From NCBI RefSeq assembly GCF_003860125.1, contig NZ_RQYL01000003.1:62001-126000 (forward strand): a stretch of DNA of 64,000 nt, written 5' to 3'. The notes beneath the pieces were generated by a model that did no database searches, was not told where the DNA came from, and saw only the letters and a list, made by a program, of their open reading frames with translations. Position 1 is the stretch's first letter, and each line of letters starts with the position of its first letter. A program made the translations under genes and the position numbers. Below are positions 1 to 64,000 of the stretch, piece after piece. The DNA comes from Fretibacterium sp. OH1220_COT-178. Its GTDB lineage: Bacteria; Synergistota; Synergistia; Synergistales; Aminobacteriaceae.

Positions 1-212
1 TTCCCACCTCCAGCCGGGTGTTGGAGGAGGTCGTCCCCGTGTACGAAACCCTTCCGGGATGGAAGGAGGATATCTCGGGCTGTACGTCGTTCGAATCCCT
101 TCCCGACGCGGCACAGAACTTTGTGCGCTTTATCGAGGCCCAACTGGACGTCCCCGTGAAGCTCATCGGCGTTGGACCGGATCGCGCTCAGACCATCGAC
201 AGGGGCCTTTGA
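1..212 (+). CDS. purA: adenylosuccinate synthetase, C-terminal fragment
   Basis: The final ~70 residues of PurA, which joins IMP and aspartate with GTP to make adenylosuccinate in AMP synthesis. The reading frame is open from the left edge of the window, so the gene starts outside it. The visible tail has the family's end: an LxxVxPVYExLPGW-like segment, then a VRFIE segment and a closing GPDR motif followed by QTI, as in other PurA proteins. The stop is TGA at 210-212. The rimI-like gene begins 12 bases later, so the two are probably co-transcribed. Confidence 0.9.
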   Translation, partial: PTSSRVLEEVVPVYETLPGWKEDISGCTSFESLPDAAQNFVRFIEAQLDVPVKLIGVGPDRAQTIDRGL

Positions 213-224
213 GCCGCTCGAGCG

Positions 225-725
225 ATGTTCCTGCCGCAGATTCGTTTCTGTGAGAGGAGGGATATCCCCGCGCTTCTCGACGTGAACGGATTGTCCCCCC
301 ACCCCTGGCCGGAATCCGCCATTGTCGGGGATTTGGCGGATCCCTCCGTCCCGGGGACCGCTTCCGGCGGTCCCTCTTATCTGGGGGCCTTTGCCCTCTC
401 CGCCGGCTCCCGGCTTTTGGGGTACGCGGCAATGGGGCATGAGGACCGTTTTGCGCTCCTTATGGGGCTCGTCGTGCGTCCGGAATACCGTCGACGGGGG
501 ATAGGGACTCAATTGGTCCTGGCCGTCGCGGAGTGCGCCCGGTCCATCGGGCGGACGCGTCTGATCCTTCGGGTGCGGGAATCGAACTTTCCCGCACGGT
601 CGTTGTACGAGAGGCTCTCCTTTCGAAGGGAGACGACGTGCGTTCGCTATTACTCGGATGGGGAAAACGCGGTGCGGATGGGTTTGCCCCTTGTCCCGGG
701 ATTTCCTGGCCTATGGACAGGATGA
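225..725 (+). CDS. GNAT acetyltransferase, RimI-like
   Basis: A 166-residue GNAT-fold acetyltransferase that would use acetyl-CoA to modify a protein N-terminus or a small amine. Acetyl-CoA-binding motif A is clear near residues 87-100 (VRPEYRRRGIG), followed by a motif B region with LYERLSF that resembles RimI, the ribosomal protein S18 acetyltransferase. The substrate cannot be told from sequence. No convincing ribosome-binding site precedes the ATG at 225, so translation may depend on the upstream purA. Its end overlaps the start of the next gene by 13 bases. Confidence 0.75.
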   Translation: MFLPQIRFCERRDIPALLDVNGLSPHPWPESAIVGDLADPSVPGTASGGPSYLGAFALSAGSRLLGYAAMGHEDRFALLMGLVVRPEYRRRGIGTQLVLAVAECARSIGRTRLILRVRESNFPARSLYERLSFRRETTCVRYYSDGENAVRMGLPLVPGFPGLWTG

Positions 726-1087
726 GGGTCTATATTCCGTTTCCCGACGGGTCGGCAGTATCCTTCGACGGCGAAAGCTTCACGTTGCATCGCCGCCCCG
801 TGGAGATCGACGTCGCTCCCGGCGCCTTTGCCGAGAGCGGCGCGTCGGAGGCGTGGGCAAGAAGGCGGGACGATCTGGTGCGGGCTCTGGAGTCCGCGTG
901 GATTCGTCGCCGGGAACAGGCTCGGATGAATCGAATCAAGCGCGTCTATTCCCGGGAGCTTACGGACGGGGTCGGCTCTCGCAAGAGCCGACCCGGCTCG
1001 AGGGATGAGCGGTCGCATGTTGAGAGAGAAATCCTGTGCGTGCGATCCGGCCGCTCGTCCAGTGCTGGAGAACGAGAGAGGGAGTGA
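713..1087 (+). CDS. uncharacterised protein
   Basis: A 124-residue protein I do not recognise. It begins with a short beta-rich stretch (MRVYIPFPDG) and continues as a charged, arginine-rich region with many predicted helical residues. There is no signal peptide or membrane segment. The start could be the ATG at 713 or the one at 722; both overlap the end of the acetyltransferase gene. Its stop codon shares one base with the aldolase ATG (TGATG at 1085-1089), which argues that it is translated and part of the purA-side operon. The last ~30 residues are low in hydrophobics and may be poorly conserved. Confidence 0.5.
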   Translation: MDRMRVYIPFPDGSAVSFDGESFTLHRRPVEIDVAPGAFAESGASEAWARRRDDLVRALESAWIRRREQARMNRIKRVYSRELTDGVGSRKSRPGSRDERSHVEREILCVRSGRSSSAGERERE

Positions 1088-2355
1088 TGTGGGGGATGAA
1101 CGTCAACGGCGGTGCCTGGCAGGCGATGTTGGAACGCAGACCTCTGAACGTCGGAGCTCTGTGGGGGAACGAGGGCGCAGGGTTGGTGAGCGGGCGCGAT
1201 GTCTTTGCCGCCTGCCGGGAGATGGGGTGCGTCGCCCTGGCGGCGAACTGCCGGCATCCTCTGACCGCGAAAGGGGTACTGAGGGCGGCCAAGAAGCTGG
1301 GTGCCGCCGTGGTGCTGGAGCTTGCCAAATCGGAGAACTCCTATTGCTACGGGACCTTCGACAACCTGCCGCACTGCGCCGTCAAGTACTCCGGGGAGAT
1401 GGGGGACGGCGTCGTCTTCGCCATGCACGTGGATCACTATGGAATCAAAAACCGGGGCGATCTGGTCAAGGCGGTGGGACATATCCCCCATCTGGTGAGC
1501 AACGGATGGACCTCCTTTGCCGTTGACGCGTCGCACCTGGACGATTACGACAACCTCATGGCGACGCGCGACGTCGCAATGAGCATTCCCGCCTATCTCG
1601 GACTGGAGGTCGAGGTTGGAGAGATCAAGGGGCCGGGCGAACTGACGACCGTGGAGGAGGCCCTCTATTTTATCGGGGGACTCAATGCTTGGGGAATCTA
1701 CCCCGATTTGCTGGCCATCTCCAACGGCTCCCTTCATGGAACGTACGATGCCGGGAGCGGTCAGCACGAGGGCATCGACCTGAATCGCACGCGGGAGATC
1801 GCGGACGCGATCCGCCCTTATGGCGTTTCCATCGCCCAGCACGGCATCTCGGGAACGCCGCTGGACAAGGTGGGCGAATTCCACAAGTTCGGTATCCACA
1901 AGGGGAATGTCGCGACCCTCTTCCAGAACGTTCTTTTCGGTCTGAGGATGGACCCCGAGACGGGCAACGCCGACACCTCCACGGGGGCCTATGTGAAGGA
2001 GGCGGACCGCGGAATTTCCGAGGGGCTGTGGGAGCGGATGGTTGCCTGGGCGGACCAGGAGAAGATGAGTCGCAAGAGCGGCGACTACAAGAGGGCGAAT
2101 CTCCCCTTCGGCGAAGCCATTCAGAGCGAGCCCGAGAGGATACAGGATCGCATTGTGGACGAGACCGAGGAGTGGGCCACCCGCCTGATCAGGGCGATGC
2201 GCTCGGAGGGCAGCGCCGAAAAGGTGCTTGAGATCATCGGCCGCCGCAGCGACCACAATGGAGCGCCGGAACGACGACCTCTGCATCCCCGCAGCGAATA
2301 CGGGGCGGACAGGGCGCCCAATCGGCAAAAAACTCAGGGCGATTTCGACGACTAA
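1087..2355 (+). CDS. class II fructose-bisphosphate aldolase family protein
   Basis: A 422-residue TIM-barrel aldolase of the zinc-dependent class II type, expected to split or form a ketose 1,6-bisphosphate (fructose or tagatose). Supporting motifs are HVDHYG near residue 117 (metal-ligand His), SNGSLHG, QHGISG (the HGxSG phosphate/metal loop) and GIHKGNVATLFQN, which matches the family's G-x-x-K-x-N strand. The ATG at 1087 was chosen because GAGAGGGAG lies just upstream and because the start overlaps the previous stop. The sequence is diverged from FbaA, and the C-terminal ~30 residues look like a charged tail. Sugar specificity is unknown. Confidence 0.72.
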   Translation: MWGMNVNGGAWQAMLERRPLNVGALWGNEGAGLVSGRDVFAACREMGCVALAANCRHPLTAKGVLRAAKKLGAAVVLELAKSENSYCYGTFDNLPHCAVKYSGEMGDGVVFAMHVDHYGIKNRGDLVKAVGHIPHLVSNGWTSFAVDASHLDDYDNLMATRDVAMSIPAYLGLEVEVGEIKGPGELTTVEEALYFIGGLNAWGIYPDLLAISNGSLHGTYDAGSGQHEGIDLNRTREIADAIRPYGVSIAQHGISGTPLDKVGEFHKFGIHKGNVATLFQNVLFGLRMDPETGNADTSTGAYVKEADRGISEGLWERMVAWADQEKMSRKSGDYKRANLPFGEAIQSEPERIQDRIVDETEEWATRLIRAMRSEGSAEKVLEIIGRRSDHNGAPERRPLHPRSEYGADRAPNRQKTQGDFDD

Positions 2356-2360
2356 CCGAC

Positions 2361-2397
2361 GGAAACGAGGCCCCCTGCGGCAGGGGGCCTCGTTTCC
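2361..2397. terminator. bidirectional intrinsic terminator
   Basis: A perfect inverted repeat with 17-base arms (2361-2377 and 2381-2397) and a 3-base loop lies between the convergent aldolase and lipoamide dehydrogenase genes. The outer part of the stem is AAACGAGG/CCTCGTTT, giving short A and T tracts on both strands. It can therefore stop transcription from either side. Confidence 0.85.
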
Positions 2398-2401
2398 ACG
2401 T

Positions 2402-3787
2402 TTATGCCTTGGGCGTGTGGATGCCCAGACCGAATACGTTTGCCGCGGCCTCGGCCATGGATTCCGAGACGGTGGGGTGTGCGTGGATCGTGTGCAGAAT
2501 GTCCTCGGGCGTAGCACCGAAGTGCAACGCCAACGCCCCTTCCGCGATCATGTCCGTAGCGGGACCTCCCACCATCTGAACCCCCAGGATTTTGCGGGTC
2601 TCCTCGTCGGCGATGACCTTCATCACCCCGCTCGTGTCCCCGGTAATCATGCTCTTGCCGTTCATCATCAGCGGGAAGCGCCCCACCTTGACCTTCAGTC
2701 CCTTTTTGGCGGCCTCCTTCTCCATGAGCCCCACCGTTGCGATCTCGGGGGAGGTGTAGATGGCGCCCGGCGTGGTGGTGTAGTCCATCTCGACGGCCTG
2801 CCCCATCATGTTCTCGACGGCCACTTCTCCCTCGCGCGAGGCGACGTGGGCCAGCATATAGTCGTTCACGCAGTCTCCGATGGCGTAGATGCCCTTCACG
2901 TTGGTCTCCATGTGACGATCGGTGACGATGCGGCCACGCTTCGTCTCGATCCCGAGGGCCTCCAGCCCGAGCCCCTCGGTGTAGGGCTTTCGTCCTTTGG
3001 CGACCAGGAGCTTCTCCGCCTCGAGTTCCATGGGGCCGGAGGGGGAGGTCAGCTCCAGTTTCAGCCCTTTTTCGCAGCGCGTTACCCGAGTGATGCTGGT
3101 CCCGGTGTGGAAGGTCACTCCCTTTTTCTCCAGGTTCTTGCGCAGGATGAGAGCGATGTCCTCGTCCAGGTTCCGCAGAATCTCAGGTGAGGTCACGACA
3201 ACGGTAACCTGGGTGCCGAAGGCGGCATACGCCGCGGCGAACTCCATACCGATGATGCCCCCGCCGGAGACGACCATCGACTGGGGGGGGGCTGCCAGAG
3301 ACAAAGCGTCGTCGCTGGTGATGACGCCCTCGAGATCGTAGCCGGGGATGTCCGGGACGTCGGGCACCGATCCCGTGGCGATGAGTATGGCGTCGGCCTC
3401 GATGACCCTGCCGCCGACCTCCACCGCCTTGGGGCTCTTGAGGGTGGCGTGTCCCTCCACGTACTCGACCCCGTTGCCCTTGACGAGGTCCAGGGTCCCT
3501 TTGGAAAGTCGGGAGACCGTCAGGGCCTTCCGCTTCATCAACGCGCTCCAGTCCAGCCTGGCATTGTCGACCAAGACACCGATTCGCTTTGCCTCGGACT
3601 TGAGTTCGTTCAGGAGTTCCGCTGTGTGAAGCAAAACTTTGGTCGGAATGCACCCCACGTTGAGGCAGGTTCCCCCGATGGCCTTCTTCTCGATGAGGGT
3701 GACTGCAGCCCCCAGATGGGCGGCGTGCACTGCGGCGACGTAGCCCCCGGGACCGGCTCCGATGACGACGATGCGCTTTGCGTTCAT
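2402..3787 (-). CDS. lpdA: dihydrolipoyl dehydrogenase (E3)
   Basis: A 461-residue FAD/NAD disulfide oxidoreductase that reoxidises lipoyl groups of 2-oxoacid dehydrogenase or glycine cleavage complexes. The N-terminal FAD-binding GAGPGG is at residues 10-15. The redox pair is CLNVGC at 41-46, inside the GGTC signature that marks true lipoamide dehydrogenases. The NAD domain has GGGIIGMEFA. The C-terminus has the catalytic HPTVSE His-Glu pair. The ATG at 3787 follows AGGAGGA. No E1, E2 or glycine cleavage genes are nearby, so its partner complex is elsewhere. Confidence 0.93.
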   Translation of the reverse strand: MNAKRIVVIGAGPGGYVAAVHAAHLGAAVTLIEKKAIGGTCLNVGCIPTKVLLHTAELLNELKSEAKRIGVLVDNARLDWSALMKRKALTVSRLSKGTLDLVKGNGVEYVEGHATLKSPKAVEVGGRVIEADAILIATGSVPDVPDIPGYDLEGVITSDDALSLAAPPQSMVVSGGGIIGMEFAAAYAAFGTQVTVVVTSPEILRNLDEDIALILRKNLEKKGVTFHTGTSITRVTRCEKGLKLELTSPSGPMELEAEKLLVAKGRKPYTEGLGLEALGIETKRGRIVTDRHMETNVKGIYAIGDCVNDYMLAHVASREGEVAVENMMGQAVEMDYTTTPGAIYTSPEIATVGLMEKEAAKKGLKVKVGRFPLMMNGKSMITGDTSGVMKVIADEETRKILGVQMVGGPATDMIAEGALALHFGATPEDILHTIHAHPTVSESMAEAAANVFGLGIHTPKA

Positions 3788-3893
3788 GGTCAAGATTCCT
3801 CCTAAAAAAGTGAATGATGGGGCCGTTTGAGACAAAAACGAAACGCCTCGAAACGTCGGGCGGTATCGTCGAAACAATGGACCTCCGTTCGGC

Positions 3894-6155
3894 TCACTCG
3901 ATGCCGTACTCCTTGAGCAGCTTCTGATAGCGCTCCTCGATCTCGTCCGCGGGGCTGGGATCCCGCTGATACGGGTTGGGTGCCTCGGGGATGATCTCGG
4001 GTTTGACGGGGGCCGTCTGGGGCGGTGCCGCAACGGCGGGCTCCTCGGGGACGAGATCGCCGTCCTGTTCGATCAGGAAAAGCCTGGGCCCGGTGGGATC
4101 CTCGTCGGCCGCCGCATAGTCTCCCCCGTGGAGAGGGCACCGTGCGCTCGGGGCCTTGTTGAGCGGCATGTAAAGCGGAACCCCCGGGCAGCCCGAGGAT
4201 GCTCGATAGCCCGTCGTCCGACATACCGACAGCTTTTCCACCTCGACCCATCCCGGCGCCGGTTCGAACTTCGCAGGGGTCTTCTGCTTCTCGACGGCGT
4301 AGCTCATGAATGCCTTCCAGGCTGGGGCGGCAGCGACCCCTCCTACGCTTCCCCTCCCCATGGAGGTATGATCGTCCTTGCCCACGTAGACGGCCGTCGT
4401 CAGGCCGGGGGTGCCGCCGACGAACCAAGCGTCGATGAAATCGTTTGACGTCCCGGTCTTGCCGAATGCCTCCACCTTGGGAATGGCCGCGCGCGTGCCC
4501 GTCCCGGAACGGATGACGTCCATCATCATCGAACGGAGCGTATAGGCGGTCTCCGGCCTCATCGCCTGGAGGGCCTGCGGTTCGCGCGATTCCAGCAGCT
4601 CGTCGTTATGGGCGCGTATCTCCCGGATCATCAGGGGGACCACCCTCTTGCCGCCGTTATTGAAACAGTTGAAAGCCACCGTCATCTCGAGGGGGGTTAC
4701 GCTGGCCGCCCCAAGGGCTATCGACAGATCGTTCGGCAGGTACTTCGAATCGATCCCCATGTTGCGCGCCATGGCCACGATGGGATCCGTCCCCATATAG
4801 GCCGCCACGCGGACGGCCACGGTGTTGTAGGAGCTGGCCAAGGCTTTCTGAAGGGTGACCTCGCCGGCGTACTTGCCGCTCGAGTTCTTGGGGGACCAGC
4901 TGCGACCCCTGCCCCCTCGGTTTGCGAACGTGATGGGCGCGTCCATGAAGTGGTCGCTGGGCATGATGTCCTCCTCCAGCGCCGCCGCATAGACGATGGG
5001 CTTGAAACTCGAACCGGGTTGCCGATAGGCCTGAGTCGCCCGGTTGAACTTGCTCTCCTTGAAGTCCTTTCCGCCCACGAGCGCAAGGACCTCCCCGGTC
5101 TCCGTCGTCATACACACCAGAGCGCCCATCGCCTTGAGGGATTTTACGGCCTCCTGTGCCTTGATCTGGAGGTCGAGGTCCAGGGTCGTATAGATCTTGA
5201 GCCCTCCGCTGTACACCGTCTCCTTGCCGTATTTGGGGAGGAGATCGTTGAACAGGAGGTGGGAGACGAAATAGGGCGCGCGGTTGAACTCCTCTATCCG
5301 GTTTGCGAGCTTCCGAAATTCGAGCTTTTCGTCATAGGCCTGCTGCCTTTGGTTCGCATCGATCCAGCCCAAGGTTTCCATGCGGCTCAAGACATAGTTC
5401 TGACGGGCTTTCGCATTGTTGTGGTTGCTCAAAGGATTGTATCGGCCCGGGTTGGCGATGAGCCCCGCCAGAATGGAGGCTTGAGCGATGTCGAGGTCCG
5501 CCGCGGACTTGCCGAAATAGGTGCGTGCCGCCGTCTCCGCTCCCCAGGCTCCGCGGCCGAAGTTGATGGTGTTGAGATAAAGCTCCAGGAGTTTGTCCTT
5601 CGAGTACAGCTTTTCCATGCGCATGGCGATGATGATTTCCTTGGCCTTGCGCGCGATGCTCTTCTCGTGGGAAAGGAAGAGGTTGCGTGCCAACTGCTGG
5701 GTGATGGTGCTCGCTCCCTGGATCTTCCCCCCCTCGACGAGGTCGATCCACAGAGCTCGGAGGATGGAGCCGATTCGTATGCCCCTGTGTTGATAAAAGG
5801 CCGAGTCCTCGGCTGCGAGGACGGCCTTGACGAGCCAGGGGGAGATCTGGTGCAGCTGGAGGGGAGTACGGTTTTCGATGAAGAGCCTTGCGATCACCTT
5901 ATTGTTTCGGTCGTAAAGGACCGAGGCCACGCTGCTTTTGGGGTTGGCGACGTCGACCATTGTCGGCAGGTCCGCCGAGATCTTCACGACATACCAGGCG
6001 ACGCCGGCGCTGACCACGCCGATCGCCAGCAGCACCACAAGAAGAAAGGCCAGCAGCACGAGGCTCAGGACCGAGCGTCTCTTTTTTTTCTTTTTTCGGG
6101 GAAAAACAGGGGGGCGAGGGGTACCGCCATATTGGTAACGAGGTGCGTTTTTCAT
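3894..6155 (-). CDS. mrcA: penicillin-binding protein 1A (bifunctional glycosyltransferase/transpeptidase)
   Basis: A 753-residue class A PBP that polymerises and cross-links peptidoglycan at the outer face of the inner membrane. A lysine-rich cytoplasmic start is followed by one membrane anchor at about residues 28-55. The GT51 glycosyltransferase domain has EDSAFYQHRG, GASTITQQ and RKAKE. The transpeptidase domain has the nucleophile motif SSFKP, SSYNT and FGKTGTS. The C-terminus is a proline-rich tail. The ATG at 6155 follows AGGAGGT. It appears monocistronic, with a 159-base upstream gap holding two overlapping dyads. Confidence 0.93.
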   Translation of the reverse strand: MKNAPRYQYGGTPRPPVFPRKKKKKRRSVLSLVLLAFLLVVLLAIGVVSAGVAWYVVKISADLPTMVDVANPKSSVASVLYDRNNKVIARLFIENRTPLQLHQISPWLVKAVLAAEDSAFYQHRGIRIGSILRALWIDLVEGGKIQGASTITQQLARNLFLSHEKSIARKAKEIIIAMRMEKLYSKDKLLELYLNTINFGRGAWGAETAARTYFGKSAADLDIAQASILAGLIANPGRYNPLSNHNNAKARQNYVLSRMETLGWIDANQRQQAYDEKLEFRKLANRIEEFNRAPYFVSHLLFNDLLPKYGKETVYSGGLKIYTTLDLDLQIKAQEAVKSLKAMGALVCMTTETGEVLALVGGKDFKESKFNRATQAYRQPGSSFKPIVYAAALEEDIMPSDHFMDAPITFANRGGRGRSWSPKNSSGKYAGEVTLQKALASSYNTVAVRVAAYMGTDPIVAMARNMGIDSKYLPNDLSIALGAASVTPLEMTVAFNCFNNGGKRVVPLMIREIRAHNDELLESREPQALQAMRPETAYTLRSMMMDVIRSGTGTRAAIPKVEAFGKTGTSNDFIDAWFVGGTPGLTTAVYVGKDDHTSMGRGSVGGVAAAPAWKAFMSYAVEKQKTPAKFEPAPGWVEVEKLSVCRTTGYRASSGCPGVPLYMPLNKAPSARCPLHGGDYAAADEDPTGPRLFLIEQDGDLVPEEPAVAAPPQTAPVKPEIIPEAPNPYQRDPSPADEIEERYQKLLKEYGIE

Positions 6156-6184
6156 CAAGGACCTCCTGAGGTCAAAGCCGGAAT

Positions 6185-6209
6185 GTCTCGCTTGAGACAC
6201 ATTATCTCA
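6185..6209. promoter_or_regulatory. two overlapping inverted repeats upstream of PBP1A
   Basis: GTCTC-GCTT-GAGAC (6185-6198) overlaps TGAGA-N7-TCTCA (6193-6209), 30-54 bases before the PBP1A start. On the minus strand the second repeat contains GATAAT, a possible -10 box. This could be an operator or an mRNA leader hairpin; I know of no regulator for this exact pattern. Confidence 0.35.
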
Positions 6210-6314
6210 CTTTTTCGCACGTTTTACCTTGGGAGGATGTCTCTTTTTTGAGGAGAATCGAAACCGCGGGCACGCAAGCGACCAAAGAGAAGCCGAAACA
6301 ACGGCAGTCGGAGC

Positions 6315-7034
6315 TCAGGGTTCAATAAAGAGCAGATTTTGCTTTGCGACGAAAGAGGCGCGATGTCCTCCCTCCCCGGAAGATCGATCGGATCGGCATT
6401 TTTTCAGAAAGCGCCGGGTGGACAAAAACGGGCTGTCCTCTACGACGAATCGGTAGGGATAGCCGGCGGCCTCACCGGAGTAGTCCACGTTGATGCGAGG
6501 CGTTGCGGCGACGCTCGAGTCGGGGATCCTCCTCCCCTCCGCGACGAACAGAGCCCCCTCCGTCAGATCCCGGCCGTTCTGATCCCGCGAGATGCCCAGG
6601 GCCTGGCAGAGCTTGCCGGGACCGCTGCACAGTTTGCGCCTGTCCTTCGTCCCCCGGCGCCTTTCCATGAGCTCGAGTCCGAAGAGCGGTTCGAGGGCCC
6701 GGATCAGGACGGCCTCGGGGACGTCCTCAGGGCCCGAGACGACGTTGAAGCAGTGGTGCATCCCGTAGATCAGGTAGATATAGGCGTGTCCCCCGACACG
6801 GAACATCGCCTCCGTTCGGTGCCCCGGGCGCGCCGATACAAGTCCGAAGGCGTGGCAGGCGGCATCCGAAGGCCCGGCGTAGGCCTCCGTCTCCACGATA
6901 ATTCCCGATGCCGGCCCCTCCGCGCTGTCGTGTACCAGGGCTTTGCCCAGCAGCTCACGCGCGACCCGAACCGCGCCCGAGAGGTATAGGGAGCGGGGAA
7001 GGGGGAAAAGGTCGGGGAGAGAAAGCTCAGGCAT
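6315..7034 (-). CDS. mpg: DNA-3-methyladenine glycosylase (AAG/MPG type)
   Basis: A 239-residue base-excision repair enzyme that removes alkylated purines such as 3-methyladenine. The Aag/MPG fold is shown by ARELLGKAL near the N-terminus, the catalytic IVETEAY with its Glu, the YIYLIYGMHHCFNVV segment and GPGKLCQALGI. The last ~30 residues are variable. The gene overlaps the end of coaD by 8 bases, so it is the last gene of the aminotransferase-pgm-trmB-rsmD-coaD run. A 159-base gap separates it from PBP1A. Confidence 0.9.
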   Translation of the reverse strand: MPELSLPDLFPLPRSLYLSGAVRVARELLGKALVHDSAEGPASGIIVETEAYAGPSDAACHAFGLVSARPGHRTEAMFRVGGHAYIYLIYGMHHCFNVVSGPEDVPEAVLIRALEPLFGLELMERRRGTKDRRKLCSGPGKLCQALGISRDQNGRDLTEGALFVAEGRRIPDSSVAATPRINVDYSGEAAGYPYRFVVEDSPFLSTRRFLKKCRSDRSSGEGGHRASFVAKQNLLFIEP

Positions 7035-7554
7035 GACCGTTCCTGCGGGGATCCCTCCCTTGAGAAATGGGAGGGAAACGCTCCCTCAGGCGGCGGAAGA
7101 CCCCCGGAGGGACCATATCGTGCACCGTGCCGCCGAATTGGAAGATATCCCGGATGACGCTGCTGGAGAGGTACGAATACTTGGGGTCGGTCACGATGAA
7201 AAACGTCTCGATCTCCGGGGCGAGCTGGCGGTTCATCAGGGCCATCTGGAACTCGTACTCGAAGTCGGACATCGCGCGCAGCCCGCGGATGATGACTCGG
7301 GAGCGCTCCTGCCTCAAATAGTCGACCAGCAGTCCGGTGAAATGGTCGACCGTGACGTTCGGGAGATAGCTCAGTGCTTCCCGGGCCATGGCGTGCCGCT
7401 CCTCGACGCTGAAGGTGGAATGCTTCTGAGGGTTGACCAGAATACTGACCCGTACCTCGTCGAAGATTGCGGCGGCCCGCTCGGCGATGTAGATGTGCCC
7501 GTTGGTGATCGGGTCGAACGAGCCGGGATATACGGCCCGAACGGTGCGTTTCAT
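7027..7554 (-). CDS. coaD: phosphopantetheine adenylyltransferase
   Basis: A 175-residue nucleotidyltransferase that makes dephospho-CoA from 4'-phosphopantetheine and ATP, the penultimate step of CoA synthesis. It has the N-terminal YPGSFDPITNGH motif, whose TxGH-type histidine binds ATP, then RGLRAMSDFEYEFQMA and the SSSVIRDI loop. The C-terminal ~15 residues are longer than in typical CoaD and rich in arginine and glycine. It starts 3 bases after rsmD ends; the rsmD-coaD pairing is common in bacteria. Confidence 0.95.
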   Translation of the reverse strand: MKRTVRAVYPGSFDPITNGHIYIAERAAAIFDEVRVSILVNPQKHSTFSVEERHAMAREALSYLPNVTVDHFTGLLVDYLRQERSRVIIRGLRAMSDFEYEFQMALMNRQLAPEIETFFIVTDPKYSYLSSSVIRDIFQFGGTVHDMVPPGVFRRLRERFPPISQGRDPRRNGHA

Positions 7555-7557
7555 GGG

Positions 7558-8085
7558 TCATTCCTCCTTGACGGAGCTTGTCGTTCGGCCTTTTTTCGCG
7601 GAGCCGAGGAACGTCAGTCGCGTCTCTCCGTAGTCCCGGCCGGTGTCCAGACACCACTCCGACGGGATGGCCAGCGGTTCCCGAACCGAGTGCTCCACGA
7701 CCAGAATCCCCTCCGGGGCAAGGAGAGCGGAGAGCCCCCTGAGGCCCAACAGGGCCTCGCCCCATCCCTCGTGGTAGGGGGGATCCGCGAAGATGATGTC
7801 GAAAGTCCGTTCCCGTTTCCTCAGCCAAGCGACAGCGCGCCGTATCTCGAGCCCCAACACGGCCGTTTCTCCCGAGGGGGCACGGGCAACCGCGCGCTCG
7901 ATGGCCTGAGCGCGCGAACGGACGGACTCCACCCACACCACGGCCTCGGCTCCCCGGTTCAGCGCTTCGAGCCCCACGCGTCCCGTTCCCGCGAAGAGGT
8001 CGAGAAAACTCAGCCCCTCCATGGACCCCAGGATATTGAACAGGGCCGAGAGCACCCGGCCGGAGGTGGGGCGAGCCTCCTTCAA
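7558..8085 (-). CDS. rsmD: 16S rRNA (guanine966-N2)-methyltransferase
   Basis: A 175-residue SAM-dependent methyltransferase for the small-subunit rRNA. It has the Rossmann motif DLFAGTGRVGLEAL and the N-methyltransferase motif FADPPYH. I chose the TTG at 8085-8083: GAGGAGG sits five to six bases upstream, and TTGA overlaps the trmB stop. This start removes the MRIIxGxxxGRxL beta-hairpin present at the N-terminus of most RsmD proteins, leaving the RPTSGRV segment near residue 6. A longer frame upstream reads entirely inside trmB in another frame and looks like a shadow. Confidence 0.85.
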   Translation of the reverse strand: MKEARPTSGRVLSALFNILGSMEGLSFLDLFAGTGRVGLEALNRGAEAVVWVESVRSRAQAIERAVARAPSGETAVLGLEIRRAVAWLRKRERTFDIIFADPPYHEGWGEALLGLRGLSALLAPEGILVVEHSVREPLAIPSEWCLDTGRDYGETRLTFLGSAKKGRTTSSVKEE

Positions 8086-9050
8086 GAAACCTCCTCGTTC
8101 GGCCCCAGACGACGGGCCAGATCCTCGGCAGCGCATCGGACCGCGGGGGTCAGAAAGGCGTTGCCCGTCCCGTCCAGCCGGACCAGCGTGTCCCCGTCGC
8201 GCTCGGAGACCTTCAGGTAATAGCGCTGCTCGAACTCGTCGTCCGTGGAAAAGGTGTCGATGAGGAAGCACCGGCTCCCCTTGGGATCGGCGTAGTAACG
8301 GCCGAAGGCCCAACGGGCGTCGTCGCTGCGCCCCGAGGTGCCCTCGAGCGCCGCGATGCGTTCCTCGTTCAGGGGGTGTCCCGTTTTGATGTGCATCTCC
8401 GCATCCCTCCAGGTCCGTCGTGATACCGTAAAATCCCGGGTCTTGGCAAAGGTCAGCCTGTGGATCGCCTTCCCCTGCTCCATCCATTTGCGCTCGTACT
8501 TCGTCGTGACGGGGCGTTCGGGGTTCATCTCGTATTGACGGAGCGAGAGCGCCTCATGAGCGTCGAGCCGCTTGCGGACCTCCTGAGCGTAGGGCTCGTC
8601 GTCGGTGACCAGCTCGAAGATGCCGTCCGTCTTCAAAACCGCCGCGAGGTCGTCGGTGAATTCCCGCGCGGTGACGCGGCGGTGTGCGTGGCGCTTCTTG
8701 GGCCAGGGGCAGGGAAAGTTCATGTAGACCTTGTCCAGGGAGGCATCCCTGAAAAGCTCCTTCATCATGTAGCGGGCGTCCGTGCGTATGATCCTCAGAT
8801 TGTTCAATCCCCTGGATCGCTTGGCGCAACGCAGGACGCAGGCTGGCGAGACCTCCATGCCGAACAGAAGGACGTCCGGGTTCGCCTCGGCGTGGCGCAC
8901 CGTGTATTCCCCGTTGCCGAAGCCGATCTCCAGCTCCACCCGGCCCCTGCTCTGCGACAGGCCTTCCAGGTCGAGGGGCAAGGGCAATCCGCGCGGCAAC
9001 AGAATGTTGCCGTAACCGCTCTGGGACCGGACGAAGTTCAGAACGTCCAT
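8082..9050 (-). CDS. trmB: tRNA (guanine46-N7)-methyltransferase, long form
   Basis: A 322-residue enzyme making m7G46 in tRNA. The catalytic core is in the first ~210 residues: LEIGFGNGEY binds SAM and PWPKKRHAHRRV is the family's tRNA-contact signature. The remaining ~110 residues form a C-terminal extension absent from E. coli TrmB, though long forms are known in some deep-branching bacteria; it ends in a mixed alpha/beta domain of unknown role. The ATG at 9050 lies 13 bases inside the end of the phosphohexomutase gene, and the stop overlaps the rsmD TTG start. Confidence 0.9.
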   Translation of the reverse strand: MDVLNFVRSQSGYGNILLPRGLPLPLDLEGLSQSRGRVELEIGFGNGEYTVRHAEANPDVLLFGMEVSPACVLRCAKRSRGLNNLRIIRTDARYMMKELFRDASLDKVYMNFPCPWPKKRHAHRRVTAREFTDDLAAVLKTDGIFELVTDDEPYAQEVRKRLDAHEALSLRQYEMNPERPVTTKYERKWMEQGKAIHRLTFAKTRDFTVSRRTWRDAEMHIKTGHPLNEERIAALEGTSGRSDDARWAFGRYYADPKGSRCFLIDTFSTDDEFEQRYYLKVSERDGDTLVRLDGTGNAFLTPAVRCAAEDLARRLGPNEEVS

Positions 9051-10414
9051 GTGAAGTCCGGAAGGCCTTCCGCGCGCAGCCGCTTTTTGACGTCCTCCAT
9101 GATAAACGCCAGGGTCTTCTCGTCCTTGCCCTCGCAGCGGGTCGTGACGACGGGCTGGGTGTTGGAGGCTCGGATCAGCCCCCAGCCGCCCGGATAGAGA
9201 ATGCGGATTCCGTCCAGCGTCAACCCCTCGTAGGCCTCGAGGGCCTTCTCCTGAATGCGGCGGACGACGTCGAACTTCTGGGCGTCCGGGCAGTCGATCC
9301 GGGCCTCCTCCGTGGCGGGGTAGAGGGGAATGGAGCTCATCAGTTCGGAGAGCGTTCTTCCCGTGGCGGAGAGGATTCTCAGGAGGCGTCCGGCCGCGTA
9401 GAACGGGTCGTCGAACCCGTAGTATTCGTCGGCGAAGAACATGTGTCCCGAGAGCTCGCCGGCGAAGGGGGCGCCGATCTCACGCATTTTTGCCTTGATG
9501 ACGGAGTGGCCGGACTTCCAGAAGAGGACACGCCCTCCCAGGCGCTCGATCTCCTCGGGCAGGGCCATGCTGCATTTGGGTTCGACGATGGCCTCGGCGC
9601 CCGGATGGGCCTTGAGGATCTCGGCCCAGTAGAGGGCCATCAGCCGGTCGCCGAACACGACCTCTCCATGTTCGTCCACCACGCCCAGACGGTCCGCGTC
9701 GCCGTCGAAGGCAAAGCCGATATCCGCCCCCGTCGCGCGGACCTTCCCGATCAGATCCTGAAGGTTTTCGCGTTTCTGCGGGTCGGGGTGATGGTTGGGA
9801 AAACGCCCGTCCGGCTCCCCGTAGAGCGGGGTGCATTCGCAGCCCAGGGACTCGAAAAAGCGCCCTGCGACGGGGCCGGCGGCCCCGTTGCCGCTGTCGC
9901 AGACGACCTTGAAGCGGCGGGAAAAGGGCCTGAACTTCGAGGCGAGCATCGCCAGATATTCGTCCGTGATGTCCCGACGGATCACCGACCCCGATCCTTG
10001 GGGCCAAGTGCCCGATTCCGCGATCCGCCGTATCGCCTGCACGTCGTCGCCCCAGAGCGTCGCGTTGTCGTAGCCCAGCTTCAGGCCGTTCATGTTCGAC
10101 GGATTGTGGCTGCCCGTGATCATGACGGCGCCCTTCAGATGCAGGTGGTGCAGGCTCCAGTAAAGTATGGGAGTCGTGACGGTCCCGATGTCGACGATAT
10201 CGGTTCCCGTCGAGACGAGTCCTCGGGTCACGGCGGCTCGAATGCGTGGGGTCGAGAGCCGCACGTCCCCTCCGACGGAGACGCGATCGACCCCCTTTTC
10301 CCTCAACCAAGCGCCGTAGGACCGACCGATCGCCTCCACCACATTGTCGGTCAGGTCCCGATCCGCATCCCCGCGAATGTCGTATTCCCTGAAAATATCC
10401 GGCGAGATATTCAC
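9038..10414 (-). CDS. phosphomannomutase/phosphoglucomutase
   Basis: A 458-residue alpha-D-phosphohexomutase that interconverts hexose 1- and 6-phosphates, feeding nucleotide sugars for surface polysaccharide. The N-terminal REYDIRG is typical of the PMM/PGM branch. TGSHNPSNMNG holds the catalytic phosphoserine, FDGDADRLG the magnesium-binding loop, and GELSGHMFF the sugar-binding loop. The C-terminal phosphate-binding region has RASNTQP. Whether mannose or glucose is preferred cannot be told. The start at 10414 lies 20 bases after the aminotransferase gene. Confidence 0.9.
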   Translation of the reverse strand: MNISPDIFREYDIRGDADRDLTDNVVEAIGRSYGAWLREKGVDRVSVGGDVRLSTPRIRAAVTRGLVSTGTDIVDIGTVTTPILYWSLHHLHLKGAVMITGSHNPSNMNGLKLGYDNATLWGDDVQAIRRIAESGTWPQGSGSVIRRDITDEYLAMLASKFRPFSRRFKVVCDSGNGAAGPVAGRFFESLGCECTPLYGEPDGRFPNHHPDPQKRENLQDLIGKVRATGADIGFAFDGDADRLGVVDEHGEVVFGDRLMALYWAEILKAHPGAEAIVEPKCSMALPEEIERLGGRVLFWKSGHSVIKAKMREIGAPFAGELSGHMFFADEYYGFDDPFYAAGRLLRILSATGRTLSELMSSIPLYPATEEARIDCPDAQKFDVVRRIQEKALEAYEGLTLDGIRILYPGGWGLIRASNTQPVVTTRCEGKDEKTLAFIMEDVKKRLRAEGLPDFTWTF

Positions 10415-10434
10415 CGCGATCCTCTCCCTTCGGT

Positions 10435-11523
10435 TCAGCGCCCTTTCAAAACCGCTTCAAGCGTTCCCATGCCCTTTGCCACCAGGGTCTCGTCCGCCTG
10501 GCTGCCCATGTGTCCGATACGAAACACCCGTCCGTCCAGCGGACCGTAGTTTCCGCCGACCACGAGCCCTCTGCTTCTCAAGGCGGAGTCGAGCTCGTTC
10601 CACGTCCAGCCATCCGGGATGTTGAAGGCAGTGACGGTGGGGGAGCAGATCTCCTCGCGCATGGGGAAGAGCGTAAGTCCCATCTCGAGTCCCATCGTAC
10701 GGCAGAGATGTGCGGCACGGGCGTGGCGGGCATAAGCGTTTTCCGGCCCCTCCTCCATGATGGCTTCGAGGGCGATGTTGAGCGCCGTCATGCCCTGCCA
10801 GTCGTGAGTATAGGGCAGGGCATGCACCTCGGGGACCTTGCGCCAGGGCAGATAGGCGTCGTACCCGCTGTACCCCACGCGTTCGAAGACGTTCCAGGCG
10901 CGGGAGGAGACGGTGGAGACGGAGAGGGAGGGGGGAAGGGAAAGCACCTTCTGGCTCCCCAGAAGACCGATATCGATGAGGTTCCTGTCGACCTCTACAG
11001 GGACCCCGCCCCCGCTGGAGACGAAGTCGACGAGGAACAGGGCGTCCACCTCGCGTGCGATCTCGCCCAGCTCCCTCAGATTTTGAGCGAGGGTGCCGCT
11101 CGGGGTCTCGCAGTGCACGGCCGTGATCAGTTGCGGTCTATAACGCCGGGCCGCCTCCCTGACCTTCCGAGGGTCGGGAAGATCGTCGTAGGGGGCCGCA
11201 ACAATCTCGGCCTCCGCGCCGATGGCGCGGGCCATCTCCGCGAACCCCTCGCCGAAGAGGCCGGATGCGACGGCCAGCAGTCTTTCGCCAGGCCTCAGGG
11301 CGCTTTTGACGCCGCCCCACAGAATGGACATCGCCTCTCCGGACGTGATCACAACGCTTTCCTTGGTCTCCAGCAGTTTTTGCACGAGCCCCTGGTTCCG
11401 GGCGTACAGCTCGTAAAAATCGGCCTCCAAATCGGAGCTGCCGAAATCGGTGAGCCATGCCTCACGGATCTTCTGTGGCACCGAGACGGGGCCGGGCACC
11501 AGTGCGATGGGATAGGTCTTCAT
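10435..11523 (-). CDS. class V aminotransferase (alanine-glyoxylate/serine-pyruvate type)
   Basis: A 362-residue PLP enzyme of the small archaeal/bacterial alanine-glyoxylate aminotransferase group, likely transferring an amino group between alanine or serine and glyoxylate or pyruvate. The N-terminal PGPVSVPQ is typical. TSGEAMSILWGG and HCETPSG are phosphate-loop and active-site segments, DFVSSGGGVP supplies the ring Asp, and GSQKVLSLPP holds the PLP lysine. The ATG at 11523 follows AAAGGAAA. It heads the operon leading through phosphohexomutase to mpg; a terminator-like hairpin separates it from the secreted protein upstream. Confidence 0.88.
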   Translation of the reverse strand: MKTYPIALVPGPVSVPQKIREAWLTDFGSSDLEADFYELYARNQGLVQKLLETKESVVITSGEAMSILWGGVKSALRPGERLLAVASGLFGEGFAEMARAIGAEAEIVAAPYDDLPDPRKVREAARRYRPQLITAVHCETPSGTLAQNLRELGEIAREVDALFLVDFVSSGGGVPVEVDRNLIDIGLLGSQKVLSLPPSLSVSTVSSRAWNVFERVGYSGYDAYLPWRKVPEVHALPYTHDWQGMTALNIALEAIMEEGPENAYARHARAAHLCRTMGLEMGLTLFPMREEICSPTVTAFNIPDGWTWNELDSALRSRGLVVGGNYGPLDGRVFRIGHMGSQADETLVAKGMGTLEAVLKGR

Positions 11524-11675
11524 GAGTCTGTTTCCTTTCGGGGCTGAACCCTCTCTTAATGATATGCGGTTTTGCGAGGCGACTTCCAAAGGGATTTTTG
11601 CAATCGCCCGGAAAACGGCGGGCAAAAATGCCTGTCCAACCTCCAATTATACGGGTCCGCCACGAAAATGCAAAA

Positions 11676-11697
11676 GGGCCGCCCTGGAAGACGGCCC
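11676..11697 (-). terminator. probable terminator of the small secreted-protein gene
   Basis: GGGCCG/CGGCCC arms (11676-11681 and 11692-11697) around a 10-base loop are followed on the minus strand by TTTTG. The site lies 48 bases beyond the stop of the 11745-12230 gene. The T tract is short, so termination may be partial. Confidence 0.5.
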
Positions 11698-11744
11698 GAT
11701 GGGCGGCGTGGTTCTCGTCCCCAAGTCGGAGCAGGCTTCGGAGG

Positions 11745-12230
11745 TCACCGTTTCGTCAGGGCTCCGACCATCTTCTCGGCAAATTCGATCAGTTCCTCCC
11801 GAGTCGTCCCGGCGCTCTCCAGGGTGAGGGTCCTGTCCTTTCCCAGCTCGATGGCCAAGGCCAGCCCCAGGAGATCCTGGTCCTCCAGGATGGCACGGTG
11901 TCCCGCGATCTCGATTGTGCGATAGCGCGAGCCGAATCCGATCGGAAGGTCGACGGCGTCGACCTTTTTGGGGGGGACACGGAGCGTTCCCGGCCCGGCT
12001 CCCTCCATAAGGACGGCCTCGATTCGGGCGGCCGGAGCGTGGCGTGCATAAACGCGATTGTGCCAGGTGCCCAAATCCTCGGAGGCCGTTCGGAAGGGCA
12101 CCGTATCCCGGGACGATGCCGTCCAGGGCCCCAAACGGTTGGGGAGAGGGGCTCCCGCGGCGGCGGCGCAGAGAACGAGGAGGCCAAGAAACGAGGTGAC
12201 CGCAAGAACGGGCATACGCTTAAGGGGCAT
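11745..12230 (-). CDS. secreted protein of unknown function
   Basis: A 161-residue protein I do not recognise. Its N-terminus is a clear signal peptide: MPLKR, then a hydrophobic stretch to about residue 23 and an AAAAGAP cleavage region. The mature part looks like a small beta-rich domain with a helical C-terminus. There is no lipobox cysteine at the cleavage site, so it is probably periplasmic or secreted rather than a lipoprotein. The ATG at 12230 was chosen for GAGAGGAG eight bases upstream. It is divergently oriented from the branched-chain binding-protein gene. Confidence 0.7.
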   Translation of the reverse strand: MPLKRMPVLAVTSFLGLLVLCAAAAGAPLPNRLGPWTASSRDTVPFRTASEDLGTWHNRVYARHAPAARIEAVLMEGAGPGTLRVPPKKVDAVDLPIGFGSRYRTIEIAGHRAILEDQDLLGLALAIELGKDRTLTLESAGTTREELIEFAEKMVGALTKR

Positions 12231-12376
12231 TTCATCCGCTCCTCTCGAAAACGTGCTGAATTTCAGGACCGGACTTTCCGGCATGCCACGATTATACCGG
12301 ACTTTGTCGCAAACTGTTCTGCGCCATTCGAGGGAGGGAAAATCGTCGTTGATCCATCCAAAAATATATTTTACTA

Positions 12377-12405
12377 TTGAGATGTTTTGTGAAACATAAT
12401 ATAAT
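12377..12405 (+). promoter_or_regulatory. strong sigma-70-type promoter for the branched-chain binding protein
   Basis: TTGAGA (12377-12382) and a perfect TATAAT (12400-12405) are separated by exactly 17 bases, in an AT-rich island that contrasts with the GC-rich surroundings. The translation start is 82 bases beyond the -10 box. This is the clearest promoter in the window. Confidence 0.85.
12382..12397. promoter_or_regulatory. candidate operator in the promoter spacer
   Basis: ATGTTT-TGTG-AAACAT is a perfect inverted repeat with 6-base arms (12382-12387 and 12392-12397). It lies almost entirely between the -35 and -10 boxes, where a bound regulator would block RNA polymerase. The regulator is unknown and none is encoded beside it. 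Confidence 0.55.
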
Positions 12406-12487
12406 CACCCTCAAACCTTCGAGGCGAAGCGGCGAAGGTTGGGGTCCGAACGAGATCCTATCTTGAACGATGGAGGGAAGGACTTCG

Positions 12488-13657
12488 ATGAAACGATGGA
12501 ACGGGTTTGGCATGCTGCTGGGGATGTTTGTGCTGCTCTTCCTGCTGGGGGGCGCGGTGGGCTTTGCCGCCGAACCGATTAAGATCGGCTATATGGCGAC
12601 GCTGACCGGAGAGGGGGCCACGTGGGGCCAACACGAACGCGACGGGGCGCTTCTTGCGGTCAAGGATGTCAACGCAAGGGGCGGGCTCCTGGGGCGTCCG
12701 CTCGAGCTGATCTGCTACGACATCAAGGGAAAGCCGGAGGAGGCGGTCAACGCGATACGCCGCTTGATTCACGACGACAAGGTCGTCGCCATCGGAGGCA
12801 GCAACTACAGCGGCATTCAGCTTGCGGTCGCGCCCATTGCCGAGAAGGGGCAAGTCCCCGTCATCGCTACGTCGGCGACGAACCCAGCCGTTACGGTCGA
12901 TCCCAACACGGGCAAGGTCCGTCCCTACATGTTCCGTATAACATACACGGATCCCTATCAGGGAAGAGTCATTGCGGATTATCTCATCAAGAAATGCGGC
13001 GCCAAGAAGCTGGCGATTCTCGGCGACGTGGGGGACGCCTACTCCGAGGGGCTGACGGAGTTCGTCAGGAAGACGGCCGATGAACTGGGGGTCGAGAACA
13101 AGTTCTGGGCCTTCCGGGGAGGAGACGTGGACTTTCGGGCGCAGCTGACCTCCGCTCGGGAGTGGGGGGCGGACGCGATAGCGCTGACGATGCTCTACAA
13201 GGAGATGGGGCTGGTCATCAAACAGGCCGCGGAGCTGGACTGGAAGCCCTTCTTTATGGGCGGGGACGGGTACAGCCCTAATATCGCCGAGATCGCAGGC
13301 AAGGCTTTGGATGGGACGTTCTGGGTGAATAGCGTCAATATCGACGATCCTATGTTTGATGCCATGAAGAAAAGGTATAAGGAAGAGTTTGGTCAGGAAG
13401 CGACGGAAATTTCAAATACCGTCTACGCTTACGATGTGATGACGATGTTTGCCCATGCGATCGAGACGGCGGGGGTTGCCGAGGGTCCTGCCATCAAGGA
13501 TGCGATCGAAAACACGCAGAATCTTCAAGTGACGCATTTCAGCTGGAGCGTGGACAAGGCAACCCACAATCCACTGAACAAGCCTGCCTCGGTTTTCGAG
13601 GCCAAGGACGGCAAATTGGTCTTTCTGGAGCAATGGAAACCCGACGATGCAAAGTAG
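12488..13657 (+). CDS. branched-chain amino acid ABC transporter substrate-binding protein
   Basis: A 389-residue periplasmic binding protein of the LivJ/LivK (Peripla_BP_6) family that captures leucine, isoleucine, valine or related ligands. It has a signal peptide (to about residue 28, ending GFAAEP), then IKIGYMATLTGEGA and the ligand-loop segment GGSNYSG. The ATG at 12488 follows GGGAAGGA. The usual permease and ATPase genes (livHMGF) are absent: the next gene is a peptidase, and a strong terminator closes this transcript. It may serve a transporter encoded elsewhere or be an extra specificity subunit. Confidence 0.9.
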   Translation: MKRWNGFGMLLGMFVLLFLLGGAVGFAAEPIKIGYMATLTGEGATWGQHERDGALLAVKDVNARGGLLGRPLELICYDIKGKPEEAVNAIRRLIHDDKVVAIGGSNYSGIQLAVAPIAEKGQVPVIATSATNPAVTVDPNTGKVRPYMFRITYTDPYQGRVIADYLIKKCGAKKLAILGDVGDAYSEGLTEFVRKTADELGVENKFWAFRGGDVDFRAQLTSAREWGADAIALTMLYKEMGLVIKQAAELDWKPFFMGGDGYSPNIAEIAGKALDGTFWVNSVNIDDPMFDAMKKRYKEEFGQEATEISNTVYAYDVMTMFAHAIETAGVAEGPAIKDAIENTQNLQVTHFSWSVDKATHNPLNKPASVFEAKDGKLVFLEQWKPDDAK

Positions 13658-13684
13658 CGGGTCGGGTGTCCGTAGAGATAGGGA

Positions 13685-13719
13685 ATGGGTCGCAGCGTTG
13701 CGCTGCGACCCATTTTTTA
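13685..13719 (+). terminator. intrinsic terminator
   Basis: ATGGGTCGCAGCG pairs with CGCTGCGACCCAT around a TTG loop (13685-13697 and 13701-13713), followed by TTTTTTAT. It ends the binding-protein transcript 28 bases after its stop, confirming a single-gene unit. Confidence 0.9.
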
Positions 13720-13745
13720 TGCGGCCAGCGGATTGGCATTCCCTC

Positions 13746-13754
13746 TGCTAGAAT
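13746..13754 (+). promoter_or_regulatory. possible extended -10 promoter for the Xaa-Pro peptidase
   Basis: TGCTAGAAT (TGn plus a -10-like hexamer) lies 52 bases before the peptidase ATG, just beyond the upstream terminator where a promoter is needed. No good -35 box is placed correctly; TTGGCA at 13733 is too close. Confidence 0.35.
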
Positions 13755-13805
13755 ACTGTAGAATTTCGTGGTGAAACCATTTTCTGGGAGGGAGAGGGAA
13801 ATATT

Positions 13806-14909
13806 ATGGCCTTCGATGCCATAAATCAGCGCTTGAGCAAACTCAGGGGCCTGATGCGTGAGAGGGATGCGGACGCCTTTGTCCTGTTTGTCCTGGAGCG
13901 CCTCAACTCGGAGAGTTGCCACTATATCTCGGGCTTCCGCGGCAGCAGCGCCGCTCTCATCATCGATCAGGAGGACGCCCGCCTGATTACGGACGGACGC
14001 TATCGAACCCAGGCCGTGGAACAGTCTCCCTTTTCCCTGACCGTCCAGGCGCTGCCCCTTCCGCTTTACGTGGCCAAGGCGATTTCCGAGCGGGGATGGC
14101 GTTCGGTGGCTTTCGAGGCGGAAAGGATATCGCATGGGCTCTTTGAGGCGTTTTTTCGCCCCCTCTCCACCCGATGGGTGGATGCCTCGGCGTTTATTCC
14201 CTCCCTGCGCCGCTCCAAGGACAGGACGGAGGCCGATGCCATACGACGAGCGGCGGTCATCGCCCGCAAGGCCTACGATCTGATGCTCGAACGGGTGGAG
14301 CCCGGTATGACGGAGGCCGACTTCGAGAGCCAGTTGCTCTGCGAGATCAAGAAGCTGGGTGGAGAGAAGGGATGGGCACACGACGATTTTATCGTCGCCT
14401 CGGGGGCTCGGGGCGCCATGTGCCACGCCCGGGCCACCCGAAAGCCGTTCGGGCTCGGGGAGACCGTGACCCTCGATTACGGAGTCATGGTGGATGGATA
14501 CATGTGCGACATAACCCGCAACTTCGCCGTCGGGCATGCTCAGCCGAGGGCTCTCGAGCTCAACGACATCCTTTTGAAGGCTCATCGAGAGGCCGCCGCC
14601 GCCCTTCGTCCGGGTGTTGCGGGCAGGGACGTCGACGCGGTGGCGCGGAAGGTCGTCACGGATGCCGGGTACGGGGAGGACTTCGTCCATGGGTTGGGGC
14701 ACGGTCTGGGACTGGAGATTCACGAAGCCCCGCGTCTGTCGGCTCTCTCCCGGGACGTCCTTCAGGTTGGGGATGTCGTGACGATAGAGCCGGGCATCTA
14801 CATCGAAGGGTGGGGAGGGCTGCGCATCGAGGATGATTACATCATCACCGAGACCGGCGCGGAGTGTCTGACCTTACCTGACGATCAGTCTTTACGGATC
14901 GCAGGCTGA
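13806..14909 (+). CDS. Xaa-Pro aminopeptidase, M24 family
   Basis: A 367-residue two-metal peptidase that releases residues in front of proline. The N-terminal creatinase-like domain includes SGFRGSSAALII. The C-terminal pita-bread domain shows all five expected metal ligands: LDYGVMVDG and DITRNF (two Asp), HGLGHGLG (His), IEPGIYIEG (Glu) and RIEDDYI (Glu). It has no signal peptide, so it is cytoplasmic. The ATG at 13806 follows GGGAGGGAGAGGG. It is typical in length for the short bacterial PepP/PepQ-like enzymes. Confidence 0.92.
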   Translation: MAFDAINQRLSKLRGLMRERDADAFVLFVLERLNSESCHYISGFRGSSAALIIDQEDARLITDGRYRTQAVEQSPFSLTVQALPLPLYVAKAISERGWRSVAFEAERISHGLFEAFFRPLSTRWVDASAFIPSLRRSKDRTEADAIRRAAVIARKAYDLMLERVEPGMTEADFESQLLCEIKKLGGEKGWAHDDFIVASGARGAMCHARATRKPFGLGETVTLDYGVMVDGYMCDITRNFAVGHAQPRALELNDILLKAHREAAAALRPGVAGRDVDAVARKVVTDAGYGEDFVHGLGHGLGLEIHEAPRLSALSRDVLQVGDVVTIEPGIYIEGWGGLRIEDDYIITETGAECLTLPDDQSLRIAG

Positions 14910-14978
14910 AGCGCCCGATCGCTTTCGGCTAAAATACGTGTCCGGGAACGTGGGAGCCCGGGAAAGGAGAACAGGTAC

Positions 14979-18570
<3,592 letters not shown>

Positions 18571-18571
18571 A

Positions 18572-18620
18572 TCGAAAAGGCGACGAGCCGTCGAACGAGA
18601 ACGGCTCGTCGCCTTTTCGA
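18572..18620. terminator. bidirectional intrinsic terminator
   Basis: A 20-base perfect inverted repeat (18572-18591 and 18601-18620) around a 9-base loop has AAAA/TTTT in its outer arms. It separates the convergent ligA and M48 protease genes and could serve both. Confidence 0.88.
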
Positions 18621-18640
18621 GGGGCGATTCCTTTCGCGGG

Positions 18641-19792
18641 CTACTGGAAGTACTTGGCGATCGGGTGCTGACGCCTGGCCCTGTCCAGGGCGGCGAGCAA
18701 CCGTTCGCGAAGGACGGAAGGGGCGTCCATGTCCGCCCTTTTTCGAGCCAGCAATCTGTTGCCGATATAGAGGGCATCGCCCTCGAGGCGAAGGTCGTAG
18801 GGGGCCAGCTCCATCTGGAAATCGCTGTCCAGGACGGCGCGGGTCTCCTCGAGAGCCTTGCGGACCTCCAGCTTCCTTTTGCCTCCCCAGACGGGTCTCT
18901 CGTCGACGGTCAGCTCCAGCCGGTCGGCCGTCTCCCGAAAGGCCGTCCGCAGTACGGCCAGGGGATATTTTCGCTGGACCTCGATGTTCAGAGACTTCAG
19001 CTTTTGGAGGGCAGTCCGAAGGCGCTCCTCGGATTCGGGGTGGTCCATGTAGATGCCGTAGTCCCGTATCGGCTGCTTCAGCTCCTCGTTCATGAATCGC
19101 TCCATCAGCGTGATCATCCCGCTGGGGGAATAGCCCGACGCGATGAGGGCGTCGAGCCCTTTGCTGTCCGCCTCCTTCTCGAACTCCATCGTGTAGGCGT
19201 TGGTGATCGTCACTTGGGCCACCTGGGCCAGGACGATCGGGGCCGTCGCCCCGCCGCTCAACAAGATGACGGCAAGGGCCGCGAGGGATATTTTGTTGGC
19301 CTCGGCGGCCATCTTCAGACCATGCTTCCGGTCCGCGTGGATCATCTCGTGGGCCATGACCGCTGCGATCTCGGAATCGGTCCTGAGGAGGTCGAGAAGT
19401 CCTGACGTGAAGAAGATGAAGCCGCCCGGAAGGCAAAAGGCGTTGAGCGCCTCGGTCTTGACGACTCGGAGTTCGTAGGGAATCCGGCGTTCCATATGGG
19501 GTTCGAGACGGTTCAGGATCATCTGAAGGCGCGCAAGGACGATCGGGTCCGCGGAGAGGGGCCAATTTTTCTCGATCTCCGCCACGGCCCTTTCCCCAAT
19601 CTTACGTTCCTTGGCCAAATCGGCAGCCATCTCCGTGTCCTTGGCTTTTTGATCGGCGGATACGGGGGGGCGTGCCGGGGCCTTTTTGGCCGCGGCTAGT
19701 CCGGGATCGGCGGCGTTCAGGCAAAGGCTGGCGCTGAAGACGAGAAGCAGGGCCAGACTGCACCGTCTCGTTCTCCTTTTTTCAGGGCTCAA
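18641..19792 (-). CDS. secreted M48 family zinc metalloprotease
   Basis: A 383-residue BepA/YfgC-like peptidase. It has a hydrophobic export signal at about residues 10-28. The catalytic HExxH is in MAHEMIHADRKHG, and the third zinc ligand Glu is in EFEKEADSKG. A C-terminal ~120-residue region is not recognised. The start is a TTG at 19792 with GGGAGGG about six bases upstream; it lies inside the end of the flgN-like gene (TTG AGC CCT TGA in the two frames). It is thus the third gene of the fliS-flgN operon, an unusual place for a periplasmic protease. Family members degrade misassembled outer-membrane proteins. Confidence 0.85.
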   Translation of the reverse strand: MSPEKRRTRRCSLALLLVFSASLCLNAADPGLAAAKKAPARPPVSADQKAKDTEMAADLAKERKIGERAVAEIEKNWPLSADPIVLARLQMILNRLEPHMERRIPYELRVVKTEALNAFCLPGGFIFFTSGLLDLLRTDSEIAAVMAHEMIHADRKHGLKMAAEANKISLAALAVILLSGGATAPIVLAQVAQVTITNAYTMEFEKEADSKGLDALIASGYSPSGMITLMERFMNEELKQPIRDYGIYMDHPESEERLRTALQKLKSLNIEVQRKYPLAVLRTAFRETADRLELTVDERPVWGGKRKLEVRKALEETRAVLDSDFQMELAPYDLRLEGDALYIGNRLLARKRADMDAPSVLRERLLAALDRARRQHPIAKYFQ

Positions 19793-20255
19793 ACGTACTC
19801 CCTCCCATCTTCGTATAACCGATGAAGGCGTCTCGTCCTCGGGTCATGGAGGCCAGCTTGGTACGCAGTTCATCGACGTGCTTTTCCAGTGCTTCCTGGG
19901 CGTGTGCCTCGGCTTTCATGAGGTCTTCCGAGATGGATCGGGTCTCCTGCAGGATGGCGGCGAACTCGTCCGCGTATGGGGCGGGCAGACAGGAGGACAG
20001 CTGGTCCCAGAAGCCGTCCATCCCGCGCACCTCCTCAACTCCCGCCTCGGCAAGCACTTCGCCCCAGGAATCCGCCAGGAGCTGAAGGCGGGAGATCAGT
20101 GCCTGTTTTTCCTGAAGAATCTGGAGCAGCTCCTCCATGTCCTCATTGAGGACGATGGCCTCCAGTTCTCTCGAGACCATCGTCCTGAGGGTGGCGTAGA
20201 TGCCCAGCTCCGTCGAGAGCAGGTTCTTGATTCTGGCCGGGAGATCATCCCGCAA
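19782..20255 (-). CDS. FlgN-like flagellar export chaperone
   Basis: A 157-residue, almost wholly helical protein. Its leucine- and glutamate-rich heptads (LLSTELGIYATLRTMV, then KQALISRL) resemble the FlgN family, which guards hook-junction proteins before export. FliT, the FliD chaperone, is an alternative because fliS and fliT are often adjacent. The start is a TTG at 20255 with GGAGG eight bases upstream; it overlaps the fliS stop by 11 bases. No cysteine, membrane segment or signal peptide is present. Confidence 0.65.
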   Translation of the reverse strand: MRDDLPARIKNLLSTELGIYATLRTMVSRELEAIVLNEDMEELLQILQEKQALISRLQLLADSWGEVLAEAGVEEVRGMDGFWDQLSSCLPAPYADEFAAILQETRSISEDLMKAEAHAQEALEKHVDELRTKLASMTRGRDAFIGYTKMGGSTFEP

Positions 20256-20775
20256 GGTTCAATCCTCCGGATTTCTGGGGTTTGGGGGAGGGGGGAGGCG
20301 TGGGGGGCTGCGCCGGTTCCTGCTTGAGCTCCGAAAGGGCCTTCCGAAAATCCTCGTCCTCGGGATGGGTTTCCTGATACTCCTTGAGGAGCTTCATCAA
20401 AGCCTCCTCCCAGGTTGCCTTGAGCTCCTCCAGAAGCGTTCGTACCGTACGGATGTTGTCGGGAAGCTTCTTGACGTTCGCCTCCACGAGCAGCTGGTAC
20501 ATATAATCGTAGAGGCGCATGAGGCCTTGGGCCATCTCCCCGCCCTTCTGGGTGTTCAAGGTGACCATCAGCTCCCGGATCACGTCCTGCGCCCGGATGA
20601 TTTCACGGTTGGCCAGGTCGAGGTCCTGCTGATGATCCTCCCCCTCGAGGGCCGTCTCCGCCATGCGGCAGGAACGTATGCCGATGTCGTAGGTGATCAG
20701 CAGCAACTGTTCCTTCGTGGCCGTCGATATCTGAGTCGCCTGATAGGCGAACTGTGCGTTGTTTTTGTTTTCCAT
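20245..20775 (-). CDS. fliS: flagellar export chaperone FliS
   Basis: A 176-residue helical-bundle chaperone that holds flagellin unfolded before export. The N-terminal AYQATQISTATKEQLLLITYDIG is the FliS signature. Residues ~60-125 complete the four-helix core. A C-terminal extension of ~40 residues ends in a PPTPPPSPKP run, so it is longer than the usual 125-135 residues. The ATG at 20775 is preferred over 20784 because AGGAGGGG lies nine bases upstream. A sigma-28-like promoter ends 26 bases before it, and trxB's terminator precedes that. Confidence 0.88.
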   Translation of the reverse strand: MENKNNAQFAYQATQISTATKEQLLLITYDIGIRSCRMAETALEGEDHQQDLDLANREIIRAQDVIRELMVTLNTQKGGEMAQGLMRLYDYMYQLLVEANVKKLPDNIRTVRTLLEELKATWEEALMKLLKEYQETHPEDEDFRKALSELKQEPAQPPTPPPSPKPQKSGGLNLAG

Positions 20776-20800
20776 GGAAAGCATCCCCTCCTATGCTCTA

Positions 20801-20828
20801 TTTTCGGCCGTTCGGGGGAAAACCTTTG
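20801..20828 (-). promoter_or_regulatory. candidate sigma-28 (flagellar) promoter
   Basis: On the minus strand CAAA (20828-20825), 16 bases, then GCCGAAAA (20808-20801). The flagellar sigma consensus is TAAA-N14-16-GCCGATAT/AA. Only one base of each box differs notably. It lies in the 65-base gap between the trxB terminator and fliS, exactly where a late flagellar promoter is expected. Confidence 0.65.
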
Positions 20829-20840
20829 CCGATTCCAAGT

Positions 20841-20884
20841 CAAAAAAAGCGGCGGCCCCGCCCCAAGGGGGTGGAAACGCCGCG
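20841..20884 (-). terminator. intrinsic terminator of trxB
   Basis: GCGGCG/CGCCGC arms (20849-20854 and 20878-20883) enclose a GC-rich inner stem and are followed on the minus strand by seven T residues. The site lies 25 bases after the trxB stop. Confidence 0.8.
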
Positions 20885-20908
20885 GTGTTCTAAAGGATGA
20901 GGCGACGG

Positions 20909-22099
20909 CTAAGCCAGGGCCTTCTGAACGTCGGCATCGGAGCCAACGGTCGTGACCTTTGCCACTACGCCCTTGTGGAGTTCGACCAGGGCGGGCATCT
21001 TGGCCGTCAGTTCCAGTTTTTCGGTCATGCGCGCGTTGCGGTAGCCGTCGATCAGGGGGACCTTGACGCCCTTTGCCTTGGCGGCGGCCTCCACGGTGCT
21101 GGAGAGCTTGACCTGCTTTTCGTCGATGCTGGAGTAGAAGAAGGCCGTCACGCTCTCGGGCTCCAGCAGGGTGGTGCGCAGGTGGAGCTGCTCGTTGATG
21201 TAGGCGGACGCTCCCATCGCGGCGATGGCCCCATCGGACGCCGCGGTGATGACCTGGCGCAGGTGTTTGCTGCAGACGTCGCCGGCGGCGAAAATGCCCT
21301 CGACCGAGGTCTCCATGTGCTCGTTGACCAGGATCCATCCGCCCTTCTCGGCCTTGACGAGGCCCCTCACACAGTCGTCGTCCGGAGTCTGGCCGACGAA
21401 CATGAAGACGCCCGCAACCTTGAGGTCGGAGAGCTCCCCGGTCTTGACGTTTTTGAGGACCAGGTTCTCCACGACACCGTCGCCCTCGATGCGCTCGACG
21501 ACGCTGTTCCAGACGGGGACGATCTTGGGGTTGGACATGGCGTGTTCGATGGCCGCACGGTCGGCACGGAACTCGTCTCGGCGGTGGATGATGTAGACCT
21601 TGGAGGCGAATTTGGTGAGATAGACGCCCTCCTCGACGGCGGTGTTTCCGCCTCCGACGACCGCGACCTCCTCATCCTCGTAGAAGGCCCCGTCGCAGAC
21701 GGCACAGAAGCTGACGCCCTGCCCGATGTGCTCGGCCTCGCCCTCGCAGCCCAGACGGCGGAAATGAGCGCCCGTCGCGACGATCACGGCTTCGGCCTCG
21801 ACCTCGCCCTTGTCGGTCACGACGATCTTCTTACCGTCGCGCAGCTCCACCTTCTTGACGTCTGCGATGCGGATCTCCGTATTGAACTTAAGAGCGTGCT
21901 CGCGGAACATGTTGCCCAGATCGGGGCCTGTGGAATGCTGAACGCCGGGCCAGTTCTCGATCTCGTCCGTAATGTTGATCTGACCGCCCGTGGCGGCCTT
22001 TTCGAGCAAGAGGACGTCCAGCCCCGAACGGCGCCCGTAGATCGCCGCGGTCATCCCCGCAGGGCCGGCCCCGATGATGACAAGCTCTCTCTTCTCCAT
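20909..22099 (-). CDS. trxB: thioredoxin reductase with fused degenerate thioredoxin-like domain
   Basis: A 396-residue flavoprotein that passes NADPH electrons to thioredoxin. The N-terminal GAGPAGMTAAIY binds FAD. The redox pair is CAVCDG at about residue 138, and VVGGGNTAVEE binds NADPH. GIFAAGDV closes the FAD domain. After about residue 310 there is an extra ~85-residue domain (VTAFFYSSIDEKQ onward) that looks like a thioredoxin fold but has no CxxC. The ATG at 22099 follows AAGGAG at a slightly long distance. Single-gene unit with its own terminator. Confidence 0.9.
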   Translation of the reverse strand: MEKRELVIIGAGPAGMTAAIYGRRSGLDVLLLEKAATGGQINITDEIENWPGVQHSTGPDLGNMFREHALKFNTEIRIADVKKVELRDGKKIVVTDKGEVEAEAVIVATGAHFRRLGCEGEAEHIGQGVSFCAVCDGAFYEDEEVAVVGGGNTAVEEGVYLTKFASKVYIIHRRDEFRADRAAIEHAMSNPKIVPVWNSVVERIEGDGVVENLVLKNVKTGELSDLKVAGVFMFVGQTPDDDCVRGLVKAEKGGWILVNEHMETSVEGIFAAGDVCSKHLRQVITAASDGAIAAMGASAYINEQLHLRTTLLEPESVTAFFYSSIDEKQVKLSSTVEAAAKAKGVKVPLIDGYRNARMTEKLELTAKMPALVELHKGVVAKVTTVGSDADVQKALA

Positions 22100-22207
22100 A
22101 ACGCATCGTCTCCTTCGACCGAAAATCGTATAGAATTCCACTCCCGCCCCCTCGACGCCGAGGAAACGAGGTATAGCCCCTAAAAAAATCCTCAAAAATC
22201 CCCTTTA

Positions 22208-23077
22208 TTATCCTCGATATCTCCAGACCATGCAACGAGGAATTGCGGATAAATCCGGAAGTTCACTTAAAAATTGAAATTTCCCTTGAGGGGGTTCGCG
22301 CAGGGCTTGTGCCTGTCGGGCGTCGCCCATCTCGAACAGCAACAGCCCCCCCGGTTTCAGCCATCCGGAGGCGGCCTCGAAGAGCGCGCGATAAAAATCC
22401 ATTCCATCCGGTCCTCCGTCAAGGGCCATGTGGGGCTCGAAATCCCGAACCTCCCGCATGAGCCCTGCAATGGCCTCCGTGGGAATGTAGGGAGGGTTGC
22501 TGACGACCAGATCGCACTCCGCACGGACGGGGATGTCCGCGGGGGTCCGGGAGTGCAGCAAAAGGGCTCGCTCCAGAAGACCGTATCGCGAGAGGTTCCG
22601 CCAGGCACAGGCCAGGGAGAGGGGGTTTTTCTCGGCCAGAAACCCATAGGACTGCGGCCGCTCCGCCAAAAGTGCGACGGCGATGCAACCGCTGCCCGTC
22701 CCCCAGTCCAGAAAACGGAATTCGCCGTTTGGCATCACGTCCAGTGCCAGGTCGACGAGCAGCTCCGTCTCCGGCCGCGGGATGAGCACGCCGGGCCCCA
22801 CCTCGAGGTCCCTGCCCCGAAACGGAGCGTTGCCCAAGAGGTATTGGAGCGGCTCTCCGGCCTCACGGCGCAGGAGCAGAAGCTCGAGCCGTTTGCGGTC
22901 CTCCTGGGGGAGTGAGTCGTTCGGACGGGCCAGGAGGGAGGCGGCGGTGCAGTTCAAGACGTGACGGAGCAGCCAGTCGGCCTCCTGCCCCGCGTTGGCG
23001 ATCCCGGAACGAGAGAGCCGCGATCGGATCTCCGCGCGGAGCGCCCGAAGGCCGAGCGCGGGAAGGGCCTCCGTCAT
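22208..23077 (-). CDS. prmC: peptide chain release factor N5-glutamine methyltransferase
   Basis: A 289-residue SAM enzyme that methylates the Gln of the GGQ motif in RF1/RF2. An N-terminal helical release-factor-binding domain carries [11 protein letters not shown]. The catalytic core has [11 protein letters not shown] and the SNPPYIP tetrapeptide motif characteristic of glutamine N5 methylation. Its ATG overlaps the prfA stop (ATGA at 23074-23077), pairing the enzyme with its substrate. It is the last gene of the thyX-DUF1385-prfA-prmC run. Confidence 0.94.
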
Positions 23078-24147
23078 TCCTCCAGGTGCTGCAGCTTCTC
23101 CGTCTGATCCGCCAGGGTCATCGCGTCCATCATCTCGTAGAGGTCGCCGTCCAGATAGGCGTCGAGCCTGTAGAGGGTCAGGTTGATGCGGTGGTCCGTG
23201 ATGCGGTTCTGCGGAAAATTGTAGGTCCGGATCCTCTCGGAGCGGTCGCCCGATCCGATCTGTCCCCGCCGCTCGGAGGCCTGTTCGGAGGCCTGCTTCT
23301 GGAGCTCGATGTCGTAAAGCTTCGTTTTGAGGTAGGTCATGGCCTTCGCGCGGTTCTTGATCTGCGACCGTTCGTCCTGGCACGTCACGACCAGTCCCGT
23401 CGGAATGTGGGTGATGCGGACCGCGGAGTCCGTCATGTTGACGTGTTGTCCGCCCGCTCCGCTGGACCGGTAGGTGTCGATCTTCAGGTCCTCGGTACGG
23501 ATTTCGATCTCGACATCGTCCGCCTCGGGGAGCACGGCGACCGTAGCGGCGGAGGTGTGGATGCGTCCGCTCGCCTCGGTCACGGGAACGCGCTGGACGC
23601 GATGGACCCCGCTCTCGAATTTGAGCCTGCTGTAGGCCCCGTCGCCATCCACCCGAAAGGCTATCTCCTTGTATCCTCCGATACCGGTCTCGTTGCTGTC
23701 GATGACCTCCATCCTCCAGTGCTGGCGCTCGCAGAAACGGCTGTACATTCTGTAAAGGTCGGCGGCGAACAGGGCGGCCTCCTCCCCCCCGGTACCCGCC
23801 CGAATTTCGACCGCAACGCTCTTCTCGTCGTTCGGGTCCTGAGGCAGCAACAGCAGCTTCAGCTCGTCGGTAAAGCCCTCGACCTTGGGCTCCAGGGCCT
23901 CCAGCTCGTCCCGGGCGAGGGCTTCCATGTCCGAATCGCCGCTCTTCAGCAGCTCTCGAGCCTCCTCGATGCCGGCAAGGACGGCACGGTATTCGCGATA
24001 CTTTTCCACCACCGGCTCGAGCTGGGCCCGGCGCTTCCCCAGGGTTTGAAGCTCCCTGGGGTCGGAGGCCACGGCGGGGTCGGACATCCTGCGCTCGATG
24101 TCCAGAAAGTCCTCCTCCAGGGCCTTGAGTTTGGGCTCGATATTCAT
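23074..24147 (-). CDS. prfA: peptide chain release factor 1
   Basis: A 357-residue factor ending translation at UAA/UAG. The codon-recognition region precedes the catalytic GAGGQHVN loop at about residue 230, whose glutamine is the PrmC target. The N-terminal coiled-coil domain and length are standard. Start overlaps the DUF1385 stop (ATGA at 24144-24147) and stop overlaps the prmC start, giving a tightly coupled series. Confidence 0.96.
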
Positions 24148-25052
24148 ACGGGGTCACGCTCCGTTTCGCTTTTGTGGATGGCTTCCGACGCCGCGGAATC
24201 GGACGTCTCCCGTCCCAGCGCGACGTTCAGGGAGGTCAGAGCGACCTCGATCTGGTCGAGATCGGGTTCCCTTGTCGTCAGGTATTGCAGGGAGAGGACG
24301 GGAGCCATCAGAAGACGGCCGATCGGCCCCGCATTTGCGGTGAGGCGGATGATCTCGTAGGAGACGCCGATCACCAGGGGGATCAGCAGCACGCGCGTAC
24401 CGACCCGCCACAGGAACCCCCCGCTGCCGATGGCGGAGAAAACGGCGATGCTGACGATGACGGCAATCAGGAGAAAGGAGGTTCCACACCGAGGATGGAT
24501 CCTCGAGCACCACGCGATGTTGGCGGGAGCCATCTCCATTCCCCCCTCGAAGGCGTTGATGGTCTTGTGCTCGGCCCCGTGGTATCGAAAGACCCGACGG
24601 ATGTCCGACCAAAGTCCGATCAGGCCGACATAGCCCACGAACACCGCCGCCCGGACGATTCCCTCGAGGATATTCGCTCCCAGGGGGGAAAGGGAGAACA
24701 GCCTGGCCGTCCAGTCGGCTGCCCAGAGGGGCAGAGCCACAAAGAGCAACATCACGGCGAGGACGGCCGTTCCTATCGCGACCACGAGGTCCCTGAGTCC
24801 GAGCGTCTCCTGGGTCTCTTCGAGGGCAATTTCCGCAGAACGGGAAAGGGCGCGAAATCCCGTGGCCATCATCTCGCACATGACGACGACGCCCCGGAGG
24901 ATCGGCAGGCTCCAGGGTCGATTCCCGACTCGGGAGCTGTTGCGCCAGCTCTCCCGGAAGATCTCGCCGTCGGGCTTGCGGACGGCCAGCCCCCAGAGCT
25001 CGCTGCCCTTCATGAGCACGCCCTCGATGACGGCCTGCCCTCCGACGGGCAT
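24144..25052 (-). CDS. DUF1385 family integral membrane protein
   Basis: A 302-residue membrane protein of unknown function commonly found next to prfA/prmC and rpmE in bacteria, as here. Signature segments are [11 protein letters not shown] at the N-terminus, [13 protein letters not shown] and [10 protein letters not shown]. About four or five hydrophobic segments lie between residues 85 and 260. I chose the ATG at 25052 (GGAGGA ten bases upstream), which puts GGQAVIEG at the N-terminus as in relatives. A TTG at 25121 with GGAGG is a possible longer start overlapping thyX. Confidence 0.85.
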
Positions 25053-25107
25053 GCGCCGCGCTTCCTCCGTCCAGAGTCCGAATGCGACGCAGAAAAGTTG
25101 TCTTATG

Positions 25108-25800
25108 TCAATCTTTCGCAAGAAGATCCTCCATATCCTTGTAAGGCCTTCCGCAGGGCCGCGCCTCGACGCAAGGACCGAACAGGCACGAGGGACCGGC
25201 CGTGCGGAAAAGGGCGGGAGCTGCGTTTCGGCATTCCGCCAGCATGAGCCGGGCCATCTCCCGTATCTCCCACTGGGCTCTGCGGCAGAGCCGCAGACGG
25301 AAAAAATGATGCAGTTCCCGCGCGTTCATGGTCAATACCAGACGGGTTTCCCAGCCATGGGGCAAAATGAAACGGGCGTCCTCCGCCGGAATGCCCATCG
25401 AAAGAAGCGCCTTATAGCCCTCGTGAGCGGAGCGAACTTGCCGTGTGAAGAGCGAGGCCGCCTCAGGGCATGCCGCTACGGAGGGCGGCATGACGACGTC
25501 AGGCTTGTCCATCCGGACGTAGCGCTGGCTCTGCTGGCTGAAGCTGGCGATGCGGTGCCTCACCAGCTGGTGCGACGCCACACGGCTCAAACCGTCCACG
25601 GCGAAGGTGAAGACGGCATGTTCGAAGGGGGAGTGATGGCCGCTCCTCCAGATGTGCGCCAGCAGATCCTCCGAGAGGAGCTCCGTCTCCCCGGTGAGGA
25701 GGTCCGCAGCCGTGACGTCCCTGTAACAAAGCCTGGCGGCGGCGGCCACAAGTTCGTCCGGCTTTGGAGTCGAGGCCAGAAGGGTTACTTTGCAGAACAT
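25108..25800 (-). CDS. thyX: flavin-dependent thymidylate synthase
   Basis: A 230-residue enzyme making dTMP from dUMP with methylene-tetrahydrofolate and FADH2. The diagnostic ThyX motif RHRxxSxxxxSxR appears as RHRIASFSQQSQR at about residue 80. HHSPFEHAVFTF and the C-terminal NARELHHFFRLR, which contains substrate- and flavin-contacting residues, are also present. It lies after the rpmE terminator and leads into DUF1385-prfA-prmC. Confidence 0.95.
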   Translation of the reverse strand: MFCKVTLLASTPKPDELVAAAARLCYRDVTAADLLTGETELLSEDLLAHIWRSGHHSPFEHAVFTFAVDGLSRVASHQLVRHRIASFSQQSQRYVRMDKPDVVMPPSVAACPEAASLFTRQVRSAHEGYKALLSMGIPAEDARFILPHGWETRLVLTMNARELHHFFRLRLCRRAQWEIREMARLMLAECRNAAPALFRTAGPSCLFGPCVEARPCGRPYKDMEDLLAKD

Positions 25801-25841
25801 CGTTTCTGTCCTTCGTCGGCGAATAAAGATGTTTAATAAGG

Positions 25842-25866
25842 AAAAAGGGGCTTCCCGCCCCTTTTT
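25842..25866 (-). terminator. intrinsic terminator of rpsO-rpmE
   Basis: AAAAAGGGGC / GCCCCTTTTT arms surround a TTCCC loop. On the minus strand the stem ends in a T run, and it overlaps the rpmE stop codon. It separates the ribosomal-protein genes from thyX. Confidence 0.8.
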
Positions 25867-26092
25867 ATACCTCGGTCTTCTGGCCGTAGTTGATCCCCGC
25901 GTACTTCTTCTGGAACTTCTCGAGACGTCCGGCCTCCGAGAGAACCCGGCCCCGCTTGCCCGAGTAGAAGGGATGGCACTGGGAGCAAACGCCCACCCGA
26001 ATCTCCTTCTGTGTGGAACTGGTCGTGAAGGAGTTGCCGCAGGCGCAACTCACCTTGCACTCCTGATAGACGGGATGAAGCTCTTTTTTCAT
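25865..26092 (-). CDS. rpmE: 50S ribosomal protein L31
   Basis: A 75-residue ribosomal protein. It is the zinc-binding (C+) form: CKVSCACG and CSQCHPFY supply the cysteines, so expression does not depend on the zinc-free paralogue pattern. YSGKRGRV and EKFQKKY are family segments. The ATG at 26092 follows GGAGGT at nine bases. It lies 29 bases after rpsO. Confidence 0.95.
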
Positions 26093-26121
26093 GATCGACA
26101 CACCTCCAAAAAAGGCGAAAC

Positions 26122-26388
26122 TCAGTGACGCAACCCGAGACGCTCGATCAGCGAACGGTAACGGTTGAAGTCCTTCTCCTTGAGGTAGCGCAGAAGCTTG
26201 CGGCGGCGCCCGACCATCTTGAGAAGGCCTCTGCGGGAGTGGAAATCCTTCTTATGAATCTTCAAATGCTCCGTCAGCTCGCGCACACGCTCGGTCAGGA
26301 CCGCAACCTGAACCTCCGGGGAGCCCGTATCCGTCTCGTGGGTCCGATAGTCCGTGATGACGGCCTGTTTCTTTTCCTTCTGGATCAT
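26122..26388 (-). CDS. rpsO: 30S ribosomal protein S15
   Basis: An 88-residue protein that binds 16S rRNA early in small-subunit assembly. It has [27 protein letters not shown] and RRKLLRYLK, all hallmark S15 segments. The ATG at 26388 follows GAGGTG at seven bases. A TTGCGC-N17-TAAGAT promoter lies 86 bases upstream, leaving a leader long enough for the autogenous control known for S15 in other bacteria, though I do not see a specific structure. Confidence 0.96.
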
Positions 26389-26473
26389 TCTCAATCACCT
26401 CTGTCTCCAAAGTTGCCGCAAAACCAGGAACGCGTCGATCCGAAACGCCGATCCGAGTTCAGGGCCGCAAGGT

Positions 26474-26502
26474 ATCTTACCACCGCCGAAGACTACGCGC
26501 AA
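26474..26502 (-). promoter_or_regulatory. sigma-70-type promoter for rpsO-rpmE
   Basis: On the minus strand TTGCGC (26502-26497), 17 bases, TAAGAT (26479-26474). Spacing is ideal and each box matches consensus at four or more positions. It is the only good candidate in the divergent gap upstream of rpsO. Confidence 0.6.
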
Positions 26503-26550
26503 GGCCGTTTTCGAGTCTCGCCGTCGGGAGAAAAGCAGGATCCGTCCATT

Positions 26551-26578
26551 TTGCTCAAGGAAGATTTTACGCTATATT
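26551..26578 (+). promoter_or_regulatory. sigma-70-type promoter towards the molybdopterin oxidoreductase
   Basis: TTGCTC (26551-26556), 16 bases, TATATT (26573-26578), in a short AT-rich stretch. It reads towards the oxidoreductase 172 bases downstream, through a 39-codon open frame. Confidence 0.55.
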
Positions 26579-26611
26579 AATTTAAGTTATCCTTATCCAA
26601 GGCCGAATGGG

Positions 26612-26731
26612 ATGGATGCAATCGAAACGTCGCTGAGGGAGATCAGGGACATGCTCCGGCCCTGGCTCGAGCGGGGCGGAAATACGCTGAAATGCCGCCA
26701 GAGACTGAGAACGGTAAATCCTCAAATCTGA
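26612..26731 (+). CDS. possible 39-residue leader peptide or gene remnant
   Basis: A short open frame starting ATG at 26612 would encode a charged helix (MDAIETSLREIRDMLRPWL, then a basic tail). There is no good ribosome-binding site, and I do not recognise it. It sits between the promoter at 26551 and the oxidoreductase at 26750, so it could be a leader peptide, the stump of a lost gene, or chance. The rest of the 26389-26749 gap holds only the two promoters. Confidence 0.25.
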   Translation: MDAIETSLREIRDMLRPWLERGGNTLKCRQRLRTVNPQI

Positions 26732-26749
26732 ACTGCTGGAGGAGGCCCC

Positions 26750-28753
26750 ATGGAGATCAAGAAATCTGTCTGTCCTTACGACTGTCCGGACTGCTGCGGC
26801 CTGTTGGTCCAGGTGGAGAACGGGAGGGCCGTACGCGTCGAGGGCGATCCCGCCCATGCCTTTACTCGCGGCACCCTTTGCCCCAAGATGACCCGCTATG
26901 AGCGCACGGTCCACTCGCCCCGCCGTCTGTTGACGCCCCTGCGCCGCAAGGGGCCGAAGGGCAGGGGCGACTTCGAGCCCTTCGGCTGGGACGAAGCGGT
27001 CCGTGAAATCACTGGCCGCTGGAAGGAGATTATCCGCGCGGACGGCGCCGAGGCCATCCTGCCCTATTCGTATGCCGGCACCATGGGAATCGTCCAGTAC
27101 GGCGCCGGCCACGCCTTCTTCCACCTGCTGGGCGCCAGCAGCCTAGATCGAACCATCTGTGCGCCGGCCAAGAGCAGGGGGTACCGGGACGTCATGGGCG
27201 CCACCCTGCCCACAGCCCCCCAGGAGGCGCAGAAAAGCGACCTCGTCGTGCTCTGGAGCATCAGCATGCTGGCCACGGACATCCACTTCCGCCATGACCT
27301 GGAGATTGCCCGCAGAAATGGTGCCGAGGTTTGGTGCATCGATACCTACGAGACCCCAACCGCCCGATACGCCGATCGTTTCCTTCGCGTGAAGCCGGGG
27401 ACGGACGGCGCCCTTGCGCTCGGCATGTTGCACGTCCTGGAACGCGACGGTCTCGTGGATACGGATTTTCTGCGGCGGTACGTGCAGGGCTGGGAGGAAC
27501 TCAAGGCAGGCGTCCTGCCCCGCTATTCGCCGGAGGCGGTCTCCCGCATCACGGAGATCTCCATGGGTGCCCTTGAGGCCTTTGCCCGCGCCTACGGTCG
27601 TGCCCGTGCTCCGTTCATCCGCCTGGGCAGCGGCATGTCCCGGTACACCAACGGCTCCATGACCGCCCGGCTCATCACCTGCCTGCCGGCGGCAGTGGGC
27701 GCCTATGCGCATGAGGGCGGCGGTCTGCTGACCTCGGCATCCGGAAGCAGCGCCTTCGACAACGGAATCATCCGTCGGCCCGGCCTGGAGAAGCGGGGCA
27801 TTCGCCATATCAACATGTGCGAGCTAGGCAAGGCCCTCAACGACCCGGAGCTTTCTCCGGCTGTCAAAAGCCTTTATGTCTACTCCTCCAACCCGGCCTG
27901 CACCGCCCCGGATCAGAACGCCGTCGTCCGCGGCCTGATGCGGGACGACCTGTTCACCGTGGTCCACGAACGCTTCCTGACCGACACGGCGCGCTATGCC
28001 GACATCGTGCTGCCGGCCACCTCGTCCCTGGAGCACTGCGATATCTACGGAGCCTACGGTCACTACACCGTTCAGAGGGCGGATGCCGTCATTCCGCCCG
28101 TGGGCGAAAGCCGGTCCAATTGGCAGGTCTTCTCCGTCCTGGCAAACGGCATGGGATTGCAGGATCCCATGTTCCGGCAAAGTGAGCGAGACCTTGTGGA
28201 ACGGCTTATCGAAAGCACGAAGACCCGCTGGCCGCTGCCTGTGGACCTGAATCGTCTTGCCGGCTGCGAACCTGTGGATCTGCCGCTGCCCGAGAATTAC
28301 AAGATGAACTTCGGCACCCCTTCAGGCAGGATCGAGATCCGCAATCCCCGCGCCCATCCGGAACTGCCGGACTACTTCCCGCCCCATGGCGACGATGCCC
28401 CCTTCCAGATGGTCAACGCACCGGATCCGCGTATCCTGGACAGCTCCTTCAACGAGCGCGAAGATCTCATCAGAGGCAATACCATGGTGCTGATGATGAA
28501 TCCGCTCGATGCCGCAAGACTCGAGCTTGCCGAGGGGCAGGAGGTCGTCGCCTCCAATGTCCGCGGCGAGGCCCGTTTTACCCTGAAGGTCACGGAGCGC
28601 ACCGCCCCCGGCCGTGTCGTCACGGAGGGCGTCTGGTGGAGGGAACACACCAGGGACGGCAACGTCAATCTTCTCACCGCCCAGCGCCTCACCGACAAGG
28701 AGGGCGGGAGCACCTTCTACGACGTCTGCGTCGATGTGCGCGCCGCGGAGTGA
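26750..28753 (+). CDS. molybdopterin (bis-MGD) oxidoreductase with N-terminal [4Fe-4S] motif
   Basis: A 667-residue catalytic subunit of the DMSO reductase superfamily. CPYDCPDCCG plus a later GTLCPK supply the [4Fe-4S] cysteines. VKPGTDGALALGML and the central and C-terminal MGD-binding segments (YVYSSNPACTAP; TPSGRIEI) follow. There is no Tat signal, so it should be cytoplasmic. The substrate cannot be told; no small iron-sulfur, membrane-anchor or maturation gene is adjacent. Its glycines are mostly GGC and its G runs are rarer than in neighbours, suggesting acquisition. A GGAGGAGG site precedes the ATG. Confidence 0.85.
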   Translation: MEIKKSVCPYDCPDCCGLLVQVENGRAVRVEGDPAHAFTRGTLCPKMTRYERTVHSPRRLLTPLRRKGPKGRGDFEPFGWDEAVREITGRWKEIIRADGAEAILPYSYAGTMGIVQYGAGHAFFHLLGASSLDRTICAPAKSRGYRDVMGATLPTAPQEAQKSDLVVLWSISMLATDIHFRHDLEIARRNGAEVWCIDTYETPTARYADRFLRVKPGTDGALALGMLHVLERDGLVDTDFLRRYVQGWEELKAGVLPRYSPEAVSRITEISMGALEAFARAYGRARAPFIRLGSGMSRYTNGSMTARLITCLPAAVGAYAHEGGGLLTSASGSSAFDNGIIRRPGLEKRGIRHINMCELGKALNDPELSPAVKSLYVYSSNPACTAPDQNAVVRGLMRDDLFTVVHERFLTDTARYADIVLPATSSLEHCDIYGAYGHYTVQRADAVIPPVGESRSNWQVFSVLANGMGLQDPMFRQSERDLVERLIESTKTRWPLPVDLNRLAGCEPVDLPLPENYKMNFGTPSGRIEIRNPRAHPELPDYFPPHGDDAPFQMVNAPDPRILDSSFNEREDLIRGNTMVLMMNPLDAARLELAEGQEVVASNVRGEARFTLKVTERTAPGRVVTEGVWWREHTRDGNVNLLTAQRLTDKEGGSTFYDVCVDVRAAE

Positions 28754-29053
28754 TTGAGACCGGACCTCCGGAGAAAGCCGGAGTCGCGGACGATGCGTTC
28801 GGCGGTTTGGGGCCGATTCCCCGCAGTCCGACGCTGCCGTCGGAGTGCGGGGAGGTCGCCGCAAAGAAAGGCGGGGTCATGTTGCGAGGGGTCTCCATAG
28901 ACAGGCACTCCGTGGGCCGTGGGGGTTCTTCCGTGCCCCAACACGGGAACAGGGGGCCTGGCTTCCCGGGCGTTGCTGCGATGGAGTAAAATAAAGGCGG
29001 TTTCCGGGGCATCATTCCGGGGAATATCGATATTTTGCGGGGAGAGTTCGCCG
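28754..29053. other. intergenic region with hairpin, no convincing gene
   Basis: Three hundred bases between the oxidoreductase and the ybaK gene. A CTCCGG/CCGGAG hairpin (28766-28771 and 28778-28783) near its start may end the oxidoreductase transcript but has no T tract. A 36-codon frame at 28879 is glycine-rich and lacks a ribosome site, so I do not call it. TAAAAT at 28987 could be a -10 box for ybaK without a matching -35. Confidence 0.5.
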
Positions 29054-29557
29054 ATGCTGGAAAACTACGATGCCGAAAGCGCCGTTGAACGGGTCCGGTC
29101 CGCCCTGGACGAGGCCGGGGCGGCGGATATCGCGATCAAAAGGGCCGAGGGAACGATTTTTACCGTGCAGGACGCCGCCAAGACCGTCGGCGCTCCGCCG
29201 GAGGAGATCCTCAAAAGCCTTGTCTTTCTCGTGGACGGCAATCCCTGCTTGGTCCTGATGAGCGGAATCAACAGGGTGGACGCCCGGGCGGTCGCCCGGG
29301 CTCTGGGTGGCAGAAAGGCCAAGATGGCGCAGCCGGAATACGTCCTCGAGCACTTTGGCTTCAAGGTCGGCGGCGTGCCGCCTGTCGGCTATCCCTCGCG
29401 TCTGCCCGCTCTCCTGGACGAGGATCTGTTCGTTCATGCCATCGTCTGGGCCGCTGCCGGTACGGATCACGCCTTTTTTCCCATCGCCCCCGATCGCCTG
29501 CTCGACATGGTCGGCGGGACGAGAGCGGTCCTGAAAAAGGAAGCCGCGGAGCGGTGA
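29054..29557 (+). CDS. YbaK/EbsC-type aminoacyl-tRNA deacylase
   Basis: A 167-residue protein of the INS/YbaK superfamily, which hydrolyses misacylated tRNAs such as Cys- or Ala-tRNA-Pro in trans. Key segments are TVQDAAKTVGAPPEEILKS, where a lysine of this kind is essential in the family, and GGVPPVGYP. The substrate is not determinable here. The ATG at 29054 follows GGGGAGA at eight bases. Its stop overlaps the rsmA GTG start (GTGA). Confidence 0.85.
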   Translation: MLENYDAESAVERVRSALDEAGAADIAIKRAEGTIFTVQDAAKTVGAPPEEILKSLVFLVDGNPCLVLMSGINRVDARAVARALGGRKAKMAQPEYVLEHFGFKVGGVPPVGYPSRLPALLDEDLFVHAIVWAAAGTDHAFFPIAPDRLLDMVGGTRAVLKKEAAER

Positions 29558-30381
29558 GCCGTTCGCCGAGGGGTGGCGTCGCACCGGACGGGTTTCGGGC
29601 CCTGCATCGTTTTGGCCAGAACTTTCTGGTCGATCGGGGAGTTCTGGAGGATATCGTCCGCCGTGCTTCGATAGGGGAGGACGACGTCGTCCTGGAGATT
29701 GGTCCGGGGCAGGGCGTGTTGACCCGGGCGCTGCTCGAACGGGGGTGTTCCCGCCTCCATGCGGTCGAGCTCGACGAACGCCTCAGGGAGACGCTGGAGT
29801 CGCTGGCATTGCGGGAACCGCGGCTTTGCCTCCACTGGAGCGACGCCCTACGCGTGGATTACGCAGCGCTCGATCCCTTTCCCCGCAAGGTGGTGGCGAA
29901 CATCCCCTACAGCATCACGACCCCCTTGATATGGACGCTTCTGCGTTTCGCCGGGCGGGGACTTCGGTATCATCTTTACATGGTGCAGAAGGAGGCGGCG
30001 GATCGCCTTGCGGCGGAGGCGGATACGAAGGAGCGCTATCCTCTGGGGGTGACCCTGGAGGTGATGGGGGGGGTCGAACGGGTACGCCGGGTTCCTCCCT
30101 CCTGCTTCCGTCCCAGGCCGCGTGTGGATTCCGCCGTGGTGGAGATCGTACTGACCAGGAATTTCCATTTGATGGAGGACGCCCTGTGGAGCGACATGCT
30201 TCACAGGGCCTTCGCCCAGAGGCGCAAGACGTTGTTCAACAACCTCAAAGGTTTCGGAAAGATCGAAGATTGGGAGGAACTGCTGAGGAAAACGGGCCTA
30301 GATCCGCGAAACAGGGCCGAGGACCTTCGGGGCGAGGAATGGTTGCGCCTGCATGAGGCCCTGAGGACGTCCGTCGGTTAG
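29554..30381 (+). CDS. rsmA: 16S rRNA (adenine1518/1519-N6)-dimethyltransferase
   Basis: A 275-residue KsgA enzyme that dimethylates two adenines in helix 45 of 16S rRNA during 30S maturation. RFGQNFL at the N-terminus, EIGPGQGVLT (SAM) and the NIPYSIT motif (N-[IL]-P-Y) are diagnostic. RRKTLFNNLKG is in the C-terminal domain. It starts with a GTG at 29554 that overlaps the previous stop. The Mrp-like cluster begins 37 bases after it with no terminator between, so read-through is likely. Confidence 0.93.
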   Translation: MSRSPRGGVAPDGFRALHRFGQNFLVDRGVLEDIVRRASIGEDDVVLEIGPGQGVLTRALLERGCSRLHAVELDERLRETLESLALREPRLCLHWSDALRVDYAALDPFPRKVVANIPYSITTPLIWTLLRFAGRGLRYHLYMVQKEAADRLAAEADTKERYPLGVTLEVMGGVERVRRVPPSCFRPRPRVDSAVVEIVLTRNFHLMEDALWSDMLHRAFAQRRKTLFNNLKGFGKIEDWEELLRKTGLDPRNRAEDLRGEEWLRLHEALRTSVG

Positions 30382-30418
30382 CGCGATCGGCCCTTCCCTT
30401 GTGGTTAGGGGGGATATC

Positions 30419-30898
30419 ATGACCGTTTTTGTTCTTTCCTTTCTGGCCTATCTGACGCTCGCCTGGTCCGGGGAGTCCGGAGGGGGGATTCTTTTCGAAG
30501 CCCTTGGGGCCGCCTCCATCGTAACGCTTGCGGCACCGGGGATCCCCATCGACTTAAGACCCGGCAGGGGCCTCAATCCGAGACGCTGGTGGCTCGTTCT
30601 GCGCTGCCTCTTCGGGCCGGTCCTCTCAGGACTTGTAAGGGGGGCGCTCGAGGTGGGCGGTCGGTTCACAACCGGGGACATGCACCCCGGGATCGTCAGT
30701 TTCGATCCCCATCTCAAGCGCGATCTCGCCCGGGCCCTGTTGGCGGGGCTCCTGAATCTCCGCCCGGGTATCCTGGTGCTGGACGTCGGCGGAGACGGCG
30801 TCTTTTGTCTTCATCTTCTCGATGCCCGAGGCGGGGCCGCCGAGGCGGAGAAGATGTGCATGCCCCTTGTGCGGTGGGTCAGGAGGATCGCGGAGTGA
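30419..30898 (+). CDS. MrpE/MbhA-like subunit
   Basis: A 159-residue membrane protein homologous to MrpE (PhaE, MnhE) of multisubunit Na+/H+ antiporters and MbhA of archaeal membrane-bound hydrogenases. Two or three N-terminal hydrophobic segments are followed by the family's cytosolic part (MHPGIVSFDP, then VLDVGGDGVFCLHLLDA). The ATG at 30419 follows AGGGGG. First gene of the 12-gene cluster; its stop overlaps the mrpF-like GTG start (GTGA). Confidence 0.85.
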   Translation: MTVFVLSFLAYLTLAWSGESGGGILFEALGAASIVTLAAPGIPIDLRPGRGLNPRRWWLVLRCLFGPVLSGLVRGALEVGGRFTTGDMHPGIVSFDPHLKRDLARALLAGLLNLRPGILVLDVGGDGVFCLHLLDARGGAAEAEKMCMPLVRWVRRIAE

Positions 30899-31161
30899 GT
30901 GGGGTCCCCTGCCTTTTGATGGGGATGGCGGTTTTGTTTTTGACGCTGTCTCTGGCCGCTTTGCCCCGACTCCTTTTCGCATCCGGCCGGGAGGATCGGC
31001 TGGTGGTGCTCGACGCGTTCAACACCCTGGTCTCCCTGGCTCTCCTGCTGGCGGCGGCGGCCTGCGAATCCCTGGTCATGGTCGACATCGCGATCGTCTA
31101 CATCGTGGTCTCCTTCATTGTCGGGCTCTGTCTGGTCCAAGCCTCGGAAAGGGGGGTGTGA
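30895..31161 (+). CDS. MrpF/MbhB-like subunit
   Basis: An 88-residue protein with three predicted membrane helices, matching MrpF/MbhB in size and topology. The DRLVVLDAFNT segment between helices 1 and 2 is the family signature (RlvAlD). It starts with a GTG at 30895 overlapping the previous stop, and the mrpG-like ATG follows one base after its stop. Confidence 0.82.
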   Translation: MSGVPCLLMGMAVLFLTLSLAALPRLLFASGREDRLVVLDAFNTLVSLALLLAAAACESLVMVDIAIVYIVVSFIVGLCLVQASERGV

Positions 31162-31162
31162 G

Positions 31163-31516
31163 ATGCCGGCGATTCTTCTCGCGTTGCCGCTGCTGACGGG
31201 ATTCCTTTTCGGCCTTCTGGGGGTGATCGCCCTGTATCGTTTTCCCGACGTTTACACGCGAATTCAGGGGGAATTCAAGTGTTTGACCGCAGGAGGGATC
31301 TTCGTCTCGGCCTCGTTGCTGCTCCATGCCCTCGTGAGCTTCCTCGCGGACGAGGGGGAGGAGCACTTTCTGCCGCTGTTCCTGCACATCCTGGTTGCGG
31401 GAGTTCTTCTGGCGGTGCTAAAAACCGTCGGCGTTCATGCCCTGGCCCGCGCCGTTTTTCGATCGGGACCGTCGGCCGGTTCCTCGTCCGCTCCCGAGGA
31501 GAGGAGGGCGTCATGA
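31163..31516 (+). CDS. MrpG/MbhC-like subunit
   Basis: A 117-residue membrane protein of the MrpG/PhaG family. GLLGVIALYRFPDVYTRIQ is the diagnostic helix 1-2 region (GxxGxxRxPDxxxRxH in relatives, here with Gln where His is usual). Three helices fit the family. The stop overlaps the next ATG (ATGA). Confidence 0.85.
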   Translation: MPAILLALPLLTGFLFGLLGVIALYRFPDVYTRIQGEFKCLTAGGIFVSASLLLHALVSFLADEGEEHFLPLFLHILVAGVLLAVLKTVGVHALARAVFRSGPSAGSSSAPEERRAS

Positions 31517-31770
31517 CCTCCGTTCTTTACGTTCCGCTGCTTACGGCCCTGCTGTTTTCGGGATGCGCGTCCTTGTGGATTCCGGGAGCCTTGAGCGCGG
31601 TGTTCTCCTTCGCCGTGTTCCACCTTCTTCTCGCGGTGGCGTTTTATGTTTTGGGGGCTCCCGATGTAGCCTTCATACAGCTTGCGGTCGGTTCGGGCCT
31701 TTCGACCATCGTCCTCGTGATCGCAATCCGGGCCTGTCGCGTCAACGGAGAGGGAGGAGGCGTCCGATGA
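31513..31770 (+). CDS. DUF4040/MbhD-like subunit
   Basis: An 85-residue three-helix protein. It corresponds to MbhD, the DUF4040 part that in classical Mrp systems is fused to the end of MrpA. APDVAFIQLAVGSGLSTIV matches the family's PDVAxxExxVGxG region, but the usual glutamate is Gln (FIQLAVG). Starts and stops overlap both neighbours by the ATGA arrangement. Confidence 0.78.
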   Translation: MTSVLYVPLLTALLFSGCASLWIPGALSAVFSFAVFHLLLAVAFYVLGAPDVAFIQLAVGSGLSTIVLVIAIRACRVNGEGGGVR

Positions 31771-32042
31771 AAAAAATCCTTTTTGCGGCCGCCGCCGTGC
31801 TTTTGGCGGCGCTGTTTTATGGGGCTTTCTCCGTCGTCCGCCCCTTGGATTTTTCACGGGGAGCGTTCTCGGCGGACCGCTATCCGGGACGGCATTTCAA
31901 AAGAAATCTATCGACGGAACGGGTCTATGAGCTCGTCGGGCACGACCGCGGATTGGACAGCCTGATTGCGGCCGCGGCATTTTTCGCGGCATTCTGCGGC
32001 ATCAGTGCCCTCTTTCGCGAGGGCGGAGGCAGGGGGCGATGA
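31767..32042 (+). CDS. MbhE-like subunit (divergent)
   Basis: A 91-residue protein with a hydrophobic N-terminal helix, a polar middle and a second helix. Position and pattern fit MbhE, the other part of the MrpA C-terminus: relatives have a TGAxNxVxxILxDxRGxDTLGE segment, whose remnant here may be TERVYELVGHDRGLDSLI. The match is weak and rests mainly on gene order between MbhD- and MrpB-like genes. ATGA overlaps on both sides. Confidence 0.6.
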   Translation: MKKILFAAAAVLLAALFYGAFSVVRPLDFSRGAFSADRYPGRHFKRNLSTERVYELVGHDRGLDSLIAAAAFFAAFCGISALFREGGGRGR

Positions 32043-32491
32043 GGCCGATGTCGCCGGTGGTCGTCACGACGTCGAAGTTTCTGGCCTGTTTTTTGGCGGT
32101 GTTCGGCCTCTACCTGGTCGGTTCCGAAGGGGGCGGGTTGGCGCACTGTGCCGGAGCGCTCCTCGCCCTGCTTCCGGTGCTTCTGCTGGTGTCCTGGGGG
32201 GAGGGGCGTTTCTATTCCTGGTTCCGGGACGGAGTCTTCGGCCTCATGACTTTCGTCGGACTCCTTTCGATGTTTTTTCTGGTCTGCCGGGAGGTCCTCG
32301 GAGGGGATGCGGCTGGCTTCCGTTCAGCTGAGAATGCTCGGTCCCTCCGGGGAATGAGCGTCGCCTCGACCCTGGCCTTCCTGGGGGGCTTCGCGCGCAT
32401 TCTCGTCCACATGTACGACAGCATCGCATGGAACAGCAGGGGAGCGGGAGGGGAGCGCGGGCATGACCGATTCGATCGTGAGCCCCGATAA
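32039..32491 (+). CDS. MrpB/MbhF-like subunit
   Basis: A 150-residue membrane protein with about four helices, in the place of MrpB/MbhF. The first helix and following residues (TTSKFLACFLAVFGLYLV) resemble the family's start, but the conserved PGGGFxGG loop is missing. The ATG at 32039 overlaps the previous stop; ATG 32048 is possible. Its end overlaps the next gene by 29 bases. Confidence 0.62.
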   Translation: MRPMSPVVVTTSKFLACFLAVFGLYLVGSEGGGLAHCAGALLALLPVLLLVSWGEGRFYSWFRDGVFGLMTFVGLLSMFFLVCREVLGGDAAGFRSAENARSLRGMSVASTLAFLGGFARILVHMYDSIAWNSRGAGGERGHDRFDREPR

Positions 32492-32819
32492 CGCCGCGTA
32501 CCTGGTCGCGGCTCTTTTGGTCCTCGCGTCCCTTCTCTGCCTCCTGATGCGCCGGGACCGCATCCGGCTGTGCGTTGCCGTCAACGTCCTGGCCTCGGCA
32601 GGAAGCCTGCTGCTGCTCCTGTGGGGCTGTCGGAACGGCAATGCTCTTCCCGCCGCCGACGGTCCCCTTGCGCAGGGGGGGCTTCCGACCTTCCGCTTCT
32701 TCGCGCTGCTCTCCATACTGCTCTCCTTCTCGGCCTTCGTCCTGATGCTGGCTTTGGTCGTCCTTCTCGGCAGGCATCACGGGCCGGCCGGATCCAATGG
32801 AGGCGAAAGGACACAATGA
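32463..32819 (+). CDS. MrpC/NuoK/MbhG-like subunit
   Basis: A 118-residue three-helix protein in the place of MrpC/MbhG, homologous to complex I NuoK. The helix 2 region reads RIRLCVAVNVLASAGSLLLL; the NuoK/MrpC glutamate of GLELL appears replaced by Asn. The last helix (SFSAFVLMLALVVLLGR) fits the family. GGGAGGGGAG precedes the ATG. The stop overlaps the next start (ATGA). Confidence 0.7.
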   Translation: MTDSIVSPDNAAYLVAALLVLASLLCLLMRRDRIRLCVAVNVLASAGSLLLLLWGCRNGNALPAADGPLAQGGLPTFRFFALLSILLSFSAFVLMLALVVLLGRHHGPAGSNGGERTQ

Positions 32820-34672
32820 GCTGGCGCATGCACCTCCCGTTTCTGCTGATTGTCGTGCCGGTGGGGGGAGCCTTCCTGATGCCCTTCGTCGGACGCCTGG
32901 GCGAGACGGCCCGGGACCGCTTCTACCGTCTGGTCCCCTTTCTGCTTGTCCCGCCGGCCGTGCTGCTTTTTTTGAGGCACCTTGGGCAGGGCACCTCCCT
33001 TTACGTTCTTGGAGGAGGTACGGGCCTGCTCCCTGGAGACTGGGGCGCGGTACGGATTCTGCTCGCGATCGATCCCTTTTCCTCCGGGCTTGTCCTCTGC
33101 ACGGTCCTGCTGTCCCTTTCCGGAGCGCTGTTCTCGGTCCGGGACATGGAGCGTTTTTCCGGAAAAAAACGTTACGCGTCCCTCCATCTTCTTCTGGTGT
33201 CGGGGACCGTCGGGATGTGCCTGGCCGCAGATCTTTTCAGTCTTTTTGTGTTCATGGAGCTGTGTTCCCTGTCGGCCGCCGGTTTGACGGCCTTTTGGAG
33301 GGACCGGCCGGAGAGCCTCGGTGCGGGGTTCCGATCCCTGGTCAGCGATCGGGTAGGGGCGATCTTTTTCCTGATGGCCGCTGGGGCCCTCTGCGGAAGA
33401 TACGGAACATCGAACATTTTTCTGCTGGCGGAACGAATGCGCTCCGGCCCTCTGGAACTCCTCGTCCTGGCTGTTTTTCTGGTGGTCCTTGCCTCTCGAT
33501 GCGGACTCTTTCCGTTGCATGTCGGAGCCGTCGACACCCTGGGTGAGGTGCCCGGAGGCATCGCCTGCCTCGTGGCTGCCCGTCTCCAGGCCGCCTTTTG
33601 CGCGATGGTGCGCCTCTGCGGCGTGCCGTTCGCAGAGCTTGCGGGGACAGCGTCCTGGTGCTTGATTGTCCTGGGGGGCCTGTCGGGACTGGCGGGTGGC
33701 TTCATGAGCCTGAGGGAGAGGGATCTCCGCCGTCTTGCGGCCCATATCCTCGTCTCTCAATCGGGCTTTGCGGTCTCGGCTTTGGGGTTGGCGCTTCGGC
33801 TGAAGCAGGCGGATCCTGGGCGGTGGGCGGCACTCGAGGCCGGGCTCCTCCTGAGCATTCTTGCCGCTCTGGCCGGGGGGCTCCTTCTGCTGTGCACCGC
33901 GTCCCTCTGCCATTCCGCGGGAACCCGATTTCTCGACAGAATGGGAGGCTTGGCCCAAAACATGCCGTGGACGCTCTCCTTTACCCTGATGGCCGGGGCC
34001 TTCCTCGTTGGGCTCCCTCCCCTCAGCGGTTTCACGGCAAGATGGAAACTTTGTGGAGCCGGAATATTTCTGGGCCCGCTTTTCCCTGCCGTGCCCCTCG
34101 TCGCCTCCCTGTGGGGAACCGGAGGGATCCTGAGGGGGGTGAGCGGCGCCTTTTTGGGCCCCTTCCGAAGGTCTCCGAGCGCCGTTGGCGAGGTCCCCGA
34201 CGGGATGAAGGCAGGCATGGGAGTTCTCGCGTCGTCGCTCCTGGCCGTTGGTTTGTTGGTCGACTGGTTCCCCGCCGGGTTCCTCGAGTCGGGGGCCCGC
34301 TCGGTGTTCGACTCCCGAAGGGCCGTTGGCGTGCCCTTGGGCTGGAATGGTCCGGTATCCGATTTCGGGTATTGGAATGTGCTTGCCGGCTGCGTTCTTT
34401 CCCTTTTTGTGGGGGGAAGCCTTTTGGCGCTTCGGGCCTTCGGGCTCGCAGAGTCGGGGGGGCGGAGCTGCCGGGAGGGGGTCCGTCCGTTTGCCGAACG
34501 AGGGGAGGAACTCGGGGCCCCCTCCTTCGATTTGAGCTCCTTCGGCCGAACACGGCGCCCGTTTTGGGACCTTCCGGGTCTTCTGCACGACGGAGGCGTG
34601 GCGGACAGCGTGGGGTGGCTTCTGTCGACCCTGACCGTTCTCGCACTTTGGCTCCTTTGGGGGGCACGATGA
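32816..34672 (+). CDS. MrpD/NuoM/MbhH-like antiporter subunit, divergent and extended
   Basis: A 618-residue protein with about 14 predicted helices, of the proton-conducting antiporter family (PF00361). FVFMELCSLSAAG keeps the helix 5 glutamate. FPLH, GLPPLSGF and LAAHILVSQSGF mark helices 7, 12 and 9-10. By eye the conserved helix 7, 8 and 12 lysines are Arg, Gln and Arg. It is about 100 residues longer than MbhH, with a polar stretch and one extra C-terminal helix that could stand in for the missing small MbhI. ATGA overlaps both neighbours. Confidence 0.8.
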   Translation: MSWRMHLPFLLIVVPVGGAFLMPFVGRLGETARDRFYRLVPFLLVPPAVLLFLRHLGQGTSLYVLGGGTGLLPGDWGAVRILLAIDPFSSGLVLCTVLLSLSGALFSVRDMERFSGKKRYASLHLLLVSGTVGMCLAADLFSLFVFMELCSLSAAGLTAFWRDRPESLGAGFRSLVSDRVGAIFFLMAAGALCGRYGTSNIFLLAERMRSGPLELLVLAVFLVVLASRCGLFPLHVGAVDTLGEVPGGIACLVAARLQAAFCAMVRLCGVPFAELAGTASWCLIVLGGLSGLAGGFMSLRERDLRRLAAHILVSQSGFAVSALGLALRLKQADPGRWAALEAGLLLSILAALAGGLLLLCTASLCHSAGTRFLDRMGGLAQNMPWTLSFTLMAGAFLVGLPPLSGFTARWKLCGAGIFLGPLFPAVPLVASLWGTGGILRGVSGAFLGPFRRSPSAVGEVPDGMKAGMGVLASSLLAVGLLVDWFPAGFLESGARSVFDSRRAVGVPLGWNGPVSDFGYWNVLAGCVLSLFVGGSLLALRAFGLAESGGRSCREGVRPFAERGEELGAPSFDLSSFGRTRRPFWDLPGLLHDGGVADSVGWLLSTLTVLALWLLWGAR

Positions 34673-35058
34673 ACACGCCGCTCAGGGAAGGGATTTTTAT
34701 ACGATCCCCGTGGATTCTTCCCTTTCACGGGGAGGGCGACGGGGGGTTCCGGACCGAGTTCCTCCTGTCCGAGTTGACTCGAATCCAGCCAGGGCTCCGG
34801 TACGTGACGAGCCCCCGTCACGCCGATGTCCTGCTGATCCTGGGGGCGGTCAGGGAGGATCTGTCCGGCCCGCTCGGGCTTATTTACTCTCAGATGTCCA
34901 GGCCGAGGGCAGCCGTCCTGGTTCTGGACCGCTGCGTCCTTTCGGATTCGGGGTCGCTTGGGGGGCTTCCGGCCGAGACGATCTCCGTCGATGCGTCGCC
35001 GGAGGCCGTCTGGCGAGGGATTCGGGAGGCCTTGTGCGGGCGGAGGGCGAAAACATGA
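34669..35058 (+). CDS. NuoB/MbhJ-like subunit lacking iron-sulfur cysteines
   Basis: A 129-residue protein whose SPRHADVLLILGAV matches the core of complex I NuoB and hydrogenase small subunits. In relatives four cysteines bind a [4Fe-4S] cluster: two in CNGC near the N-terminus, one in GxCP and one in GCPP. Here the first pair is FHGEGDGGF and the last is VDASPE; only the DRC cysteine may remain. The cluster cannot form in the usual way. The usual length is 140-170 residues. ATGA overlaps on both sides. Confidence 0.75.
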   Translation: MNTPLREGIFIRSPWILPFHGEGDGGFRTEFLLSELTRIQPGLRYVTSPRHADVLLILGAVREDLSGPLGLIYSQMSRPRAAVLVLDRCVLSDSGSLGGLPAETISVDASPEAVWRGIREALCGRRAKT

Positions 35059-35513
35059 ACGCCAGGTTCAGAAAAAATGCGTTGCCCTGTCCGGAGCTGG
35101 CGGAGCGGCTGAACGCCCGTTTCGGGGAGTCCCTGAAGATCGTCGCGATCCTGGAACGGAGGGGCGGGCACGCCCGTTCCGTTCAGGGACAGGATCTCCT
35201 CCTCCGCGTCGCTCCGACGTCGTTTGCCGGTTTTGTCCGGGCGCTCTTCGAATTCGACGGGCCCGTCTTTCACGGCCTCTTCGGCGAGAGCGGCGAAGAA
35301 GGAGTTCTGTTGCACTATCATTTCTCCCTCTTCCAAAGACGTAGGGGAAGTCGGGTGGGAATCCAGGCCACGGTTCCTCTGCATCGGGAAGAGCTTTCCA
35401 TCCCGTCCCTCGTCGACCTGCTCCCGAGTGCGGAGGGCTGCGAACGCAGGCTGGAAAAGATCCTGGGCGTTTCCTTTCACCCCGGCGGAGGGACGCCCTT
35501 CGAGGAGGAATGA
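35055..35513 (+). CDS. NuoC/MbhK-like subunit
   Basis: A 152-residue soluble protein resembling the 30-kDa complex I subunit NuoC. LLHYHFSLF (strand), then TVPLHREELSIPSLVDLLPSA with the following ERxxEKILGVSFHP, corresponds to the family's IPSLxxxxPxAxWxEREIxDxxGIxFxGHP, although the tryptophan and DxGI residues are changed. It lies between the NuoB- and NuoD-like genes, as in complex I and Mbh. The ATG at 35055 overlaps the previous stop. Confidence 0.8.
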   Translation: MNARFRKNALPCPELAERLNARFGESLKIVAILERRGGHARSVQGQDLLLRVAPTSFAGFVRALFEFDGPVFHGLFGESGEEGVLLHYHFSLFQRRRGSRVGIQATVPLHREELSIPSLVDLLPSAEGCERRLEKILGVSFHPGGGTPFEEE

Positions 35514-35516
35514 GCG

Positions 35517-36590
35517 ATGTCGAGGCCCTATACCCTTCTGTTGGGTACGACCTGCTCCGGCTCCATTCCGGTTCCGCTTCGTTTGGAGCTGGAGGGGGAA
35601 CGCATCCTGGGGGCCCGTCTCCTGCCGTTCCCTGAAAAAAACTCCTGGCGTACCGTGTCCCCGGAGCGGGGGCTGAAGATCGTCGCAGGGCTTCCGGGGA
35701 CGGACGCCTTTGCCCGCAGTCTCTGCTATATTCAGGCCGTAGAGCGCGCGGGGGGCTGGGAGGTCCCCCCGAGGGGGCAGTATGTCCGTACCGCGATGCT
35801 CGAGCTGGAGCGGATGGCCTCGCACCTCCTGTGGATCGCACGGCTCTGCCGCTCCATCGGCTTCGCTTCAGGCCTTCACAGGGCGCTACGCTTGGGACAT
35901 TCCGTCCTGGAAGCTGCGGACCCCCTTTTAGAGGCGCCTTTCGGCCGCGGGCTCCTGAAGGTCGGGGGGGTCTCGAAGGACATCTCTCCCAAGGCCGACC
36001 GTGAGATTCGGAGGATGGCCGTGTCCCTTCCCGGCGAGTTCGAATCCCTGTCCTCACGACTGCTGAAGGGGGTTCCGGTCCGCCCGCGCATCGAGGCCGT
36101 GGGCATACTGGGGCGGGCGGAGGCCCTGCGCTGCGGAGTGACCGGGCCGGTCGCCCGCGGCAGCGGGATTCGCATGGATCTTCGAAAGAGCGCCCCCGGG
36201 GAGGCCTACTCGGATATCGAAGTGGAGCCGGTCCTTCCTGGGGAGTCCGGCGGAGGGGGGCGCGGGGATGTGCGTGACCGTTTGGCCGTTCGTGTGGGCG
36301 AGCTGTCTCAGTCGTTGCGGATACTTATAAAAATTTTTGAGGGGCTCCCCGAAGGGCCCCTCGCCACCGAGCCCCTGGCTCCCCCTCTTGGAGCGACGGG
36401 GTGGGGCATCGTCGGGGCGCCTCAGGGGGACGAGAATCAATTCGTGCGCTTGGATGGAGAGGGCAACGTCTCCCTGTGGGAGCGCCGATCGCCCGGGGCG
36501 TCCAATCTGACCGCGCTGCCCGATCTGCTCGTGGGGAACGAACTGGCCGATGTCGCTCCGATCCTGGCCAGCGTCGCCCCGGTATTCTGA
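35517..36590 (+). CDS. NuoD/NiFe-hydrogenase-large-like subunit without metal ligands
   Basis: A 357-residue homologue of NuoD/MbhL. ELERMASHLLWIA is the strongly conserved family helix, and VGGVSKDI and the closing ELADVAPILASVAPVF also align. In hydrogenases, RxCGxC and C-terminal DPCxxC hold nickel and iron. Here the first is LPGTD, and the protein stops at APVF, where DPCxxC would begin. It cannot carry a NiFe site; complex I NuoD also lacks one. It starts 3 bases after the NuoC-like gene. Confidence 0.8.
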   Translation: MSRPYTLLLGTTCSGSIPVPLRLELEGERILGARLLPFPEKNSWRTVSPERGLKIVAGLPGTDAFARSLCYIQAVERAGGWEVPPRGQYVRTAMLELERMASHLLWIARLCRSIGFASGLHRALRLGHSVLEAADPLLEAPFGRGLLKVGGVSKDISPKADREIRRMAVSLPGEFESLSSRLLKGVPVRPRIEAVGILGRAEALRCGVTGPVARGSGIRMDLRKSAPGEAYSDIEVEPVLPGESGGGGRGDVRDRLAVRVGELSQSLRILIKIFEGLPEGPLATEPLAPPLGATGWGIVGAPQGDENQFVRLDGEGNVSLWERRSPGASNLTALPDLLVGNELADVAPILASVAPVF

Positions 36591-36615
36591 CGGGGGCCGA
36601 AGGGGGGGGCGCGTC

Positions 36616-37614
36616 ATGAGCGTATTTTTTGCCCTGTTTCTGAAAATGTTCGCCGCTGCGGTCCTTCTGCCCCTGGCGGCCTTGGGGGCCCTGATCTCGG
36701 ATGGCGCCGTGCGGGGGCTCGCCGCCCGCATTCTGGGAGAGCCCTCTCCGTCCCCTCTGCAGCCGGTCCATGACGTCCTCAAGCTCTCCTTCAAGGAGTC
36801 CATCGAGCCGAGGGGCTCCGCCGGGCCCCTGTTTCGAGCCGCTCCCTGGCTCTCTCTGGCCCTGGTCCTGATGGTCTTTCTCTACATCCCCGCGGGACGT
36901 TTTCCTGCCGTGCTGGGCGGCGAGGGCGACGTGATCCTGATCTTTTTCCTTCTTGTCGCGAGCAGTTCCTTCAGGGTGCTGGGGGGAACGGCAAGCGCAA
37001 ATTCGTTGGCCGTCCTGGGGGCCGGACGGGAGACGGCCCTGATGATGGCCTGGGGCGTCCCCTTTTCCCTCGTCGTCGGCGCGCTGGCCTGGCTGGCCTG
37101 GCGCACGGGAATGCCCGGGGTCCCGATGGGAATCGAGGTGTTCGTGGCGAAGTCCGTATGGTCGGTGGTCGGCGGGGCCGGGGTGCTGGGCCTGACCGCA
37201 CTGATGTTTGCCCTTGCCGCCATCCTGCCCGCAGTCTCGGGAGAGGGTCCCATGCAGATATCCGAATCCGAGGACATCCTCTCGGGTCTGTCCGTCGAGT
37301 ACAGCGGCATCGACCTCGCTTTTCTCGAGATTGCAGGTTCCCTTCGCGCCTTTGCCGTATCCGCCCTCTTCGTCTCGTTCTTCTTGCCGATCTCGGCTTC
37401 GGGCCCTTTCGGTCGAGGAGGCTTCTTCGTTGCGACCCTCGAATTCCCGCTCTTCTGGACCAAGGTCTTTCTCGTCCGGACAACGATTGGAAGCGCATCC
37501 AGGGTGCTCTTCACCCGCCTCTCTCCCGGAGGGGCCGTGCGGTTCTGCCTGGGGGGAGCCCTGGGGCTGTCGCTGGTCGGGGCCCTGTTGCTGTCCGTGG
37601 ATCTTCTGCTTTAG
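36616..37614 (+). CDS. NuoH/MbhM-like membrane subunit
   Basis: A 332-residue membrane protein with about eight helices, the best conserved part of the arm. LQPVHDVLKLSFKESIEP, the GAGRETALM helix and ESEDILSGLSVEYSG match complex I NuoH, whose glutamates line the path joining the peripheral arm to the membrane ion channels. The ATG at 36616 follows a GGGGGGG-rich site 25 bases after the NuoD-like gene. It is the last gene of the cluster; an Mbh operon would continue with the ferredoxin-like MbhN, which is absent here. rarA ends convergently 10 bases on. Confidence 0.85.
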   Translation: MSVFFALFLKMFAAAVLLPLAALGALISDGAVRGLAARILGEPSPSPLQPVHDVLKLSFKESIEPRGSAGPLFRAAPWLSLALVLMVFLYIPAGRFPAVLGGEGDVILIFFLLVASSSFRVLGGTASANSLAVLGAGRETALMMAWGVPFSLVVGALAWLAWRTGMPGVPMGIEVFVAKSVWSVVGGAGVLGLTALMFALAAILPAVSGEGPMQISESEDILSGLSVEYSGIDLAFLEIAGSLRAFAVSALFVSFFLPISASGPFGRGGFFVATLEFPLFWTKVFLVRTTIGSASRVLFTRLSPGGAVRFCLGGALGLSLVGALLLSVDLLL

Positions 37615-37624
37615 GCGGAGCCGC

Positions 37625-38896
37625 TCAGGAGACGTCCGGCGGCTCGGAGAAGCGCCTCCAGAGGCGACGCAGCCGAGAGGCGATCCGTTCTTCATAGCCC
37701 AGATCCCCCGGATGATAGAAGCGCCTCGGGGTTTCCATGTACCTCTGGGGGAGCCAGTGGCGCGGGTCGTCGTGAGGGTAGAGATAACCGCTGCCGTCCG
37801 GTTTGAGATGCTGGGGAACGGGCTGGAGGTCCCCGCCCTCTATGGCCCTCATGGCCTTGTCGACGGCGAGGTAGGCGCTGTTGCTCTTCGGGGCGGCGGC
37901 CAGGTAAAGGACGGCCTCGGACAGGATGATGCGGGCCTCGGGAAGTCCCGTCATGTCCGAGGCGTAGGCAGCCGCGGACGCGACCTGCAGGGCTGCGGGG
38001 TCCGCCAGTCCGATGTCCTCCGCGGCGGAGATCAGGAGGCGCCTGCAGACGAAACGTATGTCCTCTCCCCCGGCCAGGAGGCGGGACAGCCAGTAGAGTG
38101 CCGCGTCGGGGTCCGAGCCGCGGATGCTCTTGATCATGGCGGAGGCTATGGCGTAATGGTCGTCTCCCTCCCGGTCGAAACGGATGTGGGCGCTTCCCGC
38201 AACCCGTTCGACGTGGCTTTCGGCCAGGGTCGAGCCCCCGGAGGCCGCGGCAAAGGCGGCGGCCGTCTCCAGCCGCGTCAGGGCCTGGCGGACGTCGCCG
38301 CCCGACGAGAGGGCGAGGGACCGAAGAACGGGGTCCGAGGCCTCGAGCTCCAGACCGCCCAGACCACGTTCTTCATCCGTCAGAGCCCGGCGCAGCAAGG
38401 GCATGAGGTCGTCCGCCTTCAAAGGATGAAGGTCGAACACGATCATCCGCGAGAGCAGGGTCTTGTTGATCTCGTAACGGGGGTTCTCCGTCGTCGTTCC
38501 GATCAGGATCAGGTCGCCCTTCTCCACGGAGGGCAGAAGCACGTTCTGCTGAGATCGGTTGAAGTGGTAGAGCTCGTCGACGAAGGCCAGGGCGGAGGTG
38601 CCTCCCCCCATGGCCTTGAGGCGTTTGGCCTCCTCCACCAGATCCCTCAGCTCTGCGACCTTGGCCGTGACGGCATTGATCTCCAGGAGGCTGCGCCCGG
38701 TGTGCCCGGCGATGAGGCGGACCAGGGTGGTCTTGCCGACGCCCGGAGGCCCGTAGAGGATGCAGCTGGGAATCCGTCCGGCCTCGATGAGCGTGCGCAG
38801 AGGCCCCCCAGGGCCCATAAGATGCTCCTGCCCGCAGTATTCGTCCAGTGTTCGGGGCCTCATGCGCTCCGCAAGGGGTGTTTCGAACTCCCTCAT
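37625..38896 (-). CDS. rarA: replication-associated recombination protein A (MgsA/RarA AAA+ ATPase)
   Basis: A 423-residue clamp-loader-like ATPase that acts at stalled replication forks. Walker A is GPPGVGKTT at about residue 48; Walker B reads FVDELYHFN in place of the usual FIDEIHRFN. GTTTENP is sensor 1. The C-terminal tetramerisation domain has AEDIGLADP and KSNSAYLA. Its ATG at 38896 overlaps the HAD gene stop (ATGA). Confidence 0.92.
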   Translation of the reverse strand: MREFETPLAERMRPRTLDEYCGQEHLMGPGGPLRTLIEAGRIPSCILYGPPGVGKTTLVRLIAGHTGRSLLEINAVTAKVAELRDLVEEAKRLKAMGGGTSALAFVDELYHFNRSQQNVLLPSVEKGDLILIGTTTENPRYEINKTLLSRMIVFDLHPLKADDLMPLLRRALTDEERGLGGLELEASDPVLRSLALSSGGDVRQALTRLETAAAFAAASGGSTLAESHVERVAGSAHIRFDREGDDHYAIASAMIKSIRGSDPDAALYWLSRLLAGGEDIRFVCRRLLISAAEDIGLADPAALQVASAAAYASDMTGLPEARIILSEAVLYLAAAPKSNSAYLAVDKAMRAIEGGDLQPVPQHLKPDGSGYLYPHDDPRHWLPQRYMETPRRFYHPGDLGYEERIASRLRRLWRRFSEPPDVS

Positions 38897-39897
38897 GACG
38901 CACTGTCCCCGCACAGTACGTCTAGTAGAAAAGCGTCCAGATCGGCATCCGCAATTCCCCTGACATCGACGGACCGAAGCCCGGGCGGGGGGTCGGAGAG
39001 GATCTGTATGGAGGGCCAGCGCTGGCTGAGCACCTCCCGCAGCACGTCCGCGAGAGGACGGTCGATGTGGCGGGGCGGGAGCTCCGAATTCTTCCAATCC
39101 TCCATCCGGAGCCGAGCTCCCTCGGGAACGGTCAGCCTGACCGCGCCGCGCCGCGCCAGCTGGACGGCCAGGCGATAGGCTCCCTGCTCCGGCAGGTGCC
39201 ACAGACATTGGCCCTGAGCACGAAGGTAGGCTTCGCCGCGTTCCTCGGCGAGGGCACGGTATTCCCACGGGACGAGAGCGGAGGGAGTCTCCAGGGCCGA
39301 AAGAAAGTCCCGCAGCCGGGGGTAGGCCGCATCGGCCAGATGCCCCCACTCCTCGGGGTCGCGCTCGACCAGGACGCAACGGACCGCCGCGCGTCGGGCT
39401 CCGAGCATGTCGTAGACGAAGTCTCCCACCATGACGCAGTTGTCCAAGGCGATGCCCAGTCGCTCCGACGCCAGGGCCAGGGCCTCGGGCTCGGGCTTGA
39501 CGGCGGGGTCCTCCCGGCTGAGCAGGACGGGGGGCAACGCGATCCCGCACCGCTCGGCGGCCAGCAAAATGGAATCCCTGCAGTTGCGGGAGACGACGGC
39601 CCAGGGCTTTCCGGACCGTCTCAGCCACGCGAGGAATTCACGCGCTCCGTCGACGGGGACGGCCCTCTCCGCCCCCTCCATTTCGATGCGCCGGATCTCT
39701 GCCTTGACCTCCTCGCGAAGAGGGGGCGGGAGGGCATCCGCAGTTTCGATCAGAGGCACGATCCTGCCCCCGAAATATTTTCGCCGCAGGGCGGTGAAAT
39801 CCAGTCTGGTGTCGGCCAGGACGCCGTCCCAATCCAAGATGAAGGCGTCCATCAACGCGGGGTGCCAGAAGGGAGGGGCGATCGTCGCTTCGGTCAT
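38893..39897 (-). CDS. HAD-superfamily phosphatase with C-terminal extension
   Basis: A 334-residue protein. The first ~215 residues are a phosphoglycolate-phosphatase-like HAD domain: DWDGVLADTR (nucleophile and acid Asp), VVSRN (motif II), KPEPEAL (motif III Lys) and MVGDFVYDMLGA (motif IV). The remaining ~115 residues have no domain I recognise; they include PWEYRALAEERGEAYLRAQG. Physiological substrate unknown. AAAGGAG precedes the ATG at 39897. It is translationally coupled to rarA and follows the eIF1-like gene by 24 bases. Confidence 0.8.
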   Translation of the reverse strand: MTEATIAPPFWHPALMDAFILDWDGVLADTRLDFTALRRKYFGGRIVPLIETADALPPPLREEVKAEIRRIEMEGAERAVPVDGAREFLAWLRRSGKPWAVVSRNCRDSILLAAERCGIALPPVLLSREDPAVKPEPEALALASERLGIALDNCVMVGDFVYDMLGARRAAVRCVLVERDPEEWGHLADAAYPRLRDFLSALETPSALVPWEYRALAEERGEAYLRAQGQCLWHLPEQGAYRLAVQLARRGAVRLTVPEGARLRMEDWKNSELPPRHIDRPLADVLREVLSQRWPSIQILSDPPPGLRSVDVRGIADADLDAFLLDVLCGDSAS

Positions 39898-39921
39898 TTG
39901 CTCGGCTCCTTTCCTGCTGGT

Positions 39922-40320
39922 TCAGCGGACGATCTTTGTGACGCCGCATTCGCGGAACCACGTTTCGATGCGTTCCGCAATATCCCCCTGAACCACGATC
40001 ACGCCCTCCTCGACGTGCGCACCGGTCCCCAGAGCTTTGCGCAGATCCCGGGCCAGGGTCTCGAGCTGCGTTGCCGTCGGTGCCGGGGTCGTCAGAACCC
40101 GGGTGACCCACTTGCCGCCCCGCCCGGCGCGTGTCCGCTGAAGGACGACGCGGGAAAACGAGGGGGGCGGGGCGACGGCGGAGGGTTCGGGTTTCCCCCC
40201 CGGGGCCGGAGGCGGTACGGGATGCCCCATGAGCTCCCCCAGGGACAGGCCGAGGGGGCCGCTCTCCGTCGTGGTGTCGATGCGTTTCGGGCTTTCGCTT
40301 TTCGTTTTTTTCGGACTCAA
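39922..40320 (-). CDS. SUI1/eIF1-like translation factor (YciH type)
   Basis: A 132-residue protein. The C-terminal ~75 residues match the SUI1 fold: KWVTRVL, then LARDLRKALGTGAHVEEGVIVVQGD, corresponding to the LxxxLKKxxGxGGxVKDGxIxxQGD of E. coli YciH and archaeal aIF1. The N-terminal ~60 residues are proline-rich and low in complexity. I chose the TTG at 40320 with AGAGGTT upstream, since no ATG or GTG with a site is available. Bacterial SUI1 proteins have an unclear role in start-site fidelity. It heads the run to HAD and rarA. Confidence 0.78.
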   Translation of the reverse strand: MSPKKTKSESPKRIDTTTESGPLGLSLGELMGHPVPPPAPGGKPEPSAVAPPPSFSRVVLQRTRAGRGGKWVTRVLTTPAPTATQLETLARDLRKALGTGAHVEEGVIVVQGDIAERIETWFRECGVTKIVR

Positions 40321-40448
40321 GTTTTGAACCTCTCTGTAATTCGTGTCCCCGAGAGCAAAAGAATCTCGGAACGTCCTCCCTAAAAGTATAGCGTACGAGG
40401 GGTTCTTGAGTGTGCCGTCGGCAACGGTATGTCCAAGTGTCCCCGCTT

Positions 40449-40457
40449 TGCTATAAT
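40449..40457 (+). promoter_or_regulatory. extended -10 promoter for the PNPOx-like gene
   Basis: TGC followed by a perfect TATAAT (40452-40457), 53 bases upstream of the ATG at 40510. No good -35 box is seen, as is usual for extended -10 promoters. It lies in the divergent gap between the eIF1-like and PNPOx-like genes. Confidence 0.6.
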
Positions 40458-40509
40458 TCTGGGATAAAATAAATGAAAAACGGCCAGAGGACTGGAGGCA
40501 TGAGATCGT

Positions 40510-40989
40510 ATGAGGCGGAAGGACCGTGAGGTGGCGGATCTCGGGGCTATCGAACGGATTATCGGGGCCTGCAAGGTTTTTCGATTGGCTATGGTCGATG
40601 GGACGCGGCCCTACGTCGTCCCGATGAATTTTGGTTACGACCTTCGGGGCGGAGCGCTCGAGTTCTATTGCCACAGTGCTCCGGAGGGCCGCAAGATCGA
40701 TATCCTGAGGGGGAATCCCGAGGTCTGCTTCGAGATGGACTGCGGCCACCGGCTTGTCGAGGCCGAGGCCGCCTGCAGTTACGGCTTCGCCTACTCGAGC
40801 GTCATCGGGGAAGGATCGGTCTTCTTCATCGAGGAGCCTGAGGAAAAACTGCGGGCATTGCTGAAAATCATGGAGCACCAGGCGGGGCGGTCGGATTTTT
40901 CCATTCCCCCTGAAGCCCTGAGTCGGGTTTTGATGTTCAAGGTCGCGGCCACGTCGTTCTCGGCCAAACAGCGGCTCCTCCCCGAGTAA
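40510..40989 (+). CDS. pyridoxamine 5'-phosphate oxidase family protein (NimA-like)
   Basis: A 159-residue split-barrel flavin-binding protein. The order RLAMVDGTRPYVVPMNFGY, FYCHSAPEGRKIDIL and NPEVCFEMD is typical of the Pyridox_ox_2/NimA group, members of which bind FMN or haem and include nitroimidazole-resistance proteins. No true PNPOx substrate residues can be claimed. ATG at 40510. It is followed four bases later by a small membrane-protein gene. Confidence 0.8.
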   Translation: MRRKDREVADLGAIERIIGACKVFRLAMVDGTRPYVVPMNFGYDLRGGALEFYCHSAPEGRKIDILRGNPEVCFEMDCGHRLVEAEAACSYGFAYSSVIGEGSVFFIEEPEEKLRALLKIMEHQAGRSDFSIPPEALSRVLMFKVAATSFSAKQRLLPE

Positions 40990-40993
40990 GGCC

Positions 40994-41188
40994 ATGCCAC
41001 AGAGCAGCGTTTATGCTCTTTTGGGGCTTCTCTCCTTCGTTCTCGCCCTTTGGGTCGCCCGACTGGTGGTGAGGATCCAGAGGGGCGAGCTTCCCGGCGG
41101 GGACCTCTGGGTCCTGTATCTCAGGATTCTGTTGGGTTTTTTGTTTGCGGCCGCCATCGTCTACGGCTACCGGTCTTTTTCCCCCTGA
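40994..41188 (+). CDS. small membrane protein
   Basis: A 64-residue protein with two predicted helices (residues 7-26 and 42-58) joined by a basic loop (RIQRGELPGG). I do not recognise it. It starts four bases after the PNPOx-like stop and lies 91 bases before the large secreted protein, so it may belong to either transcript. Its short clean reading frame and good hydrophobic pattern support it being real. Confidence 0.6.
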   Translation: MPQSSVYALLGLLSFVLALWVARLVVRIQRGELPGGDLWVLYLRILLGFLFAAAIVYGYRSFSP

Positions 41189-41279
41189 CCTTTTTTGACG
41201 GCGGTTTCCGGGGCTGTTCCCGAGGGAAAGTCTCCACCCTTCGAGGTGTGACGGATCTGGTTATGGATAGGGAGCGAAG

Positions 41280-43145
41280 ATGAAACGCACAATCCTGATC
41301 GTATTGGCCGTGTTGTTTTTGGGGCGGGGGACGGTCATTCCCTCCGTGGGGGCCGAGCTCCCGCGCGCACAGCTCGACGAGTCCGAGCGCCATTTTACCC
41401 GGGCCTACGCCTACTTTTTGGACCGGGACTATTGGAGCACCCTGGATTATTTGGACCGCGCCCTTAAGGCGAACACCTACCTGGTCGACTACTACTTGCT
41501 CAAGGGGCTGACGGTGGAGCGCACCGGGGATTTCGATGGGGCACGAAAGGCCTTGGCCAGCTATCTCGAGGTTCGAACTCTGGACCGCACGGCGCCAAGG
41601 ATCCTCAACTGTATTCTGGCTCAAGAACGGTTGCTCAGGGCTATTCTGGGTCCCTTGCCTCTGGCCTCCCGCTGGCAGTTCTCCCGTCCGGATCTTCAGC
41701 GGGAGTGGGAGTGCGGTTTTTTTCGCCCCTTCAACGTCGTCGGGCTGGGAAAGGTCGAGGCGTTGGACTCCGCTCTGTGCCTTTCGGATACGTTGGGGGA
41801 CAAAATTTATCTGAGCGGGGGGGAGGGGAGGTTTCGCTCCGTTCCCGTCGATTCTCCCGCCGTCACGCTTCCGCTTGGAGACGGAACATTTTTCGTCTTT
41901 GGGAGCAGCGGGGACGTGTTTTCTTTTTTCGATTTGCCCGGGGAGAACATCTCCCTGGATCTGAGAGGCCGCATCCCGTCGCATGTCGTCGACGCGAGCT
42001 GGCTCTCCGAGGGGGAGTTCGCCGTAGCCGATCCCGTGGCGAGGGCTGTCGATTTTTACGACCGGGAGACCCTGCAATCCCTGGCTTCCTGGACACCCCA
42101 AGAAGGGGAGATGCTCTTCGAGCCCGTGGGGATAAGCCGTTACGCCAACTGGCTTGCCGTCGCCGATAGGGGCAACGGCAGGGTTTATCTTCTGGAAACC
42201 ATCGGGCGCCGGGAGTCCTTTTATGTGAAGGTCGATATGCCCCGTGACGTGCTTTGGTCTCCGTTGGGCGAGCTTTTCGTCCTGACCGAGAAGGGGGAGA
42301 TTTTTCGCGCCGGAATCGACTTCGATCGCAGGGAGATACGCAACCTCGATCGCCTGGAGGTGGGCCTGGAGGATGTCTGGTCTCTCTTTCACTCTCCCCA
42401 TGGAGATCTGTACGGCCTGGACATCTCCGCTTCGAAACTCTTCAAGGCGGTCATGCTGCCCTCCCGGGATGCGGGACAGGGATTTTTGGGGCTGTTCAAC
42501 CCCGTCCTGGCCCTCGATAAGGACAAGGAGAGCTTTCTTGTGGATGCGACCCTGGGTTTTCCGTTCGTCTCCTATTTCAGGAACACCCACGCCGTTGCCC
42601 ACTCCGTATGGAACGACAGAGCCATTCCTTCCTCGATGCATTGGATGCCCCGCGCCCCGCTCGATGCACTTCTGCTTCACCGTCCTCTGAAGTCGGGTTC
42701 CGTTCCGACCCCAAGCCTGCGGTCGGCCCGAGTGGAAGGAGGACGGGATGTCCGGATCGCCCTGCCCCCCCTATGGTCTTTGCACAGGGGGACGCTGACC
42801 AACGTGATTGTGGATTCCTCGATTTCGCTGTCTCCGGAGGACCTGCTGTATCTGGCGCGCTTTTGCCTGGAAAACGGCCTGCGTCTCGACGTCTGGGCCC
42901 GGGAGATCCCCTCGCTGGCTTTGACTCGTGTCAGCGCCTTTACGGGGGGGACGACGGTCTTCTCCTTGGCCCAGCCTCCAAGGGTTTCCCCGCCGTGGAG
43001 TCGGGTCCGGATTCGGATTCCGCTGCCCAGGGAGCTCTCCTCCTCGGGATACCCCAGCCGCTCCATGCTCGCCGTGTATCTGGACATCGGATTGGTGCAG
43101 ATGAAGGGGTGGATTCCTCTCTGGCCCGACCTCCTCTTTCCGTAG
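41280..43145 (+). CDS. secreted protein with TPR-like start and beta-propeller-like repeats
   Basis: A 621-residue protein I cannot name. A signal peptide (to about residue 25, SVGAEL) is followed by two TPR-like helical repeats (ERHFTRAYAYFLDRDYWST, KALASYLEV). From about residue 150 to 430 there is a run of beta-rich repeats (VGISRYANWLAVADRGNGRV, PHGDLYGLD) like an NHL or six-bladed propeller. The last ~180 residues form another mixed domain, VWA-like at best (VIVDSSISLSPEDL). Probably periplasmic or surface scaffold. AGGGAG precedes the ATG; a strong terminator follows. Confidence 0.7.
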   Translation: MKRTILIVLAVLFLGRGTVIPSVGAELPRAQLDESERHFTRAYAYFLDRDYWSTLDYLDRALKANTYLVDYYLLKGLTVERTGDFDGARKALASYLEVRTLDRTAPRILNCILAQERLLRAILGPLPLASRWQFSRPDLQREWECGFFRPFNVVGLGKVEALDSALCLSDTLGDKIYLSGGEGRFRSVPVDSPAVTLPLGDGTFFVFGSSGDVFSFFDLPGENISLDLRGRIPSHVVDASWLSEGEFAVADPVARAVDFYDRETLQSLASWTPQEGEMLFEPVGISRYANWLAVADRGNGRVYLLETIGRRESFYVKVDMPRDVLWSPLGELFVLTEKGEIFRAGIDFDRREIRNLDRLEVGLEDVWSLFHSPHGDLYGLDISASKLFKAVMLPSRDAGQGFLGLFNPVLALDKDKESFLVDATLGFPFVSYFRNTHAVAHSVWNDRAIPSSMHWMPRAPLDALLLHRPLKSGSVPTPSLRSARVEGGRDVRIALPPLWSLHRGTLTNVIVDSSISLSPEDLLYLARFCLENGLRLDVWAREIPSLALTRVSAFTGGTTVFSLAQPPRVSPPWSRVRIRIPLPRELSSSGYPSRSMLAVYLDIGLVQMKGWIPLWPDLLFP

Positions 43146-43180
43146 GCCGGCCAGGGAGGGAGAGCGCGCGACGCTCATGG

Positions 43181-43213
43181 GAACGCCCCGCAGCGTCTGG
43201 CTGCGGGGCGTTC
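43181..43213. terminator. bidirectional intrinsic terminator
   Basis: A perfect 13-base inverted repeat (43181-43193 and 43201-43213) with a 7-base loop, in the convergent gap between the secreted protein and the membrane protein. The stem is GC-rich with GAA/TTC at the base. Confidence 0.75.
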
Positions 43214-43287
43214 TCGTCACACGGCAAAACGCCGCTCCAAAATCGAAGAGAGCAGGGGAACGGTGCGCCGCAGATCTTGCCCTGCGT

Positions 43288-43719
43288 CTATTCCCTCCAG
43301 CGCATTCGTCGGACGTTCTCGAACCACGCCGGAGTCCCCTCCTCGTTGGGGGCGGACTCCCCCTGCGGAGCTCGGGGCTCGGGCTCCTCCGTGACGTCGT
43401 AGAAATCCTGCTCGCCACGGCCCGAGGTGTGTTTTTTCAACTTGTCGTGGAAGTAGATTCCGCCTCCGCCGAACAATGCGGTCAGCATGGCCCAACCCAG
43501 AATCCTCAAAACGAACGAGGGCAGCACGAACAGAACGAAGGACGTGACGCTGAACAGGAGCCCCAGGATGCAGAGCAGCATGGGGGCGAAGACGAGGAGC
43601 AGAATTCCCTTCTCCCGAACGTCGGCTCCCTGCCACTCCGAGAGGATCCTGCCAAGTCCGGCGAGAAGCCGGGGGGGCCACAGGTAGAGGAGCGCGCGGG
43701 AAACGAATTGTCTGAACAA
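43288..43719 (-). CDS. membrane protein downstream of the DUF362 protein
   Basis: A 143-residue protein with two or three hydrophobic segments at about residues 36-92 (ILLLVFAPMLLCILGLLF and following) and a charged, proline- and glutamate-rich C-terminal tail. I do not recognise it. The start is the TTG at 43719 with GGAGGT seven bases upstream, just two bases after the stop of the ferredoxin gene. It may anchor or partner that protein. Confidence 0.6.
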   Translation of the reverse strand: MFRQFVSRALLYLWPPRLLAGLGRILSEWQGADVREKGILLLVFAPMLLCILGLLFSVTSFVLFVLPSFVLRILGWAMLTALFGGGGIYFHDKLKKHTSGRGEQDFYDVTEEPEPRAPQGESAPNEEGTPAWFENVRRMRWRE

Positions 43720-43721
43720 AC

Positions 43722-44834
43722 CTATACCTCCAGAAGTGTGTAGTCTCGGGACCCCATGCCGAGGGCTTCGCCGTGTTCCAGCGTGACCTCCCACGGCATG
43801 TCGGCATAGACGCCGCGGATCTTGTCCTCCCCGGGAAGCAGGTTTCTGCCGTTCAGCATGCTGCACTCGTTGCCGCGCTGGGCGTTGACCTTGTCGATAC
43901 ATGCCCAGTCCAGAGCGATGGGGTCGAAGGAGGCCAGGATGCCGACATCCGGAATCAGATAGGAATCGCTCCAACCGCAGCAGTCGCACTCCGGGGTGAA
44001 GTTCATGACGAAGTTGATGTAGGCCACCCGACCCCGCTTGCTCTGGGCGGCGCCGTGGGCGTATTCCGCCATCCTCCTCAGGAAATCCGCGGTATCCGCA
44101 TTCTCTCCCATCCTGATGCAGGAGGTTGGACAGACGGTGGCGCACTCGCCGCAGCCGATGCAGTGGGCGACATCCACCTGAGCCTTGCCGTCGGGTACCG
44201 TGATGGCGCTCTCGGGACAATGGGCCGCGCAAGTTCCGCACCCGACACAGTCGGGCCCGGAGATGTTGGGATGGATGTAGGCGTGCTGCTCCTCCTTGCC
44301 CTTCGATGGCGCACAGCCCATCGCCAGGTTCTTGACGGCCCCTCCGAAGCCGGCCATCTGGTGCCCCTTGAAGTGGGTCAGGACCACCATGCTGTCCGCC
44401 TCCACGATGTCCCGGGCTATCTTCACGCGGGAGAAGAAGGAGCCCTCGATGGGAATCTCGACGAAGCTGTGGCTGCGCAGGCCGTCCGCGATGATCAGGG
44501 GGGCACGCACCGTGGCGTAGGAGTAGCCGTGCTCCAGGGCCGTCTCCAGATGGTCCACCGAGTTTTTCCGGCTTCCCAGGTAAAGCGTGTTCGTGTCCGT
44601 GATGAAGGGCTTGGCTCCGGCGTCGCGAATCGCATCCACGACCTGGCGGGCGAATACGGGGTTGAGATAGCTGTCGTTACCGCGTTCGCCGAAGTGCAGC
44701 TTGACGGCCGTCAGGTCCCCCTCCTTCAGGATACGGGTCATGTCCATACTCTTCATGAGCCGTTTCAGGCGATTGATCTTGTTGTCCTCGGCGCTGCGGG
44801 TTCGAAAGGATGAAAACCACACCTTAGAGGGCAT
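43722..44834 (-). CDS. DUF362 protein with two [4Fe-4S] ferredoxin motifs
   Basis: A 370-residue cytoplasmic iron-sulfur protein. An N-terminal DUF362 domain (TAVKLHFGERGNDSYLNP, then KGHQMAGFGGAVKNLAMG) is followed by two CxxCxxCxxxCP clusters (CVGCGTCAAHCP and CIGCGECATVCP), then the rest of DUF362 with CDCCG. The family is widespread in anaerobes; its role is not established. ATG at 44834. It forms a pair with the membrane protein that follows. Confidence 0.88.
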   Translation of the reverse strand: MPSKVWFSSFRTRSAEDNKINRLKRLMKSMDMTRILKEGDLTAVKLHFGERGNDSYLNPVFARQVVDAIRDAGAKPFITDTNTLYLGSRKNSVDHLETALEHGYSYATVRAPLIIADGLRSHSFVEIPIEGSFFSRVKIARDIVEADSMVVLTHFKGHQMAGFGGAVKNLAMGCAPSKGKEEQHAYIHPNISGPDCVGCGTCAAHCPESAITVPDGKAQVDVAHCIGCGECATVCPTSCIRMGENADTADFLRRMAEYAHGAAQSKRGRVAYINFVMNFTPECDCCGWSDSYLIPDVGILASFDPIALDWACIDKVNAQRGNECSMLNGRNLLPGEDKIRGVYADMPWEVTLEHGEALGMGSRDYTLLEV

Positions 44835-45257
44835 GTCTTACCGGCCTCCTCTCTTGTTCGGCGTTGTCCGCTTCATGAAGAACGTCCCCCTCGACATCCC
44901 CAAATGGTTCGCGAAACGGTGTACTCCATGATTATAACAGCATGTCTCGGGAAGCCCCGCCCGCGTCGTTCGGGAACCGGAGCTTTGAGACGGTGAGTTC
45001 GGAGCGCCGGGCTTTTGTAGGAAACTGACGAGGGCACGGGGATGAGCTCGTGGTAGGATAGGGCATCCAAAAACGGAAAGGCTTTGTTGCGGGAGAATGC
45101 GGCGGAGAGGGTTCGACGAAGCGAATCCGCCCGTTTCCCCGTGGAGGACGATTTTTCGTAAAATACGGGGGCGGTCCTGATACAATTGAGCGTGGAAGTG
45201 AGCGCTGGGACATCGCAGGGACAACTCACGGGATAGAAGATAGAAGGCGGGAATGAC
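44835..45257. other. divergent intergenic region
   Basis: A 423-base gap between the DUF362 protein and the Lon-like protease, the longest in the window. It holds an extended -10 element for the minus-strand gene (44931-44939) and a TACAAT at 45181-45186 that might be a -10 box for the protease. I see no RNA gene or convincing open frame in the rest. Confidence 0.5.
44931..44939 (-). promoter_or_regulatory. extended -10 promoter for the DUF362 gene
   Basis: On the minus strand TGTTATAAT: TGn joined to a perfect TATAAT. It lies about 97 bases upstream of the DUF362 ATG. No -35 match is present. Confidence 0.5.
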
Positions 45258-47738
45258 GTGACGGACAAATGGAAGCTGGTGCCCGAGAAGCTGAGAAAGC
45301 TCAAGGATCCCAAAAGCTGGAAGATCGAGGGGACCGACGAATGGTCCTCCGGCAGGAAAGGGGTCGGGCTCATCGGCCAGGATCGGGCGGTGGAATCGAT
45401 ATCCTTCGGCCTGATGGTCCCGGGCCGGGGGTACAACATCTTCGTGACCGGCCAGCCGGGCAGCGGGCGTACGAGCTACGCGCTCGAGCGCCTGAGGGAA
45501 CGGGCCGCCGAACTTCCGGCGCCGGACGACTGGCTCTATCTCTACAACTTCGACGAACCGGGGGAACCCCTGGCGATGGCGGTGCCCGCCGGTCGAGGGA
45601 AGGAGCTCTGTTCGGCGCTGGACAGCCTTCTGAACGATCTCAAGATCACGATCAGCAAGGCCTTCGAGCAGAGCCAGTACGAGGACGCCAAGACGCAGTT
45701 CGTCAAGGAGTTCCAGGAGAGGGCAGGGGCGATCATGGACGAGCTCAAGTCGTGGGCCGCCGAGCGACGCTTCTCCCTGAAACGTACGCCCCAGGGATTT
45801 GTCAACATCCCGCTCATCGAGACCGAGGATGAGGAGGGCAAGCCGGTCGTCCGGGAGATTCAGCAGGAGGAGTTCGAGGCCCTGGAGGAGAAAGAACAGA
45901 AGCGCTATCAAACGCAGTCCGAGGAGGTCTCCCAGAGGACCCTGCTGGGGCTCCGGCGCATCCGCGACATGGAGAAGGAGCTCAAGGAGCGGATCGGCGA
46001 GCTCGAGGCGGAGATATGCCGGGCTGCGATCGCCCCCTGCCTCTCGGACATTCGAGAGAAGTATGCGGACAACGAGCCGCTTTCGAGGTGGTTCGACCGG
46101 ATGGCCGAGGACGTGATCGAAAACTTCGGGGCGTTCGTCACCTCGGTCCGGGACGAGTCCGCCGAGGTCGACTTTACCCGGTACATGGGCAATCTCTTCG
46201 TCTCGAACGACCCCAAGGACGGGGCGCCCGTGGTGTGGGAGACCAACCCGACCTACTACAATCTGGCGGGCAAGGTCGAGTACGAGAGCCGTCAGGGTTA
46301 TCTCTACACCGACTTCCGCCGCATCGTGGCGGGCGCCTTCCACAGGGCCAACGGGGGGTTTCTGGTCCTCGACGCCGAGAAGGTGCTCATGAACTTTATG
46401 TCGTGGGAGGCGGTCAAACGGCTGCTCCGTACCCAGGAGGCCTCCATCGAGAACCTCGGGGAGCAGTACGGCGCGATCCCCGTGTCCTCCCTGCGCCCCA
46501 GCCCGATTCGGATGAACCTCAAGGTCGTGATGATCGGGATGCCCCACATCTACGAGCTGCTCCAGTATTACGATCCGGAGTTTCAGAAGCTCTTCAAGAT
46601 CAAGGCGAGCTTCGACACGGACATGCCTCGTACGCGGGGGACGGAACAGCGCATGGGCCTTTGCGTGGCGGATATCCTGAAGCGTGAGGGACTGAAGCCC
46701 TTCGACGCGGAGGCGCTTTCCGAGGTCATCGAGTGGGCCAGCCGGGCCGCGGAGGACCAGAACCTGCTGTCGGTGGAGCTCGGCAGGCTTCGGGAGCTTT
46801 TGATGGAGTCTCATGCCTGGGCCGCCGGCGCCAAGGGGGCGCGGGTGACCCGGGAGCACGTACGTAAGGCCATCGAGCATAAGCGGTACCGCTCGAGCAT
46901 GTACCAGGAAAAGCTGAGCCGGGCCTTCGAGGACGGGGTCATCCGCGTGGATACGGATGGCGCGGTGGTGGGGCAGATCAACGGCCTCTCCGTCATCGAT
47001 CTGACGGACTATCGCTTCGGGCATCCCTCCCGAATTACGGCCAACGTCTTTATGGGGCAGGAGGGGGTCGTCAACATCGAGCGGGAGGTGCGCATGACGG
47101 GGCCCATCCACAACAAGGGGCTGATGATCCTCTCGAGCTACATGGGGAGAAAGTATGCCCAGGACATGCCCCTGACCCTGTCCGCGCGCATCACTTTCGA
47201 GCAGAACTACGGTGGGATCGAGGGAGACAGCGCGTCCTCCACGGAGCTCTACTGCCTTCTCTCGGCGCTCTCGGGGCTTCCGCTGAATCAGGGGATCGCC
47301 GTCACGGGCTCGGTGGACCAGTTCGGCAACATCCAGCCGATCGGTGGCGTCAACGAGAAAATCGAAGGGTTCTTCAACTATTGCAAAACAGCGGGGCTGA
47401 CGGGGAGCCAGGGGGTCGTCATCCCCAAGACGAACGTTCGCCACCTGATGCTGGACCATGAGGTTCTTCAGGCCGTCAGGGACGGAAAATTCTCCGTCTG
47501 GGCGGTAGGGACCATCGACGAGGGCATCGAGCTGCTCACCGGTGTCCGCGCCGGCAGGGAGCGCAGGGACGGCTCTTATGCTCCCGACTCCGTCCATGGC
47601 CGAGTCAAGGCGCGGCTTTCGAAGCTGCTCTCCGACAACGTCAAGCTGCGCAAGAAGCTGAGCGGCGACGACGAGGAGAATGGGGGACGCAGGGGGCGTC
47701 CGGAGGAGGAGAGGGTGCCCGGGAGACGCCGGCGATGA
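45258..47738 (+). CDS. Lon-like ATP-dependent protease (S16, LonB/YcbZ type)
   Basis: An 826-residue protein with an AAA-like N-terminal part and a C-terminal S16 protease domain. The nucleotide loop reads GQPGSGRTS, with Arg where Walker A usually has Lys. A long coiled-coil insert covers residues ~190-260. A second AAA segment has NGGFLVLDAEK. The protease Ser-Lys dyad is in GDSASS (about residue 657) and NEKIEGF. The start is GTG 45258. A charged C-terminal tail overlaps the nth start (ATGA). Probably a housekeeping quality-control protease separate from classical LonA. Confidence 0.88.
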   Translation: MTDKWKLVPEKLRKLKDPKSWKIEGTDEWSSGRKGVGLIGQDRAVESISFGLMVPGRGYNIFVTGQPGSGRTSYALERLRERAAELPAPDDWLYLYNFDEPGEPLAMAVPAGRGKELCSALDSLLNDLKITISKAFEQSQYEDAKTQFVKEFQERAGAIMDELKSWAAERRFSLKRTPQGFVNIPLIETEDEEGKPVVREIQQEEFEALEEKEQKRYQTQSEEVSQRTLLGLRRIRDMEKELKERIGELEAEICRAAIAPCLSDIREKYADNEPLSRWFDRMAEDVIENFGAFVTSVRDESAEVDFTRYMGNLFVSNDPKDGAPVVWETNPTYYNLAGKVEYESRQGYLYTDFRRIVAGAFHRANGGFLVLDAEKVLMNFMSWEAVKRLLRTQEASIENLGEQYGAIPVSSLRPSPIRMNLKVVMIGMPHIYELLQYYDPEFQKLFKIKASFDTDMPRTRGTEQRMGLCVADILKREGLKPFDAEALSEVIEWASRAAEDQNLLSVELGRLRELLMESHAWAAGAKGARVTREHVRKAIEHKRYRSSMYQEKLSRAFEDGVIRVDTDGAVVGQINGLSVIDLTDYRFGHPSRITANVFMGQEGVVNIEREVRMTGPIHNKGLMILSSYMGRKYAQDMPLTLSARITFEQNYGGIEGDSASSTELYCLLSALSGLPLNQGIAVTGSVDQFGNIQPIGGVNEKIEGFFNYCKTAGLTGSQGVVIPKTNVRHLMLDHEVLQAVRDGKFSVWAVGTIDEGIELLTGVRAGRERRDGSYAPDSVHGRVKARLSKLLSDNVKLRKKLSGDDEENGGRRGRPEEERVPGRRRR

Positions 47739-48562
47739 GCCGCCTGCAGGGGGCCGGGACGAAACGCCCTTCCGGCGGAGAGAAGAAGATCGATGCCGCT
47801 GGGGCGTTGAGGGGCTGGATACTCTCCGTCCTCGATCTCCTGGAGGGGGTCTGGCACAACGAGGCCAGTCCGCCCTCCCTGAGCCATGGCGAACCCCTGG
47901 ACGGGCTCGTCCTGACCGTGCTCTCGCAGAACACGAACGACCGCAACCGGGATATGGCGTTCGGTCGCCTGAAAGAGCGTTTCCCGACCTGGGAGTCCGT
48001 CGTGGACGGGGGCGTCGAGGCCCTGGAGGACGCGGTGCGCCCCGCCGGTCTGGCGCCCACGAAGGCACGGCGCATCCTGGAGATCCTCGAGATCGTACGC
48101 CGGGACTTCGGTTCCTATTCCATCGCGGAACTCGCGGGGCAGGGACGGGACCGGGCCCGCAGTTACTTGACGGCCCTGCCGGGCGTGGGGGAGAAGACGG
48201 CGGCCTGCGTGCTGATGTTCGACATGGGGCTTCCCGCATTCCCCGTCGATACCCATGTGAGCCGCGTGTGTCGCCGGGTGGGGTTCGTCCCGGAGAGAAC
48301 GTCGCCGGAGGATATCTGCGCGCTGCTGGAGCGGGAGGTTCCCCCTTCGCGCTACCTGGGGGGACATATCAACATGATTGAGCATGGCAGGGCGGTTTGC
48401 TCCGCCCGAAAGCCCCTTTGCGGGGCCTGTCCGCTGACCGCGCTCTGCGACGCGGGACGCGGCCGGATTGCGGAGGCGATGGCCGCGGAGGCGAGCGCGG
48501 CACGGGGTAAAAAGGGCCGCTCCTCGAAGGGAGGAAGTGGGAATGGCGAAGGGAAGGTCTGA
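47735..48562 (+). CDS. nth: endonuclease III-like DNA glycosylase/AP lyase
   Basis: A 275-residue base-excision repair protein of the HhH-GPD family. VLSQNTNDRNRD matches the family's LSAQTTD region. LPGVGEKTAACVL is the helix-hairpin-helix with the catalytic Lys. VDTHVSRVCRRVGF carries the catalytic Asp. CSARKPLCGACPLTALC gives the four cysteines (C-x7-C-x2-C-x5-C) of the iron-sulfur loop. The C-terminal ~30 residues are lysine- and glycine-rich. It overlaps the Lon-like gene at its start and the next gene by 20 bases at its end. Confidence 0.88.
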   Translation: MSRLQGAGTKRPSGGEKKIDAAGALRGWILSVLDLLEGVWHNEASPPSLSHGEPLDGLVLTVLSQNTNDRNRDMAFGRLKERFPTWESVVDGGVEALEDAVRPAGLAPTKARRILEILEIVRRDFGSYSIAELAGQGRDRARSYLTALPGVGEKTAACVLMFDMGLPAFPVDTHVSRVCRRVGFVPERTSPEDICALLEREVPPSRYLGGHINMIEHGRAVCSARKPLCGACPLTALCDAGRGRIAEAMAAEASAARGKKGRSSKGGSGNGEGKV

Positions 48563-48866
48563 GGGCGAGGGGTTGAAGGCCAGGGTGAAGAGCGCGTGTC
48601 GTACGCTCGGGGAATGGGCCTGGTGGTTCGTCATCGGAACGTTTATGGAGAAGAGGGTGGCCGCCATCCGCAAGGAGGCCTGGGACACGAACGACAACGT
48701 CATGCTCCTGCTCTTCGGGGACTATCTGGGGCTGCCGAACCCCATGTCCTATTACTCCCTGGAGCTGATCCCCTACCTGGCCGAGGAGATGCTCCCCTGG
48801 CAAAGGCGTATAATGAATCGTCAATCGATCGTCGCCGAGAAGGCGGCGCAGTATGATTTCACGTAG
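48543..48866 (+). CDS. uncharacterised protein upstream of the ArsA-like ATPase
   Basis: A 107-residue protein I do not recognise. A basic start is followed by an amphipathic, tryptophan-rich stretch (GEWAWWFVIGTFMEKRV) that may lie on a membrane. The C-terminal half has LLLFGDYLGLPNPMSYYSL and ends near QYDFT. GGAGG precedes the ATG at 48543, and the ArsA/Get3-like gene starts 14 bases after the stop, so they are probably translated together. Confidence 0.65.
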   Translation: MAKGRSEGEGLKARVKSACRTLGEWAWWFVIGTFMEKRVAAIRKEAWDTNDNVMLLLFGDYLGLPNPMSYYSLELIPYLAEEMLPWQRRIMNRQSIVAEKAAQYDFT

Positions 48867-48880
48867 ATTCGGAGGCCGCC

Positions 48881-49870
48881 ATGAGGGAATCTGAAACGAA
48901 CCGGGACGGGCCCGGCACGAGGAGGGCTCGCAGGCCCTTCACCTTCTTCGGAGGCAAGGGAGGGACGGGCAAGACCACCTGCGCGGCGGCCTACGCCTGT
49001 CATCTGGCTCGAAGCGGATGTCGTACGCTCCTCGTCTCCACGGATCCCGCCCACTCCACCTCGGACGTCGTCGACGTGCAGCTGGGGGCGTCCGCCGTTC
49101 CCGTGGCGGAGAACCTTTGGGGGCTCGAGGTGGACCCCGCACTCGAGGCCAAGCGGTACGTCTCCTCGATTCAGGAGAAGATGCTCTCCATCGTCAGCCC
49201 GGCGATCGTGGACGAGATCAAGAGGCAGATGGAGATCGCCTACACGTCCCCCGGCGCCGAGGAGGCCGCGATCTTCGACAAGTTCGTCGAACTGATGGAC
49301 GAACGGGGCAGGACGTACGACGCGATCGTATTCGACACGGCTCCGACCGGGCACACCCTGAGGCTGCTCTCGTTGCCGGAGATTCTCGGAGGCTGGATCG
49401 AGAGCCTCATCGCCAAGCGGAAGCAGGCGCAGGAATTGTTCCGCATGGGGGGGCGGTTCGACGCGGAGATGCGAAGGCGGGCGGAGAACGACCCCGTCGT
49501 CGAGACCCTAGTGCGTCGCCGCGATCGTTTCGAGCGGTGTCGGAGCTATCTTACGGACCCCGATGCCTCGGCGTTCTATTTTGTGCTCAACGCGGAACGT
49601 ATGCCCATTTTGGAGACGGCGCGCGCCGTGGAGATGCTCGTTCGTTTTGGGATCAACATCGGGGGCGTCGTGGTCAATCGCGTGATCCCCGAGGATGCGG
49701 GCGACTTTTTCCGCGAGCGCCTCGCGATGCAGAAGGGCTACCTGCAGGAGATCGAGGAACGGTTTGGTGGCTTGCGCAGTATCGTTCGCCTGCCTCTCCT
49801 CAGGACGGATATCCTCGGAATGGCGCAGGTTGGTAAAATGGCGGACTTGATGGGGGAGATCGACGGATGA
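48881..49870 (+). CDS. ArsA/Get3-like anion-transporting ATPase
   Basis: A 329-residue P-loop ATPase of the ArsA/GET3 family. The deviant Walker A KGGTGKTT lies at about residue 27, with the switch I segment STDPAHSTSD and FDTAPTGHTLRLL (A-loop/switch II). There is a single ATPase half, as in Get3 and bacterial Get3-like proteins, rather than the tandem arsenite pump form. No arsB, arsC or arsR is near, so arsenite export is unlikely. An N-terminal 15-residue polar tail precedes the domain. Its stop overlaps the next ATG (ATGA). Confidence 0.88.
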   Translation: MRESETNRDGPGTRRARRPFTFFGGKGGTGKTTCAAAYACHLARSGCRTLLVSTDPAHSTSDVVDVQLGASAVPVAENLWGLEVDPALEAKRYVSSIQEKMLSIVSPAIVDEIKRQMEIAYTSPGAEEAAIFDKFVELMDERGRTYDAIVFDTAPTGHTLRLLSLPEILGGWIESLIAKRKQAQELFRMGGRFDAEMRRRAENDPVVETLVRRRDRFERCRSYLTDPDASAFYFVLNAERMPILETARAVEMLVRFGINIGGVVVNRVIPEDAGDFFRERLAMQKGYLQEIEERFGGLRSIVRLPLLRTDILGMAQVGKMADLMGEIDG

Positions 49871-50319
49871 TCCTGGGAACGGTGCAGTACCCCTCCCGTT
49901 ACGGCGGGTTGGGAATCGGCGTGAGGAAGGGGCTCGAATACCTTGCCTCACAGCCGGACCTCGGCGCTCTTCCCCTCGGGCGTCGGCAGATAGAGGGTTG
50001 CGACCTTTTTCTGGAGGTGCTCGAGGTGACCACCGTTCCGCACGGAGCTCGGTCCTTCGAGGCGCACGAGCGTTACATCGACATTCACGTCACGCTCCGG
50101 GGCGAGGAATGGTACGGCTACGCTCCTGTGAACGGGCTCAAGGAGATCGAGCCCTACTCGGCCGAGCGCGACGTTCGATTCTTCAGTGGGGAGGGGGTCT
50201 ATTTCCGGGTCCCGACGGGGCACTTCGTCCTGTTCTTTCCGGAGGATGCCCACAAGCCCTGCATCTCCTTTCGAGAGCCGGAGCTCGTCAGGAAGCTGAT
50301 TCTGAAGGTCGGGCTCTGA
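49867..50319 (+). CDS. YhcH/YjgK/YiaL family protein
   Basis: A 150-residue cupin-like beta-barrel protein. FEAHERYIDIHVTLRGEEW, with its histidines and acidic residues as likely metal ligands, and the C-terminal PEDAHKPCI are family signatures. Relatives are linked to sialic acid or sugar acid metabolism and to biofilm formation; none of those genes lie near. It overlaps both neighbours (ATGA at its start, TGATG into tadA). Confidence 0.88.
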   Translation: MILGTVQYPSRYGGLGIGVRKGLEYLASQPDLGALPLGRRQIEGCDLFLEVLEVTTVPHGARSFEAHERYIDIHVTLRGEEWYGYAPVNGLKEIEPYSAERDVRFFSGEGVYFRVPTGHFVLFFPEDAHKPCISFREPELVRKLILKVGL

Positions 50320-50792
50320 TGGGCGTCAACGCCCGCCCGGACGAGGAGGCGTTCATGCGACTTGCCCTCGAGGAGGCCCGCGAGGCCCGTCTCAGGGGGG
50401 ATGTGCCAGTGGGGGCGGTCGTGGTCCGCGGCGATGTCGTCCTGGGCAGGGGGTCGAACCGTAAGACGTGCGACCCGACCGCGCATGCCGAGCTCCAGGC
50501 CATACGGTCGGCGGCGGAGCGCTTGGGGCATTGGAACCTGGGGGACTGTGACCTTTACGTCACCTTGGAACCCTGTCCGATGTGTGCCGGGGCTTGTGTC
50601 AACGCGCGTCTGAGGAGGATCGTGTTCGGCGCGCGGGATCCCAGGGCCGGCGCGGCGGGCTCCCTGTTCGACATCCCCAGGGACTCGAGGCTGAACCACC
50701 GATGCCGGGTGCGGCACGGAGTTCTGGCCGAGGAGTGTGCCGCTCTGCTGCGCGATTACTTTCTGCGCCGAAGGGGCCGCCAGGTCTCTTGA
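50319..50792 (+). CDS. tadA: tRNA-specific adenosine deaminase
   Basis: A 157-residue zinc enzyme making inosine at the wobble position of tRNA-Arg. HAELQAIRSA holds the zinc His and catalytic Glu, and LEPCPMCAGAC the zinc cysteines. The tRNA-binding FGARDPRAGAAGS also fits. Starts with ATG at 50319, sharing one base with the previous stop. A 162-base gap without clear signals separates it from recJ. Confidence 0.93.
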   Translation: MGVNARPDEEAFMRLALEEAREARLRGDVPVGAVVVRGDVVLGRGSNRKTCDPTAHAELQAIRSAAERLGHWNLGDCDLYVTLEPCPMCAGACVNARLRRIVFGARDPRAGAAGSLFDIPRDSRLNHRCRVRHGVLAEECAALLRDYFLRRRGRQVS

Positions 50793-50954
50793 ATAAGGAA
50801 CGGACATCATAAATTCTGTCCTCCGGGGATGGGACGAGGGCAGTGATCGGGCGTTGAAGTTGCGACAAAACGAGCAGGAAAAAACATCGGTTCCGAAAGG
50901 CCGTACGGCGTTCGACGGAACGGGCTTTTCAGAGAATCGGAGAGGATATATCCC

Positions 50955-52613
50955 TTGCTATCGATCTGTACGGATTCGAACTTGAAGCTTTACGAAATTG
51001 GCGAAAGCACCCGGGATCTGGCCCGTCGGCTTCAGTGTTCCGAGCTGGCTGCGATGGTCCTCGAGATGCGGGAGTGGGGCGACGGCGTGGATCCGGACGG
51101 GGTCCGCAGATGGATGAACCCGTGTTTCGAGGACCTGATGGAGACCCTGAACCTCGGGGCGGCCAGTGCCGTCGCCGCGGAGCGGTGGCGGTCCAGAAGC
51201 TCGTTCGGGAACGTCCTCGTCTACGGGGACTACGACACGGACGGGATTTCCGCGACGGTCCTGGCGATGGAGATCTTCAGGCACAAGGCCTCGGAGGTCC
51301 GATACTTCATACCGCGGCGCGACGTTCATGGCTACGGTCTGCATTTTCGTGTTCTGGAGCAGGTGGTTCGAGGGGGGTGCAACACCCTGGTCGTCGTGGA
51401 CTGCGGGACGAACGACTCCGAGATGCTGGCCGACCTCGCGGGGCGGGGCGTAGAGGTGTTCGTCTTCGACCATCATACGGTGGCGGAGGCGCCTACGTTT
51501 CCGGGGATCGTGAACCCCTGCGCCGACGGCGGAGAAAACGCACGAAAGCTCTGTGCGACCGCCGTCCTCTGGAGTTGGGCCTGGAAGGAGAAGGTGCTTT
51601 CCCGATCCTGGCTGAAGTACGCCCTGGATCTCGTGGCGCTGGCGACGATCTCCGACTGTATGCCGCTGAACGCCCTGAACCGCTCCCTGGTTCAGAGGGG
51701 ACTGCACCTCATGAGGTCCAACCCGAGGCGGGGCTTGGGGGCCCTTTTCGAAAAACTGGGGATAGCCCGTCACCTGCTCTCGGAGGAGCAGCTTTCGATG
51801 AGGGTCATTCCCTGCCTGAACGCCCCGGGGCGCATAGCCTGTGCCGACATCGCCGTACGAGCCCTGCTGGGCGTGGGGCATGAGGACGCCGTTTATGAGT
51901 GCGTGAACGACCTCATAAGGGCGAACCGGAGGCGGCAGATGATCTCGGAGCGCATCGCCGGGAAGATTCGTCTCTCGGACGGCGAGGATCGCCACGTGAT
52001 GTTCGACGACTCCTGGCCGGTCGGCGTGCTCAGCGGGGTCGCAAGCCGGATCTGTGCTCAGCGGCGTACGCCGGTGGCCCTGGCGGCTCCGGTCGGAGAC
52101 AAGATCCGCGGGACCCTGCGCGTTCCGGTCGGAGGAAACGCGGTGGGCATCCTGAGCGAGATTTCGGAGCTTCTGGACGCTTGGGGCGGGCACCGCTATG
52201 CGGCCGGCTTTTCCGTTCTGACGCAGAACTGGAACGAGGTGGAGGGCGAGCTGGAAAAACTTCTCTCCGAGGTCGGAATCCAGGAGGAACCCGTCTCCGC
52301 GATCAACATCTCGCCCGCGAGCATCTCCCTGAACGACTGGAGGGCGGTGAAGGAGCTCGGCCCTTTCGGAAATGACAATCCCTGCCCGCGCTTCTACAGG
52401 GCCAGCAGTCCGAGCGATCGGATAGAGCCCTTGGGCAAGGACGGCAGGCACAGCGCCGTGAGGGTCGACAACGTACGTCTTTTGGCTTTCAACGCGGCAG
52501 CGGACCTCCAGGAGGCCTCGGGCGTTACGGGCTGGATCTATCACCCGCGCATCGATTATTGGCGAAACGAGGAGCAGGTGCAGTTCATCCTCGACTATGC
52601 CGTCGTGAGCTGA
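50955..52613 (+). CDS. recJ: RecJ-like single-strand DNA exonuclease
   Basis: A 552-residue DHH/DHHA1 phosphoesterase acting in mismatch and recombination repair. YGDYDTDGISA is motif I; DCGTND, FDHHTV and the ISDCMPL motif IV follow. The DHHA1 domain has GGHRYAAGFS. The C-terminal OB domain is present. The start is a TTG at 50955 with AGAGGATA upstream; the next in-frame candidates would cut into the conserved N-terminus. Confidence 0.88.
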   Translation: MLSICTDSNLKLYEIGESTRDLARRLQCSELAAMVLEMREWGDGVDPDGVRRWMNPCFEDLMETLNLGAASAVAAERWRSRSSFGNVLVYGDYDTDGISATVLAMEIFRHKASEVRYFIPRRDVHGYGLHFRVLEQVVRGGCNTLVVVDCGTNDSEMLADLAGRGVEVFVFDHHTVAEAPTFPGIVNPCADGGENARKLCATAVLWSWAWKEKVLSRSWLKYALDLVALATISDCMPLNALNRSLVQRGLHLMRSNPRRGLGALFEKLGIARHLLSEEQLSMRVIPCLNAPGRIACADIAVRALLGVGHEDAVYECVNDLIRANRRRQMISERIAGKIRLSDGEDRHVMFDDSWPVGVLSGVASRICAQRRTPVALAAPVGDKIRGTLRVPVGGNAVGILSEISELLDAWGGHRYAAGFSVLTQNWNEVEGELEKLLSEVGIQEEPVSAINISPASISLNDWRAVKELGPFGNDNPCPRFYRASSPSDRIEPLGKDGRHSAVRVDNVRLLAFNAAADLQEASGVTGWIYHPRIDYWRNEEQVQFILDYAVVS

Positions 52614-52721
52614 GCGTTCTGGAGCCGCTCGAATCTTTTTTTGTAGGGACTTCGGAGATGGCGGCTGTCTATTCGGGGCCGTATCGAGCTTGGGACATGG
52701 GGCCTGGAGGAGGGGATCCGC

Positions 52722-55103
52722 GTGACTGACGAACGGCTGAGATCGGGGGAGGAGAGGGACTTGGAGTCCGGCACGGCCGAATCCGTTCCCTCCTTTGCGG
52801 AGAAGGGGCTGTTTTCCGACAACGAGGCGATGAAGGCCATTTTGAGCTGCGTTCCGGAGCTCTCCGGGAACGATGAGCATCGGGAGATGGCGCTGCTCCG
52901 AGATTCCTTCCTGGAGCAGCTCCCCGAACAGTGCAGGACGGAGTCCGTCCGGACGGCTTGGAGAGAGCTTTGGGCCAAGGCACTGACCTTTTTCTCCTCC
53001 TCGCAGATGCATCGCCTGGGCAAAGCCTTTGTCTTCGCCGCCAGGGCACATGCCGACCAGAAACGGATAGCGGGAGATCCCTATGTTCTCCACACCCTGA
53101 GCACGGCTTCGATCCTGGCCGAGATGCAGTTGGACTTGGCCACCCTCACCGCAGCCCTTCTCCACGATGTTCTGGAGGACACCCCCACCCCCCCCGAGGA
53201 GCTGGGAGCCGCTTTTGGGGAGGATGTGCTGACCCTCGTCGGCGGGGTGACGAAACTGGGCAAGCTGCCCTTCATGTCCGTGGAGGGGTATCAGGCGGAG
53301 AATCTGCGCAAGATGTTCATCGTGATGGCCCGGGACATCCGGGTCGTCCTGATCAAGCTTGCGGACAGGCTGCACAATATGAGGACTCTCGGAGCCCTCC
53401 GGCGCGACAAGCAGGAGCGCATCGCACGGGAGACGCTCGAGATCTTCGCGCCGCTCGCGCATCGTCTGGGAATCTACCAGATCAAACGGGACCTCGAAGA
53501 CCTGTCCTTCCGCTACCTCCAGCCGGAGGTCTACACCGAGATCCGACGCAAGGCCAAGAGGAAACTGCCGGAGATGGAGGGGATCATCCAGAAGGGGATA
53601 GAAGCGTTGGAGTCCCGTCTGGCGAGGGAGGGCATTCCCTGTAAAATCAAGGGCAGGGCCAAGCACTATTACAGTATTTACGAGAAGATGCAGCGCAAGA
53701 AGCTCTCCATGGACGAGCTGTACGATATCCTCGCGATTCGCGTTCTGGTGGAGGATGTGTCCACCTGCTACGCTGTGCTTGGCATCGTGCATTCCCTCTG
53801 GGTTCCCATCCCCGGCCAGTTCGACGACTACATCGCCACCCCCAAGAGCAACATGTATCAGTCGCTGCATACCACGGTCATGGCCTTTGGAGCTCCTATG
53901 GAGGTGCAGATCCGGACCCATGATATGAATCGCCTGGCGGAGTACGGCATAGCCGCCCACTGGCTCTACAAATCCAAGGGGGGGACCGCCGACAGCCTGG
54001 ACACCAGGCTGATGTGGGTCCGTCAGGCTCTGGAGGGGGGACCGGAGGAGGGGCATGATCCCGAGGAGTTTCTGGAGCTTCTGAAGAGCGATGTCCTGGC
54101 CTCGGAGGTCTACGTGTTCACTCCGCAGGGCAAGCCGCTGGTGCTTCCCAACGGGGCCACGACGATCGACTTCGCCTACGCCGTCCATACGGAGGTGGGG
54201 AATCACTGTGTGGGTGCGATGATCAACAGCCGTATCGTTCCTCTGAACACGCAGCTGAACAACGGCGATATCGTGAAGATCATCACCTCGCCTCAGGGGT
54301 CCCCGTCCCGGGACTGGCTGAAGATCGCGCGGAGCAGCAAGACCCGGAGCAAGATCCGCAATTTCTTCCGTCAGGCGGAAAAAACGGACAGAGAGGAAAA
54401 ACTGGCCCGGGGATGGGAGGGCCTCGAACGCGAGCTGCGCAAGAGGGGGATTGCGGTCGAAAACCAGGAGGACTTCTCCCCCGCCCTGAACAAGGTCGCT
54501 CGAGACCTGGGGCTGGCCGGAAAGGAGGATCTTCTGGTCTCGATCGGTGCGGGATCCTCCGGCCCCAGCACGGTCGCGCAGAAATTGGCGTTGGCCTACC
54601 TCCAGCAGCGCCATCCGGCAGACGACATCTCGAAACTGGTCAAGGAACACACGGCGGCCCAAAAGTCGGACTCCGACATCGTGGTCGAGGGGGCCGGAGG
54701 CGTCTGGGTGGTTCTGGCCAACTGCTGCGATCCGGTCCCGGGCGACGCTATTGTGGGGTATTCGACCCGGACACGCGGCATTACGGTGCATCGCCTGGAT
54801 TGCCCCAACATCCTGAACGCGCAGATGGGGCGGGTGGTTCAGGTTTCCTGGGGCCGTCCCTCCGGCAAGCTTTATACCGCCCGGCTGAGAGCTGAGGCCC
54901 TGGACCGGTCCAACCTCATCCGCGATGCGGCTCAGGCGATCGGCCAGGAGGGGGGCAGCATCTACGGAATCAAGGCGACGACGGTGGGCAACAGTCTGAT
55001 GCGAATGAAGATCGAGCTGAAGGTGAAGGATGTGGAGCACCTCTACTCGATCATTGCCAAGCTGAACGGCATCAAGGGGATGCTGGAGGTCACGAGGGGG
55101 TAG
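52722..55103 (+). CDS. rel: bifunctional (p)ppGpp synthetase/hydrolase, Rel/SpoT type
   Basis: A 793-residue stringent-response enzyme. A ~90-residue N-terminal extension is followed by the HD hydrolase domain (LLHDVLEDT), the synthetase domain ([22 protein letters not shown]), the TGS domain ([14 protein letters not shown]), a helical region, the Cys-Cys ribosome-binding motif NCCDPVPGD and a C-terminal ACT domain. Both catalytic halves look intact. The start is a GTG at 52722 after GAGGAGGGG. dtd begins five bases after its stop; the rel-dtd pairing is common. Confidence 0.93.
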
Positions 55104-55108
55104 GCTTC

Positions 55109-55552
55109 ATGCGGGCGGTGGTTCAGAGGGTTCTGCGGGCGAGCGTCTCCGTGGAAGGGGAGACGGTCTCGCAAATCGGCCCTGGGCTTTGCGTGCTTCT
55201 TGGGGTCGGGGATGGGGATACGGAGGAGGATGCCGACTGGCTCGCCGAAAAACTCGTCAACCTGAGGATATTCGAGGACGACGAAGGACGGATGAATCGG
55301 TCGCTCCTCGACGTCGGCGGAGCGGCGCTCCTGATCTCCCAATTCACCCTCTACGGGGACTGTCGCAAGGGCAGGCGCCCTTCCTTTGTGGCTGCCGCCG
55401 CCCCCGACGAGGGAAGGCGGCTGTACGACTATTTCGTCCGGCGGGTCGAGGCCTGTGCCGTGAAGACGGCTTGCGGGGTTTTTGGTGCTCATATGGGGAT
55501 CGAGCTCTTGAACGACGGGCCGGTCACCTTGATTTTGGACACCCGCAAATAA
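55109..55552 (+). CDS. dtd: D-aminoacyl-tRNA deacylase
   Basis: A 147-residue enzyme that strips D-amino acids (and Gly from tRNA-Ala) from t[20 protein letters not shown] and the cross-subunit Gly-Pro motif in [11 protein letters not shown] identify it. The length is typical. It is probably co-transcribed with rel and with the metallo-hydrolase that follows. Confidence 0.95.
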
Positions 55553-55594
55553 AATTTTTCGCCATTCTCTTATGGCAGGGGGGCGTGATCGACG

Positions 55595-56224
55595 GTGCAG
55601 TACAAGCGTTTTCCGCTGGGCGGACTCTGGACCAACGGCTATCTTTTCTGGGACGAAAAGGGGCGGGCATTTTTCGTCGACCCCGGCGGAGAGGCCCGGG
55701 AGGTCCTGGATTTCGTCGGGGATAAAGGGCTGGAACTGAAGGCGGTGCTCCTGACGCATGGGCATCTGGACCATATTGTGGGCGTGCGGGATTTTCTGCC
55801 CTTTGTTGGCGGCGAGATCTACATCTCGACCGGTGACGCCGGGATGCTCCGCCATCCCCCGGAAGCGATGCAGGTTGCCCTCAGGATGCGCTGCGACGGT
55901 GTTGCGGATTTTCACGAGGTCTCCGAGGGCATGGAGCTCGTGGTGGGGGACCTTCGCATTGAGGTTCTGGAGACGCCGGGACACACTCCGGGGGGAGTGT
56001 GTTATCTTATACGGGAGGGCGATGAAAGCATCCTGGTCTCGGGGGACACCCTTTTTGCCCAAAGCGTGGGAAGAACCGATCTGCCCGGCGGGGATCAGGC
56101 CAAGCTCGACGATTCGCTCCGGAGACTTTCCTCGCTTCCGGACGCGCTGCGAGTCCTTCCGGGTCACGGTCCGGAGACGACGATCGGAAAAGAGCGTCGT
56201 CACAATCCCTTCTGGCCAGTCTGA
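55595..56224 (+). CDS. metallo-beta-lactamase-fold hydrolase (glyoxalase II-like)
   Basis: A 209-residue two-metal hydrolase. THGHLDH is the HxHxDH metal motif, TPGHTPGG the next His, SGDTLF the bridging Asp and LPGHGPET the last His. It is shorter than hydroxyacylglutathione hydrolase, lacking its C-terminal domain, so a thioester or other small substrate is likely. The rel-dtd-MBL order is frequent in bacteria. The start is a GTG at 55595. Confidence 0.85.
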   Translation: MQYKRFPLGGLWTNGYLFWDEKGRAFFVDPGGEAREVLDFVGDKGLELKAVLLTHGHLDHIVGVRDFLPFVGGEIYISTGDAGMLRHPPEAMQVALRMRCDGVADFHEVSEGMELVVGDLRIEVLETPGHTPGGVCYLIREGDESILVSGDTLFAQSVGRTDLPGGDQAKLDDSLRRLSSLPDALRVLPGHGPETTIGKERRHNPFWPV

Positions 56225-56320
56225 GGACGCGTTTCGCCGGAAAGGCCGAGCCCCTCACGAACGGTTTCTCCGTCCGACAGGCCGTTGGACAGATTCAGAA
56301 AATGCGGGTGATGAGTAAGC

Positions 56321-57376
56321 ATGTTCAAGTACCTATCCGGAATATTGGGGCTTGATGTAGGAATAGATCTGGGATCGGCAAATATCGTGGTCTACGTCAA
56401 GGAGAAGGGAATCGTGCTCAGCGAGCCCTCCACGGTTGCGGTGCGCAAGCTGCCGCGTGGGGGAGGGCTCGAGGTCATTGCCGTGGGGCGCGAGGCCAAG
56501 GCGATGGCGGGAAAGACGCCTGCGGGGGTCGAGGCGATATGGCCTCTGCAGGACGGAGTTATCGCGAACTTCGACATGACGGAGGAACTGATCCGCTATT
56601 GTCTGCGCAGAGCCAAGGGGGGCGGCTCCTTCATGGCCCATCCGCGCGTGGTCATCTCCGTCCCGGCCGAGGTCACGGAGGTGGAGCGCAAGGCCGTGGT
56701 GGACGCCACCCTCGGTGCCGGGGCCAGCGAGGCCTATGTCGTGGACGAGCCCATTTCGGCGGCATTGGGCGTAGGGCTGCCGATCGACAAACCTCGCGGT
56801 TGTATGATCATCGATGTAGGAGGGGGAACGAGCGAGGTCTCGGTGATCTCCCTCGGGGGCATCGTCGTGACGAGCTCCCTCAGAACTGCGGGCAAGGTGA
56901 TGGACAACGCCATCGTGGCCATGTTGCGCCAACGCTATGCCCTTCTGATCGGCGAGACGACGGCCGAGGAGGTCAAGAACACGATCGGGTCCGCATTGCC
57001 CCTGTCCCCCGAGCTGGAGATGGCCGTCAAGGGGAGGGACCTCTCCGACGGGCTGCCGAAGGTCGACACGGTATCCTCCGTCGAGGTTCGCGAGGCCCTC
57101 GATCCGATCTTTCTGGGGATCGAGGACATGGTCAAGGTCGCGCTTGAAAAAACCCCTCCCGAGCTGGCCAAGGATATCGTCGATCAGGGGATTGTCCTCT
57201 CCGGAGGGGTCGCCCTCATGCGCGGTTTTGCGGAACGGCTCTCCAGGGCGATCAACACCCCCGTCATCGTGGCGGAGAAACCCCTCTATTCGGTGGCCCT
57301 GGGGGTGGGCAAAATTCTGGACAATCTGGGGGCCATGCGCCGGGTCCTGATGTCCGTGGAGCGAGGGTCCCGCTGA
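56321..57376 (+). CDS. mreB: rod-shape-determining protein MreB
   Basis: A 351-residue actin-like filament protein that guides lateral cell-wall synthesis. The phosphate-1 loop is in GIDLGSANIVVYV, the phosphate-2 loop in IIDVGGGTSEVSV and the adenosine motif in VLSGGVALMRG. It begins a long cell-shape and division operon that continues through mreC, mreD, mrdA, min genes and rodA. The 96-base upstream gap has no clear promoter. Confidence 0.95.
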   Translation: MFKYLSGILGLDVGIDLGSANIVVYVKEKGIVLSEPSTVAVRKLPRGGGLEVIAVGREAKAMAGKTPAGVEAIWPLQDGVIANFDMTEELIRYCLRRAKGGGSFMAHPRVVISVPAEVTEVERKAVVDATLGAGASEAYVVDEPISAALGVGLPIDKPRGCMIIDVGGGTSEVSVISLGGIVVTSSLRTAGKVMDNAIVAMLRQRYALLIGETTAEEVKNTIGSALPLSPELEMAVKGRDLSDGLPKVDTVSSVEVREALDPIFLGIEDMVKVALEKTPPELAKDIVDQGIVLSGGVALMRGFAERLSRAINTPVIVAEKPLYSVALGVGKILDNLGAMRRVLMSVERGSR

Positions 57377-57412
57377 AATCCTCCAGGCTGATGGCGGAGA
57401 GGGACATTTGCC

Positions 57413-58201
57413 ATGCTTGACCGGCGCCAGACCCTCGAGTGGATTCACGGCCTGACGGCTCTCATCCTGGGGCTAGTGCTGTTGGGCGTGGGCTCGAGCT
57501 TGGGCGTATCCAAAAAGGTCGTGGACCTGCTGGGAGGGATTCTTTCCGTCCCGGAATATCCTGCCGTGCGTTTGCGCGGTTTTCTGGTGGATTGGTGGGG
57601 CTGGGCTCAAAATAAGACGGCACTTCAGCGCGAAATCGAACGCCTGAAGGACGAGAACGCGAAGTTTCGAATTCTGGAGGCCGCGGTGGCGAACGAGCGT
57701 ATTCGTGCCGATCTGGATGCGCGAATGGACGAGGCCAGGATTACCCTGCGGGCCCCCATGTCCTGGTGGAACGAGGTGCGCATCGACAAGGGGGAAAAGG
57801 ATCACATCTCCGTCGGGCTGCCGATATTTCAGAACGGCTATCTCGTGGGACGCATCAGTTCCGTGTCCCTTCTTTCCTCGTGGGCGGAACTTCTGACCTC
57901 GCCCTCCCTGATGATTCCCGTGGTGATCGAGGAGACTCGGGAGCTGGGGGTGGTGGTCGGGGACGGGAACGGTTCGGTTCTGCTCAACTACATTCCTGCC
58001 GGGAGGGGCAACATGGCGGGGATGAAGATCAGCACGGCCCTGATCGGAGAACAATTACCGCCGGGGCTCCCCGTCGGCTGGATCAAGGAGGAGCTGGAGT
58101 CCACGGGAGACGGCTATGCAACCTACCGCGTCGAGCCCGGCGCGGATCTCTCCAGGTTTTACGGTGTCTCCATTCTGAAGCCGACGGCGGGGGGGCGCTG
58201 A
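57413..58201 (+). CDS. mreC: rod-shape-determining protein MreC
   Basis: A 262-residue bitopic protein. One membrane helix at about residues 15-36 is followed by a coiled coil (residues ~65-100; LQREIERLKDENAKFR) and a beta-rich periplasmic domain with DKGEKDHISVG and VTSSWAELL-like segments. It links MreB to PBP2. GGAGAGGG precedes the ATG at 57413. Its stop shares a base with the mreD ATG (TGATG). Confidence 0.92.
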   Translation: MLDRRQTLEWIHGLTALILGLVLLGVGSSLGVSKKVVDLLGGILSVPEYPAVRLRGFLVDWWGWAQNKTALQREIERLKDENAKFRILEAAVANERIRADLDARMDEARITLRAPMSWWNEVRIDKGEKDHISVGLPIFQNGYLVGRISSVSLLSSWAELLTSPSLMIPVVIEETRELGVVVGDGNGSVLLNYIPAGRGNMAGMKISTALIGEQLPPGLPVGWIKEELESTGDGYATYRVEPGADLSRFYGVSILKPTAGGR

Positions 58202-58656
58202 TGGTTTCCGCGTTGTTCTGGCTCCTGCAGGATTTGTTGACCGTACTTGTCTGGGGTATGATGCAGGTCCCGGAGCTTTTTTTGTTGACGGTGGTCTACC
58301 GTCTGCTCTCCGAGGAGGGAGACGACCGCCTGTGGGCCATCTGGACGGCCTTTCTGGGGGGGCTTGTTTGGGATTTGCGCTGGATCGGGGTTCCCGGATT
58401 CTTTACCCTGGGGTATGTTTGCGTCGTCATGCTGGTTCTCTGGGTCTGGAACGCTTTGCCGGTTCAGGGGCGGACTCCTTTAATCGTCTTTGCTCTTCTG
58501 GAGGTCTCACAGTTGTTGCCCCCGCTTTTGCCCGTTTTGATTCTGGGGGGGGATACGGGAGGCGTATTTTTTGCTCTGCAGCAGCTGTTTGCCCTGCCTG
58601 GGGTGCTCCTGTGCGTCTATTTGTACTCGAAGCGTCTGAAGGAGCACCATGCCTGA
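58201..58656 (+). CDS. mreD: rod-shape-determining protein MreD
   Basis: A 151-residue membrane protein with about five helices, in the standard mreC-mreD-mrdA position. Primary sequence conservation in MreD is low; GLVWDLRWIGVPGFFTLGYV resembles the family's GLxxDxxxxxxxGxxxLxx loop. The gene overlaps mrdA by eight bases. Confidence 0.82.
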   Translation: MVSALFWLLQDLLTVLVWGMMQVPELFLLTVVYRLLSEEGDDRLWAIWTAFLGGLVWDLRWIGVPGFFTLGYVCVVMLVLWVWNALPVQGRTPLIVFALLEVSQLLPPLLPVLILGGDTGGVFFALQQLFALPGVLLCVYLYSKRLKEHHA

Positions 58657-60403
58657 AATCAGAGATCTGCTCGACGATCGTCTGAAGATGCTGCTGGGGG
58701 GAATTTTTCTCTCTCTGCTCATCCTCTTGGGCGGTCTCTATTTTTTTCAGATTTTTCACGGCGACAAATACGTGCGTCTGGCCTACAACAATCGGCTGCG
58801 GTTGATTCGCTTCTCCGCCCCCCGAGGGGAAATTTTCGACCGGCACGGGGTCCCTTTGGCCGTCAACGAGACGACGTTCAGCATCATGGGCTATCCTCTG
58901 GACCTCAACACGACGGAGAAGCTGGAACGGCTCAGCGGCATCCTGACCCGCCACGGCATACCGATGACAGTGGAGGCCCTCGAGAGGACGATCCACCAGC
59001 AGCGGTGGGCTCCGTATCGCGTGATTCGCCTCGTCCCGAACCTGACGATGCCGCAGATGGCGGCGTTGGTCGCCGACCCCGAGTTCCCCCGCGAGCTGTT
59101 CCCTCTTTCCGTGTGGAGACGGACCTATCCCGCCGGAGCCCTGGCGGCGAACATCCTGGGATACGTCGGGGAGATCTCGGAGGAGGAACTCAAGGCCAGT
59201 TCGGGAGGAGAATATTCGGGCGGAGACCTGATCGGCAAGAGCGGCATCGAGCGATCCTATGAGGCCGAGCTGCGCGGGCTTGCCGGGGAAGAGGCGCTGG
59301 AGGTGGATGCCCGGGGGCGCAGGGTGCGTACTTTGGATTCCCGGGTTGCGATCAAGGGAGAGGATCTGCGGCTTACCCTGGACATGGGGGTCCAGAAGCT
59401 GGCGGTCGAATTGCTTGCGGGGCACAAGGGGGCCCTTGTGGCGATGGACGTCAAGACGGGGGCGATTCTTGCATTGGCCTCCTCGCCGACCTACGACAAC
59501 AATCCCCTGGCCTGGGGAGTTTCCGGCAGGGAGTGGAGGGACATCACACGGGACCCCGCCAAGCCGATGCTGGACCGGAGCATCGCGGGGGTCTATCCCC
59601 CCGCATCGACGTTCAAGGCCCTTGTCGCTCTGGCCGCCCTGGAGGAAAATGTCGCTACGACCTCGACGTCCTTCTTTTGCGGAGGGGCGCTTCGGCTGCC
59701 CTCCCGGACGTTTCGTTGCTGGAGGCGCAGCGGGCATGGTACGGTCAACGTGCTTTCGGCTCTGCAGCATTCCTGCGACGTTTATTTCTATCAGGTGGGG
59801 CTGAAGCTCGGGATCGATCGCCTGCTGAAGTGGTGCCGGGAATTTCGGCTGGGTGAGCCGACGGGCATTGACCTGCCGGGGGAGTCCTCGGGAACGATCG
59901 CGGGCCCGGAGTGGAAGAAGCGGCGCTTCAAGGAAAACTGGTATCAGGGGGATACGATCAATTATTCGATCGGACAGGGGTATCTTCTCCTGACGCCCCT
60001 CCAGGTGGCCCGTATCTACGCGGCGGTCGCCAACGGAGGCAAACTGGTCTCGCCCTTTCTCTGCGACAGGGCCTACAGGGAGCCCGTGGATATGGGGATC
60101 GGCCGGGAATCCCTTTCGATCGTCCAAAAGGGCCTGGATTATGTCGTTCGTAAAGGAACGGGTGCCAGGGCGGGCAAATTTGGGGTGACGGTCGCAGGAA
60201 AGACGGGGACGGCGCAGAATGCTCATGGGGACGACCACGCCTTGTTCGCCGGTTACGCTCCGGCCGACGATCCCAAATACGTCGCCGTCGTGGTGATCGA
60301 GGCGGGAAAACACGGCAGCAGCGTCGCCTCGCCGATTGTCGGAGAGCTCCTGGCTCACATCCTGAGCCACCCTGCCGGCGAGGGCGAAAATCAGGGGGAT
60401 TGA
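58649..60403 (+). CDS. mrdA: penicillin-binding protein 2, elongation transpeptidase
   Basis: A 584-residue class B PBP that cross-links peptidoglycan during elongation. A membrane anchor at about residues 14-34 is followed by the pedestal domain (SAPRGEIFDRHG, GKSGIERSYEAELRG) and the transpeptidase domain: PPASTFKAL (nucleophile Ser and Lys), SCDVYF (SxD/N motif) and AGKTGTAQ. It works with RodA, encoded at the end of the same operon. minC follows two bases later. Confidence 0.95.
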   Translation: MPEIRDLLDDRLKMLLGGIFLSLLILLGGLYFFQIFHGDKYVRLAYNNRLRLIRFSAPRGEIFDRHGVPLAVNETTFSIMGYPLDLNTTEKLERLSGILTRHGIPMTVEALERTIHQQRWAPYRVIRLVPNLTMPQMAALVADPEFPRELFPLSVWRRTYPAGALAANILGYVGEISEEELKASSGGEYSGGDLIGKSGIERSYEAELRGLAGEEALEVDARGRRVRTLDSRVAIKGEDLRLTLDMGVQKLAVELLAGHKGALVAMDVKTGAILALASSPTYDNNPLAWGVSGREWRDITRDPAKPMLDRSIAGVYPPASTFKALVALAALEENVATTSTSFFCGGALRLPSRTFRCWRRSGHGTVNVLSALQHSCDVYFYQVGLKLGIDRLLKWCREFRLGEPTGIDLPGESSGTIAGPEWKKRRFKENWYQGDTINYSIGQGYLLLTPLQVARIYAAVANGGKLVSPFLCDRAYREPVDMGIGRESLSIVQKGLDYVVRKGTGARAGKFGVTVAGKTGTAQNAHGDDHALFAGYAPADDPKYVAVVVIEAGKHGSSVASPIVGELLAHILSHPAGEGENQGD

Positions 60404-60405
60404 AA

Positions 60406-61116
60406 ATGGAGCACAAGGGTGTCGAAGTACAGGATCGGTCCTCTCCCATTCGGATGAAGGGGACGGGCTATGGTATTAGGATGCTCCTTCCCGAGTTCCC
60501 TTCCGAGGAGGATCTGCTGGATTTGTTGCAGCGGATTCCCCCGCAGGCCTATATTTTCCCCATAGGAGAGGGCGTGGTTCTGGACTTCCAATCCAGGCCT
60601 TGCTCGGAGGAGCTGCTGGTCAAGATTTTACAGTCCGTGGTCTGGCCGAGAGGCTTTAAGGTCCTGGCTTGGCTTTCCACGGACAGCCGGACCCGGGAGC
60701 GCCTGCGCAATGCGGGGCTGAGGACCGATGAACCCTCCTCCGTCTTGTCGTCCGTGGCCGCCGTGTCCGAGCGTCCGGAGACGCTGGTCCTCTACAACTC
60801 GCTGCGCTCCGGACAGAATATCGAGGCTCGCGGTGATGTTATCCTATGGGGACATCTGCATGTCGGGGCGGAGATTCTCGCCGCCGGCAGCGTCGTCGTT
60901 GCGGGGCGGCTCAAAGGACTTGTGCATGCCGGCAGCGAGGGCAGGGAGGATGTCTACGTCCTGGCCGGTTCCTTCGAGACCTCGCAGGTGCGGGTGGGCC
61001 ATCGGCTTTGTTATGCCGACAACTCCATGAGCTGGTGGCAGAAACCCGTCTTGATCACCCTTGAGGAGGAGAGGGTGGTCGTCAGGGAAAGCTCGTTTAC
61101 GAGCGGGATGAATTGA
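60406..61116 (+). CDS. minC: septum site-determining protein MinC
   Basis: A 236-residue inhibitor of FtsZ assembly. The N-terminal FtsZ-binding domain is weakly conserved. The C-terminal MinD-binding beta-helix is clear: SLRSGQNIEARGDVILWGHL, then GSVVVAGRLKGLVHAG with RGxxHAG-type ending. The ATG at 60406 is preferred over a TTG six bases earlier because AGGGGGA lies upstream at a better distance. Confidence 0.9.
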   Translation: MEHKGVEVQDRSSPIRMKGTGYGIRMLLPEFPSEEDLLDLLQRIPPQAYIFPIGEGVVLDFQSRPCSEELLVKILQSVVWPRGFKVLAWLSTDSRTRERLRNAGLRTDEPSSVLSSVAAVSERPETLVLYNSLRSGQNIEARGDVILWGHLHVGAEILAAGSVVVAGRLKGLVHAGSEGREDVYVLAGSFETSQVRVGHRLCYADNSMSWWQKPVLITLEEERVVVRESSFTSGMN

Positions 61117-61185
61117 TCGGGGCCGAGGATCCGCCCCGATCTTCCGCAGAGGAGAAGTTTTGGGAAAGCGAATGGAGGGTTAGGA

Positions 61186-61989
61186 TTGGGAGCTCGAATC
61201 ATAGTGGTCACCTCCGGTAAGGGAGGGGTCGGAAAGACGACGTCCACTGCGAACATAGCGGTTGCCCTGGCAAAATCCGGAAAAAAGGTCGTCGCCGTCG
61301 ATGCGGACATCGGACTGCGCAATCTGGACGTCGTTATGGGACTCGAGAACAGGGTCGTCTTCAACTTCATCGATGTCATAGAGAAAAATTGTCGTTTGAA
61401 TCAGGCTTTGGTGCGGGACAAAAGGGTGGAAAACCTCTTTTTGCTCCCCGCCGCCCAGACGCGCACGAAAGACGCCGTCAATACGGAACAGATGATGGAG
61501 CTCTGCGCCCTTTTGAGGCCGGACTTCGATTTCGTGCTCCTGGACTGTCCCGCGGGCATCGAGGGAGGATTCAAAAATGCCGCCGCGGGGGCCGATGAGG
61601 CCCTTGTGGTTACGACGCCCGAGGTTCCCTCCGTCCGGGATGCGGACCGGATCATCGGAATGCTCGAGTCCATGGGGAAATCCCCGATCCGGCTGATCAT
61701 CAACCGTTTTCGTGCCAACATGGTGCAGGACGGCGATATGCTGGCGCGAGAGGATATCCTCGATATCCTCTCCATCAAGCTGATCGGCATCGTCCCCGAG
61801 GACGACGGGGTGATAAAATCGTCAAATCGCGGCGAACCGCTCACCTTTGGCCTGAATTCTCCCGCCGCTCAGGCGTATGCCAACATTGCCGAGCGTCTTC
61901 AGGGGCGAGACGTCCCTCTCATGGAGCTGGATGTAGGCGGCGCGCGAGGTTTTCTTTCTCAGATCAAGCGCTTTTTCCGTTTGCGCTAG
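61186..61989 (+). CDS. minD: septum site-determining ATPase MinD
   Basis: A 267-residue ParA/MinD ATPase. The deviant Walker A GKGGVGKTT lies near residue 12, with DADIGLRNLDVVMGLENR next and the DCPAGI switch II. The C-terminal amphipathic membrane-binding helix is present (GGARGFLSQIKRFFRLR). The start is a TTG at 61186 with GGAGGG six bases upstream. MinD recruits MinC to the membrane; MinE drives its release. Confidence 0.95.
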   Translation: MGARIIVVTSGKGGVGKTTSTANIAVALAKSGKKVVAVDADIGLRNLDVVMGLENRVVFNFIDVIEKNCRLNQALVRDKRVENLFLLPAAQTRTKDAVNTEQMMELCALLRPDFDFVLLDCPAGIEGGFKNAAAGADEALVVTTPEVPSVRDADRIIGMLESMGKSPIRLIINRFRANMVQDGDMLAREDILDILSIKLIGIVPEDDGVIKSSNRGEPLTFGLNSPAAQAYANIAERLQGRDVPLMELDVGGARGFLSQIKRFFRLR

Positions 61990-62149
61990 TCCTGAGGGTC
62001 GCCTCGTCCTCTGCTTGGCGGCTTGTCGGAATAGCCCTGTCTGAGGCGGCGGTGCGGCCGCTGAGGAATATGGCTTTTTACGTTCCTTCAAGTAAGGGAC
62101 TCGACTGACTTCTACCTGCGATTTTTTTGAAAAGAGGGAGAGATAGACC

Positions 62150-62491
62150 GTGGAGTTCTTAAAAAGACTGTTCGGGGGAGGGACCTGCGATTCGGCCCAG
62201 AGGGCCAGGGACCGCCTTCGTATCGTTCTGATACATGATCGTACCGACATATCCCCGCAGTTGCTCGAGAATCTCAGGATGGAGATGATCGGGGTCCTGA
62301 CCAAATATATGGATATCGACACGAACAAGATCGAGCTGGATTTGGACAGGGACGAGCAGGCCGTGGCCCTCGTGGCGAACATCCCCGTTCTGAGGATCAA
62401 ACGGGGTGGAGGAGCGGCGGAGGAAGAGCTGCCGGCCAGGCCGAGTTCCCGCCCCGAAGGGGAGAGATCCGGCAAAAAGAAGCATCGCTGA
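62150..62491 (+). CDS. minE: cell division topological specificity factor MinE
   Basis: A 113-residue protein. The N-terminal membrane-binding helix (MEFLKRLFG) and the MinD-contact segment (ARDRLRIVLIHDR) are clear, followed by the dimer domain (MIGVLTKYMDID). The last ~30 residues form a charged, basic tail (ending KKKHR) that makes it longer than the usual 85-90. The start is GTG 62150. A 160-base gap without evident signals separates it from minD. Confidence 0.9.
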   Translation: MEFLKRLFGGGTCDSAQRARDRLRIVLIHDRTDISPQLLENLRMEMIGVLTKYMDIDTNKIELDLDRDEQAVALVANIPVLRIKRGGGAAEEELPARPSSRPEGERSGKKKHR

Positions 62492-62519
62492 GGAAGGGGC
62501 CGCAGATTTTTTGCGTTGA

Positions 62520-63641
62520 ATGGTGATGGAGACCCCCTACCTTTCGATCTTCAAGGAGGATGTTGCCGAACTGGACCGCATCCTTATCGGGTGTGTGTTG
62601 CTTTTGGTCGGCTGTGGTCTGCTCTGCGTGTTCAGTGCCGGGGCAGGCCGGTTGGGGCGTGGCTGGGATTTTGCCCTTCGCCAGACCTTATGGATGGTGG
62701 GGGGCTGCTTCGCGATGTTCTTCGTGGTCGCCGTGGGGTACCGAAGACTGCTGAATGCAGCGTATCCCATCTATCTGATGACGCTGTTTCTTCTGTTCCT
62801 CACCGTTCTCCTGGCCCCCCGAATCAAGGGGGCGCAGAGTTGGCTTTCGTTGGGCTTTTTTCGTTTTCAGCCCTCCGAGTTCGCCAAGATCTCCCTTATC
62901 CTGGTCTTGTCGAAATGGCTGAGCCGTTATCCTCCTTTGAACTTGAGGGCTTTCCTGGGGGGGCTGGGGGTGGCGGCGCCGGCGGTTTTGCTGGTGCTCG
63001 CCCAGCCGGATGCGGGAAGCGCCCTGGTCTATATCGTCATCACCTTCGGGATGCTTTTCATCGCCGGTACTCCTTTGCGGTATCTGGGGACGCTTGCGGG
63101 ATGCGGTCTCGCTCTGACGCCTTTTCTGTGGTTTTTTCTTAAGGAGTACCAGAAGCTGAGGCTGCTCGTGTTTTTGGATCCGACGAGGGATCCCTTGGGG
63201 GCGGGCTACAACGTCATTCAGTCGCGTATCGCGGTAGGATCCGGCGGCTTCTGGGGCAAGGGGTTCATGAACGGGATGCAGAGCAAGCTGCGCTTCCTTC
63301 CGGAGCCCCACACCGATTTCATCTTCAGCGTGTATTCCGAGGAATTTGGCTTCTGGGGGACCTCTTTGCTCCTGTTTCTCTTCGCCTTGCTCTTTTTTCG
63401 CATCATCGCTGCAGGCCTCAGAAGCCGCGACCGGAGGTGCAAGATCCTGGTGTCCGGGGTAGCCGTCTGGATCTGGTTTCAGATGTTCGAGAGCATCGGG
63501 ATGAGCATCGGCTTGATGCCGGTCACGGGGTTGCCCTTGCCCTTTCTGAGCTACGGTGGAAGTGCTCTCCTTGCCGTCTTCATCGCCCTGGGGCTTGTCG
63601 GCAGCGTCTACGTCGACAGCGCCAAGCGTTTCCTTTTTTGA
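62520..63641 (+). CDS. rodA: peptidoglycan glycosyltransferase RodA (SEDS)
   Basis: A 373-residue membrane protein with about ten helices that polymerises lipid II for elongation, partnered with PBP2. The SEDS signatures are GAQSWLSLGFFRFQPSE, the EPHTDFIFSVYSEE loop with the catalytic Asp region, and PVTGLPLPFLSYGG. The start could be ATG 62520, GTG 62523 or ATG 62526; the ribosome site is weak. It closes the mre-mrd-min-rod series. Confidence 0.93.
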   Translation: MVMETPYLSIFKEDVAELDRILIGCVLLLVGCGLLCVFSAGAGRLGRGWDFALRQTLWMVGGCFAMFFVVAVGYRRLLNAAYPIYLMTLFLLFLTVLLAPRIKGAQSWLSLGFFRFQPSEFAKISLILVLSKWLSRYPPLNLRAFLGGLGVAAPAVLLVLAQPDAGSALVYIVITFGMLFIAGTPLRYLGTLAGCGLALTPFLWFFLKEYQKLRLLVFLDPTRDPLGAGYNVIQSRIAVGSGGFWGKGFMNGMQSKLRFLPEPHTDFIFSVYSEEFGFWGTSLLLFLFALLFFRIIAAGLRSRDRRCKILVSGVAVWIWFQMFESIGMSIGLMPVTGLPLPFLSYGGSALLAVFIALGLVGSVYVDSAKRFLF

Positions 63642-63700
63642 TTTTCGATAGGGACTATTCTCCCGAGTCGCGGTTTTGATCCTTTGGAGGCGTTTGTTTG

Positions 63701-64000
63701 ATGGTCTTTCCGGAATTTGACGGGCCGATGTGGCCCCTGCTGGCGCAGGTTTCGCGCCCCTCCCGTTATTGCGGCAGCGAGTGGAGGCCCTACACCCCAT
63801 TGCCCTGGGACGACGCGAAGGGGACCCTGCGCGTCTGTCTCGCATTTCCGGATGTCTACGAGATCGGAATGAGCTATTACGGTTTTCAGCTTCTTTCCGC
63901 ATTCCTGCGGAAGGAAGGCCATCTCGTGGATCGGGCGTATTGCCCATGGATCGACATGGAGTCCCTTTTGAGGCGTCATGGGCTTCCGCTCCATTCCACG
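63701..64000 (+). CDS. radical-SAM-family protein, N-terminal fragment (TIGR03960-like)
   Basis: The first 100 residues of a gene running off the right edge. LAFPDVYEIGMSYYGFQLL, then PWIDMESLLRRHGLPL, matches the N-terminus of the large fused radical-SAM proteins (TIGR03960-type) often found near the mre/min/rod genes. The CxxxCxxC motif would lie beyond the window, so radical-SAM function is not seen directly. GGAGG lies about ten bases before the ATG at 63701. Confidence 0.7.
   Translation, partial: MVFPEFDGPMWPLLAQVSRPSRYCGSEWRPYTPLPWDDAKGTLRVCLAFPDVYEIGMSYYGFQLLSAFLRKEGHLVDRAYCPWIDMESLLRRHGLPLHST

Follow-up and report, generated by a model that had tools for sequence, protein, structure and literature searches.

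The window, a 64,000-nucleotide stretch of DNA, contains at positions 30419-37614 of its + strand an operon that, with roughly an even chance in our judgement, encodes a respiratory "pseudo-complex", that is, a near-complete complex I-superfamily assembly that has lost its redox ligands and most of the known pump residues and has been retained by selection in two genera for a new non-redox job. The three points beneath this reading, an origin from Mbh, the loss of redox function and maintenance by selection, are highly probable when taken jointly on the sequence evidence given below. The operon consists of 12 intact, tightly packed open reading frames (ORFs) with seven 4-base stop/start overlaps and is flanked by ksgA upstream and rarA downstream; a molybdopterin oxidoreductase-like ORF (window 26750-28753) lies on the same strand, upstream of the ybaK-ksgA-operon run. 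Pfam matches and synteny identify the ORFs as MrpE, F, G, MbhD, MbhE, MrpB, MrpC, MrpD, NuoB, NuoC, NuoD and NuoH-like, in the number and order described in an initial annotation of this DNA. That annotation placed the MrpD-like ORF correctly but erred in labelling it a single subunit, since it joins MbhH to MbhI, which many relatives encode in two ORFs of ~520 and ~112 aa; the 12 ORFs thus encode 13 of the 14 Mbh-hydrogenase subunits, and MbhN is missing. The features are as follows.

30419..30898, + strand: MrpE / MbhA-like (Pfam MNHE 1.7e-15; syntenic in relatives), with the ribosome-binding-like site TTAGGGGGG upstream
30895..31161, + strand: MrpF / MbhB-like, GTG start, intramembrane Asp kept (Pfam MrpF 3.8e-6; alignment)
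31163..31516, + strand: MrpG / MbhC-like (Pfam PhaG 1.4e-13), start ATG at 31163 with a ribosome-binding-like AGGGGGG immediately upstream
31513..31770, + strand: MbhD-like, Glu of AEA replaced by Gln (Pfam MbhD 1.4e-11; alignment)
31767..32042, + strand: MbhE-like, conserved Glu of GEA lost (position and alignment with relatives; no Pfam family match)
32039..32491, + strand: MrpB / MbhF-like, PGGGF motif lost (tblastn with a relative 7e-18, alignment; no Pfam match)
32463..32819, + strand: MrpC / MbhG-like (NuoK-like) (Pfam Oxidored_q2 7e-9)
32816..34672, + strand: MrpD / MbhH-like fused to MbhI-like (~34343-34657), 618 aa (Pfam Proton_antipo_M 8e-27; 6CFW chain H 4.9e-50)
34669..35058, + strand: NuoB / MbhJ-like, 129 aa, one of four cluster Cys left (6CFW chain J 8.7e-6; Foldseek of model to 6CFW_J 6.8e-6; alignment)
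35055..35513, + strand: NuoC / MbhK-like (Pfam Complex1_30kDa 1.7e-4; synteny)
35517..36590, + strand: NuoD / MbhL-like, 357 aa, without NiFe Cys, its C-terminal CxxC cut off and Gln in place of the catalytic Arg (Pfam Complex1_49kDa 5e-34; 6CFW chain L 3.8e-40)
36616..37614, + strand: NuoH / MbhM-like, lacking two channel Glu and followed by no MbhN (Pfam NADHdh 1.9e-34; 6CFW chain M 7e-27)

The operon has the MbhA-M gene order by which Mbh-type group 4 [NiFe] hydrogenases are recognized, and the Pyrococcus furiosus Mbh (6CFW) is the top solved-structure sequence match for each of the four subunits searched (those like MbhH, J, L and M); only one Proton_antipo_M ORF is present, and there is no MrpA with an antiporter domain of its own. 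A related operon occurs in 62 of the 101 genomes first searched, as a single copy per genome, now and then accompanied by distant paralogues, and the loci retrieved from this family and order show this gene order too. One intact operon (G016) also has ksgA directly upstream, as in the window. In each of the 34 aligned Synergistota operons all four cluster cysteines of NuoB are present, and every complete copy among them (one is a fragment) keeps the NiFe cysteines and adjacent catalytic residues; an MbhN-like 2x[4Fe-4S] ORF ends most of the relatives' operons, and HypD is present in most of the operon-bearing genomes tested. Judged by this anatomy, the relatives make up an ordinary family of Mbh-type [NiFe] hydrogenases, and since the relatives keep all of the FeS and NiFe ligands, the loss in the window form is derived. 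Mean identity per subunit is 52-75% among the relatives, whereas it is 29-43% between the relatives and the window copy.

At the four ligand positions of the NuoB proximal [4Fe-4S] cluster, the alignment has D, F, C and a gap in the window copy where 34 of 34 relatives have C, C, C and C, so one of the four cysteines is retained. All four NiFe cysteines of the window NuoD are gone, and the protein is truncated ahead of the second CxxC. Changed or deleted, these cysteines included, are the Cys-Cys-His of CGICSFSH, the Glu of LKEP, the Arg and Glu of RGxE, the Arg of APRG and the Asp-Cys-Cys of DPCxxC, positions that are fully conserved in 33 relatives and in one fragment that lacks the last four of them. 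No 2x[4Fe-4S] MbhN ORF follows NuoH in the window operon, as it does in nearly every relative compared, and the window genome yielded neither a NiFeSe_Hases match nor a HypD maturation protein. A ferredoxin-like tblastn match at 44073-44249 falls in an unrelated minus-strand ORF. The FeS chain in NuoB/NuoI-like subunits, by which Ehr and Mbx complexes are recognized, is likewise not kept. Ligand loss on this scale is, for the aligned sequences, far beyond chance, and the residues present exclude electron transfer through the peripheral arm by any known path. Thus the initial annotation holds in reading the NuoB-like subunit as stripped of most cluster cysteines, the NuoD-like subunit as free of NiFe ligands and the operon as lacking an MbhN/NuoI-like ORF after NuoH, and in its view of a retained scaffold whose peripheral arm is unable to pass electrons along the usual path.

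The same gutted operon lies between ksgA and rarA in a Fretibacterium sp. metagenome-assembled genome (MAG) of a second genus (JAAYOR010000190.1; G011 below, with the window genome as G000). It has the MbhH-I fusion of the window copy and is without the cluster and NiFe Cys sets; no MbhN was found after its NuoH, and searches for HypD and NiFeSe_Hases gave no match. Its NuoC and NuoD share one open frame (L135 5904-7323), a fusion absent from the window copy, and an assembly break splits its NuoD across two contigs. Contamination or an assembly artefact is ruled out, as the window contig is 154 kb long and the ksgA-rarA locus recurs in a MAG that was assembled separately. The two copies share 22 identical derived changes at conserved sites of NuoD, where 7 are expected, and 21 in MbhH, where 7.1 are expected; among the shared changes are R303Q of the APRG motif and N349L, Y353A and K354G of the proton channel. 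Because identical derived changes are about three times the expectation and the fusion and flanks are the same, the loss of redox and channel residues predates the split of G000 and G011. No dead-type NuoD was found beyond these two in the 183 order and 188 phylum genomes searched, and scans of genome contigs and viral sequences gave no further gutted copies, so only two genomes carry the form. The cysteine loss is shared with G011 and not with the 34 intact relatives. Import of a foreign gutted family by horizontal transfer is unsupported, since the concatenated tree nests G000 and G011 within the family and the searches of the phylum turned up no other such form.

The alternative that survives best, although we consider it somewhat unlikely, is slow decay, in which function is gone, deletion is approaching and the frames stay open through residual or indirect constraint. 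Three observations favour it. The gutted copies, which the concatenated tree joins as sisters with a long stem, evolve many times faster than RpoB in comparison with intact copies. RpoB trees group G000 and G011 with G006, G012, G015 and G026 (98% bootstrap; order within the clade not resolved), and no Mbh-type operon is present in any of those four. Finally, G010 (L031, contig C49) represents a partial stage: it keeps all redox ligands but lacks MbhN, its MbhH has the channel Lys changed to Arg and a second Lys to Asn, its NuoH has a Glu changed to Gly, its NuoB has a 10-residue deletion and an altered loop, and the RGxE region of its NuoD is altered. G010 adjoins G000 and G011 in the membrane-arm tree, but its erosion looks independent of theirs because RpoB places it among the intact genomes. 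Operon loss in the sister group and the separate erosion of G010 fit slow decay; for comparison, G010 offers an intermediate state and the clade without the operon an end state.

Against decay stands the state of the reading frames themselves. Fourfold-site identity between G000 and G011 is 0.35, where 0.29 is expected at random, and dN is 0.65 with dS at ~2 or more, giving an NG86 dN/dS of ~0.32 with dS near saturation. Yet neither genus has any stop or frameshift in its ~2400 codons, where neutral drift in the G000/G011 comparison would give ~13-27 stops, and the seven stop/start overlaps are preserved in the window operon. The GY94 pairwise codon model gives an omega of ~0.08, imprecise because synonymous sites in this pair are near-saturated, and rejects omega=1 for the whole operon (2dlnL 496) and even for nuoB (34) and nuoD (76) alone. 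By the simpler count, dN/dS of the gutted pair is several-fold above that of intact NuoD and of KsgA, so constraint is relaxed, not absent. Thus purifying selection acted on the operon after the loss, with reading frames intact. The checks on decay proposed with the initial annotation therefore came out divided: relatives with intact cysteines, which favour decay, do exist, but a second genus has the same gutted form with open ORFs under purifying selection, and dN/dS is well below 1 with omega=1 rejected.

We favour instead, though with a chance that we put near one half, the reading that the gutted complex was selected for a non-redox job as the remnant of a respiratory complex, a job that on sequence grounds is most plausibly ion handling or scaffolding. 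The functional roles of the membrane-arm residues considered here are those given in PMC7684303, PMC11228991 and PMC9568556. The MbhH-like domain has Arg for its channel Lys and has lost the HxxNYxxYK motif, while the Glu of FVFxE is retained; the NuoH-like subunit lacks two channel Glu, MrpB its PGGGF motif and MbhE its Glu, while MrpF still has its Asp. Parts of the Na+ path are missing as well. In all, 22 of 47 conserved polar intramembrane residues are kept in the window copy, and of the invariant residues of MrpE/F/G roughly one half to three quarters survive. These losses, which the initial annotation overlooked, weaken its proposal of a working NuoH coupling subunit and antiporter parts. 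Since residues of NuoH, MbhH, MrpB and MbhE are lost, a classical regulated antiporter would need to function minus several canonical residues; loss of the canonical ion path in several subunits argues against such an antiporter, and classical Na+/H+ antiport by the window complex appears doubtful.

It is unlikely, in our estimate, that the complex is a non-transport scaffold or sensor that keeps other membrane proteins in place or detects a ligand within the former active-site cleft. Such a role would suit the pattern of conservation in the window copy, where structural Gly and Pro are among the best kept residues and membrane-arm N/Q/S/T the worst kept, and a Foldseek comparison in which the modelled NuoB fold is still MbhJ-like without its cluster; however, neither a partner gene nor a ligand pocket was found, and the single-chain AlphaFold model of NuoD (pLDDT 49) is too poor to use. 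That the complex is still a redox enzyme, using an unfamiliar cofactor or an MbhN encoded elsewhere, is very improbable: one NuoB ligand Cys is left in each copy and the NuoD C-terminus of G011 retains a PCHPVC remnant, but no known cluster could be ligated by the residues left in NuoB or in NuoD, the catalytic Arg, Glu and His have also disappeared, and HypD is absent.

Very probably the operon is that of an Mbh-type group 4 [NiFe] hydrogenase, passed down vertically. Its NiFe site, its NuoB cluster and several of the key proton-channel residues disappeared in the common ancestor of the window genus and its Fretibacterium-like sister; both lineages today lack HypD and, in the operon, MbhN. 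The subunits may still form a membrane complex capped by NuoB/C/D-like proteins, the peripheral arm acting as a structural or regulatory cap. Among mechanisms we favour, tentatively and at less than even odds, passive or gradient-driven ion flow through the remaining distal Mrp-type module (MrpE/F/G, with the MrpF Asp).

Elsewhere in the window genome, a strong [FeFe] hydrogenase match is present (G000:C32:13325-14188, L109), as are an RNF-type subunit and, on contig C22 (L195, bases 4518-12693), a separate multi-antiporter operon, in which four Proton_antipo_M matches occur along with an MrpC-like ORF; hydrogen and ferredoxin could therefore be handled without Mbh. The [FeFe] hydrogenase match recurs in the four tested genomes of the operon-less clade, and the same search found none in G011. 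Several Proton_antipo_M matches likewise occur in the related clade without the Mbh operon and not in G011.

The series Mrp, Mbh, Mbs and complex I is commonly viewed as a ladder on which redox function increases. In the window operon that ladder seems to have been run in reverse with nearly the whole machine kept, which may provide a natural test of subunit roles without electrons. No complex of this kind was found described in the open-access literature searched. With the P. furiosus Mbh (6CFW) and the intact Synergistota Mbh it has in common the MbhA-M gene order, the best sequence matches and the best NuoB fold match; it differs in having no NiFe site, NuoB cluster or MbhN, in its lost channel residues and in the fusion of H and I. 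The Mbs/Mbx sulfane-sulfur reductase is an Mbh relative that also lacks NiFe ligands, but its proximal [4Fe-4S] cluster is still present and catalytic, and it has two proton-pump subunits (PMC7684303), whereas in the window complex the cluster is gone and a single, altered pump subunit is left. Ehr complexes are group 4-related, lack NiFe ligands and are thought still to be redox enzymes (PMC6349859); in the window complex the FeS path is lost too. The Mrp Na+/H+ antiporter is non-redox (PMC9568556) and has MrpB-G-like subunits in common with the window complex, in which, however, MbhD/E replace MrpA, several key Mrp residues are missing, and NuoB/C/D/H are kept.
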